From a virus, in the IMG/VR virus record IMGVR_UViG_3300025073_000117, positions 1-34,077 of that record: DNA of 34,077 nt, one strand, 5' to 3'. Both the position numbers and the translations under genes were made by a program. Below are positions 1 to 34,077 of this stretch, one piece after another (positions within the stretch are counted from its first letter, which is position 1; each line of letters begins with the position of its first letter). The notes under the pieces were generated by a model, which worked only from the letters and a program-made list of their open reading frames with translations, had not been told where the DNA came from and ran no database searches.

Positions 1-1
1 C

Positions 2-745
2 GAAGTCAAGTACAACCAGAGTGTGGCTGGAACGATCGCGGAAGGCGACGACCTGACTTCGCAATCCTTCATCCCCTCTGCTGACCAGACCTTGACTCCC
101 ATCGAAATCGGTCTGCAATTCTTTATCAGCGACAAGCGCGCCGATTCGAGCGGCAATGTCCCGGAAAACATCCTGATTGACGCTGCCAAAGAACTTGCAT
201 TTGCGGCCGGCGACAAGTTGCAGGAACATCTCCTGATTGACATTGCCAGCCTGACCGGAGCTACCCTCGGCGCGTATGGCTCTGCCCTGGCCTGGGGTCA
301 TGTGGCCGCTGCCATTGGCGCGGCTCGCCAGGTCAACAAATCCAGCGGCGTTCCGTTGGTCTACGTCTGCCACGGATACCAGTACCTCAAGCTGGCTGCC
401 TCCGCCTCGGTAGCCGGTGCGGCCACCATGACGCAAGCCCCGCAGTACACCGAAGAAATGACCCGCAAGGGCTTTGTCCAGCAATTCATGGGTGTTGACG
501 TTGTGCAGGTCTACCCCGGAACCCCGGCGGTCAACGGCGCAGGCGGAACCGCCTGGTTCACCGGCGGCGTGTTCCCGGCTGAGGCGCTCGCGCTTGATTG
601 GCGTCGCCCGATTCGCATCCGCGCCCAGCGCGACGAGTCGCGGCGCGGCGTCGAATTGAACATGTCCGCCCTCTACGCTCACGGCGTCTGGCGTCCCAAC
701 CTGGGCGTCGGCGTCGCCGGATTTGCGACCCTGCCGGTTGCATAA
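2..745 (+). CDS. Major capsid protein, C-terminal part (5' end outside window)
   Basis: The frame is open from base 2, so the N-terminus lies before the window; about 247 residues are visible. The segment AEGDDLTSQSF followed by a helix-rich stretch (DAAKELAFAAGDKLQEHLL) and a Gly/Ala-rich domain is typical of HK97-fold coat proteins of the P22/N4-gp56-like kind. It would form the icosahedral shell. A decoration-type gene follows 12 bases later, as usual after a coat gene. The fold class is inferred from composition and position; no residue-level homology could be checked. Position at the edge of the window, opposite portal and terminase at the other end, suggests circular permutation. Confidence 0.75.
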   Translation, partial: EVKYNQSVAGTIAEGDDLTSQSFIPSADQTLTPIEIGLQFFISDKRADSSGNVPENILIDAAKELAFAAGDKLQEHLLIDIASLTGATLGAYGSALAWGHVAAAIGAARQVNKSSGVPLVYVCHGYQYLKLAASASVAGAATMTQAPQYTEEMTRKGFVQQFMGVDVVQVYPGTPAVNGAGGTAWFTGGVFPAEALALDWRRPIRIRAQRDESRRGVELNMSALYAHGVWRPNLGVGVAGFATLPVA

Positions 746-757
746 GGATGGTGAACC

Positions 758-1147
758 ATGTCTGACGCTTTCAATGTTCAAGCTGTTTGTGTGACCCTCC
801 CCGGTACTCTGGCGGATGGTATCCCGACCCCGATGTTCCACGTCCCTGCCAAACAGGGCGCGATCACGATCCTTGAGTGGCAGGTTTCCATTGCCACCGC
901 GATGGTGGCCGGAACCGGCGTGCTGATGTATGGCACGCTGAACGCGGCCAACGGGACGATTGTCCCCGTTGCAACCATCGGTACGACCTTCGGCACGGGC
1001 GGGGGTACGTTCCCGGCCATGTGCCTGGTCTCCGGCAGCGTTGATTCGGCAGTCGTTCCTGGTGACAACTGGATCGGCTTCCGCATCGGCACGATGGCCG
1101 CCGCAGGGCAGAACAAGGTGTATATCACCTACGTTCAAGGCCGTTAA
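758..1147 (+). CDS. Small structural protein, possible capsid decoration protein
   Basis: A 129-residue Gly/Ala/Thr/Val-rich protein predicted to be mostly beta strand, with few charges, no signal peptide and no membrane helix. It starts with ATG preceded by AAGGATGG at good spacing, 12 bases after the capsid stop. Position directly behind the coat gene and the all-beta composition suggest a head decoration or stabilising protein, but no family motif is recognisable, so the function is positional inference. A perfect hairpin follows the stop codon. Confidence 0.5.
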   Translation: MSDAFNVQAVCVTLPGTLADGIPTPMFHVPAKQGAITILEWQVSIATAMVAGTGVLMYGTLNAANGTIVPVATIGTTFGTGGGTFPAMCLVSGSVDSAVVPGDNWIGFRIGTMAAAGQNKVYITYVQGR

Positions 1148-1161
1148 TTTCCTGATTTAGC

Positions 1162-1190
1162 ACACAGGAGGGCGAAACGCCCTCCTGTGT
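1162..1190 (+). terminator. Perfect 13-bp hairpin after capsid genes
   Basis: Arms 1162-1174 and 1178-1190 are perfectly complementary around an AAA loop. There is no T-run after it, so it is a weak or Rho-assisted terminator, an attenuator, or an RNA processing/stability hairpin. The left arm contains GGAGGG, a Shine-Dalgarno-like sequence locked in the stem upstream of the glycosyltransferase start. Confidence 0.6.
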
Positions 1191-1196
1191 AGAAAG

Positions 1197-3107
1197 TTGC
1201 GAAACGTGAGCAAACGAAAATCCCCCAAACCGCAAGTTGTCAATCCAACTTCCCCCAAAATGGGGATGCACTGGCTATCGAATGCAACTTGGGCACCCTC
1301 TGGTTATGGCGTGCAAGCCCGCCTGTTCATTAAACGCCTGAAAGCGTTTGGATACGAGCAGAGTATGACTGCCTTTTACGGTCTGCAAGGCCATACGCTC
1401 AACCTGGATGGGATGCTCGTTTTCCCCGTCGGCTTCCACCCGTATGGGCTGGATGTGGCCGCGAATAACGCCAATGCTGCCGGAGCCGACATTCTCCTGA
1501 CCAATATTGATACCTGGGTGGTAGAGCCGCCCATGTTTGCGAATACCCGCTGGGTCCCCTGGTTCCCGGTGGACTCCGAACCCATGCCAAAAGCAGTTGA
1601 GTCTCGCGTCCGCGTAGCGTTTGACAGGATCGTGTACAGCAAGTTTGCGCTCGCCGAATGCGAGAAGGTCGGCTTGTCGGCGCACTACGTCCCGATGGGC
1701 GTGGACACGAAGGCTATCTACCCGATGGATCGTGCCCTGGCGCGCAAAGAATTCAATGACCATATCCCCTTGAAAATACCCGATGATAAATTCATCGTTT
1801 CGATGGTTGCCATGAACAAAGGCAACCCAAGCAGAAAAGCATTTATTCAGAACATCCGGGCGTTCAAAGAACTTCACGAAAAACACCCCGACACCGCCCT
1901 GTACCTGCATTGCACGGACGGGCACGATGGCGGCCTGGGCGGGATCAACCTGCCGCCGTACATCGAAAATCTCGGCCTGAAAATCGGCGTGGATGTTTTC
2001 TTCCCAGACCAGCAGGTTATGCTGAACGGCTACCCAGATGAGTTTATGAACTCACTTTACAACTCATCCGGCGTCCTGGCGGCCTGCTCGCTCGGCGAAG
2101 GTTTTGGAATTCCGATCATCGAAGCGCAAGCGGCTGGCTGCCCGGTTATTGTGGGTGATTGGACATCCATGCCAGAACTGTTATTCGCCGGATGGAAGGT
2201 AGACAAAAAAGACGCCGAACCCTGGTGGAACTTCCTGGACAATTACATGTTCGACCCGCACTGGCACGCCATTTACGAGAAGCTGGAACTGGCCTGTGCG
2301 GAGCGGGATAACCTGGAACTACGGGCGCAGGCACGCGCCGGGGCGATGGCGTTTGACGCGGATCTGATTGCAGAGAAATACTGGAAGCCGGTACTCGCAA
2401 TAATTAACGAGAAGGTCCAGGCGGACAAGGCGCGCAAGGCCGCCATTGTCCCGGCACAACCGCGCGAAGATAATGACACGCTCATACTCCAGCAGTGCGG
2501 CAAGAACTCCGAACACGGACGCATGATGGCGCTGACCATGACCCGCAACGTGGATTACTGCCTGCGTCATAAGGTCGATTTCCAAACTATCCTGGCTGAT
2601 ATTGACCAGTACCGCGTTGAGGATAGCACGCTTGGATTTGGCAAAGTCGCCCTGATCCGCAAAGCGATGGAAGTAAAGCGCTATCGGAACATCATCTGGC
2701 TTGACGCGGATGTGATTATCGCTGACCTGTCTGTGGATATCCGTACCGCTGTTGTCCCCGGAAAGGTTGGGGCGGTCTGGCATGACCTGAAACAGAACGG
2801 GCAGATACTCGGACACCACAACGTCGGGGTGCTGGCTGTCTCGAATTGTGATGAGGTAAAAATCTTTTTCGACAAGTGGTTGGCGAAGTATCCCGGAAAG
2901 CCAGAATTCCCCTGGCTGGAACAGGGCGCATTTGCCGAAGTCGGAAAGGAAACCGGGCTGATTGCTACCATCGGCGCGGAGTGGAACTCGGTGGATTACG
3001 TCAACCCCTGCCCGCATCCGGTCATCCTGGGCTTTCACGGCTATCAAGAACGCCTGCAAGTGATGCGGGAAGCGTTGGCGAAACTGGAAGCCAATGAGAA
3101 AATTTGA
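1197..3107 (+). CDS. Two-domain glycosyltransferase (GT-B + GT-A)
   Basis: A 636-residue fusion. Residues ~22-400 are a GT4-like GT-B enzyme: MHWLSNATW start, then the nucleotide-sugar motif EGFGIPIIEAQAAGCPVIVG near 301-320 with its conserved glutamates. Residues ~420-636 are a second, GT-A-like domain with a DxD metal motif in WLDADVII (D503/D505) and a late FHGYQ. Such a protein could build a disaccharide on a phage structural protein or on host glycans; lying between capsid and tail genes favours virion glycosylation (inference). The start is uncertain: TTG at 1197 or GTG at 1206 (weak AAAG upstream); an ATG at 1260 begins the conserved region. Expression may be tuned by the hairpin just upstream. 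Confidence 0.8.
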   Translation: MRNVSKRKSPKPQVVNPTSPKMGMHWLSNATWAPSGYGVQARLFIKRLKAFGYEQSMTAFYGLQGHTLNLDGMLVFPVGFHPYGLDVAANNANAAGADILLTNIDTWVVEPPMFANTRWVPWFPVDSEPMPKAVESRVRVAFDRIVYSKFALAECEKVGLSAHYVPMGVDTKAIYPMDRALARKEFNDHIPLKIPDDKFIVSMVAMNKGNPSRKAFIQNIRAFKELHEKHPDTALYLHCTDGHDGGLGGINLPPYIENLGLKIGVDVFFPDQQVMLNGYPDEFMNSLYNSSGVLAACSLGEGFGIPIIEAQAAGCPVIVGDWTSMPELLFAGWKVDKKDAEPWWNFLDNYMFDPHWHAIYEKLELACAERDNLELRAQARAGAMAFDADLIAEKYWKPVLAIINEKVQADKARKAAIVPAQPREDNDTLILQQCGKNSEHGRMMALTMTRNVDYCLRHKVDFQTILADIDQYRVEDSTLGFGKVALIRKAMEVKRYRNIIWLDADVIIADLSVDIRTAVVPGKVGAVWHDLKQNGQILGHHNVGVLAVSNCDEVKIFFDKWLAKYPGKPEFPWLEQGAFAEVGKETGLIATIGAEWNSVDYVNPCPHPVILGFHGYQERLQVMREALAKLEANEKI

Positions 3108-3123
3108 CGAAAGGAGTCGTTTT

Positions 3124-3312
3124 ATGGACACCAAAACTTTGCAAGAAATCCTAATCGAAGAATTCTTCAGCGAACAGAACTTCCCGACTCAGCACGACTT
3201 CGCCGCACGCGCCGAAATTCGGGCGCTGCGGGAACGCGTAGCCGAGTTGGAAGGGAAGAAATACGGCAAGGCCGAGAAGGGACGCCCCGCCCCGGCGGAT
3301 AAGTCGGAATAG
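3124..3312 (+). CDS. Small hypothetical protein
   Basis: A 62-residue charged, helical protein (acidic N-half, coiled-coil-like middle with LRERVAELEGK, Lys-rich end). AAGGAG sits 7 bases before ATG 3124, which is preferred over the in-frame ATG 3094 inside the glycosyltransferase end. It lies between the glycosyltransferase and a structural gene. No family recognised. Confidence 0.55.
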   Translation: MDTKTLQEILIEEFFSEQNFPTQHDFAARAEIRALRERVAELEGKKYGKAEKGRPAPADKSE

Positions 3313-3330
3313 GCGACAAGGAGTAATAAG

Positions 3331-3837
3331 ATGACAACTAAAACTATTAGACTTGGAAATCCCGGCGGCCCCGAGGAGAATGTCAATATCGTTGACGGAT
3401 CCATAAGTACTGCCCTGGTTGCAACTCCCACGACTGACATCGGTGACGTAACTCTGCTGGCCGGAACCGCCCTCGTCGGTAAGGTTGGCATTGACCAAGC
3501 AACCGCCAATGCCAATGAGGTGGTGGTCAAGACCAATATCCACCCACCCGGGCTGTCAACTGTCGCGTGCGGTGAACTGCAAGGATCGGCCACTGCTCTA
3601 CAATTGCCGAACGTGGCTTGTAAATTCGTCCGCTTCCGTGCTGTTTTGAGCAATGCGGGAAATGTGTACGTAGGTGGTGCATCTGTCACTAAACCGGATG
3701 GCACGACTGACACAACCACCGGTCTGGAGCTCTCGGCTGGTGAGGATACTGGCTGGATACCTGCGTCGAATTTGTCAATTTTCTATCGCATTTGCGACAA
3801 TGCTGGAGACGATTTATGTTATCTCGCTATATCGTAA
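3331..3837 (+). CDS. Putative virion structural protein
   Basis: A 168-residue, low-charge, Gly/Thr/Val-rich protein with repeated short beta-type motifs (LLAGTALVGKVGID, NVYVGGASV), resembling small virion-associated beta proteins. Strong AAGGAG before ATG. Its last 24 bases overlap, tail to tail, the end of the antisense HNH gene, so its C-terminus may have been recoded when that element arrived. A precise role (fibre, decoration, head fibre) cannot be assigned. Confidence 0.5.
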   Translation: MTTKTIRLGNPGGPEENVNIVDGSISTALVATPTTDIGDVTLLAGTALVGKVGIDQATANANEVVVKTNIHPPGLSTVACGELQGSATALQLPNVACKFVRFRAVLSNAGNVYVGGASVTKPDGTTDTTTGLELSAGEDTGWIPASNLSIFYRICDNAGDDLCYLAIS

Positions 3838-4479
3838 TTTGCGATAAACCTGACCACATTTGCGCGAGCAGGTCATTTGGAGACTATGCGGAAAACGGTA
3901 AAACTCAATTCCGCAAATAGGACAATTCATATTCTGTCCAAGCTTTGTATAGATACGAGAACTGGAGTGATAAGAATGGTGTTCGCCGACTTTCATCAGT
4001 TGCAGATTCTCCAAACGATTATCATCTCGGATGCCATTGATATGATGAACAACTTCATCGGCAACGAGATAGCGCCCAAGATGTGTTTCCATAATGAGCG
4101 TATGTTTTGCAATGTATCCATGTTTAGTCGCTCTTGGATGGCCCTCTGGGGCAACAGAATAAATATAACCATGATTGTTCATTTCCCCTCGATAGCGGGA
4201 ATGATTCTTGCCTCTAGGCACGGTACTCAAAGAACTGCAACTTTTGGAACAATAATGCCCATAACCCCGTTCGGTATCAACCCTCTTTGCATAAAATGGC
4301 TTTCCGCATCTTTTACAATGGCGATTGGCGAGCTTCAGCCCATTTTTAGGATCATTTTTTTGGCACTCTCGCGAGCAATAAAGAACGCCTTTGGAGCGGA
4401 TAAGACGTTTTGGAGAAGCATAAAACTTTTCTCCACAGACCGGGCAAAACCGATTTTTGATAAGATTGACACTTGGCAT
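3814..4479 (-). CDS. HNH homing endonuclease with zinc fingers, antisense in late operon
   Basis: A 221-residue free-standing HNH endonuclease. Three zinc-finger-like units, CPVCGEKF with CSREC (12-39), CKRCGKPF with CSKSC (55-81) and CPICGIEF with CSRKC (186-208), flank an HNH core at ~140-162 (DEVVHHINGIRDDNRLENL). These enzymes cut DNA to spread their own gene. It is the only leftward gene in the 16-kb structural operon, is visibly more AT-rich than its neighbours, and has its own extended -10 promoter and a strong GGAGG site before ATG. Convergent overlap with the upstream structural gene (24 bp) supports a recent insertion. Confidence 0.85.
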   Translation of the reverse strand: MPSVNLIKNRFCPVCGEKFYASPKRLIRSKGVLYCSRECQKNDPKNGLKLANRHCKRCGKPFYAKRVDTERGYGHYCSKSCSSLSTVPRGKNHSRYRGEMNNHGYIYSVAPEGHPRATKHGYIAKHTLIMETHLGRYLVADEVVHHINGIRDDNRLENLQLMKVGEHHSYHSSSRIYTKLGQNMNCPICGIEFYRFPHSLQMTCSRKCGQVYRKLRYSEIT

Positions 4480-4511
4480 AACGACCTCCGATTGATAACT
4501 AAAACGATGAC

Positions 4512-4520
4512 ATTATATCA
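4512..4520 (-). promoter_or_regulatory. Extended -10 promoter of the HNH gene
   Basis: On the minus strand the sequence reads TGATATAAT, a consensus extended -10, with predicted start near 4505 and a GGAGG ribosome site before ATG 4479. The identical nonamer precedes the second HNH gene (22715-22723). Confidence 0.6.
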
Positions 4521-4538
4521 TGTTTGTTTTGGAGTACC

Positions 4539-6161
4539 ATGAACCTGCTGCTCAACAGACTTGCCAAACGGCTCTATCGAGCGCGCGATTTGTTTACCAT
4601 TGACCGTGCTACGGGTACGATCAACGGTACTGCCTGCAATCCCGGTCCCAGCACCCGCACCGTTGTAGACACAGACGGTAAACTGTCCATCGCTGGCGGG
4701 AAACTGCTGCTATCCCCGCGCACCACACCCGCCTGGGGCGACCCTGGACTGTGGTTGGATGTTGCCATCACCCGTGTCGTGGGGCAGAGGGCGTATGGGA
4801 CGATAAAGGTTGCGGATACAACCTATTATAGTACGCTTGGATATAGCACCAATAAAAGCGGCGTAACAGCTAATGCCATTATGATTGGAGACGATAATCT
4901 TTCGGCCATTGAAGCTGCGACCGGGCCGGTGGTTTATGCAGCCGTTGATGCCACCGAATACCCAATCTGTCTCATCTGCGCCCAAGGGGGTGGTGCTCAT
5001 CTCTACATCAAAATCTCCACGAACTGGTTATATTTCGGGAAGTGGGGAACGAATACCAGTACCTCGCTTTATTTCGGCATTTCTGACTATAACGCCACCA
5101 TCGAAGCCGATAACTTCATTATTCCCGTCATGCTCAAGCTGCCAGCGCCTCTGTCCAGCGACGGGTTCGGTGGCACATACCCAACCACGGACGGACTTGG
5201 TCATCCCGAAGGTGTGACAGTTGGTGCTGGAGGCGCAGGCAAGACGTGGGTTGGTGGAACCTGGGCAATCGTGGGCGGTGCGCTGGTCAATACACCGACG
5301 TTGGGGGCGGATATGTTTGATGCGGGAGCGGGTACATTCGCAAGTGGCACATATGCCTGGTCGCCCTATTCTCCTAACACAGTTACAAATGTCGGAAATA
5401 AATTAGTAGTGACATTCGTTTCGGGCGGCGATAGCGATGGGGCAACAGAAGCGCTAAATAGTGCAGCTGACTTGAACGCAAATTTAGTTGTGAATACGTG
5501 GTATGCGCTACAATTTGACGCCAACGTTAATGCTGGTGCGTCTGTTGGATTTAGGTCAAAGACATTAGGTGCAACATACGATACCGTCGTAACATCAGAA
5601 ACGCCTGTCACGATAAACCACAGATGGCGAGCGTTACATGCTACGACAAATGTTATCCATAACAGGGACATGGCCTCCGGGAAAATTGCAACGTGGGATA
5701 ACATTACTCTAAAGCCCCTCACCCTCTCCTCCCTCTTCACCTCCATCTCCGAATCCACCCCCGATGTCGTGGCGAGCGTGGATTTGGTCTTGACTGCTGG
5801 AACGCAAGCAGGATTGGTACTCTGTCTGGACGATGCAACTACTCCGGCAAACTTCATCATCGTCTACTGCGATGGTACAAATGTCATTGTAGATAAATGC
5901 GTGGCTGGAACGTACACCAACGTCCTCAGCGGCGCAGTCACCTATGGCGCAGGCTACATGCTCCGAGTGGACATCAACGATGGAGTCGGGCGGGTGTACT
6001 ACAACAACCTGCTGGTTGGCACGTTCACCGTTGCCGATGCAGGTGTGAAGGACAATGTTCTGCACGGGTTGTTCAGCACCTACTCTGCCAACAGCATTGA
6101 CAATTACAACATCTACGCCAAAGGCACAAGCGGTGAATACGCGCAGTTGGGAGTTGTGTAA
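4539..6161 (+). CDS. Large beta-rich structural protein, possible concanavalin-like fibre
   Basis: A 540-residue protein, rich in Thr, Val, Gly, Tyr and Asn. It appears modular: a beta domain to ~170, a Gly-rich linker (GAGGAGKTW), a middle domain ~230-380, and a C-terminal domain (~390-530) with alternating strands such as AGLVLCLDD, NFIIVYCDG, YMLRVDIND and VYYNNLLVGTF, the pattern of LamG/concanavalin-type jelly rolls that bind glycans. ATG 4539 is chosen (GGAG four bases upstream) over an upstream in-frame TTG. It could be a head fibre or receptor-binding protein; this is inferred from composition, not from a recognised family. Confidence 0.55.
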   Translation: MNLLLNRLAKRLYRARDLFTIDRATGTINGTACNPGPSTRTVVDTDGKLSIAGGKLLLSPRTTPAWGDPGLWLDVAITRVVGQRAYGTIKVADTTYYSTLGYSTNKSGVTANAIMIGDDNLSAIEAATGPVVYAAVDATEYPICLICAQGGGAHLYIKISTNWLYFGKWGTNTSTSLYFGISDYNATIEADNFIIPVMLKLPAPLSSDGFGGTYPTTDGLGHPEGVTVGAGGAGKTWVGGTWAIVGGALVNTPTLGADMFDAGAGTFASGTYAWSPYSPNTVTNVGNKLVVTFVSGGDSDGATEALNSAADLNANLVVNTWYALQFDANVNAGASVGFRSKTLGATYDTVVTSETPVTINHRWRALHATTNVIHNRDMASGKIATWDNITLKPLTLSSLFTSISESTPDVVASVDLVLTAGTQAGLVLCLDDATTPANFIIVYCDGTNVIVDKCVAGTYTNVLSGAVTYGAGYMLRVDINDGVGRVYYNNLLVGTFTVADAGVKDNVLHGLFSTYSANSIDNYNIYAKGTSGEYAQLGVV

Positions 6162-6162
6162 C

Positions 6163-6558
6163 ATGGGTAAATATCTTTTCATTGCTCCCTTCGAAAACAA
6201 TCTGATCGTCTTTCCAAAGGACGGCGACCAGGCATTAGACATCAAATATCCAACTGGCAAGCAGGTCGAACGTACCCAGCGGCTGGAGCGGTTTGAAGAT
6301 AGACCCGTCCTGGACATGGATGGCAATCCAACAGGTAAGACCGAGCGTGTTTTTGTCGGTTGGGGACTATCCTTCGACGAGACGATTGACGAAGTTGCTG
6401 GCGGAATTTTGCTTGTGACGCCGAATTATCAGGGACAGAATACCGTCGCCCTGGTGCTGGTGCATACGTCGCCGGAGAAGCGCGACCTGTTAGACGCCGA
6501 CCCTGATTGGGTGTATTTGAGCGAGATTGTGGAGGCCGAGAATGCCATCCCAGAATAA
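6163..6558 (+). CDS. Hypothetical structural-operon protein
   Basis: 131 residues, acidic, beta-rich start (KYLFIAPFENNLIVFP). GGGAG sits 9 bases before ATG, and the gene starts one base after the previous stop codon, so it is translationally close to the large beta protein. No signal peptide or membrane helix. The family is not recognised; the position between a fibre-like protein and the connector genes suggests a virion or assembly role. Confidence 0.5.
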   Translation: MGKYLFIAPFENNLIVFPKDGDQALDIKYPTGKQVERTQRLERFEDRPVLDMDGNPTGKTERVFVGWGLSFDETIDEVAGGILLVTPNYQGQNTVALVLVHTSPEKRDLLDADPDWVYLSEIVEAENAIPE

Positions 6559-6742
6559 TACCAAATCCGAAAAGATCACAAAGACGAAGGCGAAAGCAAT
6601 CAGAACCAAACTCGCCAAGCACTTCAAGGCCGCCAAGTACGCGCCAATGCTGGCGAAGGTCGAAGCCTGCACAGACCAGGCCGATATTGCCGCGCTGGTG
6701 CTGGCGGAACTCGGCGTAGAACATAAACTGGAGTTAGGATAA
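6542..6742 (+). CDS. Small basic/helical hypothetical protein
   Basis: 66 residues: a Lys-rich first half (KSEKITKTKAKAIRTK) and an Ala/Leu helix at the end (DIAALVLAELGVEH). It overlaps the preceding gene by 17 bases, with GGAGG 6 bases before ATG 6542, and its stop overlaps the start of the head-tail adaptor gene. This placement is typical of small capsid/connector accessory proteins, but no function can be given. Confidence 0.5.
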   Translation: MPSQNNTKSEKITKTKAKAIRTKLAKHFKAAKYAPMLAKVEACTDQADIAALVLAELGVEHKLELG

Positions 6743-7326
6743 TGAGCGCTCGTGCTTCGATGGCTGACTTACTCTTGACCCTGCGCGGCCTGGCAAATGC
6801 CGGGAGTGCGGAATACACCGTCAACGGGTCTGCCTACTGGACAGACGATCAATTACAGGCCGTTCTTGACCGGCACGTTACATCGTTCCGGCACGAAAGC
6901 CTTGCGCCCTTGCCAATCACGGGAAGCGGGGGGAGCCTGACATACTTCGACTATCAATGCGCCCGCCGCTTCCTGGAATCCACCAGTGGCGGTACTGCCC
7001 GGTTCATTGTGCAAGATGACACGGGCGGAACGGTTGGTACTGCCGCTTATACCGTTGACTATCCACGCGGTGTAGTGACATTTGGAACTGATACTACTGG
7101 ACTGTCCCGCTATGTGACCGGCTACTCTTTCGACATGAACGCCGCCGCCGCAGACGTATGGACGCAGAAGGCCGCGCATTATGTCACGGCCTACGATGTG
7201 AGTACCGATAACCACAGTCTGAAACGCTCGCAGATAATCGCCGGGTGTATGGCGATGGCGAAAGAATACGCCAAAGGCGCAGCGGTCTATTCCGTGACCG
7301 TCGAGCGCGGAGATACGGATAAATAA
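6742..7326 (+). CDS. Head-tail connector (adaptor) protein
   Basis: 194 residues. The opening (MADLLLTLRGLANAG, then YWTDDQLQAVLDRH) matches the start of many phage adaptor proteins that dock under the portal, and a C-terminal helix (IAGCMAMAKEYAKGA) follows a beta-rich middle. It shares a one-base stop/start overlap with the gene before and the gene after, marking a tightly coupled connector block (adaptor, stopper, gp10-like, terminator). Assignment rests on gene order and the opening pattern. Confidence 0.6.
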   Translation: MSARASMADLLLTLRGLANAGSAEYTVNGSAYWTDDQLQAVLDRHVTSFRHESLAPLPITGSGGSLTYFDYQCARRFLESTSGGTARFIVQDDTGGTVGTAAYTVDYPRGVVTFGTDTTGLSRYVTGYSFDMNAAAADVWTQKAAHYVTAYDVSTDNHSLKRSQIIAGCMAMAKEYAKGAAVYSVTVERGDTDK

Positions 7327-7679
7327 TGTTACCTGCTGCTGAACTTGACCAACTCCGCACGGATTTACTGGATGCAATGCCGGACACGTGCAATATTCTG
7401 TCTTTGTTGACCCGTACCAGCGACGGGCAGGGCGGCTGGTCGGAAGCCTGGGGCACGGCTGGTACTTCAATCGCCTGTCGTCTGGATTTCATCGGCGGGC
7501 GCGAGTCTGTCACCGGCGGGGCGCTGTTGCCCTACACCGCCGCAATCGTGACGCTGCCGCAAAATACGGCGATCACGGCGCAAAACAAGATCGAGCACGG
7601 CGGCAATACTTACACCGTCCAGGCGGTAAATGTCGGCTCATGGCTGGGTGTGAAGCGCGCCACTGTGCAAAAGGTGTAG
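7326..7679 (+). CDS. Head closure / stopper protein
   Basis: 117 residues with the small beta-barrel pattern of the head-tail joining (stopper) family: MPDTCNILSLLTRTSDGQGG, then repeated strands ending in GGNTYTVQAVNVG. Stopper proteins plug the portal channel after packaging and form the tail-docking ring. It overlaps the adaptor by one base and is followed one base later by the next connector gene. Length matches the family (about 100-120 residues). Confidence 0.7.
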   Translation: MLPAAELDQLRTDLLDAMPDTCNILSLLTRTSDGQGGWSEAWGTAGTSIACRLDFIGGRESVTGGALLPYTAAIVTLPQNTAITAQNKIEHGGNTYTVQAVNVGSWLGVKRATVQKV

Positions 7680-7680
7680 C

Positions 7681-8073
7681 ATGGCGATTTTGCAACATAA
7701 TCAAACCTTCGTGCTGGACACCACAAAGCTGGACGAGCTAATCCGTACCAGTCCGGCAAAGGTTGCGGAGGTGGTCGGTAAAACCGCCTTTCGCATCCTA
7801 AAAAACGCGCGCATGATAACCCCGCGTGACCCCGCCCGCCCGCCGCAAGATATGAGCCGACCTGTCTCTGGCGAACTCCGGGCGAACAGCGACGTGGTAA
7901 AGGTTGACCCGCAAGGACTGACGCAGAACGTCGAATATTTTCAGGAATATGCCGTCCACCAGGAACTTGGCGCACCGGCGATCAACCTGCCCGCCCGCCC
8001 ATTCCTGACCCCGGCGGTAGAACAAGAAGCGAAGCGGTTTACCGATGATTTGGGCAAGGTACTTGACCCATGA
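7681..8073 (+). CDS. HK97 gp10-like neck/tail protein
   Basis: 130 residues. The N-terminal helix pair (KLDELIRTSPAKVAEVVGKT), the ARMITPRDPARPP segment, the SGELRANSDV strand and the C-terminal PARPFLTPAVEQEAKRF are the hallmarks of the HK97-gp10 minor tail component family (neck protein between stopper and tail terminator). It overlaps the next gene by four bases (ATGA). Position in the cluster agrees. Confidence 0.7.
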   Translation: MAILQHNQTFVLDTTKLDELIRTSPAKVAEVVGKTAFRILKNARMITPRDPARPPQDMSRPVSGELRANSDVVKVDPQGLTQNVEYFQEYAVHQELGAPAINLPARPFLTPAVEQEAKRFTDDLGKVLDP

Positions 8074-8498
8074 GTTCACAAAATGCCTTGAACGCGGCGC
8101 TTTATACCAAGCTCTCCGGGACGGCGCTATCAAGCCTTCTGGCGGGCGGGACGGCGGCTCCCAGCGTCTATTTCGAGCAAGCCCCGGACGGTGCGGCGCT
8201 GCCGTATGTGGTCTGGTTGTACCCGTCCGAGTTGGACGAAAATCTAATATCGCATCGGATGAAGGATATTGTAATCCGGGCGTATGGCGTGGCCGCCGCC
8301 CCCGCACAGGCCGGAACGATTGACGCGGCGATTGACACGCTCTTGCATAACGGCACGTTGACATTCGGAACCGCAACGGGCTGGACACCGCTCTGGTTGC
8401 GGAGAGAAAACGGGTATCAACTGATAACCACCAGCGAGGCGGGTATCAGGTACTACACAAGCGGCGCGGATTACCGCGTCGAAATCACGAAAGGATAA
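8070..8498 (+). CDS. Tail terminator protein (DUF3168-like)
   Basis: 142 residues. Pattern of the DUF3168 tail completion family: opening helix NALNAALYTKLSGTALSSLL, then APSVYFEQAPDGAALPYVVW, then strands with RMKDIVIRAYG and a C-terminal YRVEIT strand. These proteins cap the tail tube and set its end. It sits between the gp10-like gene and the tail tube gene, the canonical place. Confidence 0.75.
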   Translation: MSSQNALNAALYTKLSGTALSSLLAGGTAAPSVYFEQAPDGAALPYVVWLYPSELDENLISHRMKDIVIRAYGVAAAPAQAGTIDAAIDTLLHNGTLTFGTATGWTPLWLRRENGYQLITTSEAGIRYYTSGADYRVEITKG

Positions 8499-8510
8499 AG
8501 GAGATTCGAA

Positions 8511-8930
8511 ATGGCTGAATTTTTTGGAAGTGGTTTGGTTGTGCAATGGATCGGAACCGCTGGTACTCTGGATTGTTCAGAGTGGGCGCGCGGCGCATCG
8601 TTTTCACCGTCGGGAAAAATCGACGTTAACACCACTGGCGCAGCCACCTACGAGACGCGGCAAGTCGGCGTGCTGGACTTCACCGCCTCATTCAAAGGTC
8701 TGTGGCAAGCCGGGACCGCCGGGACCGCTGCAACTGCCGTCCGCAACACGCTGCGCTTCGGCGAAATCGGTACGCTCATCCTGGCCCCCGAAGGAACGGC
8801 TACCGGACGGGACAAGTACACCCTGCCGGTTATCTCACAGGGCTGCCCCGTGAACACGCAATATGACGCACTGACCGAGTTCAACGTGTCGTTTGTCGGT
8901 AACGGCACTGCGTTGTATGGTGCTTATTAA
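8511..8930 (+). CDS. Major tail (tube) protein
   Basis: 139 residues, all-beta, Gly/Thr/Ala-rich, with a clear AAAGGAG-type site before ATG. It follows the tail terminator and directly precedes the frameshifting chaperone genes, which is the conserved place of the tail tube subunit in siphoviruses. It is short for the family, consistent with a minimal tube domain without an Ig-like extension. Assigned mainly by synteny. Confidence 0.7.
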   Translation: MAEFFGSGLVVQWIGTAGTLDCSEWARGASFSPSGKIDVNTTGAATYETRQVGVLDFTASFKGLWQAGTAGTAATAVRNTLRFGEIGTLILAPEGTATGRDKYTLPVISQGCPVNTQYDALTEFNVSFVGNGTALYGAY

Positions 8931-8945
8931 TCGAAAGGATTAACA

Positions 8946-9194
8946 ATGTCCGATTTCCCGATTAGCGGTAAACCAATCCCGGAGATCAACCTCCGGGAGA
9001 TAACCGTTTCTGAATGGCGCGCCCTGTTCGTGTCCACCCAGCCGGAACACGAGGGCGACAAAACGCTGGCGAAGGTATCTGGGCTGACCGTGAAGGAAGT
9101 CCACGCCCTGCCGCTCTACGATTACCGCGCTCTGTTCCAGGCGGTGATCGAAAAGGCCGCCAAGCCGCTCAACCCGGAAGATCCAAAAAACTGA
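8946..9194 (+). CDS. Tail assembly chaperone, short form (gpG-like)
   Basis: 82 residues (EINLREITVSEWRALF, helical and acidic), in the spot of lambda gpG between tube and tape-measure genes. ATG is preceded by AAAGGATT. The gene ends in a run of A residues read as A AAA AAC just before TGA, which is a canonical -1 slippery heptamer. Most ribosomes would make this short form; a minority shift into the longer fusion. Tail chaperones coat the tape-measure protein during assembly. Confidence 0.8.
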   Translation: MSDFPISGKPIPEINLREITVSEWRALFVSTQPEHEGDKTLAKVSGLTVKEVHALPLYDYRALFQAVIEKAAKPLNPEDPKN

Positions 9195-9376
9195 GCAGGC
9201 GCATCTATCAAGCCCACGTTGACAAAGTAGGTGCGCCTGTCGAACGCTATCTCTGGGAACTGGTATTCGCCACCGGCTGGACGCTGGAGTACATAGATGC
9301 GCTGTCCATCGAAAAACTGCACGAGTTTTTGAATGTGACAGATGGGATAGCTCACGTCAGGTCAAGCATTTTGTGA
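8946..9376 (+). CDS. Tail assembly chaperone, -1 frameshift fusion (gpGT-like)
   Basis: The -1 frame continues from the slippery site for 61 more residues (LSRRIYQAHVDKVGAPVERY onward to IAHVRSSIL), giving a 143-residue fusion. This second part has no start codon of its own with a ribosome site and ends 6 bases before the tape-measure gene, as gpT-like segments do. The join is at 9191: codon AAC ending at 9191 is followed by CTG that re-uses base 9191. Conserved -1 frameshifting here is well known in siphoviruses. Confidence 0.8.
9185..9239 (+). promoter_or_regulatory. Programmed -1 ribosomal frameshift signal
   Basis: Slippery heptamer AAAAAAC at 9185-9191 in the A-AAA-AAC phase, a 4-base spacer, then a perfect 8-bp stem: CAGGCGCA at 9196-9203 with TGCGCCTG at 9232-9239 (28-base loop). 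The zero-frame stop TGA lies at 9192-9194. Confidence 0.85.
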
Positions 9377-9382
9377 GGTTAG

Positions 9383-10960
9383 ATGAGCGTCAAAATTGCT
9401 TCGCTGTATGCGGAAATTTCTGCGGACACTACCCGGCTCGAAAATGGGCTGAAAAGCACCAAGACCGGACTCGCTGGCGTTAAAGAGGGTTTTGGCTCTG
9501 TTGCCGCGGCTGCCGGTATTGCAGTTACGGCGTATTATGCTATTAGCAAGGCGATTGAAGCAACAGTTGGGGAATATGTTAAATATGCCGACCAGGTGCG
9601 CCGTTTATCCCAACTCAACGGAACAAACGCCGAACAAACCAGCCGCCTGATCCAAGTCACAGACGATTACAAAATAAGCGTAGACGCGTTGTCAATGGCA
9701 ACCCGCAAACTGGCGGGCGAAGGCAAGAGCCTGACAACCGAAACACTGGCGGCAATGTCTGACGAGTACCTGGCGCTCGGAACGAGTGCGGAAAAGACGC
9801 GCTATTTGATTGAGAATTTCGGGCGAACGGGTACGACATTCGCGGAGATAATGGGGGCAGGAAGTAAGGCAATCCGCGATCAAGCTGCTGCTTTGTCTGG
9901 CGGCCTGCTTATGACTGAGCGGTCATTAAAGGCGACGCGTGATTACGAAAAAGCTCTCGACAAACTACAAGACGCCTCCAAAGGCGTCAAGGTATCCATC
10001 GGGCAATATATCATTCCTGCCCTTAATGATTTTCTGCTTTATGTGGACAAGTCTATAAAGGGCTGGGAAACATTTTTTAATTATCTTGCAGATAACCGGA
10101 AAGCAGTTGACGGTATGCGCTTGTATCGGCAAGAAGTAGATTCTGCCACTCTGTCATATATGGAGTGGGCTTATGCGATGGAACACGCTGGCGAGGTGGC
10201 GGAAACCATACCGCCAACCCTTGATGAAATCGCCGATGCCGCAAAACGGGCGCAAGACGCCATGATAGATCAGACTGCATGGGAAGTTATGTACACTGAC
10301 GCGAAGGACGCGGCAGAGCGAAGCGCGCAAAGCATGGATTGGCTCGGAAAGCAGGTTCAGGGAATTATGGGCGACATGGGAAACGAGGGGGCTTTGGTCT
10401 GGAACGGCTTTCTGGCCGCGACTGGTGAAATTTCACCCGCCGCCGCGCGTGAGTTCGCGCGCGTGTATAGCATTTTCTTGACAGCCGAGTCAATGCTGAA
10501 GAGGGGCATTGCCGTTCCTATAGTAGTGAGTTTCCTTGTTCAGGCAAGTGGTGGAGGCGGAGGTGCTGATATATGGGGCAATCCTTATCCTACTAGCGCC
10601 CCGGCGGTTGGTGGCGGCGGGACTATGACACTTGCTCCCTGGGCCTCTGCCGCAGATATTGCTTATGCCAACGCACATCCAGAAATATATGCTCCGACTG
10701 GCGAAGCGGGCGGCGGCTCTTTCTCCGGCTGGGCAATGGTAGGCGACGCGCCCGGCGGCGGCAAGACGCCCTACACCGAGTACGTCTATGCTCCGCAAGG
10801 CGCAACCGTGTACAACCAGTCGCAGATGAGCGGACGCGCCGCCCCCCCGATGGCCTCGGGCGGGGTGGTGCCGCCGACGAAGGATACAATCAAATTGGAT
10901 CCCGAATCAATCCGGGAACTGGCGTTCGCGCTGAAAGTTGAATTGGCGGCAGTGCTATGA
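9383..10960 (+). CDS. Tape-measure protein
   Basis: 525 residues. The N-terminus (VKIASLYAEISADTTRLENG) and following alpha-helical, coiled-coil-rich region with one hydrophobic stretch (SVAAAAGIAVTAYYAI, ~35-55) are typical of siphovirus tape-measure proteins, which set tail length and pass through the host envelope. The C-terminal ~150 residues are Gly/Ser/Pro-rich with GGGGG and QASGGGGG-like low-complexity runs. By the usual 1.5 angstrom per residue, a tail of roughly 80 nm is expected. It follows the chaperones by 6 bases and overlaps the tail-tip gene by 4. Confidence 0.85.
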   Translation: MSVKIASLYAEISADTTRLENGLKSTKTGLAGVKEGFGSVAAAAGIAVTAYYAISKAIEATVGEYVKYADQVRRLSQLNGTNAEQTSRLIQVTDDYKISVDALSMATRKLAGEGKSLTTETLAAMSDEYLALGTSAEKTRYLIENFGRTGTTFAEIMGAGSKAIRDQAAALSGGLLMTERSLKATRDYEKALDKLQDASKGVKVSIGQYIIPALNDFLLYVDKSIKGWETFFNYLADNRKAVDGMRLYRQEVDSATLSYMEWAYAMEHAGEVAETIPPTLDEIADAAKRAQDAMIDQTAWEVMYTDAKDAAERSAQSMDWLGKQVQGIMGDMGNEGALVWNGFLAATGEISPAAAREFARVYSIFLTAESMLKRGIAVPIVVSFLVQASGGGGGADIWGNPYPTSAPAVGGGGTMTLAPWASAADIAYANAHPEIYAPTGEAGGGSFSGWAMVGDAPGGGKTPYTEYVYAPQGATVYNQSQMSGRAAPPMASGGVVPPTKDTIKLDPESIRELAFALKVELAAVL

Positions 10961-12612
10961 CCCTGCAAGTCTTTTCCAGTTATGCTTTCGAGATTTATAA
11001 CGGGAGTTGGGTCAATGTCACGTCAGACGTGAGACACGACCTGCGCCCGAAATGGAATCGCGGGATTATGTCAAACCGTCAGGCGGACCGCGTGGGGCAA
11101 CCCGGCTTCCTGACGTTCACCCTGAATAATTCCATTTCAAACTCTGCGGGGCTGGCGGGCTACTACTCCCCCGGACATGCAAATTGCTGGGCTGGGTGGA
11201 CCACCGGGCTGGCGGTCAGACTGTCTTTCGGCTTCGACGGCGTAACCCGCTATAAATATTATGGGCATATCAAGCCGGACGGGATAGACGTGGAGCCTGG
11301 TATTTATGGCGCGCGCACGGTTGCGGTAACTTGCGGCGACTTTATGTGGCGGGCTGCGCTGCACGAACTCAAGGGGATGGCATTCGCGCAGAACCAGAAC
11401 ATCGGTCAACTCGTGACGCTAATCAATGCCAATATGCCTGTTGCGCCGCTGGCTACGTCGATCGCCACCGGGGTCGAGAATTTCCCCACCATTTTCGACA
11501 TGCTGGGAACGCGCACTACCCCACTGGCGGAGTACATAAAAGGAGCCATGAGCGAGTGGGGTTATATCTATGTCATCGGCGACAAGACCGGCGGTGAAAC
11601 GCTGGTTGTTGAGAACCAGACCACCCGCACGAGCAGCGTGGCTGTGACCAGCCTGTCCCTCCCGTCCGCTGAGAGCGAAGCGATCATGGACGAGAGCGGC
11701 GTGACGATCCAGGACGAATTGGGGGTGGACATCCTAGCCGACGCCGTGCAAAGTGCCAGTTTCGACAATACGATGGTCGAGGGGATGGTCGTGTCCTATG
11801 GAAAAAATGTTGCCAACCGGGTGATAGACACCGCCTACCCCCGCCGGGTGGACGCGGCGGCCACGATTGTTTTGTGGGCATTGCAGAAGTCTTTCCGCGT
11901 GCGCGCGGGTGAGACCATCACCGGCTATGTCGGGGCATACCGTGATCCTGCCAATCCTAAAACGAAAGTCTCTGGCATTGATATGCAGGCGATGGTATCC
12001 GGCACGGATTACACCGCAACAGTAAACGAAGACGGCACGGGCGGGAGCATGACCGCCTCCCTGGTGGTTACTCCCGACTTCACCGACACCGCCCGCGTTT
12101 CCTTCACCCTGCAAAACACGCACGCTTCCACCGACCTGTGGATACAGATTTTGCAAGTCAAGGGGAAGGGCGTCTACGTGTACGAGACCATCCAGAACGT
12201 CCAGGATGACACTGCGGCGCAAGCAGCACAACACGGCGTTATCCCCCTGACGCTGGATCACAAGTACCAGGCAGACGCGCGCAAGGCCGCAACCTTCGCC
12301 TCCTATGTACTCTCGAAGGAAGCCTACCCGCGCCAGGCTGTTGACGCCTGCCCAATTTGGGCGAACTCGGATTCGATGCGCATGGCTGGATTTTTACAAC
12401 TGGAGCCAGGAACAAAGGCGACATTCGTCGAAACACAGTCCGGCGTTTCGCATGATTATTTTATCAACGGCTACTCCGCCGAGTTGTACCCCGGAAAAGA
12501 TGGGATGCCTTATGTACTCTGGACGCCAGTATTGAAGGACGATCCGGGGTTTTATGTATTCTGGATTGCTGGAGTAGCACGCGCTGGAATTGATACTGCC
12601 CCTGGATTTTAG
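10957..12612 (+). CDS. Tail-tip / distal tail protein
   Basis: 551 residues, beta-rich, directly after and overlapping the tape measure by 4 bases, the conserved place for distal-tail and baseplate-hub proteins. The N-terminal 130 residues (FEIYNGSWVNVTSDVR, GYYSPGHANCWAGW, RLSFGFDGVTRYKYYGHI) resemble Dit-type adaptor domains; the middle has a near-repeat IMDESGVTIQDELGVDI; the rest could be a hub/Tal-like region. No catalytic motif is seen. Function assigned by position. Confidence 0.6.
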   Translation: MTLQVFSSYAFEIYNGSWVNVTSDVRHDLRPKWNRGIMSNRQADRVGQPGFLTFTLNNSISNSAGLAGYYSPGHANCWAGWTTGLAVRLSFGFDGVTRYKYYGHIKPDGIDVEPGIYGARTVAVTCGDFMWRAALHELKGMAFAQNQNIGQLVTLINANMPVAPLATSIATGVENFPTIFDMLGTRTTPLAEYIKGAMSEWGYIYVIGDKTGGETLVVENQTTRTSSVAVTSLSLPSAESEAIMDESGVTIQDELGVDILADAVQSASFDNTMVEGMVVSYGKNVANRVIDTAYPRRVDAAATIVLWALQKSFRVRAGETITGYVGAYRDPANPKTKVSGIDMQAMVSGTDYTATVNEDGTGGSMTASLVVTPDFTDTARVSFTLQNTHASTDLWIQILQVKGKGVYVYETIQNVQDDTAAQAAQHGVIPLTLDHKYQADARKAATFASYVLSKEAYPRQAVDACPIWANSDSMRMAGFLQLEPGTKATFVETQSGVSHDYFINGYSAELYPGKDGMPYVLWTPVLKDDPGFYVFWIAGVARAGIDTAPGF

Positions 12613-12623
12613 GAGATTACACC

Positions 12624-13166
12624 ATGACATCTTATATTGATTTGGCCGCTTTACATGATCCAACTCTGGGCGTAGTTGTTCCAGTGGCGTGGCTGGATGG
12701 CATTAATACCAATTTTCAGGTATTGCGCGCGGACGCCTGTTTGGTAAAACGCACATCCAATCAAACCCTGGCAAATGATACCCCAACCAATATCTTATTC
12801 AATGCCGAGCGCGAAGACTCGAACGCCATGCACGACAATTCAACCAACCCTGACAGGATTAACATTTTACGAACAGGAATTTATCTGGTTTCGGTGAGTT
12901 TCCTTCAATTTACAGCTCATGCCACCGGCTTTGATTATTACTCCATTCAGGTTAATGGCGGTACGGCTGATTTGGCCTATGAAATCAAACCTGCCAATAG
13001 TTCCATTGACAACACTTTTAATGTTTCCTTCATAACGCGCCTGGCCGCCAGCGATTATCTAACCGTGTTAGCGTGCCAAACCAGCGGCGGCAATCTCGAC
13101 ATCATCTACGATTCTGACGGCGCAAGGCCGAATTTCGGCGTTACACTGCTGAAAGATTTGACATGA
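12624..13166 (+). CDS. Tail fibre / receptor-binding protein, C1q-like jelly roll
   Basis: 180 residues. After ~35 residues of attachment region, the rest follows the ten-strand C1q/TNF pattern: KRTSNQTLANDTPTNILFN, then RINILRTGIYLVSVSFLQF, YYSIQVNGG, FNVSFITRLAASDYLTVLA and a final FGVTLLKDL strand. Trimeric C1q-like heads are common at phage tail tips where they bind host surface glycans or proteins. GGAG lies before ATG. Good pattern match, but host specificity cannot be inferred. Confidence 0.65.
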   Translation: MTSYIDLAALHDPTLGVVVPVAWLDGINTNFQVLRADACLVKRTSNQTLANDTPTNILFNAEREDSNAMHDNSTNPDRINILRTGIYLVSVSFLQFTAHATGFDYYSIQVNGGTADLAYEIKPANSSIDNTFNVSFITRLAASDYLTVLACQTSGGNLDIIYDSDGARPNFGVTLLKDLT

Positions 13167-13177
13167 TCGGAGCAAAA

Positions 13178-13507
13178 ATGAAAAAAAATCTCTGGAAGCT
13201 TCTTGCGATTACCCTGCTCGTGGTTTTTGCGCTGGAACTGGTTATCCCGCTCGTGGCGGTAAACCTGCCGCGCCGGACGGCTGTTCAGATGGTGGTGACG
13301 GTCTACGCCGCGCTGGGCGGGGAGTTGCCGGAAGCGGGGAGCCATTTCCGAGATGTTGCGGGACTTGCAGAACAGGAAGCCATCGAGCAAGCCTGGCAAC
13401 TCGGTATCACTGCCGGGACGAGTGGGGACACGTTCTCGCCCGAAAGCAAAGCGCACGGCTGGCAATGGCTGATTTTTATCGGCAAGGCAATCATGCTTTT
13501 CCAGTAG
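13178..13507 (+). CDS. Secreted/anchored mini-protein with an SLH-like domain
   Basis: 109 residues. Signal peptide or anchor at 1-27 (MKKNLWKLLAITLLVVFALE), then one S-layer-homology-like repeat: FRDVAG, EAIEQAWQLGITAG, DTFSPES, then a helix WQWLIFIGKAIM. SLH domains bind pyruvylated secondary cell-wall polymers. ATG 13178 has GGAG at 6 bases; an in-frame ATG 13163 overlaps the previous stop and is less likely. Sitting among tail-fibre genes, it could be a cell-wall-binding lysis or adsorption factor, or modify the host surface after infection; all are inference. Confidence 0.6.
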   Translation: MKKNLWKLLAITLLVVFALELVIPLVAVNLPRRTAVQMVVTVYAALGGELPEAGSHFRDVAGLAEQEAIEQAWQLGITAGTSGDTFSPESKAHGWQWLIFIGKAIMLFQ

Positions 13508-13516
13508 GAGCAGTCA

Positions 13517-14086
13517 ATGGCAAAAATATCACTACAACCCCTCAGCACCACCGCACCCGTCGCAACGGATAACTATCTCGTTGATGAGAGTATGGCAACC
13601 GTGCCGGTTACCAAGCGCAAGGCGTGGTCAACACATCTGGCAAGTGCCGCCGAAATCAATACCGGTACGGACGCGACCAAGATCGTTCCGGTTGACCAAT
13701 TTGTAGCATCGAAGCGCAACCTGAAACACATTGAAATCGAGTTGGTTGCAGGAACTACCGATGTGGCAGTGGCGGCGTCTATTGATGGCGACAAACGCCT
13801 CCCCACCGTGACGGGAACAATTGTAGATGTGGGCGCGTATGTTTCCACCGCTGGTGTAACTGGCAATATGGTGATAGACATCCACTTGGCCGGTACTACA
13901 ATTATGACAACCAACAAGATTACCATCGCGACCACACAAAAATCAAGTGAAGATGGCGGGGCTACTCAACCGGCCTTGACCACAACGGCATATACCGCCA
14001 ATGCGATCTTGACGTTTGACGTGGATAGCATACAGACAACCCCCGCGAAGGGGCTGGTCGTCTGGCTGGACATTCGGGAATCTTAA
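13517..14086 (+). CDS. Tail fibre-like protein
   Basis: 189 residues. The opening AKISLQPLSTTAPVATDNYLVDE and the EINTGTDATKIVPVDQFVASK motif are widespread in phage tail-fibre stalks. The remainder is Thr/Val/Ala-rich beta structure with low charge. GGAG precedes ATG. It is the second of three small fibre-type proteins in a row, which may assemble into separate short fibres at the tail tip. Confidence 0.6.
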   Translation: MAKISLQPLSTTAPVATDNYLVDESMATVPVTKRKAWSTHLASAAEINTGTDATKIVPVDQFVASKRNLKHIEIELVAGTTDVAVAASIDGDKRLPTVTGTIVDVGAYVSTAGVTGNMVIDIHLAGTTIMTTNKITIATTQKSSEDGGATQPALTTTAYTANAILTFDVDSIQTTPAKGLVVWLDIRES

Positions 14087-14087
14087 C

Positions 14088-14693
14088 ATGCCAAATCCCA
14101 CCATCGGAAACAAAACGCGTGGAACCAGTTCGCCTATTTCTCACGACAACAACGGCGCGCTCTTGATTGTTGCCCTGTGGGGCGGGCAATATGCTGGCGG
14201 CGGAGGGCCTACTGGCGTGTCAGTAACCTACAACGGGGTTGCCCTGACGCAAATTTGCGAGTACAGCAATTACTGGTATACCTCCTGGTGGGTTTTGCTC
14301 ACCCCGGCAGCAGGGGTGCATGACTTGGCTTTCGGCAATAGCGGCGGCGGATCCATCACCGGGGCATATATTTATTCGATTATTGACGGGGCAAATTCAA
14401 TCCCCGTCAATTTTGCAGGATACGATTATCTTTCAAGCGCGCCGAGTCAGTCTGTTACCTCGGCTGTGAATAACCTGGTGCTGGACATTGACGCGAACGG
14501 TACAGAAGAACCGACCCCCACCGCCGGGCAGACGACACAACTCTCTGGCGCATCATGGGACAAGGGCGGCAGCCTGGTGTCAGTGGGCGCGTCCACAACT
14601 ATCAGTTATTCTCATGCTAGCGGGCGCGGGTCGTTGTCGGGGGTCGAGATCGTTTACTCGCCGTCTTTCATTCCTCGCGTTATGATATTCTAG
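14088..14693 (+). CDS. Beta-rich tail protein, possible fibre tip
   Basis: 201 residues, low charge and rich in Gly, Ser, Tyr and Trp (YSNYWYTSWWVLL, GGGSITGAYIYSI), consistent with an all-beta adhesin-like domain; a strand pattern LLIVALWGG and VSVTYNGVALTQI recurs. ATG 14088 directly follows the previous stop. This kind of protein is frequent near tail fibres and endolysins in phages; a glycan-binding role is plausible but not shown. Confidence 0.5.
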   Translation: MPNPTIGNKTRGTSSPISHDNNGALLIVALWGGQYAGGGGPTGVSVTYNGVALTQICEYSNYWYTSWWVLLTPAAGVHDLAFGNSGGGSITGAYIYSIIDGANSIPVNFAGYDYLSSAPSQSVTSAVNNLVLDIDANGTEEPTPTAGQTTQLSGASWDKGGSLVSVGASTTISYSHASGRGSLSGVEIVYSPSFIPRVMIF

Positions 14694-14702
14694 GAGATCA
14701 GC

Positions 14703-15453
14703 ATGGCAAACAGAGCGCACGGAATTGACATATCACGCTGGAACTGGACGTACACGCCAACCGCCTCCCCTCCCCGTCCGGTGGATTTTGTGATCCAACG
14801 GCTCGGTTACGGGATGGTGAAGGATGATCGGACAAAGGAACTCGCCCCGGCTGTTTTGCAGACCGCCGTGCGTGGAGCGTACTGGTACGTTTCCAGCGCG
14901 GCAAGCTGGATAGACCAATGCGATCTGTTCCTGCAACTCATGGCCGGCAAGTATGACTTTTTCGCCTGGGATGTGGAGAAGGCTTACAATGGGGCGAGTG
15001 TGGCCGATGGCGCAGTACCGGGGATGGAGTACCTTCTCAAACAATCTGGAAAGCCAGGGCTTTTCTACACCGGCCCCGACATGTGGGGAACCTGGCTGAA
15101 ACCATTCCAGCAGGATTTGCTTGCCTACGATATGTGGGTAGCTCACTACTGGTGGGTTCCTAATCCCGACAAGCAGCCGAACTACTGGACGGTGCGGGGC
15201 GCGGATACCATGAAGCGCAATTGGAAATTCTGGCAGTATGACATTCTGGCAGTATGACCCGAACGGGCAAGGCGGGCGCGGGTATGAGTACGGCGTACAC
15301 TCGAAGGGTCTCGACCTGAACGTATTCAACGGATCGGTAGAGGATCTGTGGAAGTGGGCGAAGCCAGACGAAAACCCGGAACCGCTCCCCACCCTGGCCT
15401 GCCCCACCTGCGCCGCTCCAATGCCGCCGGGATGGAGTTACAACAATGTCTGA
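14703..15453 (+). pseudogene. GH25 muramidase (endolysin), split by a 16-bp tandem duplication
   Basis: GH25 lysozymes cut peptidoglycan between MurNAc and GlcNAc. The first frame (14703-15257, 184 residues) has GIDISRWNW (D9) and FAWDVEKAY with the catalytic pair D90/E92, then WVAHYWW and FWQYD, but stops early. The missing C-terminal strand (GLDLNVFNGS, LWKWAKP) continues in the +1 frame to 15453. The cause is a perfect 16-base tandem repeat (15227-15242 and 15243-15258). Removing one copy restores one 244-residue protein with the family's normal end. A restart at ATG 15238 is possible but has no good ribosome site. GAGATC precedes ATG 14703. It is followed by two holin-like genes. Confidence 0.85.
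15227..15258 (+). repeat. Perfect 16-bp tandem duplication inside the endolysin gene
   Basis: The unit ATTCTGGCAGTATGAC is present twice without a gap. Its length (one more than a multiple of three) shifts the reading frame and truncates the GH25 enzyme. It also duplicates the FWQYD codons. It may be a replication-slippage mutation, a reversible on/off switch or an assembly error. Confidence 0.95.
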
Positions 15454-15769
15454 AAGCACTTGGAATTTACTCTTGCAAATCCCGCTTGCGGGCGTAGTTG
15501 TTCTGGTCGTCATCCTGTTCCTGAAAAACGGCAAGGAACAGATGACCGGATTCATGACTGCCATGCGCGAGCAGATAACCCTATTCATGCAAGCCATTCG
15601 CGAGCAACGCGAAGCGAATAACGCCGCTTTGGGTGAACTGACCAACAGGGTCGGGGAAATGGCTACTGCTCTAACGAGCCGCATGGACAATATTGAAGGC
15701 GCGTTGCGGGAGCATACCGATGAAACTTCGGTGCGTCCCTTTTGCCAGGCAGAACAAGTCCCGGCGTAA
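15446..15769 (+). CDS. Holin-associated membrane protein (XhlA-like)
   Basis: 107 residues: one N-terminal membrane helix (~8-26, LQIPLAGVVVLVVILFL), then a long amphipathic coiled coil (MTGFMTAMREQITLFMQAIREQ and on to ~95). This resembles phage lysis accessory proteins of the XhlA/hemolysin type, which work with holins in the membrane. It overlaps the endolysin's C-terminal frame by 8 bases, supporting the view that the intact endolysin ended at 15453. Confidence 0.55.
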   Translation: MSESTWNLLLQIPLAGVVVLVVILFLKNGKEQMTGFMTAMREQITLFMQAIREQREANNAALGELTNRVGEMATALTSRMDNIEGALREHTDETSVRPFCQAEQVPA

Positions 15770-15823
15770 ACTATAGGTTTTTCAACCGGGGCAACCCGGA
15801 AATTAGACAAAGGAGTAAACGAA

Positions 15824-16018
15824 ATGGCTACAAATACCAAAAAGTGGTACGTGTCAAAAACCCTCTGGACGGGCGTCATTGAAATTTTGATTGGCGTCCT
15901 GGGGCTGGTGGCGACATTCATCGGCGCGGGTCAGTTTACCGCCGAGGCCATCATTTTGCTGGTGGTTGGCGTGTTGACCATCTTCCTGCGCAAAATCACC
16001 GTCCTGCCGATTGCATAG
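15824..16018 (+). CDS. Holin
   Basis: 64 residues. The opening KKWYVSKTLWTGVIEILIGV and two membrane helices (~14-34 and ~40-57) separated by a short turn, with a charged C-terminus, match small two-helix phage holins. AAAGGAG lies 8 bases before ATG. It is the last gene of the late operon; a strong terminator follows. Holins form the membrane lesion that releases the endolysin. Confidence 0.7.
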   Translation: MATNTKKWYVSKTLWTGVIEILIGVLGLVATFIGAGQFTAEAIILLVVGVLTIFLRKITVLPIA

Positions 16019-16048
16019 GCGCATCTGTAACCCCCTCCCGCATAATCA

Positions 16049-16098
16049 CACCCTGGCTTGACTGTCCTCCAGGCAGTCAAGCCAGGGTGGTTTGTTTT
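16049..16098 (+). terminator. Intrinsic terminator of the late operon
   Basis: A perfect 16-bp stem (16049-16064 with 16074-16089), 9-base loop and a TTTGTTTT tract at 16091-16098. It ends rightward transcription and meets the leftward cassette region. Confidence 0.9.
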
Positions 16099-16099
16099 A

Positions 16100-16208
16100 G
16101 CCTTCTACGGCTCGCGTTACCCGCGCGCGGGCTTCGCAGAACCTTTGCTAGTTTTAGAACGACTTTTCGGCGCAGACTTCCGCGCGTCGGGTACACGCTT
16201 TGTTATGC
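16100..16208 (-). repeat. attC-like recombination site 1 (last of the array)
   Basis: On the minus strand: GCATAAC (R'' like), a long imperfect hairpin and an end CCGTAGAAGG. The arms 16114-16130 and 16180-16198 are identical in complement over 17 bases except for two single extra bases (T and C), the extrahelical-base signature of integron attC sites. The stop codon of the adjoining gene lies inside R''. The R' core is degenerate (GTA rather than GTT). Confidence 0.5.
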
Positions 16209-16394
16209 CGCGCTCTGGATATGCACGGTTTCTTTGACCTCAAGAGTGACTTCTAATTGTTCCTTGAGTTCATAAACGCCAACCAAGACAACTTCTCCCT
16301 TCTTGGCGCAATCTTCGACAGTATTCTCGCAGAGCAAAAATTCATCTTCATTGCCCTCATTTTCACGATAGATAAACAATTTTTTAGGTAACAT
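16203..16394 (-). CDS. Small acidic hypothetical protein (cassette gene 1)
   Basis: 63 residues, acidic (MLPKKLFIYRENEGNEDEFL onward), beta-type C-terminus. AAGGAAATAAA precedes ATG. Its TAA stop lies within the R''-like end of the adjoining attC-like hairpin, as in many integron gene cassettes. No family recognised. It is in the leftward array of one-gene units between the lysis terminator and the early operon. Confidence 0.55.
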   Translation of the reverse strand: MLPKKLFIYRENEGNEDEFLLCENTVEDCAKKGEVVLVGVYELKEQLEVTLEVKETVHIQSAA

Positions 16395-16433
16395 TTTATT
16401 TCCTTTCGCCTGACTTCCTTTTGCAAGGGAGCG

Positions 16434-16480
16434 GCATAACGGTTTGTGTGAGCCGCCCTATGCGGGCACACTCACTTTTG
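16434..16480 (-). repeat. attC-like site 2 (weak)
   Basis: Ends on the minus strand with CACACAAACCGTTATGC, the same spacer-plus-CCGTT layout as the other sites. Inner arms GCCC and GGGC plus GAG/CTC give a short interrupted stem, with no clear R'' partner. The gene stop (TAG, 16458-16460) lies in the hairpin loop. Weaker than sites 1, 3 and 4. Confidence 0.35.
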
Positions 16481-16811
16481 ATTTACTTGATTTTTTGCGG
16501 GCAGAATCGCCACACTTGGAAACAGTCGGCTCCACGCTTTTGTTAGAAGGCGTAGGAAGATAGCGATAATCCTTCTGCTGTTCTGGATGCTTGGTTAGAT
16601 ATGTGACCAAACAAGCCTTATGCCAAATTTGCTCTACAACATGATCGTAATCGGCGGTGACACGACAAGTACAAACATCCATTGTGTAGGCTAACTTATC
16701 AATGCCGTGACCGTTTATAGTCTCGCTACACTCGGGGCATATCCAAGTTTGCTCACGGTGATGGTCGAGCTTGGCAAAATTTACGAGAGACTGAAATTTA
16801 TACTTTATCAT
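16458..16811 (-). CDS. Zinc-ribbon-like hypothetical protein (cassette gene 2)
   Basis: 117 residues. CPEC (25-28) and a later CTC/HKAC set could bind one zinc; the C-terminus is Lys/Ser-rich and disordered (SARKKSSKSKVS). A strong AAAGGAG precedes ATG. Flanked on both sides by attC-like hairpins, with its stop inside site 2. Lower GC than the late operon. Function unknown. Confidence 0.55.
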   Translation of the reverse strand: MIKYKFQSLVNFAKLDHHREQTWICPECSETINGHGIDKLAYTMDVCTCRVTADYDHVVEQIWHKACLVTYLTKHPEQQKDYRYLPTPSNKSVEPTVSKCGDSARKKSSKSKVSVPA

Positions 16812-16828
16812 TTGACTCCTTTCGAGCC

Positions 16829-16896
16829 TTCTAACGGGTTAGATAAGCGGCAGGGTTGGAAGGAGGTCCTGCCGCCAAGCGCCTCACGCGTTCTCT
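16829..16896 (-). repeat. attC-like site 3
   Basis: Minus strand: AGAGAAC, an outer part that pairs imperfectly (AACGCGTGAG with CTAACCCGTT), an inner perfect 8-bp stem (16847-16854 with 16868-16875) and the end CCCGTTAGAAGG. The CTGCCGCTTAT spacer before the core resembles classical attC L' boxes. The gene stop (TGA at 16884-16886) lies inside. Confidence 0.5.
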
Positions 16897-17138
16897 AGTG
16901 CCTTCCCTGGCGCGACTATAACCCTGTCCGTCTTGATCTGGTGTTGGGCGGCTTTCAGGTGGCGAACATACACCGCCAAAACTTCTTTATATGCCATAAG
17001 CAATGCTTGATGATCCAAAGCGTATTTAGTAGATTTATTTTTCAGGCTATCGTATGCCTTTTGGATACGATTCACATCAGCCGTAATACGCTTTACATTA
17101 TCTGTCAAACTTATAAGTGCTAGGTTAATCGTTGCCAT
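16884..17138 (-). CDS. Coiled-coil hypothetical protein (cassette gene 3)
   Basis: 84 residues, almost entirely helical (DNVKRITADVNRIQKAYDSL, then a second helix to VRHLKAAQHQIK), likely a coiled-coil dimer. ATG 17138 is chosen because AAAGGA precedes it; an in-frame upstream ATG (17183) would lie inside attC-like site 4. Its stop falls in site 3. No family recognised. Confidence 0.55.
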   Translation of the reverse strand: MATINLALISLTDNVKRITADVNRIQKAYDSLKNKSTKYALDHQALLMAYKEVLAVYVRHLKAAQHQIKTDRVIVAPGKALENA

Positions 17139-17167
17139 AAGCAATTCCTTTCTGCGTTGAGCAGTCC

Positions 17168-17226
17168 GCCCAACGGTTTGCATAAGCGGCGCGTTTCTCA
17201 GCGTCCGCCTTCATGCGGTGTTCGAC
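17168..17226 (-). repeat. attC-like site 4 (best example)
   Basis: 59 bases from GTCGAAC to GTTGGGC on the minus strand. The arm CCGCTTATGC (complement of 17180-17189) pairs with GCATGAAGGCGG (complement of 17205-17216) perfectly except for two single extra G bases, the extrahelical bases used by integron integrases. The end reads AAACCGTTGGGC, a GTTRRRY core. The gene's TGA stop is inside. Confidence 0.6.
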
Positions 17227-17618
17227 CCCGTATCAAACACCCTGCGCTCTACAACCTGAGTGTTTTTCGAGAAGAAGCCAGGCAGAAAACCAACTTGACG
17301 GCCTGTTTCATCTTCCCAAAAAGAATGCTCATCGCAGAGCGGGAAAAACTCAACAATATTGTGATGGGTATGATATTTTACCCAACCTGTACCAGTGGCT
17401 ATCTGACCACAGCGACACCGCGCAACTTCGACGGGGCGCAAAGCTGACGCACGCTCACACATACGGCGGTACAGTTCGTCGGCGGACAAACTCGCTCCAC
17501 GCCGACAATCGCCACGATGGAAATACATTTCACGCATACTCAAATGGTCATCGCCGCACTCAATGCACTGCGGGAATTCGTGGATAATTCGGAAAACTAA
17601 TTCTTCTGTAAATTCCAT
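17211..17618 (-). CDS. Cys/His-rich hypothetical protein (cassette gene 4)
   Basis: 135 residues with several possible zinc ligands: CIECGDDH (~18-25), HRGDC, CRCG and LCDEH. This is the layout of small zinc-ribbon/treble-clef proteins. ATG 17618 is preferred (GAAGG and GGTGG upstream) to the GTG at 17627. Its C-terminal codons run into attC-like site 4. No enzyme motif recognised. Confidence 0.55.
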   Translation of the reverse strand: MEFTEELVFRIIHEFPQCIECGDDHLSMREMYFHRGDCRRGASLSADELYRRMCERASALRPVEVARCRCGQIATGTGWVKYHTHHNIVEFFPLCDEHSFWEDETGRQVGFLPGFFSKNTQVVERRVFDTGSNTA

Positions 17619-17639
17619 TGGAACCACCTTCGCTTAGGG

Positions 17640-17690
17640 GTCGAACGGACTGGCTTTACTTGCCGCCGATTCGGGCAGGCAAAGATTGAA
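17640..17690 (-). repeat. attC-like site 5
   Basis: Plus-strand arms CTTGCCGCC (17659-17667) and GGCAGGCAAAG (17674-17684) pair over 9 bp leaving two unpaired A bases, again the two-bulge attC pattern. On the minus strand it ends AGTCCGTTCGAC. The R'' half is poor. The gene stop (17656-17658) lies within. Confidence 0.45.
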
Positions 17691-17967
17691 TATAAGATAC
17701 AAAGAGGGCAAATTGCGCCTGCATACCCACACCAAAGGCGGTCAAGTGCAAGCGTAGTTGGGCGGCCACACGACCGGGCAATAGCCACAAACTAAGCCAA
17801 AACCACTGCCAGCGAGAATACCACTGCACGGTTAGGGTGGTGTTATTTGCAAGCAATACCTTACCGTGCCTTCTATGCTTGCCGGTGGAAACACTTATAT
17901 ACTGCCCTTCCCAATCGCGAGCAGATGCGTTTGTTGTTATTTTTATTTCACTTGTAGAGTCGATCAT
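17656..17967 (-). CDS. Small hypothetical protein with aromatic/hydrophobic segment (cassette gene 5)
   Basis: 103 residues: a beta N-terminal half (GQYISVSTGKHRRHGKVLLA, SH3-like in feel), then a Trp-rich hydrophobic stretch (WQWFWLSLWLLPG) and a helical end, so it may be membrane-associated. CGGAG sits 6 bases before ATG 17967. Flanked by attC-like sites 5 and 6. No family recognised. Confidence 0.45.
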   Translation of the reverse strand: MIDSTSEIKITTNASARDWEGQYISVSTGKHRRHGKVLLANNTTLTVQWYSRWQWFWLSLWLLPGRVAAQLRLHLTAFGVGMQAQFALFVSYIQSLPARIGGK

Positions 17968-17982
17968 GTTTGCTCCGAGGCT

Positions 17983-18025
17983 GCCCAACGGAAATGATTA
18001 CCTGCCGATGACGGCGGGTTTGGAT
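17983..18025 (-). repeat. attC-like site 6 (short)
   Basis: Minus strand ends ATTTCCGTTGGGC (GTTRRRY core). Inner arms ACCTGCCG and CGGCGGGT pair over 8 bp with one wobble around ATGA. At 43 bases it is shorter than usual. The stop of the adjoining gene (17998-18000) is inside the stem. Confidence 0.4.
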
Positions 18026-18234
18026 TCGCTGTCCGATTCGGCGCGCCCGTCATCGGTCAGGCGCATCTGGTGTTCGGCGGCTTCAATGCGAATTACTAAT
18101 CTTGACGAGCAACGCGTACACGCCAACGAATCTCCGTTGCTTATCGCCTCTTCCATGCCAGGCGGAAGTTTATCAATCATACTTCCGCATTTTGGGCAAA
18201 CGATTGCTGTTGACAAGAACACTGGTATTTTCAT
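17998..18234 (-). CDS. Zinc-ribbon hypothetical protein (cassette gene 6)
   Basis: 78 residues with two CxxC knuckles: CPKCGS (13-16) and CTRC (39-42), a classic zinc ribbon, then an acidic tail. GAAAGG precedes ATG 18234. It is the first one-gene unit of the attC-like array and the closest to the early operon. Small zinc ribbons can act in nucleic-acid or protein binding; nothing more specific is visible. Confidence 0.6.
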   Translation of the reverse strand: MKIPVFLSTAIVCPKCGSMIDKLPPGMEEAISNGDSLACTRCSSRLVIRIEAAEHQMRLTDDGRAESDSESKPAVIGR

Positions 18235-18285
18235 GTTGCCTTTCTCGGCGTGCCGCCGAACTAGGTGTTTAGCAGAATGTACGTT

Positions 18286-18372
18286 TTAGAAGCCCAACCT
18301 AACAAAGCGTTTGCGTTTCTTGCTCGCCGGCTTCTTTCCGGTGACGTTCTCAAATCCACGCTCGATGCACAT
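18286..18372 (-). CDS. Very small basic protein at the array boundary
   Basis: 28 residues, ending in a strongly basic stretch (KKPASKKRKRFVR). AAAGGAG lies 7 bases before ATG. It is 13 bases downstream of the zinc-ribbon gene of the helicase operon. Its last codons contain CGCTTTGTTAGG (complement of 18298-18309), which looks like an attI/attC core, so this may be a gene whose end was altered where the first cassette entered. Confidence 0.4.
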   Translation of the reverse strand: MCIERGFENVTGKKPASKKRKRFVRLGF

Positions 18373-18385
18373 TTTTATTCTCCTT

Positions 18386-18547
18386 TCAACGCACCGTGAA
18401 CCGGCGCACTTTTCCGCAGACCGAGCAGGTGTAAATTTCGTCCGTGCCGGTTTCTTCGGTCAACGCGAACGGCTGATCACACCCGCACACGTCGCAGAAT
18501 AGCCAGAGAATAAAATCAGTCACGGTACTGAGCAGCGGGGTTGTCAT
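18386..18547 (-). CDS. Small zinc-ribbon protein
   Basis: 53 residues with two knuckles: CDVCGC (~18-23) and CSVCGK (~41-46) followed by a basic end (VRRFTVR). It begins at an ATGA overlap with the helicase stop, so it is translationally coupled to the replicative helicase. It could be a replication or transcription accessory factor; inference from coupling only. Confidence 0.6.
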   Translation of the reverse strand: MTTPLLSTVTDFILWLFCDVCGCDQPFALTEETGTDEIYTCSVCGKVRRFTVR

Positions 18548-19944
18548 TGGTTTTTCATCTCTCCCCATAAGGGACTGTTTTCACGGCGGGTCAAATGTAC
18601 CCGGATGTGCGAATCTTCCAGTTCGCGGCCTTTTTTCACCCACAAGGTCGCCAGTCGCTTTTTCTGCTCCGGGGTCATAAAGGCGAATTTGCTTTCCGGG
18701 TCAAACTCTGTCAGGTACAGCACCAGGTCAGCGTCATAGATGACCTGCCCGGACCCGCGCAAGTTTGATTTGGCGTTGGCTTCCGCCCCGGCCTTGTCCA
18801 TCCCGGCCTTCGTGACAGAGTGAATAACGAATCCGGCCAGGTCCAGGTCGCGGCAGATGATTTTCAGGGCGCGGCTGATATTCGATGTTTTCTCAGTCTC
18901 ATTCGATCCGGCGTCCTCGAGGAGCATCAGGTAATCCAGCACGAACCACTGGATATTTGATTCTCGTTTCAGGCGTGCCAGGCTCGCCCGCAGGCCGCCG
19001 GTATCCCGGACCCGGTCATCCAGGTAGAACGGAAGTGTCTCAAGTTCCCCGATGGTCTGCGAGATTTTTATCCAGTCTGATTCCAATATTTTACCGGTGC
19101 GCATGTTCCGCGAACGCACGCCGCTCTGTGCGGATAATATCCGGCGGGTGGTTGCCTCCGCCCCCATTTCGAGCGAGAAAAACGCACCCGGCGCCGACTT
19201 GGACATTTCCAGCGCCGCGCCGATGGCGAACCAAGTCTTGCCCAGCCCCGGCTCGCCCGCCAGGAGGGTCAGTTCGCCGGGCTGCTGGCCGCCGGTCTCG
19301 TTGTCCAATTTCGGCAGGCCGATGGGAATACCCCACATGTCACACGGGGCGGTAGAACGTTCCTTGATTTTGTCATACACCGTTGACAGGATGGGCGACA
19401 GCCGTTTGACCTCATGCCCGGTGGACTGGCACAGCAAGCGGTCTATCTCGGTGCGGGTTTCGGTCAGCCCTTTGTCGGTGGGGATATTGTCCTGGTACGC
19501 AACGGTTGCCAGGGCATTGGCGGCGGTAAGCATCCCCCGGCGGATGGCCGCCTGTTTGATCTGCCGCCCGTAGGCCTCGGCGTGCAGGCTGGTGGGGACT
19601 TGGTTGAGCAGGGCAGTCAAATATGCCGGCCCCCCGATTTCATTCAACCGCCCGGCGGTGTCCAGTTCTTCGGTGAGGGTCAGGAAGTCCAGCGGAATGT
19701 GCTGCTCATGCAGGCTGGTAAACGCCTCCCATATCCAGCGGTGACGAACGATGTAGAAGTCATCGGCTTGCAGGAATTGCGCCAGGTCGTGGTAGGCTTC
19801 CGGGTTTATCAGCACCGCCCCCACTGCCGCCTCTTCGGCTTCGCGGCAATGGGGGATGACCGGCGTGGAGGGTGACGAAGTTTCCCAAACGGATGGCGGT
19901 TCGGGTGGTGCGGTTCGGACAGGGAGAGGGGTTGTCATTGTCAT
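18544..19944 (-). CDS. dnaB: DnaB-like replicative helicase
   Basis: 466 residues, the family's normal length. DnaB N-terminal domain at ~32-135 (EAEEAAVGAVLINPEAYHDL), RecA-like helicase domain from ~200 with Walker A GEPGLGKT (230-237), SLEM (257-260), Walker B WFVLDYL (D337) and the C-terminal RGSGQVIYDAD loop. It unwinds DNA ahead of the replication fork. ATG 19944 overlaps the stop of the preceding gene (ATGA). Residues 1-30 are a Pro/Thr-rich extension. The gene defines the region as replication genes, next to a structured intergenic segment that may hold the origin. Confidence 0.9.
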   Translation of the reverse strand: MTMTTPLPVRTAPPEPPSVWETSSPSTPVIPHCREAEEAAVGAVLINPEAYHDLAQFLQADDFYIVRHRWIWEAFTSLHEQHIPLDFLTLTEELDTAGRLNEIGGPAYLTALLNQVPTSLHAEAYGRQIKQAAIRRGMLTAANALATVAYQDNIPTDKGLTETRTEIDRLLCQSTGHEVKRLSPILSTVYDKIKERSTAPCDMWGIPIGLPKLDNETGGQQPGELTLLAGEPGLGKTWFAIGAALEMSKSAPGAFFSLEMGAEATTRRILSAQSGVRSRNMRTGKILESDWIKISQTIGELETLPFYLDDRVRDTGGLRASLARLKRESNIQWFVLDYLMLLEDAGSNETEKTSNISRALKIICRDLDLAGFVIHSVTKAGMDKAGAEANAKSNLRGSGQVIYDADLVLYLTEFDPESKFAFMTPEQKKRLATLWVKKGRELEDSHIRVHLTRRENSPLWGEMKNQ

Positions 19945-20402
19945 AGTGTCCTATATTCGGAGGTGGCTTCGGGGACTGTGAACGCTTGCGGCCATGTTCC
20001 GATGACCAGCAGGGGATTATTGATTACCTGGTGTGCTTTTGGGGAGTTGTAAGGGTCTGCCTTACACCATGCAGCATATCGTTCTATCGTTTCCCCCTTC
20101 GCGTCTTTTTTCAAGCAAAAATCAATGAGCGATTCGGCGTTCGGTAACAATGTCAAAACCAGTGCTTTTTCAATTCGGGTACGCATGGTTTCTTGCCGGG
20201 ATACATTCGCCTCACCTACACCGATGGCCTCAGCAATCTTCTGGCGCACCTCAACAGGATCATGCCCTTGTTTCGTTTCTGCGAAAAATTCCTGGCAGGC
20301 TTGCACCAATAACATGGATAGTTCCAAGTTATCTATCTGGTGCTTTGAGAGTACCGAGTCTATCAGAAGTCTTAATTGTCTTGAGTCGGTTGTTAGAGTC
20401 AT
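19941..20402 (-). CDS. Hypothetical protein upstream of helicase (possible loader/initiator)
   Basis: 153 residues, helical; two-part layout with a first half (LRLLIDSVLSKHQIDNLELS, RQKIAEAIGVGEANVSRQE) and a C-terminal half (ERYAAWCKADPYNSPKAHQV). The helix-turn-helix-like AIGVGEANVSRQ could bind DNA. GAGGAAAA precedes ATG. It overlaps the helicase start, a position often taken by helicase loaders or initiators, but no AAA+ motif is present, so this is not assigned. Confidence 0.5.
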   Translation of the reverse strand: MTLTTDSRQLRLLIDSVLSKHQIDNLELSMLLVQACQEFFAETKQGHDPVEVRQKIAEAIGVGEANVSRQETMRTRIEKALVLTLLPNAESLIDFCLKKDAKGETIERYAAWCKADPYNSPKAHQVINNPLLVIGTWPQAFTVPEATSEYRTL

Positions 20403-20876
20403 TTTTCCTCATTAAGGCAGAATCTTCCTACGAGAAGGGCAGTAACGACTTCGTGATTTTCTCGTAACCCGGTTAGGGTCGAAGTCGGCTACTTTGCGCT
20501 TTCCGGTCTACCCGGTTAGGGTTTCGTCCCGGCCCCTGCCGTTATCTGTTTAGCCCAGGGGTGGCCTTGCGGCCTGCTTGCCATTTCGCCAGTCGGTCTC
20601 TTGAGCGTAACGGTTGCCCCGGTTTCTTGCCCGCCGGATCACAGTCCGGTTTCATCTTTTATTTGCTCTGCCGCGTCCGGGGCGTCTGCGTGGCATTGTT
20701 TTTTGGATTGGAAGGGAGGACACAAAAAACTCCTCTGCTTGTGGCCGTTCCGCGTCCGTGGCAAGTACCTAACAGGCTAGGGTAAGAGACACGGAACGCC
20801 CACAAATAGGGGAGTTCTTGCCTGTTGTTTCCACCTGCCACAGTGGTTCGGGCTTTCGCCCTGAATTACTGTCATT
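20403..20876. other. 474-bp gene-free, structure-rich segment; candidate replication origin
   Basis: No convincing coding frame. It contains two identical 13-mers ACCCGGTTAGGGT (20467-20479 and 20510-20522), an ACGAGAA/TTCTCGT inverted repeat (20430-20465), a GGCCTTGCGGCC hairpin near 20572, a long imperfect inverted repeat (AACTCC...CGTC near 20729 with its complement ending near 20815, 24 of 29 matching), and a GGGC-GAAA-GCCC hairpin near 20856. Being next to helicase genes, an origin is plausible; a structured RNA is the alternative. Confidence 0.4.
20467..20522. repeat. Two direct copies of a 13-bp dyad repeat
   Basis: ACCCGGTTAGGGT occurs at 20467-20479 and 20510-20522, 43 bp apart. Each copy is itself an interrupted palindrome (ACCC and GGGT). 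It could be an iteron or repressor site upstream of the replication genes. Confidence 0.6.
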
Positions 20877-21308
20877 TTATACCCTTTGCATATTTATGTC
20901 AAGTTCCAATTGTTTGGCGGGGACGCTCCCGGCTCTTTGCATCTCACGGAGTGCCCGCGCCCTCGGCAGGTAGGAGAACCCCTTTCGGGATAGTTCCTGG
21001 TACTTCTTGGCGATCCTGCTCATTCGTGCGGCAAAGTCAATGATGGTTTCTTCGCACGTTTCCAGCCAGTACCCGCCCTGAGCCGGGTCGGACATAATCG
21101 GCCAGTCTGCTGCCCGCAGGCGCTCGATGGCCTTGCGGTTGCGCCGGTCATCCGGGTCATTGGATAGATTGGCTGAGGCGGTGTGCCCCGTCACCAAGCG
21201 CACCATGTCCCGGCGCGAAACCGGGGAGGTCGCCCCGATCAGGATGTCCAGGATGGCGCGTTCGTGTTCATCGCCCACCCCGCCGATTATGTCCGCGTAG
21301 GTGGTCAT
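20877..21308 (-). CDS. Winged-helix-like early protein
   Basis: 143 residues. The N-terminal half reads as a winged helix: ERAILDILIGATSPVSRRDM, RNRKAIERLRAADWPIMSDP, then QGGYWLE as the wing strand. The C-terminal half is a basic helix (MSRIAKKYQELSRKGF). Such proteins act as replication organisers or early regulators in phages. ATG 21308 follows the stop of a small membrane ORF by two bases. The specific role is not known. Confidence 0.55.
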   Translation of the reverse strand: MTTYADIIGGVGDEHERAILDILIGATSPVSRRDMVRLVTGHTASANLSNDPDDRRNRKAIERLRAADWPIMSDPAQGGYWLETCEETIIDFAARMSRIAKKYQELSRKGFSYLPRARALREMQRAGSVPAKQLELDINMQRV

Positions 21309-21310
21309 GG

Positions 21311-21418
21311 TTAATCCCAAAACAGGACAATCGCGATTATCGCGGCAATGTCGCAGGCGAAAACTGCCAGACAAACCAAGCAGCCTTCGCGGGTGAACGG
21401 GAGTTTGGGTTCATTCAT
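21311..21418 (-). CDS. Small single-helix membrane protein
   Basis: 35 residues: a short polar start (MNEPKLPFTREG) and one membrane helix (~13-34, CLVCLAVFACDIAAIIAIVL). GGAAGG precedes ATG, which overlaps the previous stop (ATGA). One of several tiny membrane proteins in this early operon. Confidence 0.5.
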   Translation of the reverse strand: MNEPKLPFTREGCLVCLAVFACDIAAIIAIVLFWD

Positions 21419-21681
21419 TTTTCACCTTCCGGGTATTTCGCAAGCCACTTATCTGCCGCCGGGTCGTAATGGCCGGTTCGCGCCAGGCTGGACACGCCCC
21501 AAATAATCGGGCGCGCTTCCGCCAGTTCCGCGCGCAGGGCGGCGAGTTCTTTGGCGGCGCGAAACACCAGTAAGTCTACCCCGCTTTGGCGCAAAATTAT
21601 TAGGGCGCGCTCCAGGTCCGGCAGTGTTTCGCCGGACGCTTGACGTTCTTCGAGTTTGTAAAATTCTTCTGTTTCAGCCAT
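21415..21681 (-). CDS. Small coiled-coil hypothetical protein
   Basis: 88 residues, helical and acidic, with a coiled coil near 33-62 (AAKELAALRAELAEAR) and a C-terminal WLAKYPEGEK. GAGGCAATCA before ATG 21681 decides the start over an upstream ATG. It overlaps the gene before by 8 bases and the gene after by 4. No family recognised. Confidence 0.5.
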   Translation of the reverse strand: MAETEEFYKLEERQASGETLPDLERALIILRQSGVDLLVFRAAKELAALRAELAEARPIIWGVSSLARTGHYDPAADKWLAKYPEGEK

Positions 21682-21847
21682 TGATTGCCTCGTGTTTTCC
21701 CGGCACAATCAAGGTCGGGACGATATGCGGATCCGGCGTGTTTGCCATTCCTGGCGGATTGTCAAAGCGGATCGCCAGCGTTCCGTCTGGCTGGACGCTG
21801 ATCACGCGCCCGGTGCCGAATTGGGGGTGCTGGTATTCATTCTCCAT
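21674..21847 (-). CDS. Small Tudor/SH3-like protein
   Basis: 57 residues. QHPQFGTGRVISVQPDGTLA followed by IRFDN matches the short beta-barrel motif (FGxGxVxxV...VxFD) seen in CarD-like and UvrD C-terminal KOW/Tudor domains, which contact RNA polymerase or other proteins. It is alone here, without a helicase. GGGGTG precedes ATG. A role in host transcription or repair interaction is speculative. Confidence 0.5.
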   Translation of the reverse strand: MENEYQHPQFGTGRVISVQPDGTLAIRFDNPPGMANTPDPHIVPTLIVPGKHEAING

Positions 21848-21848
21848 G

Positions 21849-21917
21849 TCACACCCCCGCCGAACACAAGGCCATGTAGATCACGATGATGGCAAGTATC
21901 AGTACAAGGATTTCCAT
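21849..21917 (-). CDS. Tiny membrane peptide
   Basis: 22 residues, nearly all hydrophobic (MEILVLILAIIVIYMALCSA), one membrane helix. AAAGGA lies before ATG and the stop sits one base before the next ATG, so the peptide is probably really translated. Confidence 0.45.
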   Translation of the reverse strand: MEILVLILAIIVIYMALCSAGV

Positions 21918-21950
21918 GTCATTTTCCTTTCAGGTCTGGTGATTTTTTTA

Positions 21951-22042
21951 ATAGAGGGCGGTTGGTGGCTGTTCACGGCGTGGAGCCGAAACTCCCTTTT
22001 CTGAGAGCAACACCCATTACCGGCGGTACGACCGCCCTCTAT
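21951..22042 (-). repeat. 12-bp inverted repeat around a 68-base spacer
   Basis: ATAGAGGGCGGT (21951-21962) and ACCGCCCTCTAT (22031-22042) are perfect complements in the gap between the HNH-AP2 gene and the tiny membrane peptide. An A/T tract (TTTTTTTAAT on plus) adjoins the left arm. It may be an RNA leader structure or the trace of a small mobile element. Confidence 0.5.
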
Positions 22043-22080
22043 CCTGCCCTTGCCGGTCACCACTCCGGCGCGGGACTTCT

Positions 22081-22103
22081 GAACGGGGCGAGGAGGTCGC
22101 CCC
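22081..22103 (-). terminator. Hairpin after the HNH-AP2 gene
   Basis: CGGGGCG and CGCCCCG pair perfectly around a 7-base loop, a few bases after the HNH-AP2 stop. There is no T-run, so it is a weak terminator or mRNA-end hairpin. Confidence 0.4.
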
Positions 22104-22106
22104 GAT

Positions 22107-22586
22107 TCATTCACAGAAATTCAACTTGGCGAATTCGCCATGAAGTCGTTTTGCGGCATTATCGTAAGCGCGAGCCGCATCTTCACGAATTGAAAACGTG
22201 CCGAGGCAATAGTGTTTTTGATTAACCTTGATTTGTGCTTGCCAACCGCGCTTATTTTTGAATACACCTTTGAAGCCAGAAGTATTATCAGCTTGTTTTC
22301 CTCTATTCATCATATTTTGCGAATTTGTACAAACGCGCAGATTTTTTTCTTGATTGTCTAAGGTATCGTGATTTATATGGTCAGTAATCATTCCTCTCGG
22401 AGTTCCCGCAACGATGGCGTGCATCTTAATCTTTTTTTTCTTTCCAGATTCAGACGAACTCCGCATCGCAAAAAAAGACTTTGTGTGTGAATTCCATGCC
22501 GCAAACCACTTGTATTGATTTAACTCATCAAATCTCCAATCGTCTACAATGGCAACTTGTCCTTGCGTGAGTTTGATTTCTTTCAT
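22107..22586 (-). CDS. HNH homing endonuclease with AP2 domain
   Basis: 159 residues. Start MKEIKLTQGQVAIVDDWRF is the usual start of phage HNH-AP2 nucleases. HNH core at ~55-95 (MHAIV, ITDHINHDTLDNQEKNLR, NSQNMMN) and an AP2 DNA-binding domain at ~102-158 (SGFKGVFKNKRGWQAQIKV, GTFSIREDAARAYD). ATG 22586 has AGGAG 8 bases upstream; the longer in-frame start at 22709 would translate through a structured leader. It is a selfish endonuclease gene inserted between early genes, with its own promoter. A different family from the HNH gene at 3814. Confidence 0.9.
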   Translation of the reverse strand: MKEIKLTQGQVAIVDDWRFDELNQYKWFAAWNSHTKSFFAMRSSSESGKKKKIKMHAIVAGTPRGMITDHINHDTLDNQEKNLRVCTNSQNMMNRGKQADNTSGFKGVFKNKRGWQAQIKVNQKHYCLGTFSIREDAARAYDNAAKRLHGEFAKLNFCE

Positions 22587-22600
22587 CGCAGTTCTCCTAA

Positions 22601-22710
22601 ACAAATTCCCGCACCCAACCCGTGCTTGATGAGAGCAACCGACGCGAGTCGGGGGGTTAGATGCGGGGATTTGTAAAAGAAAATTCGCGTTCATGGTTGC
22701 TCTCATCAAG
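22601..22710 (-). promoter_or_regulatory. Structured 5' leader, copy 2 (interleaved stems)
   Basis: Two stems interleave: 22601-22620 pairs with 22655-22674 (17 of 20), and CTTGATGAGAGCAACC at 22625-22640 pairs perfectly with 22695-22710. A third hairpin CCGAC/GTCGG (22639-22652) sits inside. As minus-strand RNA the order is B, A, P3, B', A', then AGGAG and the HNH-AP2 start. The order allows a pseudoknot, with stem A' ending just before the ribosome site. The same layout occurs upstream of the methyltransferase gene. Confidence 0.6.
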
Positions 22711-22714
22711 TTTG

Positions 22715-22723
22715 ATTATATCA
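22715..22723 (-). promoter_or_regulatory. Extended -10 promoter of the HNH-AP2 gene
   Basis: TGATATAAT on the minus strand; predicted start about 22708, within 2 bases of the 5' edge of the structured leader. Confidence 0.6.
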
Positions 22724-22906
22724 CATCGGACGGTACACGACTTCCATCGTGTCGCTGTTCCACCCGTCACGCAGAAGCATTTTGCCATTGTAGACGATAA
22801 CCTGGTGCGGGTTGCCGTTACTCTCGTCTTCCACGTCGAAGTAGCGGAAGGTCAACGGTTCGAGCTGGAGCGGGCGGGCGGTGGGGGTAAAAGGTTGCTC
22901 GCTCAT
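22721..22906 (-). CDS. Small hypothetical protein
   Basis: 61 residues, beta-type (LEPLTFRYFDVEDE, PHQVIVYNGKMLL). ATG 22906 overlaps the RecT-like stop (ATGA), so the two are co-translated; the HNH-AP2 promoter lies across its end. No family recognised. Confidence 0.5.
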   Translation of the reverse strand: MSEQPFTPTARPLQLEPLTFRYFDVEDESNGNPHQVIVYNGKMLLRDGWNSDTMEVVYRPM

Positions 22907-23670
22907 TCTGCCGCCTTCGCCTGGGCTTCGGCGTCCTTGACAACTTCGAGTAATTCGTTGTAGGAATTGCGCAGACTGGTCATCGTCCATTGATCACGCG
23001 GGATGGAAAAGTCGGTAACATTGATTTCAACTTTTTCAGCGCGGTTGTTCAGCGCCAGCCACTTGTCCCAGGCAGTATCGGTGACTTTTTCATCTGTTGC
23101 GGATGTCCCGGTTTCTGCGGGAATTATGGCATTCCCTTCTTCGTCCACTACCGCGCCCAGTTCGTCAGGGGTGTAGACCGTCGCGCCGTTGAATACGTCC
23201 GGGGCATACCATTTCTGGCCGTTGGAAATTGCGCGGGCGAAATACATGTTTCGGGGGTATTTTTTCCAGTTGTCCTTCTGGAGCAACCCGGCCTTTTCTG
23301 CGTCTGCCTTGTCAAATTTGCTTCGCCCGACTTCCTGACCGGCTTCAAAAAATGCCAATTCGCAGCCGGTATCAGTCAATTCGATCACACGGTAATTGTA
23401 CTTCCCTTGACGCTTGACGGCGGCTGCCATGAGGTTGGCGGCGAGAACCGGTTTGTTTTGGATAATGTTGACGCCGGTCATGCTGGCAAACGGGCCGAAC
23501 CCCAGTTCCTGCCCGGCCAGAATTTTTACCACCGCTTGCGCGGCCTGCTTGCTGTCCGCAAAAAAACCGGACGCAACCATCGAGCGGGCAGCGCGTTCTG
23601 CATCATCCATTGAGCGGATGATGGAGGCGGGCTGTTCGTATCGTACAATTGTTTTCGTTTCGTTGTCCAT
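22903..23670 (-). CDS. RecT-like single-strand annealing protein
   Basis: 255 residues. Features of the RecT/phage annealing group: an N-terminal helix bundle (DDAERAARSMVASGFF), the block ILAGQELGFGPFASMTGV, IIQNKPVLAANLMAAAVKR, then NWKKYPRNMYFARAISNG, the RecT-type W-YP-M-RAIS pattern. It would anneal DNA strands during phage recombination and replication. AAGGAG sits before two adjacent ATGs (23673 and 23670); the second has better spacing. A VRR-type nuclease further right could be a partner. Confidence 0.65.
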   Translation of the reverse strand: MDNETKTIVRYEQPASIIRSMDDAERAARSMVASGFFADSKQAAQAVVKILAGQELGFGPFASMTGVNIIQNKPVLAANLMAAAVKRQGKYNYRVIELTDTGCELAFFEAGQEVGRSKFDKADAEKAGLLQKDNWKKYPRNMYFARAISNGQKWYAPDVFNGATVYTPDELGAVVDEEGNAIIPAETGTSATDEKVTDTAWDKWLALNNRAEKVEINVTDFSIPRDQWTMTSLRNSYNELLEVVKDAEAQAKAAE

Positions 23671-23684
23671 CATTTTCTCCTTGT

Positions 23685-23972
23685 CTAAATTCCGAGACTC
23701 GCCCGGATTTGATAGGGTGACTCGTAACCTTCGGCGGCCAGGTTGTCCTCCGCCGGGAATAAGTTCAGCGGGTTCTCGCATTCATACACCACAATATTCA
23801 GAGCGGCGGACATTGCCAGATCCGCGTCATGGCATTCCGGGCAAAGCAGGTACAGGATGCAGTCATTTGGCTTGCCGCAGCGGATGCAGGTGCGGGCGGG
23901 CTGGCGGGTGCTGGCCGCGAACAATGCGGCGGGGCCGGTAGGATAATCAAAATCTTCGAGGGTGGGTGTCAT
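23685..23972 (-). CDS. Small zinc-ribbon protein
   Basis: 95 residues. CIRCGK (~29-34) and CPECHD (~44-49) form a zinc ribbon, followed by an acidic helix (LAMSAALNIVVYECENP). AGGAGG lies 7 bases before ATG. It directly precedes the RecT-like gene in the operon, so it may assist recombination or replication; that link is positional only. Confidence 0.6.
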   Translation of the reverse strand: MTPTLEDFDYPTGPAALFAASTRQPARTCIRCGKPNDCILYLLCPECHDADLAMSAALNIVVYECENPLNLFPAEDNLAAEGYESPYQIRASLGI

Positions 23973-23992
23973 GGGCGATCCTCCTGTGCACG

Positions 23993-24145
23993 TTACCGGG
24001 GCATCTTGATATGGATGTGCGGCGGGTTTTGCGCGCCCTTCTGCGGATGCACCGGGGCTTTGATGGTGCTGGTGACGCGGGGGGTGGCAGGAACTTTAAT
24101 GGTGGGGGGGCGATTTCCAGATTGAGGGGTGATGGTTACGGACAT
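23993..24145 (-). CDS. Small Pro-rich protein
   Basis: 50 residues, basic and Pro/Thr-rich (RPPTIKVPATPRVTSTIKAP), probably unstructured, ending PPHIHIKMPR. GAAAGGAAAG precedes ATG. It is between the tRNA and the zinc-ribbon gene. Low-complexity content makes the coding call moderate. Confidence 0.45.
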   Translation of the reverse strand: MSVTITPQSGNRPPTIKVPATPRVTSTIKAPVHPQKGAQNPPHIHIKMPR

Positions 24146-24176
24146 TTTGGCTTTCCTTTCACTAATTCGGAACAGG

Positions 24177-24248
24177 TTGCGGGGGCGGGATTTGAACCCG
24201 CGACCTCCAGGTTATGAGCCTGATGAGCTACCGCTGCTCTACCCCGCG
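24177..24248 (-). tRNA. tRNA-fMet (CAU), initiator type
   Basis: Minus strand gives a full cloverleaf: acceptor CGCGGGG with CCCCGCA, D-arm GAGC/GCTC with a GG loop, anticodon loop CTCATAA (anticodon CAU), TTCAAAT T-loop. Position 1 C faces A at the acceptor end, the C1-A72 mismatch typical of bacterial initiator tRNA, and the sequence is close to E. coli tRNA-fMet. The anticodon stem is AGG/CCT instead of three G-C pairs. The CCA end is only partly encoded. Confidence 0.9.
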
Positions 24249-24322
24249 ACGGGGACTTACTGATTTTTTCCGGTGGCTACATCAGGGCGACTGGCGCTTG
24301 CTGCGGAACCACCGGGGGGGGG

Positions 24323-24547
24323 TTAGGCTGATACCATTTCCGCCCCGCCCAATTTGTTGAGGGCGGCGGCAGGGATACTCACAAAATCGCGCAATTCCAA
24401 CCGGGGAAAGGACATTGACCAAAGGCCATTATGCAGATTTTTGGCCGTCAATATGTCGCCTTTGCGTACCCAGCTGGTATGCAGGTAGCAATTCAGGGCG
24501 CTCGAAAATTCTATACTGTGGATTTCTTGTGTTGTTTTGGTTGTCAT
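24323..24547 (-). CDS. Small hypothetical protein at the start of a leftward unit
   Basis: 74 residues, mixed alpha/beta (SIEFSSALNCYLHTSWVRKG, RLELRDFVSIP). AAAGGAGA before ATG. First gene after a consensus promoter (near 24590-24617) whose control region is shared with the promoter at 27.4 kb, so it is likely an early gene. No family recognised. Confidence 0.55.
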   Translation of the reverse strand: MTTKTTQEIHSIEFSSALNCYLHTSWVRKGDILTAKNLHNGLWSMSFPRLELRDFVSIPAAALNKLGGAEMVSA

Positions 24548-24589
24548 CTTAATCTCTCCTTTGATTGGGTGGGTGATTACTATATACCT

Positions 24590-24629
24590 ATTATATACAT
24601 ATTTTCTAGTTTGTCAAGGTATTTTCTAA
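24590..24629 (-). promoter_or_regulatory. Leftward promoter with shared operator (24.6 kb)
   Basis: Minus strand: TTGACA (24612-24617), 16-bp spacer, TATAAT (24590-24595). The 18 bases TTAGAAAATACCTTGACA (24612-24629) are identical to those at the 27.4-kb promoter. AGAAAATA occurs again in the spacer. The short leader also matches (CCACCCAATCA before the ribosome site). Confidence 0.75.
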
Positions 24630-24635
24630 ATTGGT

Positions 24636-25208
24636 TTACTGCGAAATTGGCATTGCATAGACCTTATGATTGCACTTTTCCGGGTGGTGCTTTTTCATGT
24701 GTCCGCCGAATGCGTTCGGACTTGCGATGATTGCGTCGCAGTGTGCGCACGAACGGGGATAGCCTGCGACGGACTTGCGCGCGGACTTTGTTCGCACTGC
24801 GGCGGGGCGCGGCGCGGCGGGTGGCTCGGTCTGTACCAGCGACTTGCCGGAGATCGCCCCGGCTGTCAGGATGGCAATGTCGGGAGCTGCCGCCCACAGG
24901 ACGGCCACCAGGAGCGCCAAGCCGTCAGGAATAGCCCTGGAAGCTAACAGGAAGGCTCCTGGGGCAACCATTGCAGGCGAGATGAGGAGTAGGGCGGATA
25001 ATCCGGCGTAGGCCAGCCCCCGGCGGGCTTTGGCAACTGTGCTGACCCTGGAGGCGGCTACCGAGATGCAAGTATTGACGAGCGCACCACCGAATAGACC
25101 GGTGACAATTCCAGCCAGGCCGAAGTACACATACCCGGCAATGGCGAATTGTACCGCCTGGAATGCCGCAGAACCGTAAAGCAGGAATTCGGGGATGTGC
25201 TTTTTCAT
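24636..25208 (-). CDS. Membrane protein with C-terminal C2H2 zinc finger
   Basis: 190 residues. Four membrane segments (~8-28, 30-52, 66-90, 96-118), a Pro/Ala-rich basic linker and a perfect C2H2 finger at 154-174 (C154, C157, H170, H174; CAHCDAIIASPNAFGGHMKKH). Start ATG 25208 has GGAG 6 bases upstream and overlaps the stop of the preceding small gene (ATGA). Classical C2H2 fingers are uncommon in phages; here it would be tethered to the membrane and could bind DNA or another protein. Function unknown. Confidence 0.65.
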   Translation of the reverse strand: MKKHIPEFLLYGSAAFQAVQFAIAGYVYFGLAGIVTGLFGGALVNTCISVAASRVSTVAKARRGLAYAGLSALLLISPAMVAPGAFLLASRAIPDGLALLVAVLWAAAPDIAILTAGAISGKSLVQTEPPAAPRPAAVRTKSARKSVAGYPRSCAHCDAIIASPNAFGGHMKKHHPEKCNHKVYAMPISQ

Positions 25209-25318
25209 CCATGACTCCATTTCCGGCGGCGGTAATGCGCCTTCGCGCGAGCAGGGGAGGGGACTGGAATATCTATTCGCTCTTTCATGGTTTCGATAAG
25301 AATAATTATCATAAACAT
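25205..25318 (-). CDS. Small hypothetical protein, hydrophobic start
   Basis: 37 residues: hydrophobic MFMIIILIET then a basic tail (ARAKAHYRRRKW). AAGGAT lies before ATG and the stop overlaps the start of the C2H2 membrane protein, which supports translation. It is probably membrane-associated. Confidence 0.45.
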   Translation of the reverse strand: MFMIIILIETMKERIDIPVPSPARAKAHYRRRKWSHG

Positions 25319-25401
25319 CTTTTATCCTTGCTTCCGGCTCCCCTGCCTTGAATTATGGGGCATTTTTGACGCGTGCGCACGTGTGTGCGTGTGACGTACC
25401 C

Positions 25402-26049
25402 TTATTTCAGGCGTGTGAGTTCTGGGGGCGGGGGAGGAGCAAGGCGCTCAAAGATAGCTTGGCCGTCGTCTGTCAAACGATAGCCTTGGTTTTTCGCCTT
25501 CCCTGCCTGCTCGATCAACTGCTCTTTCAGCAGGAAAGCAATCAATTTACGATATTCGGCCTGACTGAACGGTGCGCCCGCGCCAATCCAGTAAGCCTCT
25601 GGGAATCCCGTTCCCGAATTAATACCGGCAGCCAGCGATGTCATCTGTTCCGGCGTGGCCGGGAAATCATAGAGATGCTGGTGATACCCACCATTACTAC
25701 GGTCGGTAATCTCGACCCGCAGCGTTTGGGGTTCTGGCCTGACTGGCTCAGGTTCTAGGGCGAACTGCTGGACAATGCGATCCTGTGTCTCGTGCAGCCA
25801 GTGGCGTTCGAGAAACAACCATGCCGCGATGAATACAACAATCACCACTATACCGGCAGCCTGGAGCATGACATACGTCCCGGAGTGCGCCAGGATAATC
25901 ACCGTCAATATTCCGGCGGCGATAGCGGTAACGCCCGCCTGGATGAGCGGCAAGACCGCCCCGGCGGTGATGGTATGCAGGTGGGCTTTGTTGCCGGAGG
26001 GCGGAACGGGGAAAACAGTTGGCTCAACGTTCGTTTGGTATTTCTGCAT
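25402..26049 (-). CDS. Membrane protein with C-terminal winged-helix domain
   Basis: 215 residues. Two membrane helices (~30-50 and ~58-80, LQAAGIVVIVVFIAAWLFL), then a cytoplasmic part ending in a winged helix (~150-205, FSQAEYRKLIAFLLKEQLIE, YRLTDDGQAIFERL) and a Pro-rich tail. AAAGGG precedes ATG 26049. Membrane-bound winged-helix proteins can sense envelope state; in a phage this may be linked to lysis timing or exclusion. It overlaps the lipoprotein gene by 26 bases. Confidence 0.6.
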   Translation of the reverse strand: MQKYQTNVEPTVFPVPPSGNKAHLHTITAGAVLPLIQAGVTAIAAGILTVIILAHSGTYVMLQAAGIVVIVVFIAAWLFLERHWLHETQDRIVQQFALEPEPVRPEPQTLRVEITDRSNGGYHQHLYDFPATPEQMTSLAAGINSGTGFPEAYWIGAGAPFSQAEYRKLIAFLLKEQLIEQAGKAKNQGYRLTDDGQAIFERLAPPPPPELTRLK

Positions 26050-26653
26050 GGTTGACCCTTTCCATGAAACTATCCACGAGAGAAGAGACGCGATCCGCGT
26101 GGCCTTCGGCGTTCTCGTGACCGGCCACTTCATAGGCCACCATCCCGGCGCGGGTGACTTCATTGATTCCTTTGACCAGTTCTGCGTCTGCCTTGTTACG
26201 CGTGTCTAGCCGGAGCGTGGAGCCGGTCCCGGAATTGGTACAAGTGTAAACACCCTTGCTGACATAGAGCAGCACCAGCGGGAACGTGCGGGTTTTCGTA
26301 TCCATGTGAACCTGGTTCGCCCGTACTTCAGCGGCGCGGACGGCGACTTTGCCCAGGCCGTAACCCGCCGTACCTATCCCTGCCCCAGTGCCGACCAGCG
26401 ACATGGACAGGTTGAGCGCCAGCGCCAGCGCGACAAACTCCGTGGCGAATACAATGGTTGGCATGGATGCTTTGACCACAAGCAGAGTTTGCGCCCATTG
26501 CTCGGCGCGGATCTGGCGCGCTTGTTCTGTGTCTGCGGCGGTCTGTGCGGTTATGGCGCGGGAGTTGTCCGCCTTCGCTATGTCAATTGGATTTGGGGCG
26601 CAAGCGACCATCCCCACCAGAAGCAAACCGAAAGCAAGCCATTTGAGCTTCAT
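26024..26653 (-). CDS. Phage-encoded lipoprotein
   Basis: 209 residues with a clear lipoprotein signal: MKLKWLAFGLLLVGMVAC, lipobox GMVAC, lipid-modified C18. A second hydrophobic region (~66-100) could be a membrane helix pair. The rest is Ala-rich and helical. AAAGGA precedes ATG 26653, which overlaps the stop of the preceding small membrane gene. Phage lipoproteins are known to block superinfection at the host surface; this is a plausible but unproven role. Confidence 0.65.
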   Translation of the reverse strand: MKLKWLAFGLLLVGMVACAPNPIDIAKADNSRAITAQTAADTEQARQIRAEQWAQTLLVVKASMPTIVFATEFVALALALNLSMSLVGTGAGIGTAGYGLGKVAVRAAEVRANQVHMDTKTRTFPLVLLYVSKGVYTCTNSGTGSTLRLDTRNKADAELVKGINEVTRAGMVAYEVAGHENAEGHADRVSSLVDSFMERVNHAEIPNER

Positions 26654-26796
26654 TACGTTCCTTTCAGCCACAATGCAACCCGCACGGCGGCATAGAGAAA
26701 CCAAAAAAACGCAAACAGGAGGGCTAGGATTTTAGTCGCACCTTTCCAGTCAGTTTCACCGGACGGAACGGGATACAATCGTCTTGACCTGCTCAC
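26653..26796 (-). CDS. Small membrane protein
   Basis: 47 residues: a polar start (MSRSRRLYPVPSGETDW) and one membrane helix (~22-42, ILALLFAFFWFLYAAVRVA). GTG start at 26796 overlaps the previous stop (GTGA), with AAAGGA upstream; its TAA overlaps the lipoprotein ATG. Translational coupling on both sides argues that it is real. Confidence 0.5.
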   Translation of the reverse strand: MSRSRRLYPVPSGETDWKGATKILALLFAFFWFLYAAVRVALWLKGT

Positions 26797-26885
26797 GACT
26801 TATTTCCTTTCAGCGCCCAAAACGCCACGAGCGCAATCAGGGAGAGAATGACCAATCCAGCAAATAGGGGAATTAATTCGTTCAT
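26793..26885 (-). CDS. Small membrane protein
   Basis: 30 residues, one membrane helix (IPLFAGLVILSLIALVAFWA) and a basic end. AAGGAG before ATG. First of a chain of three coupled membrane/lipoprotein genes. Confidence 0.5.
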   Translation of the reverse strand: MNELIPLFAGLVILSLIALVAFWALKGNKS

Positions 26886-27130
26886 TTTGCTGGCTCCTTG
26901 TAATCCGGGTTGACCCGGCAGGCTGTCTTTTTCTTCCCCCGCCTATACCGGATCAGCATCCCCTCTGCTTCCATGCGTGCCATCACGTAAGCCACGCTGG
27001 ACGTGCTGGTGGGATAACCCCAGGCTCGCCCGCAATCGCGAATACCAAGCGCGCCGGTGCGCGCCTGGATTTTCTGAGCCTTCACCAGACACTGGAGAAG
27101 GAACTCGTGGGTCAGTTTTTTATTTGGCAT
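26882..27130 (-). CDS. Winged-helix DNA-binding protein
   Basis: 82 residues. Helix LTHEFLLQCLVKAQKIQ, then ALGIRDCGRAWGYPTSTSSV as a helix-turn-helix, ARMEAEGMLIRYRRGKKK as recognition helix and wing. It is a likely transcription regulator of the MarR-like winged type. ATG 27130 is chosen (AAAAGG upstream) and overlaps the preceding gene by 11 bases. It is the second gene after the 27.4-kb promoter, so it may control the shared operator. Confidence 0.6.
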   Translation of the reverse strand: MPNKKLTHEFLLQCLVKAQKIQARTGALGIRDCGRAWGYPTSTSSVAYVMARMEAEGMLIRYRRGKKKTACRVNPDYKEPAK

Positions 27131-27374
27131 GGGCTTCATCCTTTTCAAGCAGGGCTTCGATTTTCTTGGCTACCGTCGCGGGGGTGATGACGGTCTGTAT
27201 CCCGTCCGCCTGCATTTTGGCAAAATAGGGCAGGGTGGCATTGAGCATGGCCTTGAGTTCCGCGATGCGGACTTCGAGGGCGGCGAGTTCGTGGGAGTCG
27301 TCCCCGGCGCATTCTTTACAAAGTTGCGGTACATGATTTCCGCAGCGGGGGCAGTTGAAAAAGCTGTCTGTCAT
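27120..27374 (-). CDS. Zinc-ribbon coiled-coil protein
   Basis: 84 residues: CPRCGN (8-13) and CKEC (19-22) zinc ribbon, then a coiled coil (ELAALEVRIAELKAML). AGGAGA before ATG. First gene of the leftward unit at 27.4 kb, directly behind a consensus promoter. Function unknown. Confidence 0.6.
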   Translation of the reverse strand: MTDSFFNCPRCGNHVPQLCKECAGDDSHELAALEVRIAELKAMLNATLPYFAKMQADGIQTVITPATVAKKIEALLEKDEAHAK

Positions 27375-27418
27375 TATCTCATCTCCTGATTGGGTGGGGG
27401 AATTAGTTTGATAGCCTG

Positions 27419-27460
27419 ATTATAAACCCAATATAGAAAATATGTCAAGGTATTTTCTAA
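27419..27460 (-). promoter_or_regulatory. Leftward promoter with shared operator (27.4 kb)
   Basis: Minus strand: TTGACA (27443-27448), 18-bp spacer, TATAAT (27419-27424). The -35 is embedded in TTAGAAAATACCTTGACA, identical to the 24.6-kb promoter; here AGAAAATA and TATTTTCT form an inverted repeat around the -35, a probable repressor site. Confidence 0.75.
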
Positions 27461-27482
27461 TATTCATTTCCCCCATTAAAGC

Positions 27483-27510
27483 GATAGACCTCCTGCGCAG
27501 GAGGTCTATC
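27483..27510. repeat. Perfect 28-bp palindrome
   Basis: GATAGACCTCCTGC followed by its exact complement, no spacer, in the divergent region between the 27.4-kb promoter and the rightward nuclease gene. It could be an operator, a bidirectional terminator or a resolution site. Confidence 0.8.
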
Positions 27511-27543
27511 TCGGTGTGGCATTGGGTCTCATCAACCTTGCCT

Positions 27544-27599
27544 CAATCCCTTTGGCCTGGTTCGATTTTGCGCGTTATGGGATTGCTCGTGGCGCGCAA
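27544..27599. repeat. Interleaved inverted repeats
   Basis: CAATCCC (27544-27550) pairs with GGGATTG (27579-27585), and TTGCGCG (27568-27574) pairs with CGCGCAA (27593-27599). The order A, B, A', B' allows a pseudoknot in RNA. It is smaller than the two leader elements and not similar in sequence. Confidence 0.45.
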
Positions 27600-27651
27600 T
27601 GTCCAGACATGATTATTATAATAGATAACCGTCTATTTGACAAGCAAGGTG

Positions 27652-27657
27652 TATAAT
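27652..27657 (+). promoter_or_regulatory. -10 box 6 bases before the nuclease ATG (leaderless promoter)
   Basis: TATAAT ends 6 bases before ATG 27664, so transcription would start at about the A of ATG and the mRNA would be leaderless; no ribosome site is seen. TTGACA is present but only 9 bases upstream. Confidence 0.4.
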
Positions 27658-27663
27658 CGGTGC

Positions 27664-28080
27664 ATGAGCCGTCAACAGCAGCGTACCGGCAAGGTCGGGG
27701 AAGAATTCGCCCGCCGCGCGCTCGAAGCCGTCGGGGTGCGGATGGTCGAGAAAATTGGCACGCCCGTGCGGATCGTCCCTGGTCGCCGTCCCATCTACGG
27801 CGAGCGGGTATCCGGGGATCACCGAGGAGTTGCGCCGGGGGGCATATCGGTTCTGGCGGAAACCAAAACGATTGTCGGGCGCAACCTGGTTTACTCCGAC
27901 CTGCGGGAACATCAGCCGGGGCGGTTGACGCTTCACGCCGACCTGGACGGTATCAGCCTGCTGGTGTGGGTGTACGCGGCGGATGAAGTATTTATCATGC
28001 GCTGGCCGGTTCCGGGGTTCGAACCCGGAACGAGCATCACGCCGGAGCGGGCGCGGGAACTGGCAATCAGGAGCCTGTGA
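27664..28080 (+). CDS. PD-(D/E)XK nuclease (VRR/RecU-like)
   Basis: 138 residues. KVGEEFARRALEAVG opens the fold (E13/E14), and the catalytic set is D52 (SGDHRG) with E66 and K68 (VLAETKTI), the D-ExK pattern of the restriction-endonuclease superfamily. SDLREHQPGRLTLH and LLVWVYAADEVFIMRW fit VRR-NUC and Holliday-junction resolvase-type proteins. It may resolve recombination intermediates with the RecT-like protein. It is the only rightward gene group in this region, with a -10 box directly before ATG and no Shine-Dalgarno site. Confidence 0.7.
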   Translation: MSRQQQRTGKVGEEFARRALEAVGVRMVEKIGTPVRIVPGRRPIYGERVSGDHRGVAPGGISVLAETKTIVGRNLVYSDLREHQPGRLTLHADLDGISLLVWVYAADEVFIMRWPVPGFEPGTSITPERARELAIRSL

Positions 28081-28167
28081 CTCTATATGCGGGCGGTGTG
28101 AAAAAATCACCGCAAACGCGTCCCGCGAGCCGGAAAGGCATGAAAAATAAGCAATCTACAAGGAATT

Positions 28168-28422
28168 ATGATAACAATCCTTGAATGTGAAATTTGCGGC
28201 GACCCGCTCCCGGAACACAGCCGCCCAAACCGGAAATACTGCCGTGAATGTGCCTACGAAGCGCATCGGGAATCAGTGCGAGACGCGGCCATTCGCGGGG
28301 CATACAGGCGGCGGATGGAAAAAGCGCACCCAGGGCGGGTGCGCGATCCGATGAAACGCTTGGGGATGGATTTCGTGGAACTCAAACTGCTTCCAGCAAC
28401 GCATTCACCGCCGGCGGGATGA
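28168..28422 (+). CDS. Small zinc-binding protein
   Basis: 84 residues. CEICGDPL (7-14) and YCRECA (~24-29) make a treble-clef or ribbon knuckle, common in HNH-like and homing-type small proteins, followed by a basic helix (RRRMEKAHPGRVRD). AAGGAATT before ATG. Its last 41 bases overlap the end of the leftward DUF4326 gene. An 87-base gap before it holds a GCGGTG/CACCGC hairpin. Confidence 0.55.
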   Translation: MITILECEICGDPLPEHSRPNRKYCRECAYEAHRESVRDAAIRGAYRRRMEKAHPGRVRDPMKRLGMDFVELKLLPATHSPPAG

Positions 28423-28660
28423 GCACATCTTGGACGTGGCACGGCGCACCGGGGGCGCACCAGCAGGAGAGATATTTTGCTGACGCCAATAATTCAGGGA
28501 GAATAAATTCGCCCATTGATTCTGCCATTGCGCGATACTTCTCTACCGCGCCTTCTCCGGTATATGGATTTCCCCATTGAGTAGGCCGCCCGCAATAGAT
28601 TGTTCCGGGCGGTTGTTTTGCGCCGGGCTTGCGGGAGCGTTGCCAGTATTTGATTGTCAT
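28382..28660 (-). CDS. DUF4326 family protein
   Basis: 92 residues. GTIYCGRPTQWGNPYTGEG and YLSCWCAPGAPCHVQDVL are the two signature blocks of the DUF4326 family, common in phages. Function unknown; the conserved Cys/His could bind metal. AGGAGG lies 7 bases before ATG 28660. It is downstream of the methyltransferase in the same unit, and its end overlaps a convergent gene by 41 bases. Confidence 0.8.
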   Translation of the reverse strand: MTIKYWQRSRKPGAKQPPGTIYCGRPTQWGNPYTGEGAVEKYRAMAESMGEFILPELLASAKYLSCWCAPGAPCHVQDVLIPPAVNALLEAV

Positions 28661-28671
28661 TGCTCGACCTC

Positions 28672-29847
28672 CTAATCTTTCGACATGCACAGCACTACTT
28701 CGTAATCTATCCGGGGGCTGCCTTTGTTTTCAGCCAATCGGCGGAAGAAACTTTTACTTTCCCGGCGCTTTTCTTTGCCATCGAAGTCGTGTTCGGTGGA
28801 ATGTACCAGCATGGCATGATGTTCGTGGAGCGTGACGAATCCGGCCGCCTCGCACATCTGCCGCCACTGGTCGCAGAACGGGACAATCTGCTTGTTTTTG
28901 ACGAAGTCTTTACAAACCCAGACGGCATGACCGCCGGGAATAAGCACCTGGTACACCTGGTCAACGATGGTGCGGGCGGCGGTCCAGAAGTCGTCATCAT
29001 CTTCATTTGCCAGCTGCCCATCTGTTTTTCCGTAGGACGTATCGCGCTCTTTCGACCAGGATGGATAGGCTTGGTCACTTTTGCCCTTCACCTGCTTGAC
29101 GGTCAACTTTCCTTCTTCGGCATATTTACCAAGCATCTGCCAACCACCATCGGCACTCTGCCCCTTGAAGGGCGGGGAGGATATTGCGGCGTCGAAGCCG
29201 TTGGCTTTCATTGCGCCGAGTTGACCGGGGGTGGCGCCGTACTGGTCGCCATGTCCACAATGTTCTTGCCCGCTTTCCTGACCGATTCGGGCTTCGGAAT
29301 ACGGCGGACTGGATAGTGCGCCAGAAATACTGTAACCTTTTGCGATGGCTTCTCTCGCTGGCGTTCGTTTATGTCCCCCCGACTCGACCTTGTCCCAATC
29401 AATTCCGCTGCCGTGCTCGTTTTCCTTTATACAATCGGCGTAAGGTGGACTTGATACAACAATCCCCGCTTTGGTCAACACCTTCGCCAACTCCCGGCTA
29501 TCGCCATGCAGCAACGCTGCATCACCAGACCAATTCGGCATGGTGCGGAAACGGGAGTTCCACAAAGCGATATTGGCGTTTCCGAGATCCGCGAATTTTG
29601 CTTCAAGTTCTACGCCACGCCATTTCAGGCCGAGTCGCATCGCGTCCAACGCGCCCAGGGCGACTCCGCCGAAGGGATCAATTATTGTATCGCCAGGACT
29701 AGCCCACCCCTCCGCCCGCATGTGTTCGTAAATACGGCGGATGAGTTTTGATGAGAATTTCGCAGGGTGAGTAATTGCATCCGGGACAATCATTCCCTTC
29801 CATGCGGAAGGATAACAGCCAACCCACTCGTCAATGATGATTTTCAT
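28672..29847 (-). CDS. DNA methyltransferase
   Basis: 391 residues. SAM-binding motif DPFGG at 57-61, catalytic motif SPPY at 133-136, and two further SPP motifs at 180-183 (SPPY) and 224-227 (SPPF). The C-terminal half has VYQVLIPGGHAVWVCKDFV. The SPPY motif is typical of N4-cytosine (or N6-adenine) amino-methyltransferases. No paired endonuclease is visible, so it probably protects phage DNA from host restriction. GGAG lies 4 bases before ATG. It is preceded by a structured leader and its own promoter; it is divergent from the late operon. Confidence 0.85.
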   Translation of the reverse strand: MKIIIDEWVGCYPSAWKGMIVPDAITHPAKFSSKLIRRIYEHMRAEGWASPGDTIIDPFGGVALGALDAMRLGLKWRGVELEAKFADLGNANIALWNSRFRTMPNWSGDAALLHGDSRELAKVLTKAGIVVSSPPYADCIKENEHGSGIDWDKVESGGHKRTPAREAIAKGYSISGALSSPPYSEARIGQESGQEHCGHGDQYGATPGQLGAMKANGFDAAISSPPFKGQSADGGWQMLGKYAEEGKLTVKQVKGKSDQAYPSWSKERDTSYGKTDGQLANEDDDDFWTAARTIVDQVYQVLIPGGHAVWVCKDFVKNKQIVPFCDQWRQMCEAAGFVTLHEHHAMLVHSTEHDFDGKEKRRESKSFFRRLAENKGSPRIDYEVVLCMSKD

Positions 29848-29871
29848 AGTTCTCCAATGCGTCTACTTAAT

Positions 29872-29982
29872 ACAAATCTCCGCTATCCTGCATACGTTGA
29901 TGAGACGCACCGACAGAGCCGGAAGCAGAATAGCGGAGAGTTGTACTGGAAATAAAAAAGCCTGGCGTAATGCGTCTCATCA
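29872..29982 (-). promoter_or_regulatory. Structured 5' leader, copy 1 (interleaved stems)
   Basis: 29872-29890 pairs with 29926-29944 (17 of 19), and TGATGAGACGCA at 29898-29909 pairs perfectly with 29971-29982. A small CCG/CGG hairpin lies between. As minus RNA the order is B, A, P3, B', A', then GGAGAACT and the methyltransferase ATG. It shares the layout and the words TGATGAGA, ACAA-TC-CCGC and GGAGAACT with the leader of the HNH-AP2 gene. Confidence 0.6.
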
Positions 29983-29987
29983 CAGTA

Positions 29988-29993
29988 AGTATA
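29988..29993 (-). promoter_or_regulatory. -10 box of the methyltransferase promoter
   Basis: TATACT on the minus strand; predicted start near 29981, the first base of the structured leader. The -35 is not clear, suggesting an activator or a phage factor. Confidence 0.45.
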
Positions 29994-30005
29994 CCGCAAA
30001 AGTGG

Positions 30006-30011
30006 TAAAAT
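30006..30011 (+). promoter_or_regulatory. -10-like box at the start of the late operon
   Basis: TGGTAAAAT ends 6 bases before ATG 30018, giving a leaderless transcript, the same spacing as at 27652. It is 12 bases from the divergent methyltransferase -10, so the two polymerases would compete. Confidence 0.4.
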
Positions 30012-30017
30012 GTGGGC

Positions 30018-30257
30018 ATGAACACAATCCCCCCAAAACCAACCGAAGCAGATGCAGACGATTTGAACGCGCTGGCGCTCATGCTTGCGGATGCCGCAGT
30101 CGATCAGGGCGTCGTGCTGCAAACGTTCACTTACTACTCGCGCCAACTGGACATCCCCGAGGGCGATTCGGTGATCGTGACCGTGCGCCGCGAGAAGCAG
30201 GTTGAGCGGGTCCCGGTGGACTGGCTGCATATCGGCGCACTGGTGGGGGTGGAATGA
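30018..30257 (+). CDS. Small hypothetical protein, first late gene
   Basis: 79 residues, acidic and helical at the start (TEADADDLNALALMLADAAV), then beta (SVIVTVRREKQVERVPV). ATG 30018 follows a -10-like box by 6 bases with no ribosome site. It overlaps the next gene by 4 bases. No family recognised. Confidence 0.5.
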   Translation: MNTIPPKPTEADADDLNALALMLADAAVDQGVVLQTFTYYSRQLDIPEGDSVIVTVRREKQVERVPVDWLHIGALVGVE

Positions 30258-30454
30258 TGGCGAACCCAACAATCGAAATAACTGTCAGATTCAGAAAATG
30301 GGCTTTTTTTGTTTTGGACGTTATGAAGTTTATTATCAGTCTAATTGTTCTGCTTCCCAAAACATGGATAGAGATTGTGGAATGGGATAAGGAATGCGAA
30401 AAGTGGGCGCGTTGGTTGGTTGACAACGGTGCGGTAGAAGTGGGGGTGGGATGA
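30254..30454 (+). CDS. Small hypothetical membrane-type protein
   Basis: 66 residues with one hydrophobic helix (~18-35, FVLDVMKFIISLIVLLP) and Trp-rich charged ends (WDKECEKWARW). Coupled by a 4-base overlap on each side (ATGA). Function unknown. Confidence 0.5.
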   Translation: MMANPTIEITVRFRKWAFFVLDVMKFIISLIVLLPKTWIEIVEWDKECEKWARWLVDNGAVEVGVG

Positions 30455-30717
30455 GCGAGCAGGCGCTTCGGTTTTCTGCAACTGTTGCACAGGTGAAAAC
30501 GATGGCAGATGGTGGCATTCGTGTTGCGATTGACTTGCCAGAGACAGCCATAGATATAGCCGCAGCAATGATGCAGGCAAAGCAAGCAGGAGCGATTCTT
30601 GAATGCGCAGTAATGGCAGTTGTCAAGCAACCAAGCGCGGAGAAAGAAATCAGAAATGATAGACCCAAAGCAAAGCATTTTACCCCCTACGCCAAACAAA
30701 CTAAAACCGAAGCATAA
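30451..30717 (+). CDS. Small hypothetical protein
   Basis: 88 residues. A beta-strand block (RFSATVAQVKTMADGGIRVA) and helix (ETAIDIAAAMMQAKQ) resemble small phage ssDNA- or DNA-associated proteins, with a Lys-rich tail. It overlaps the terminase small subunit by 62 bases. No firm family. Confidence 0.5.
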   Translation: MSEQALRFSATVAQVKTMADGGIRVAIDLPETAIDIAAAMMQAKQAGAILECAVMAVVKQPSAEKEIRNDRPKAKHFTPYAKQTKTEA

Positions 30718-31261
30718 AGCATTTGTGGATGCTTATTTCCGTTTGGCAATGAACGCAACGGACGCATACGCGGAGGCATATCCGAAAGCGTCAAGGGAAA
30801 CTGCGCGCCGAAATGGTTCTACTCTACTGACAAATACGGACATCCGGTCTGAAATTGACCGAATTTTCTCAGAACAAGTCATGAGTCCGAGCGAGGTTCT
30901 CAAACGATTGTCGGATATGGGCAAGGCGAATTTACTCCCGTTCATACGAATAACCGATGAGGGTTTTACTTATTTTGACTTTTCGCACCCAGATGCAAAA
31001 AATTACTTCCATTTGATAAAGAAAATCAAAACAAAGCGAACGCGCCGGGTCGAGGGCAAGGGTGAAAATGCTGAGGTATGGGAAGATGAGTGGGTTGAGG
31101 TTGAATTACACGATGCTCAAGCCGCGTTGGAAAAGATAGGAAAGCACCACCATTTATTCCGAGACGAGATAGACCTGACCAGCGGGGGGAAGGAAGTCAC
31201 CTTGAATGTAATCTATCAGGAAAAACCGAAGCCCAAGCAAGGCGACACCGATGGAACTTAA
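30656..31261 (+). CDS. terS: Terminase small subunit
   Basis: 201 residues. KPKHKAFVDAYFRLAMNATD and AYAEAYPKASRETARRNGS form the DNA-binding helix-turn-helix of the Terminase_2 family, followed by NTDIRSEIDR and a charged C-terminal half that would contact the large subunit. It recognises phage DNA for packaging. ATG 30656 is preferred over the upstream in-frame start at 30620. It overlaps the large subunit by 11 bases. Confidence 0.8.
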   Translation: MIDPKQSILPPTPNKLKPKHKAFVDAYFRLAMNATDAYAEAYPKASRETARRNGSTLLTNTDIRSEIDRIFSEQVMSPSEVLKRLSDMGKANLLPFIRITDEGFTYFDFSHPDAKNYFHLIKKIKTKRTRRVEGKGENAEVWEDEWVEVELHDAQAALEKIGKHHHLFRDEIDLTSGGKEVTLNVIYQEKPKPKQGDTDGT

Positions 31262-32522
31262 TGTCACCCTGCCTGTTCCGCACGCCAAGCAGGAGGCTTT
31301 TCTCCGCAGTCCGGCGAAGCGTAAGATTATTCGTGCTGGACGGCGTGGCGGGAAAACCGAAGGGGTGGCAATCGGCAATGTGGAGAAATTCCTGGCTGGG
31401 AAGCGGGTACTTTACGCCGCACCCACGAGCGACCAATTGGGAAGGTGGTGGACGGTTGTCACCCAGGCATTGGCAGAACCAATAGCGGCGGGGGTATTCT
31501 ACAAAAACGAAACGGAACACATTATCGAATTGAAAGGTACAGAGCAGCGATTGCGGGGAAAAACCGCCTGGAACAGTAATACCCTTCGGGGTGATTACGC
31601 GGATGACTTGACGCTCGACGAATGGCAGCTCATGGACGAGGAAGCGTGGGAACTCGTGGGCGCGCCTATGCTGCTGGATAATGACGGGGATGTGACGTTT
31701 ATTTATACCCCGCCCTCCCTGCATTCCAGGTCAGTGTCAAAAGCGCGTGACCCGCAGCACGCCGCCAAGATGTACAAGAAATTCAAGGGGCTGATGGATG
31801 CAGGCAACTCCCGCTATTTTGCAACCACCTTCACCAGCCACGATAACCCCTACATCTCGAAAGACGCGCTGGGCGAGATTACCAGCGATATGACCGCCCT
31901 GGCCTACCGCATGGAAATCATGGCGGAGGACGTGGACGAAGCGCCGGGCGCACTCTGGCACAGGCGGACAACGATGATTGGTACTCAGCGGGTTCTCGGA
32001 TTGGAAGATAACCGGGTATTCGAGTTTCCCGAACTGATCCGGGTGGTGGTGGGTGTAGACCCGTCCGGTTCTGCGAACGGTGACGCTTGCGGTATAATTG
32101 GGGCAGGTATTGCCCGCAACAATCACCACTACACGTTGGAAGATAACAGCATTCAGGGCAGTCCAGACATGTGGGCGCGCGAAGCGTGCAAGACGTACCA
32201 CAAACTTAAAGCGGATGTGTTGGTCGCGGAGAAAAATTACGGCGGCGAGATGGTCGAAAAAGTAATTCGGGATACCGACCCAACTGTGAATGTCAAACTT
32301 GTATCAGCCACGCGCGGCAAGGCGATCCGGGCGGAACCGATAAGCGCATTGACCGAACGCGGCGAAGATCATCTGGTCGGTAATTTCCCGGCGTTGGAAG
32401 ATGAATTATGTCTGTGGGTACAGGGCGACAAAAGCCCGAACCGGTTGGATGCAAAAGTTTGGGCTGACACGGAACTGAAAAGTGGCAGTGTAATCGGCGC
32501 GATGCCAGACCCGTTTGAATAA
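31251..32522 (+). CDS. terL: Terminase large subunit
   Basis: 423 residues. ATPase: Walker A AGRRGGKT (29-36), Walker B LTLDEW (D123/E124), coupling motif FIYTPPS; nuclease: first catalytic Asp in VVVGVDPSGSANGDACG (D270), a later AEKNYGGE block and a final LDAKVWAD aspartate. It pumps and cuts DNA into the procapsid. The motif set is complete. It overlaps the small subunit. Confidence 0.9.
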   Translation: MELNVTLPVPHAKQEAFLRSPAKRKIIRAGRRGGKTEGVAIGNVEKFLAGKRVLYAAPTSDQLGRWWTVVTQALAEPIAAGVFYKNETEHIIELKGTEQRLRGKTAWNSNTLRGDYADDLTLDEWQLMDEEAWELVGAPMLLDNDGDVTFIYTPPSLHSRSVSKARDPQHAAKMYKKFKGLMDAGNSRYFATTFTSHDNPYISKDALGEITSDMTALAYRMEIMAEDVDEAPGALWHRRTTMIGTQRVLGLEDNRVFEFPELIRVVVGVDPSGSANGDACGIIGAGIARNNHHYTLEDNSIQGSPDMWAREACKTYHKLKADVLVAEKNYGGEMVEKVIRDTDPTVNVKLVSATRGKAIRAEPISALTERGEDHLVGNFPALEDELCLWVQGDKSPNRLDAKVWADTELKSGSVIGAMPDPFE

Positions 32523-32538
32523 CGGGAAGGAGCAAGCG

Positions 32539-33933
32539 ATGGGACTGAAATCATGGGTATTAGATTGGTTGGGGATCGAGGGGACGGATTCCGTCAGGCG
32601 CGAACGAGTAGAGCGGCTTGAAGAATTCCGCGAATACTACGAAGGCAAGCAGAAAAAGCAACTCCGCGTCAAGCCGAATAAGTTTGACGACAACCTGACA
32701 ATCAACCTGTGCGGGCTGATCGTGGACAAGACCGTATCCGCCCTGGTTGGTGACCCGGCGGACGGGCGCGGGTTAACCTGGACATTCCCCAGCGAAACCG
32801 ACGGGACGAAATCGAAGGGCATCCAGTGGCTCGATGCACAATGGGAAGCTGTCAATCGCGAGCAGTGGCTGCATAAAAACGCGCTGGGGGGTGCGCAGTC
32901 TGGCTCACCGATTGTAAAGTTGGTCCCGAATGGCACGGGCGGGGTTAAGCCGGTCAATCTCGACCCCTGTACCGTGACCGTTGAAACCGACCCGCAAGAC
33001 CGGGATAAAGTAACGGCTTACATAATCTCGTACCGGGTCGAGGAAGGCGGTAAGGAAGTACAATACCGCGAAGTGACTATTCCTTTTGCGCTCGATGATG
33101 ACGGCAACCCGTCATCCTGGCTGATTACACTCGAAAAGAAAACGGGGGGCAAGAAGTGGGAAACCGTAGGAACGCCAATAAAATGGGAATACCCTTTCCC
33201 GCATATTTTAGACTGGCAGAATCTTCCACGAACCGACTCTCGTGATGGACGGTCAGACATCGAAGCGATTATCGGCATTCAGGATCGGTACAATTTCCTC
33301 GTGTCAAATATCAGCAAAATTATCAGGCTGTTCGCCCATCCGCAGCGATACGGGAAGAACTTGTCTACGCAGATGACAATTGACCCAAAAACTGGACAAT
33401 CCGAATTTCTGATGGGACCAGACGAAATGCCGATGTTCAATGGGGAGGGAGAGATTGCGCAACTGCCTCCGGTGGGTGACCTGCCTGGTGCTATGCTGTT
33501 CCTGCAATCCCTGCGGGAGTCGGCATTCATGCTTTCGAGAGAAGTGGACACGATGAGCATGAAGGATAAAGTCGGGGCGATCACGAACTTTGCCCTACGC
33601 GTGCTGTACCGCGATTTTCTGGATAAGTTGGGGACAAAAAGGCTTTTGTACGGGAATGCTTACCAAGAATTAAATAGGCGCATGTTGGTACTCGGTGGTT
33701 ATGAGCCAGAGACCTGCATTATCAACTGGCCTGACCCGCTCCCGGTCAACGAGCAGGAAGAAACCACCGCGTTGCAAGCGGACATGAACATGGGCATTGT
33801 AGACAAGCAGACCGCCGCCGAAGCACGTGGCTATGATTGGGAAAAGGTACAAGAACGGATGCTGGCGGAAAAGACCGCGTCGGGCAATGTCGGCGCAGAG
33901 TTGCTCAACCAGTTTTTGAAGACTGGTAAATAG
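32539..33933 (+). CDS. Portal protein
   Basis: 464 residues, of the SPP1 gp6-like portal group by layout: a basic N-terminal wing (ERVERLEEFREYYEGKQKKQ), NLCGLIVDKTVSALVGDP, a beta-rich middle, then RYNFLVSNISKIIRLFAHPQ, the stem helix (REVDTMSMKDKVGAITNFAL) and a helical crown. It forms the dodecamer at one capsid vertex through which DNA enters. AAGGAG sits 6 bases before ATG 32539. Terminase lies immediately upstream. Confidence 0.85.
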   Translation: MGLKSWVLDWLGIEGTDSVRRERVERLEEFREYYEGKQKKQLRVKPNKFDDNLTINLCGLIVDKTVSALVGDPADGRGLTWTFPSETDGTKSKGIQWLDAQWEAVNREQWLHKNALGGAQSGSPIVKLVPNGTGGVKPVNLDPCTVTVETDPQDRDKVTAYIISYRVEEGGKEVQYREVTIPFALDDDGNPSSWLITLEKKTGGKKWETVGTPIKWEYPFPHILDWQNLPRTDSRDGRSDIEAIIGIQDRYNFLVSNISKIIRLFAHPQRYGKNLSTQMTIDPKTGQSEFLMGPDEMPMFNGEGEIAQLPPVGDLPGAMLFLQSLRESAFMLSREVDTMSMKDKVGAITNFALRVLYRDFLDKLGTKRLLYGNAYQELNRRMLVLGGYEPETCIINWPDPLPVNEQEETTALQADMNMGIVDKQTAAEARGYDWEKVQERMLAEKTASGNVGAELLNQFLKTGK

Positions 33934-33947
33934 TGAAAGGATTGGAG

Positions 33948-34077
33948 ATGACGCTTGATTTACCAAAAATTCCCCCAAATACAGTTCGCTTAACCGACCC
34001 ATCGAAATATGTAAAGGAATTGAGAGCCGGTGGATGGGAAATAAAACTTGGTGCTGGTATATTGCCTTTCGTTCTTA
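33948..34077 (+). CDS. Partial gene after the portal (3' end outside window)
   Basis: The first 43 codons are visible (MTLDLPKIPPNTVRLTDPSK and on). AAAGG lies 7 bases before ATG. The place after the portal is usually taken by a minor head or MuF-like protein, but too little is visible to assign it. Confidence 0.5.
   Translation, partial: MTLDLPKIPPNTVRLTDPSKYVKELRAGGWEIKLGAGILPFVL

Follow-up and report, generated by a model that had tools for sequence, protein, structure and literature searches.

We identified an array of gene cassettes without an integron integrase in a 34,077-nt virus sequence, IMG/VR record IMGVR_UViG_3300025073_000117 (hereafter the window, meaning this whole stretch of DNA). 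The array lies on the minus strand between dnaB and the lysis genes of the phage, extending from position 18261 to 16108 and comprising six small cassette genes. Our results make it probable that the array is an integrase-less phage integron, in which six cassettes come after an attI-like docking site located where the dnaB operon ends, and that it would use an integrase supplied in trans. The initial annotation had proposed an integron-like cassette array within a phage, and this proposal is supported by the complementarity of cassette ends in all six cassettes, by a chain score reached in none of 1000 shuffled sequences and by covariance models. By definition, the array with its putative attI-like site is a CALIN (i.e., a cluster of attC sites without intI) rather than a complete integron; the attI at its head, one criterion of a complete integron, is recognized at the level of sequence only. 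CALINs in phages are already known; the present one is set apart by its attI subtype, which unlike phages have in common and keep without an integrase.

Organization of the cassette array

The leftward unit that includes the array starts with a gene for a DnaB-like helicase, followed by a small ORF outside the array encoding a Cys-pair protein; a related phage contig, G001, likewise carries a small CxxC ORF after its dnaB. A 28-aa ORF precedes the first cassette; its end resembles that of a small gene found before attI in other phages, and together with a weak match to another viral contig this suggests that it is possibly the remnant of such a gene. The GC content of the array was 48.9%, vs 54.5% elsewhere in the window, the GC3 of the cassette genes was 0.44-0.56, no promoter-like excess was found in the array, and a search against Rfam returned a tRNA as the sole match. 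A second contig, G041, matches the window at its two ends with 99.9-100% identity and spans a portal-capsid stretch of ~4.7 kb that is absent from the window. The array junctions of the window phage are known from a single contig.

In integrons, the first bases of a circular cassette (TTRRRY after the G) pair with an RYYYAAC box near its 3' end. Seven minus-strand junctions were located in the array, with the G of GTT at 18261 (CTAGTTCGGC), 17989 and 17174 (both CCGTTGGGC), 17646 (CCGTTCGAC), 16835 (CCGTTAGAAGG) and 16440 (CCGTTATGC), the last one, at 16108, having the degenerate core CCGTAGAAGG. In all six cassettes, the start (the GTTRRRY side) was the exact complement of an RYYYAAC box located 56-118 nt before the next junction, over 7 to 10 nt and with zero mismatches. 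The complementary ends were GTTCGGCGGC and GCCGCCGAAC in cassette 1, GTTGGGC and GCCCAAC in cassette 2, GTTCGACCCC and GGGGTCGAAC in cassette 3, GTTGGGCGG and CCGCCCAAC in cassette 4, GTTAGAAGGC and GCCTTCTAAC in cassette 5, and GTTATGCCGC and GCGGCATAAC in cassette 6. A chain score computed over these complementary links reached 26 in the window vs a maximum of 16 in dinucleotide shuffles, none of which (0/1000) attained the value of the window.

One leftward ORF of 63 to 135 aa was found between each pair of junctions (Table 1), which confirms the six small leftward genes initially annotated; their description as promoterless and as more AT-rich than the late genes agrees with the promoter search and the base composition given above. 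Zinc-ribbon motifs had also been proposed for three of the products: Cys-pair or Cys-rich proteins are indeed encoded by cassettes 1, 3 and 5, but their resemblance to zinc fingers falls below the Pfam cut-offs, such sub-threshold matches being the only ones obtained for the six products against Pfam and PHROGs. No convincing homologues of the cassette 3 and 5 proteins were found in INPHARED phages or in 298 genomes of the Chloroflexota class, and the search of IMG/VR with the cassette 3 protein returned no homologue of weight.

Table 1. Positions of the array features and flanking elements in the window.
Feature	Position	Strand	Observations
DnaB-like replicative helicase	18544..19944	-	Pfam DnaB/DnaB_C, PHROG 19; upstream gene of the leftward unit that includes the array
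Small Cys-pair ORF after dnaB	18386..18547	-	Not a cassette; weak zinc-finger matches only
28-aa ORF ending KKRKRFVRLGF*	18286..18372	-	Weak match to G442, 60% over 10 aa, E 0.045
attI-like site	18255..18282	-	GTACATTCTGCTAAACACCTA/GTTCGGC (stroke, junction); PWM rank and motif common with other viral contigs
Cassette 1 (272 bp)	17989..18260	-	ORF 17998-18234, 78 aa, Cys-pair protein; 10-nt complement
attC 1	17983..18078	-	R2 E 1.3e-5, R1 E 5e-4
Cassette 2 (343 bp)	17646..17988	-	ORF 17656-17967, 103 aa, C-terminus coded within attC; 7-nt complement
attC 2	17640..17763	-	Missed by both models; complementarity and DNA similarity to other attC
Cassette 3 (472 bp)	17174..17645	-	ORF 17211-17618, 135 aa, Cys-rich; 10-nt complement
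attC 3	17168..17226	-	Most canonical; R1 E 1.7e-8, R2 E 1.1e-8
Cassette 4 (339 bp)	16835..17173	-	ORF 16884-17138, 84 aa; 9-nt complement
attC 4	16829..16949	-	Complementarity alone; models without full-length match
Cassette 5 (395 bp)	16440..16834	-	ORF 16458-16811, 117 aa, Cys-pair protein; 10-nt complement
attC 5	16434..16548	-	R2 E 1.1e-3, R1 E 2.5e-3
Cassette 6 (332 bp)	16108..16439	-	ORF 16203-16394, 63 aa; 10-nt complement
attC 6 (last)	16102..16208	-	Degenerate core CCGTAGAAGG; R2 E 4e-5, R1 E 1.2e-5
Perfect 16-bp inverted repeat	16049..16089		Terminator-like for + strand lysis genes; right-hand limit of the array

Recognition of attC sites by covariance models

Two home-made covariance models, distinct from the IntegronFinder model, were built without sequence from the window: R1 from 38 attC ends of chromosomal contigs, nearly all from Chloroflexota, and R2 from 31 such ends in viral contigs other than the window. 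Searches were run with the default filters of Infernal; with the filters off, long attC sites were missed, apparently through a limit on hit length. R1 retrieved sites 3, 6, 1 and 5 (E 1.7e-8, 1.2e-5, 5e-4 and 2.5e-3, respectively), with no further match in the 34-kb window up to E 10, and R2 also retrieved these four sites, with E from 1.1e-8 to 1.1e-3, before a next match at E 0.6. The alignment of R1 itself displayed covariation in the L''/L' stem, and L''/L' stems with unpaired bases were observed in the covariance-model alignments of the four sites. Sites 2 and 4 were found by neither model; the loop of site 2 shares 85% identity over 48 nt with an attC of phage contig G033, 83% with one of phage G443 and 81% over 42 nt with one of the chromosomal Chloroflexota sequence L180. 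Some attC sites of the array could be decaying. Regarding the definition of a CALIN, which takes at least two attC sites and no nearby intI, the array contains four sites by covariance models and six by cassette-end complementarity, and no intI lies nearby.

A covariance-model search for attC had been suggested in the initial annotation, which had also emphasized hairpins with perfectly pairing arms and extrahelical bases, and had read the junctions as attC-type. The search, as run with R1 and R2, found four of the six sites, and their alignments show the expected stems with unpaired bases; the hairpin argument was correct in essence, yet it carries little weight because the folding energies are not unusual (z -0.35 to -2.3), and generic folding was dropped as evidence for the sites. 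The attC reading holds for the internal and last junctions, but not for the leftmost one, which is attI-like.

An attI-like site at the head of the array

The first junction of the array reads TA/GTT rather than CC/GTT, and it is an attI-like insertion site, not an attC. We constructed a position weight matrix (PWM) from 11 attI sites beside the IntI genes of Chloroflexota chromosomes, with which the candidate site ranked 2nd among 68122 positions and 2nd among the 1076 GTT positions; an equally high score was obtained with only 2 of 1000 column-permuted matrices. The attI-like start of the array and its presence in unrelated phages had been overlooked in the initial annotation.

In the window, the motif GTACATTCTGCT at 18271-18282 is followed by AAACACCTA/GTT, a combination nearly identical to GTACATTCCGCTCATACACTA/GTT in viral contig G028, which shares GTACATTCTGCT and where the attI lies ~0.7 kb after an intI gene. 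Overall, the attI subtype of the window was present in six other viral contigs (G028, G039, G441, G442, G443 and G444), in all but G028 standing before an array. A search of IMG/VR with the attI pattern returned four contigs, two of them new (G441 and G442), and in both of these, fetched by the attI motif alone, attC was found directly behind it; G443 and G444 had the pattern as well, again with arrays, and G001 carries a shorter relative of it. Conversely, the exact phage pattern was found in none of 396 genomes of the class of the reference host. The phages bearing this attI have unlike portal and terminase families where these were compared, so the docking site was not inherited with the head genes. 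In G039, G441 and G442, attI is immediately preceded by the end of a small gene encoding 65-69 aa (FRPDL..Y.VY...), and interrupted copies of this gene were detected in G028 and G443.

Cassette turnover among related phages

Comparison with relatives, also suggested by the initial annotation, indicates that the cassettes are not fixed. Phage G001, whose DnaB is 54% identical to that of the window, carries an attI in the corresponding position behind dnaB, followed by an unrelated, partly degenerate array with a DNA methyltransferase, while G045 (DnaB 40% identical) has no array at that position; the genome of G044 (terminase 69%) contains an array too. As the search for a near-identical phage carrying another array found none, turnover is deduced for the lineage of the window from more distant relatives.

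Among phages other than the window phage, the same cassette was found at different array positions: cassette 1 of G444 and cassette 4 of G039 share 90% aa and 85% DNA identity, cassette 2 of G444 is 84% identical (aa) to a cassette in G035, and the methyltransferase cassettes of G025 and G044 are 54% identical. Sister phage arrays encode orphan Dam, C5, MT-A70 and N6_N4 methyltransferases and an RNA ligase, and host cassettes in the arrays seen encode defence-type TIR, GmrSD and EcoRI methylase domains. With the same finding method, the median cassette ORF was 91 aa in phages vs 216 aa in chromosomes. An enrichment of methyltransferases in phage relative to chromosomal cassettes was considered, and is not claimed as the counts are too small (at least 6/73 vs at least 2/87). 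The number of array-bearing viral contigs is uninformative on frequency, because these contigs were partly retrieved by their attC pattern.

Absence of an integrase and probable host

The window record gave no match to the integron integrase family TIGR02249 and contains no tyrosine recombinase (PF00589), in agreement with the initial annotation, and neither type of gene is present in G041, whose sequence includes the ~4.7 kb lacking from the window; any enzyme moving the cassettes must therefore act in trans. Among 28 further viral contigs searched with the integron integrase family, only G036 scored above the cut-off. G028 gave a full-length match of 257 bits, close to the cut-off of the family, and also carries head, portal and terminase genes together with the phage-type attI.

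Among public genomes, the 3' pattern of the attC sites was found mostly in Chloroflexota. IntI was present in 15 of 20 Chloroflexota genomes with the attC type of the window, and in 74 of 298 genomes of the Chloroflexota class sample. The phage thus probably infects Chloroflexota bacteria, both the host and the source of the integrase being deduced from the attC type only. With an array and a docking site present and the enzyme absent, the phage most likely borrows the integrase from its host.

Discussion

According to the mechanism that we propose, an integron integrase would act in trans, during infection or in a cell harboring another intI-bearing element, inserting free cassettes at the phage attI by recombination of their folded single-stranded attC sites, as well as excising cassettes. 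The promoterless cassette genes would be transcribed by read-through from the dnaB operon, as suggested by an array that is co-directional with it, has no excess of promoters and ends at the inverted repeat at 16049-16089. The cassettes may constitute a changeable accessory set for host takeover or counter-defence, the latter role being suggested by the orphan DNA methyltransferases and RNA ligase of the sister arrays. In a broader proposal, which we regard as evenly balanced, a dedicated attI docking module specific to phages, in many cases directly preceded by a small conserved gene, would be shared and exchanged by unrelated phages. Those without an integrase would thereby take up cassettes, counter-defence genes among them, from a common pool via the integrase of the host or of another phage, as a parasitic or 'satellite' integron.

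Several other explanations were weighed. The integrase might come from a phage or prophage such as G028, with its divergent intI beside the same attI, rather than from the host chromosome, so that integrase-less phages would parasitise such elements in co-infected or lysogenic cells. The co-occurrence in G028 of an intI (257 bits), phage-type attI and head, portal and terminase genes, and the absence of the attI subtype from all 396 chromosomes, are in line with this; nevertheless, a G028-type intI was found in only one contig of IMG/VR, and G028 might end in a prophage border, with host DNA making up its left 4.9 kb. We consider this source a tentative possibility, and the confidence placed in it overlaps with that of the preferred explanation because it is a sub-case of it. 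It is unlikely that the array is instead a fossil, that is, a piece of a host integron (attI plus cassettes) gained once by illegitimate recombination and now decaying without exchange: the last core is degenerate, two attC sites are weak and the G001 array is partly degenerate as well, but end complementarity is intact in 6/6 cassettes, six other viral contigs have the attI subtype together with different cassettes, cassette ORFs of phages are shorter than those of chromosomes, and cassettes are common to different phages.

A chimeric assembly joining a phage contig to a fragment of a host integron appears very improbable; the array junctions of the window phage lack coverage by a second contig, but the array is flanked by dnaB and lysis genes, the order dnaB, small ORFs, attI and array is also found in phage contig G001, and the arrays of G039 and G442 also lie amid phage genes. 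A set of ordinary phage morons with unrelated terminator hairpins between them would fit the unexceptional generic hairpin energies and the lack of resemblance of the products to anything in Pfam and PHROGs, yet we find this explanation barely credible, as it is contradicted by a sequence-specific attC architecture without match elsewhere in the window.

An integrase-less phage integron can be compared with several known systems. Qi et al. reported 17 CALINs in phages, virulent ones included, such as Tetrasphaera phage TJE1, Pseudoalteromonas phage PH101 and Polaribacter phage P12002L, and noted methyltransferase cassettes; IntI1 recombined 5 of 6 tested phage attC sites into attI1 (Qi et al., 2023; PMC9892861). 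The window resembles these CALINs in its attC cluster without intI and, as in TJE1 and PH101, its co-directional cassettes, and DNA methyltransferase cassettes occur in its sister arrays. In contrast to them, the head of its array is an attI-like site common to unlike phages and not found in the searched genomes of the host class, and the array consists of six cassettes with predicted Chloroflexota-type attC sites. In the cryptic Shewanella prophage M16-3, which has intI, an attI also precedes a CALIN (PMC9892861); that attI is of host type, and M16-3, unlike the window phage, is cryptic and also carries a complete integron including intI. The sedentary chromosomal integrons of Chloroflexota share with the window the attC consensus (AAAGCGTGCA ... 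TAACGCAAACC GTTRRRY) and an attI with a TA/GTT junction, but they have intI and cassette ORFs about twice as long, and the exact phage attI subtype was not seen in them. The logic of attI, cassettes and attC is also that of a class 1 integron, from which the window differs in having no intI, no known Pc and no resistance genes.

Phages swap genes by homologous and illegitimate recombination. If kept by unlike phages without the enzyme, a cassette docking site would offer a site-specific and fast change of accessory genes, which raises the question of which integrase recombines the phage attI. Such a docking site would connect the cassette pools of phages and hosts, and one platform could serve both sides, since in the arrays seen defence-type genes occur among the host cassettes, and orphan methyltransferases and an RNA ligase among those of phages.

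Integrase genes of the compared contigs

On G028, a viral contig compared with the window, an attC core of its own immediately precedes each of the integron integrase gene (intI) and a phage-type tyrosine integrase gene (CCGTTATGCCCATG and CCGTTATAACCCATG). With each starting right behind such a core, the two genes look as if they were themselves cassettes; alternatively, the contig would span a prophage edge inside a host integron. The intI of a second viral contig, G036, scores 428 bits, above the cut-off of family TIGR02249, and is followed by attC sites close to the contig end; gene and sites may be either phage-borne or host flank.

Small gene and other phage genes

A few bases upstream of the phage attI lies the stop of a small gene, whose family (65-69 aa) displays the motif FRPDL..Y.VY.. 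and a basic C-terminus; an in-frame TAG interrupts it in G028 and in sequence L010.

Features of the window and of compared contigs (G, contigs; L, their sequences)
Feature	Sequence	Position	Strand	Remark
intI	L246 (G028)	859-1908		
Phage-type tyrosine integrase	L246 (G028)	4899-5828		
intI	L245/L206 (G036)	35898-36833		
Small FRPDL..Y.VY.. gene	L252	9001-9210		also L291, L288, L246, L010
RNA ligase cassette	L252 (G039)	11683-12318		
Two-domain glycosyltransferase-like gene	window	1197-3107	+	immediately past capsid genes
HNH endonuclease with AP2 domain	window	22107-22619	-	
tRNA-Met (CAT)	window	24175-24248	-	early region
DNA methylase, N6_N4 type	window	28672-29847	-	phage gene, outside cassette array
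583-aa protein	L216 (G041)	within ~9955-14611		coordinates are those of the portal-capsid interval

The HNH/AP2 protein is likely a homing endonuclease, and relatives of the glycosyltransferase-like gene occur in several further contigs. The 583-aa protein, encoded in a portion of this phage absent from the window, resembles thiamine-diphosphate enzymes of the acetolactate synthase type and is a possible auxiliary metabolic gene product. As a phage cassette of G039, the RNA ligase suggests the mending of tRNA cut by host defence.

Follow-up and report, generated by a model that had tools for sequence, protein, structure and literature searches.

Phage genomes are rich in free-standing HNH and TnpB genes; what is known of how their expression is controlled comes mainly from the T4 group. 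In T4, terminators and leader hairpins restrain the homing endonuclease genes (PMC2988022). Whether free-standing or intron-borne, these endonucleases (I-TevI, MobE, SegB, and a case with a hairpin before seg43(25)) have a structured leader or terminator just 5' of the gene that keeps expression low; either a simple hairpin hides the Shine–Dalgarno (SD) sequence or a terminator lies inside the gene (PMC2988022). The leaders described here occupy the same place; in contrast, they combine two interleaved helices (A and B) with a third helix (C) that appears to be exclusive with one of them, have a promoter of their own at stem B, and leave the SD mostly free. Attenuators such as the T-box, trp, riboswitch expression platforms, and pT181 offer a second comparison, with an early antiterminator set against a later, more stable terminator; in the present leaders, however, the 5' end of the RNA pairs with the loop of the terminator rather than with one of its arms, and there is neither an aptamer nor a countertranscript promoter. 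HEARO/IscB omega-RNAs likewise lie directly 5' of an HNH gene, but the leaders searched do not match HEARO in Rfam and the encoded proteins are HNH_3-AP2, other HNH, methyltransferases, and TnpB, not IscB.

Two leaders in one viral genome

The window, by which we mean the whole stretch of DNA that was analyzed, is a 34-kb virus record from IMG/VR. It contains two such leaders on the minus strand, c1 (29982–29869) 5' of an N4/N6 methyltransferase gene and c2 (22710–22601) 5' of an HNH-AP2 gene (table 1). As the initial annotation had described, their layout is identical (-10 box, B, T-rich loop, A, small hairpin, B', A', GGAGAACT, and ATG), and in each the promoter places the predicted RNA start at stem B; GGAGAACT is found at these two sites only in the window. 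The within-genome covariation that it had claimed is borne out by ten pairs changed on both sides against one broken. These comprise three pairs in stem B (nine identical and none broken) and seven in stem A (seven identical and one broken).

Two elements were correctly recognized but incompletely described. Stem A is longer than in that description, each arm measuring about 20 nt with only a few mismatches, and is followed by a U-rich tract, which is interrupted in c1 as well as in c2. The small hairpin is present, but in c2 it competes with the helix ACGCGA/TCGCGT, which was not in that description, because its 3' half contains C'. This helix is nested in B:B' and extends B, and in the predicted fold it is the counterpart of helix C in other leaders; for c1 the prediction gives no more than a short extension of B. 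Neither the likeness of stem A to an intrinsic terminator nor a third helix that would make the two folds exclusive figured in the first reading.

Table 1. Elements of the two window leaders, the genes behind them, and helix C words of other leaders (c1 and c2 positions refer to the window)
Leader	Element	Position	Strand	Remark
c1	-10 box TATACT	29988..29993	-	promoter
c1	arm B	29971..29982	-	12/12 pairs
c1	arm A	29925..29947	-	
c1	small hairpin CCGGCTCTGTCGG	29910..29922	-	
c1	arm B'	29898..29909	-	
c1	arm A' with U-rich tract TTTGTATT	29869..29891	-	
c1	GGAGAACT	29848..29855	-	Shine–Dalgarno
c1	N4/N6 DNA methyltransferase gene	28672..29847	-	ATG at 29847; PF01555 E 2e-9
c2	-10 box TATAAT	22715..22720	-	extended -10, TGATATAAT; read from sequence
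c2	arm B, CTTGATGAGAGCAACC	22695..22710	-	predicted RNA 5' end; 16/16 pairs with B'
c2	helix C 5' arm ACGCGA	22685..22690	-	pairs with TCGCGT (22647-22642) in predicted fold of RNA up to B'
c2	arm A	22654..22674	-	5' arm of terminator-like hairpin
c2	small hairpin CCGACTCGCGTCGG	22639..22652	-	
c2	arm B'	22625..22640	-	within A:A' loop
c2	arm A', then U-rich tract TTTGTTTA	22601..22621	-	
c2	GGAGAACT	22590..22597	-	includes Shine–Dalgarno GGAGA
c2	HNH-AP2 (homing-type) endonuclease gene	22107..22586	-	ATG at 22586; PF13392 E 6e-8; AP2 E 8e-6, below its cut-off
L185	helix C TTCGCC/GGCGAG			
L223	helix C TTCGCCAA/TTGGCGAA			
L224	helix C TTTGCC/GGCAAA			
L215	helix C TGATCA/TGATCA			
L208	helix C TTCCAA/TTGGAA			
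L226	helix C AGTCAG/CTGACT			
L219	helix C AGTTAGTA/TACTAACT			
L248	helix C TTTCAG/CTGAAA			
L228	helix C GGAGC/GCTCC			
L253, one copy	helix C TTTTTAGAC/GTCTAAAAA			
L253, other copy	helix C AAAGTGA/TCACTTT			
L211	helix C TTTCCTAG/CTAGGAAA			by eye

Both leaders also have an ATG a few nucleotides from the predicted RNA start with one open frame (c1 29980–29870 and c2 22708–22586, minus strand). The c1 frame (MRRITPGFFISSTTLRYSASGSVGASHQ...) runs to a TAA and that of c2 (MRATMNANFLLQIPASNPPTRVGCSHQ...) continues in frame into the HNH gene, so each might encode a leaderless leader peptide; an ATG in this position is absent from the other members described below. A second endonuclease gene, HNH_3, lies at 3814–4479 (minus strand) inside the late region and on the opposite strand to it, and no interleaved leader was reported before it. 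At about 20868–20721 (minus strand), a promoter (TTGACA-17-TAAAAT) is followed by some 150 nt that close with a long, strong hairpin and its T-run (GGAGTTTTTTG), and the word CTGTGGCAGGT 5' of the hairpin pairs with the hairpin loop ACTTGCCACGG. This unit is likely a free-standing small RNA; it has no Rfam match, and a similar unit is present at position 9382 of L211.

Related leaders in other phages and the genes behind them

Using a descriptor of two interleaved helices, we scanned both DNA strands of phage relatives collected by a terminase search and of other fetched loci (3.57 Mb of phage DNA), the strand being picked by promoter and SD. Further copies, which the initial annotation had proposed to look for in relatives, do exist, and 20 were curated, giving with c1 and c2 a set of 22 leaders. 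The first scan yielded L185, L223, L224, L222, L211, L215, L058, L208, L226, L219, L228, L123, L141, and L024, and a second set of 80 HNH loci contributed L253 (two copies), L248, L249, L322, and L271. Their stem sequences are mostly unrelated to each other, and our own comparison found no conserved unpaired core among the 22; only the layout, the -10 box, the U-tract, and the SD are common to them.

With the descriptor, 72 sites in the 3.57 Mb reached a score of at least 40. A -10 box before B together with an SD and ORF after A' was found at 19 of the 72, three of which (L192, L167, and L129) appear on inspection to be false, and both features lie on the opposite strand at none of the 19. 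These three and L145, which by eye are repeats or terminators, were left out of the count. In Markov-shuffled sequence, interleaved helices with an SD and start codon at a score of 44 or above never occurred, compared with 20 in the real sequence; likewise, a score of at least 38 with SD, helix C, and -10 box was reached 11 times in the first 2.5 Mb and never after shuffling. At L212 11–160, a 52-aa ORF at the end of a contig is preceded by helices interleaved in the same way and a strong terminator (GACGGGTATTTTTTT); this site, too, was left out of the count.

The claim that related RNA leaders stand before unrelated genes holds in the window and extends to the other phages. By Pfam, the cargo is an HNH endonuclease in c2, L208, L226, L219, L228, L123, one L253 copy (L253a), L249, L322, L271, and L058, and L024 precedes an HNH-AP2 relative according to a tblastn match. 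Methyltransferases follow c1, L215 (MT-A70), and L248 (N6_N4), and a TnpB (OrfB_IS605) follows L253b. The remaining genes are those of L185 and L223 (phrog_4652), L222, L211, L141 (DnaD-like), and L224, whose product has an HNH-like C-terminus by eye and no Pfam match. As HNH loci served in part for sampling leaders, the 11 leaders of the terminase-only sample (c1, c2, L185, L222, L211, L215, L226, L219, L228, L123, and L141) are the ones to consider for cargo preference: five have HNH and two have methyltransferase cargo; for comparison, HNH genes make up about 0.5% of the background by a crude estimate that is probably too low.

The leader is nevertheless sporadic. The initial annotation had asked whether other phages with either gene lack the interleaved pairing and whether its pairs covary, and the outcome is divided: the leader is absent from most relatives of either gene (most of the 80 HNH-AP2 loci related to the c2 cargo and the methyltransferase relative L004 are without it), but where the pairing is present it covaries. 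L185 and L223, whose proteins are 85% identical, differ by nine pairs changed on both sides and two broken; L187, a third relative, has no leader, and a word search for more leaders of the L185 type returned only the two already known. A blastn search of the c1 and c2 leaders against cultured phages gave no significant match, and Rfam had no match for these two or for the leaders of eight further loci searched. Exact words TGATGAGA...TCTCATCA...GGAGA in viral contigs were mostly coding coincidences, except for an identical c1 copy.

L248 (4193–6780) and L249 (7127–8030) have near-identical leader parts before different genes, a methyltransferase and an HNH gene, respectively. Identity is 93% in the promoter, 85% in the loop, 84% in A, and 89% in A', whereas for B, as for B', it is no more than 42%; nonetheless, B pairs with its own partner at 19/19 and 17/18 positions in L248 and L249. 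The two arms look as if they had been replaced in concert, as if B were swapped. L248 has in addition an HNH gene of whose leader just A' and the SD are left, joined to the end of another, truncated reading frame. The earlier suggestion of a mobile RNA thus survives in part: the leader accompanies mobile or selfish cargo (HNH, TnpB, and methyltransferases), and in L248/L249 different genes stand behind a nearly unchanged promoter, loop, and A stem.

L006 (2895–2997) and L186 (6225–6325) have kissing-hairpin leaders, in which the loops of a 5' hairpin and of a hairpin before the SD are complementary to each other; the words are GGGAAG/CTTCCC before the closest HNH-AP2 relative, and the other pair is TGGTGG/CCACCA.

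Alternative folds and competing explanations

The 22 leaders contain 648 Watson–Crick pairs, 44 G-T and 3 A-C mismatches in the sense orientation (asymmetry p 1e-10, to which picking arm ends with G-U allowed may add a small bias), and this excess of G-T argues that the sense RNA is what pairs. The -10 box ends 2–8 nt before B in 20 of the 22 (TAAAAT being taken for L222), so that the RNA should begin at B or close to it. The mean U-tract score (nT) is 3.41 after A' compared with 1.56 after B' (Wilcoxon p 1e-6). Examples are GCCGGGGGC TTTTTGT in L271, GGCGGC TTTTTGT in L248, and GGCGGGG TTTTGTTTT in L224; in L226, L123, and L215 the tract is weak and hardly present. Because the U-tract follows A:A', we read this helix as an intrinsic terminator, which stem A indeed looks like.

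Helix C, of 5–9 bp, was found in 11 leaders, with one word between B and A and its complement between B' and A' (table 1); it was not found in L222, L058, L271, and L024. C and C' adjoin A and A', and from this spacing C:C' should sterically exclude full A:A'. The RNA would therefore have two folds, B:B' plus C with A in its loop, or the A:A' terminator. In predicted folds of the RNA up to B', B:B' forms in 22/22 leaders with 73–100% of B paired, and in those of the full leader A:A' wins in 18/22. Many leaders keep the same spacing, with 11–15 nt from B to A, 11–14 nt from B' to A', and 0–2 nt from A to B'.

The reading that we favor, and hold to be probable, is that the leaders are cis-acting transcription attenuators in which an antiterminator (B:B' plus C) competes with an intrinsic terminator (A:A'). 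The RNA would start at stem B; once B' is transcribed, B:B' (10–22 nt per arm) would pair first and helix C would close beside it, keeping the 5' arm of A away from A' so that the polymerase continues into the SD and the gene. If B were not available in time, A:A' would form with its U-tract, leaving B' in the terminator loop, and the RNA would end after about 110–120 nt. The sequences support the order of elements, their pairing and covariation, the RNA strand, the U-tract, and the predicted folding order, and the exclusivity of C and A:A' follows from the spacing; we infer both termination in vivo and the role of B as the control point. On this view the leader is a control unit that can travel with free-standing genes of a selfish or DNA-modifying kind (HNH, methyltransferase, and TnpB), cargo whose expression needs to be low or timed. 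Recurring before unrelated selfish genes and keeping only its pairing pattern, it would represent a compact RNA switch with no obvious ligand and could supply orthogonal terminators for synthetic biology.

No sensor or trigger emerged from tests for antisense promoters, read-through hairpins, and trans partners. Antisense promoter scores, relevant to a pT181-type countertranscript, are 9.80 and not above the 10.29 of shuffled sequence. A read-through hairpin of the I-TevI type, with a complement of B upstream of the start, was detected at p < 0.05 in only 2 of 17 leaders and is not general. Words complementary to B in the same genomes number 8 compared with 2.7 expected, with no convincing partner among them; three of the eight are in L248, within a repetitive proline-coding stretch.

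The two interleaved helices, conserved by covariation in c1/c2 and L185/L223, could instead form a static H-type pseudoknot at the 5' end, with B and A both present, that shields the RNA from decay and tunes access to the SD with no switching. The loop spacing would fit two long coaxial helices, B is at the RNA start, and such a structure is conceivable where C is missing. We nevertheless consider it unlikely in view of helix C, which should be sterically incompatible with A:A' and recurs with different sequences, the U-tracts after A', and an SD mostly outside the structure. An HDV-like or hammerhead ribozyme, considered for its topology and the word TGATGAG, was rejected by inspection, as stem B is too long and there is no core.

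That a protein or small ligand chooses the fold, as in a phage regulon or a riboswitch, seems improbable. Riboswitch expression platforms typically have two exclusive folds, and both window leaders are alike, but with no conserved unpaired core in the 22 leaders neither a phage regulon with shared sequence nor a ligand aptamer is supported; the missing Rfam matches and the exchange of B/B' while the rest stays (L248/L249) point the same way.

A terminated leader might also capture B of new transcripts in trans and silence its own element. The terminator loop presents B', and the unrelated B/B' of the otherwise similar L248 and L249 would be expected if elements avoid cross-talk. We regard such self-sensing as very unlikely, since the genomes have no convincing second site complementary to B and no antisense promoter, and since cis pairing should outcompete trans pairing. 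Its extension to dosage control, in which the B' loop of the short terminated leader would catch B of the same element's new leaders and cause termination while B/B' diversify as orthogonal "addresses," is speculative and doubtful; such addresses would keep elements within one phage from silencing one another, much as incompatibility loops do in plasmid antisense RNAs.

Inverted repeats acting at the DNA level, as an insertion or recombination site of a mobile cassette, would suit the different cargo behind a near-same leader and the L248 HNH gene reduced to A' and SD, but this idea is largely refuted by the 44 to 3 ratio of G-T to A-C on the sense strand, the promoter and SD on the same strand at 19 sites and never the opposite, and the U-tract, and can hardly be correct.

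A related form in cultured phages

In Salmonella phage LPSTLL, an HNH gene is preceded by a leader of related type, in which B is GTGGAAC/GTTCCAC, C is GCAACAA/TTGTTGC, and A is AACGCCCTTGTCAG/CTGACAGGGGCGTT, followed by CCTTTTTGG. About 22 nt separate B from the -10 box, and a possible 5' hairpin (TGTCA/TGACA) would hold B in its loop; because of such differences, we treat this type as a variant outside the 22 counted. It matches about 95 cultured enterobacterial phage records, before an HNH gene that in the records fetched opposes the direction of its neighbors. Klebsiella phage SCNJ1-C shows, by eye, compensatory changes relative to LPSTLL in A and in the 5' hairpin. The other cultured HNH genes examined have no such leader, and the start codons of several lie beside or inside the gene before them. 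Since a related form occurs in phages of Salmonella, Escherichia, and Klebsiella that are in culture, the leader is accessible.

A candidate in phage IME207 (L346, 461–524) was excluded because it matches the int-alpA RNA (RF02996) in Rfam. Like the present leaders, int-alpA stands before an HNH gene in IME207, and its A' arm overlaps the SD; in contrast to them, it has a conserved core (GCTAG and CGAAAAGC), and c1 and c2 do not match RF02996. The IME207 copy lies directly 5' of the HNH gene, beside terminase, and in relatives the SD region, TGATGAG, has its complement in the loop word CTCATCA.
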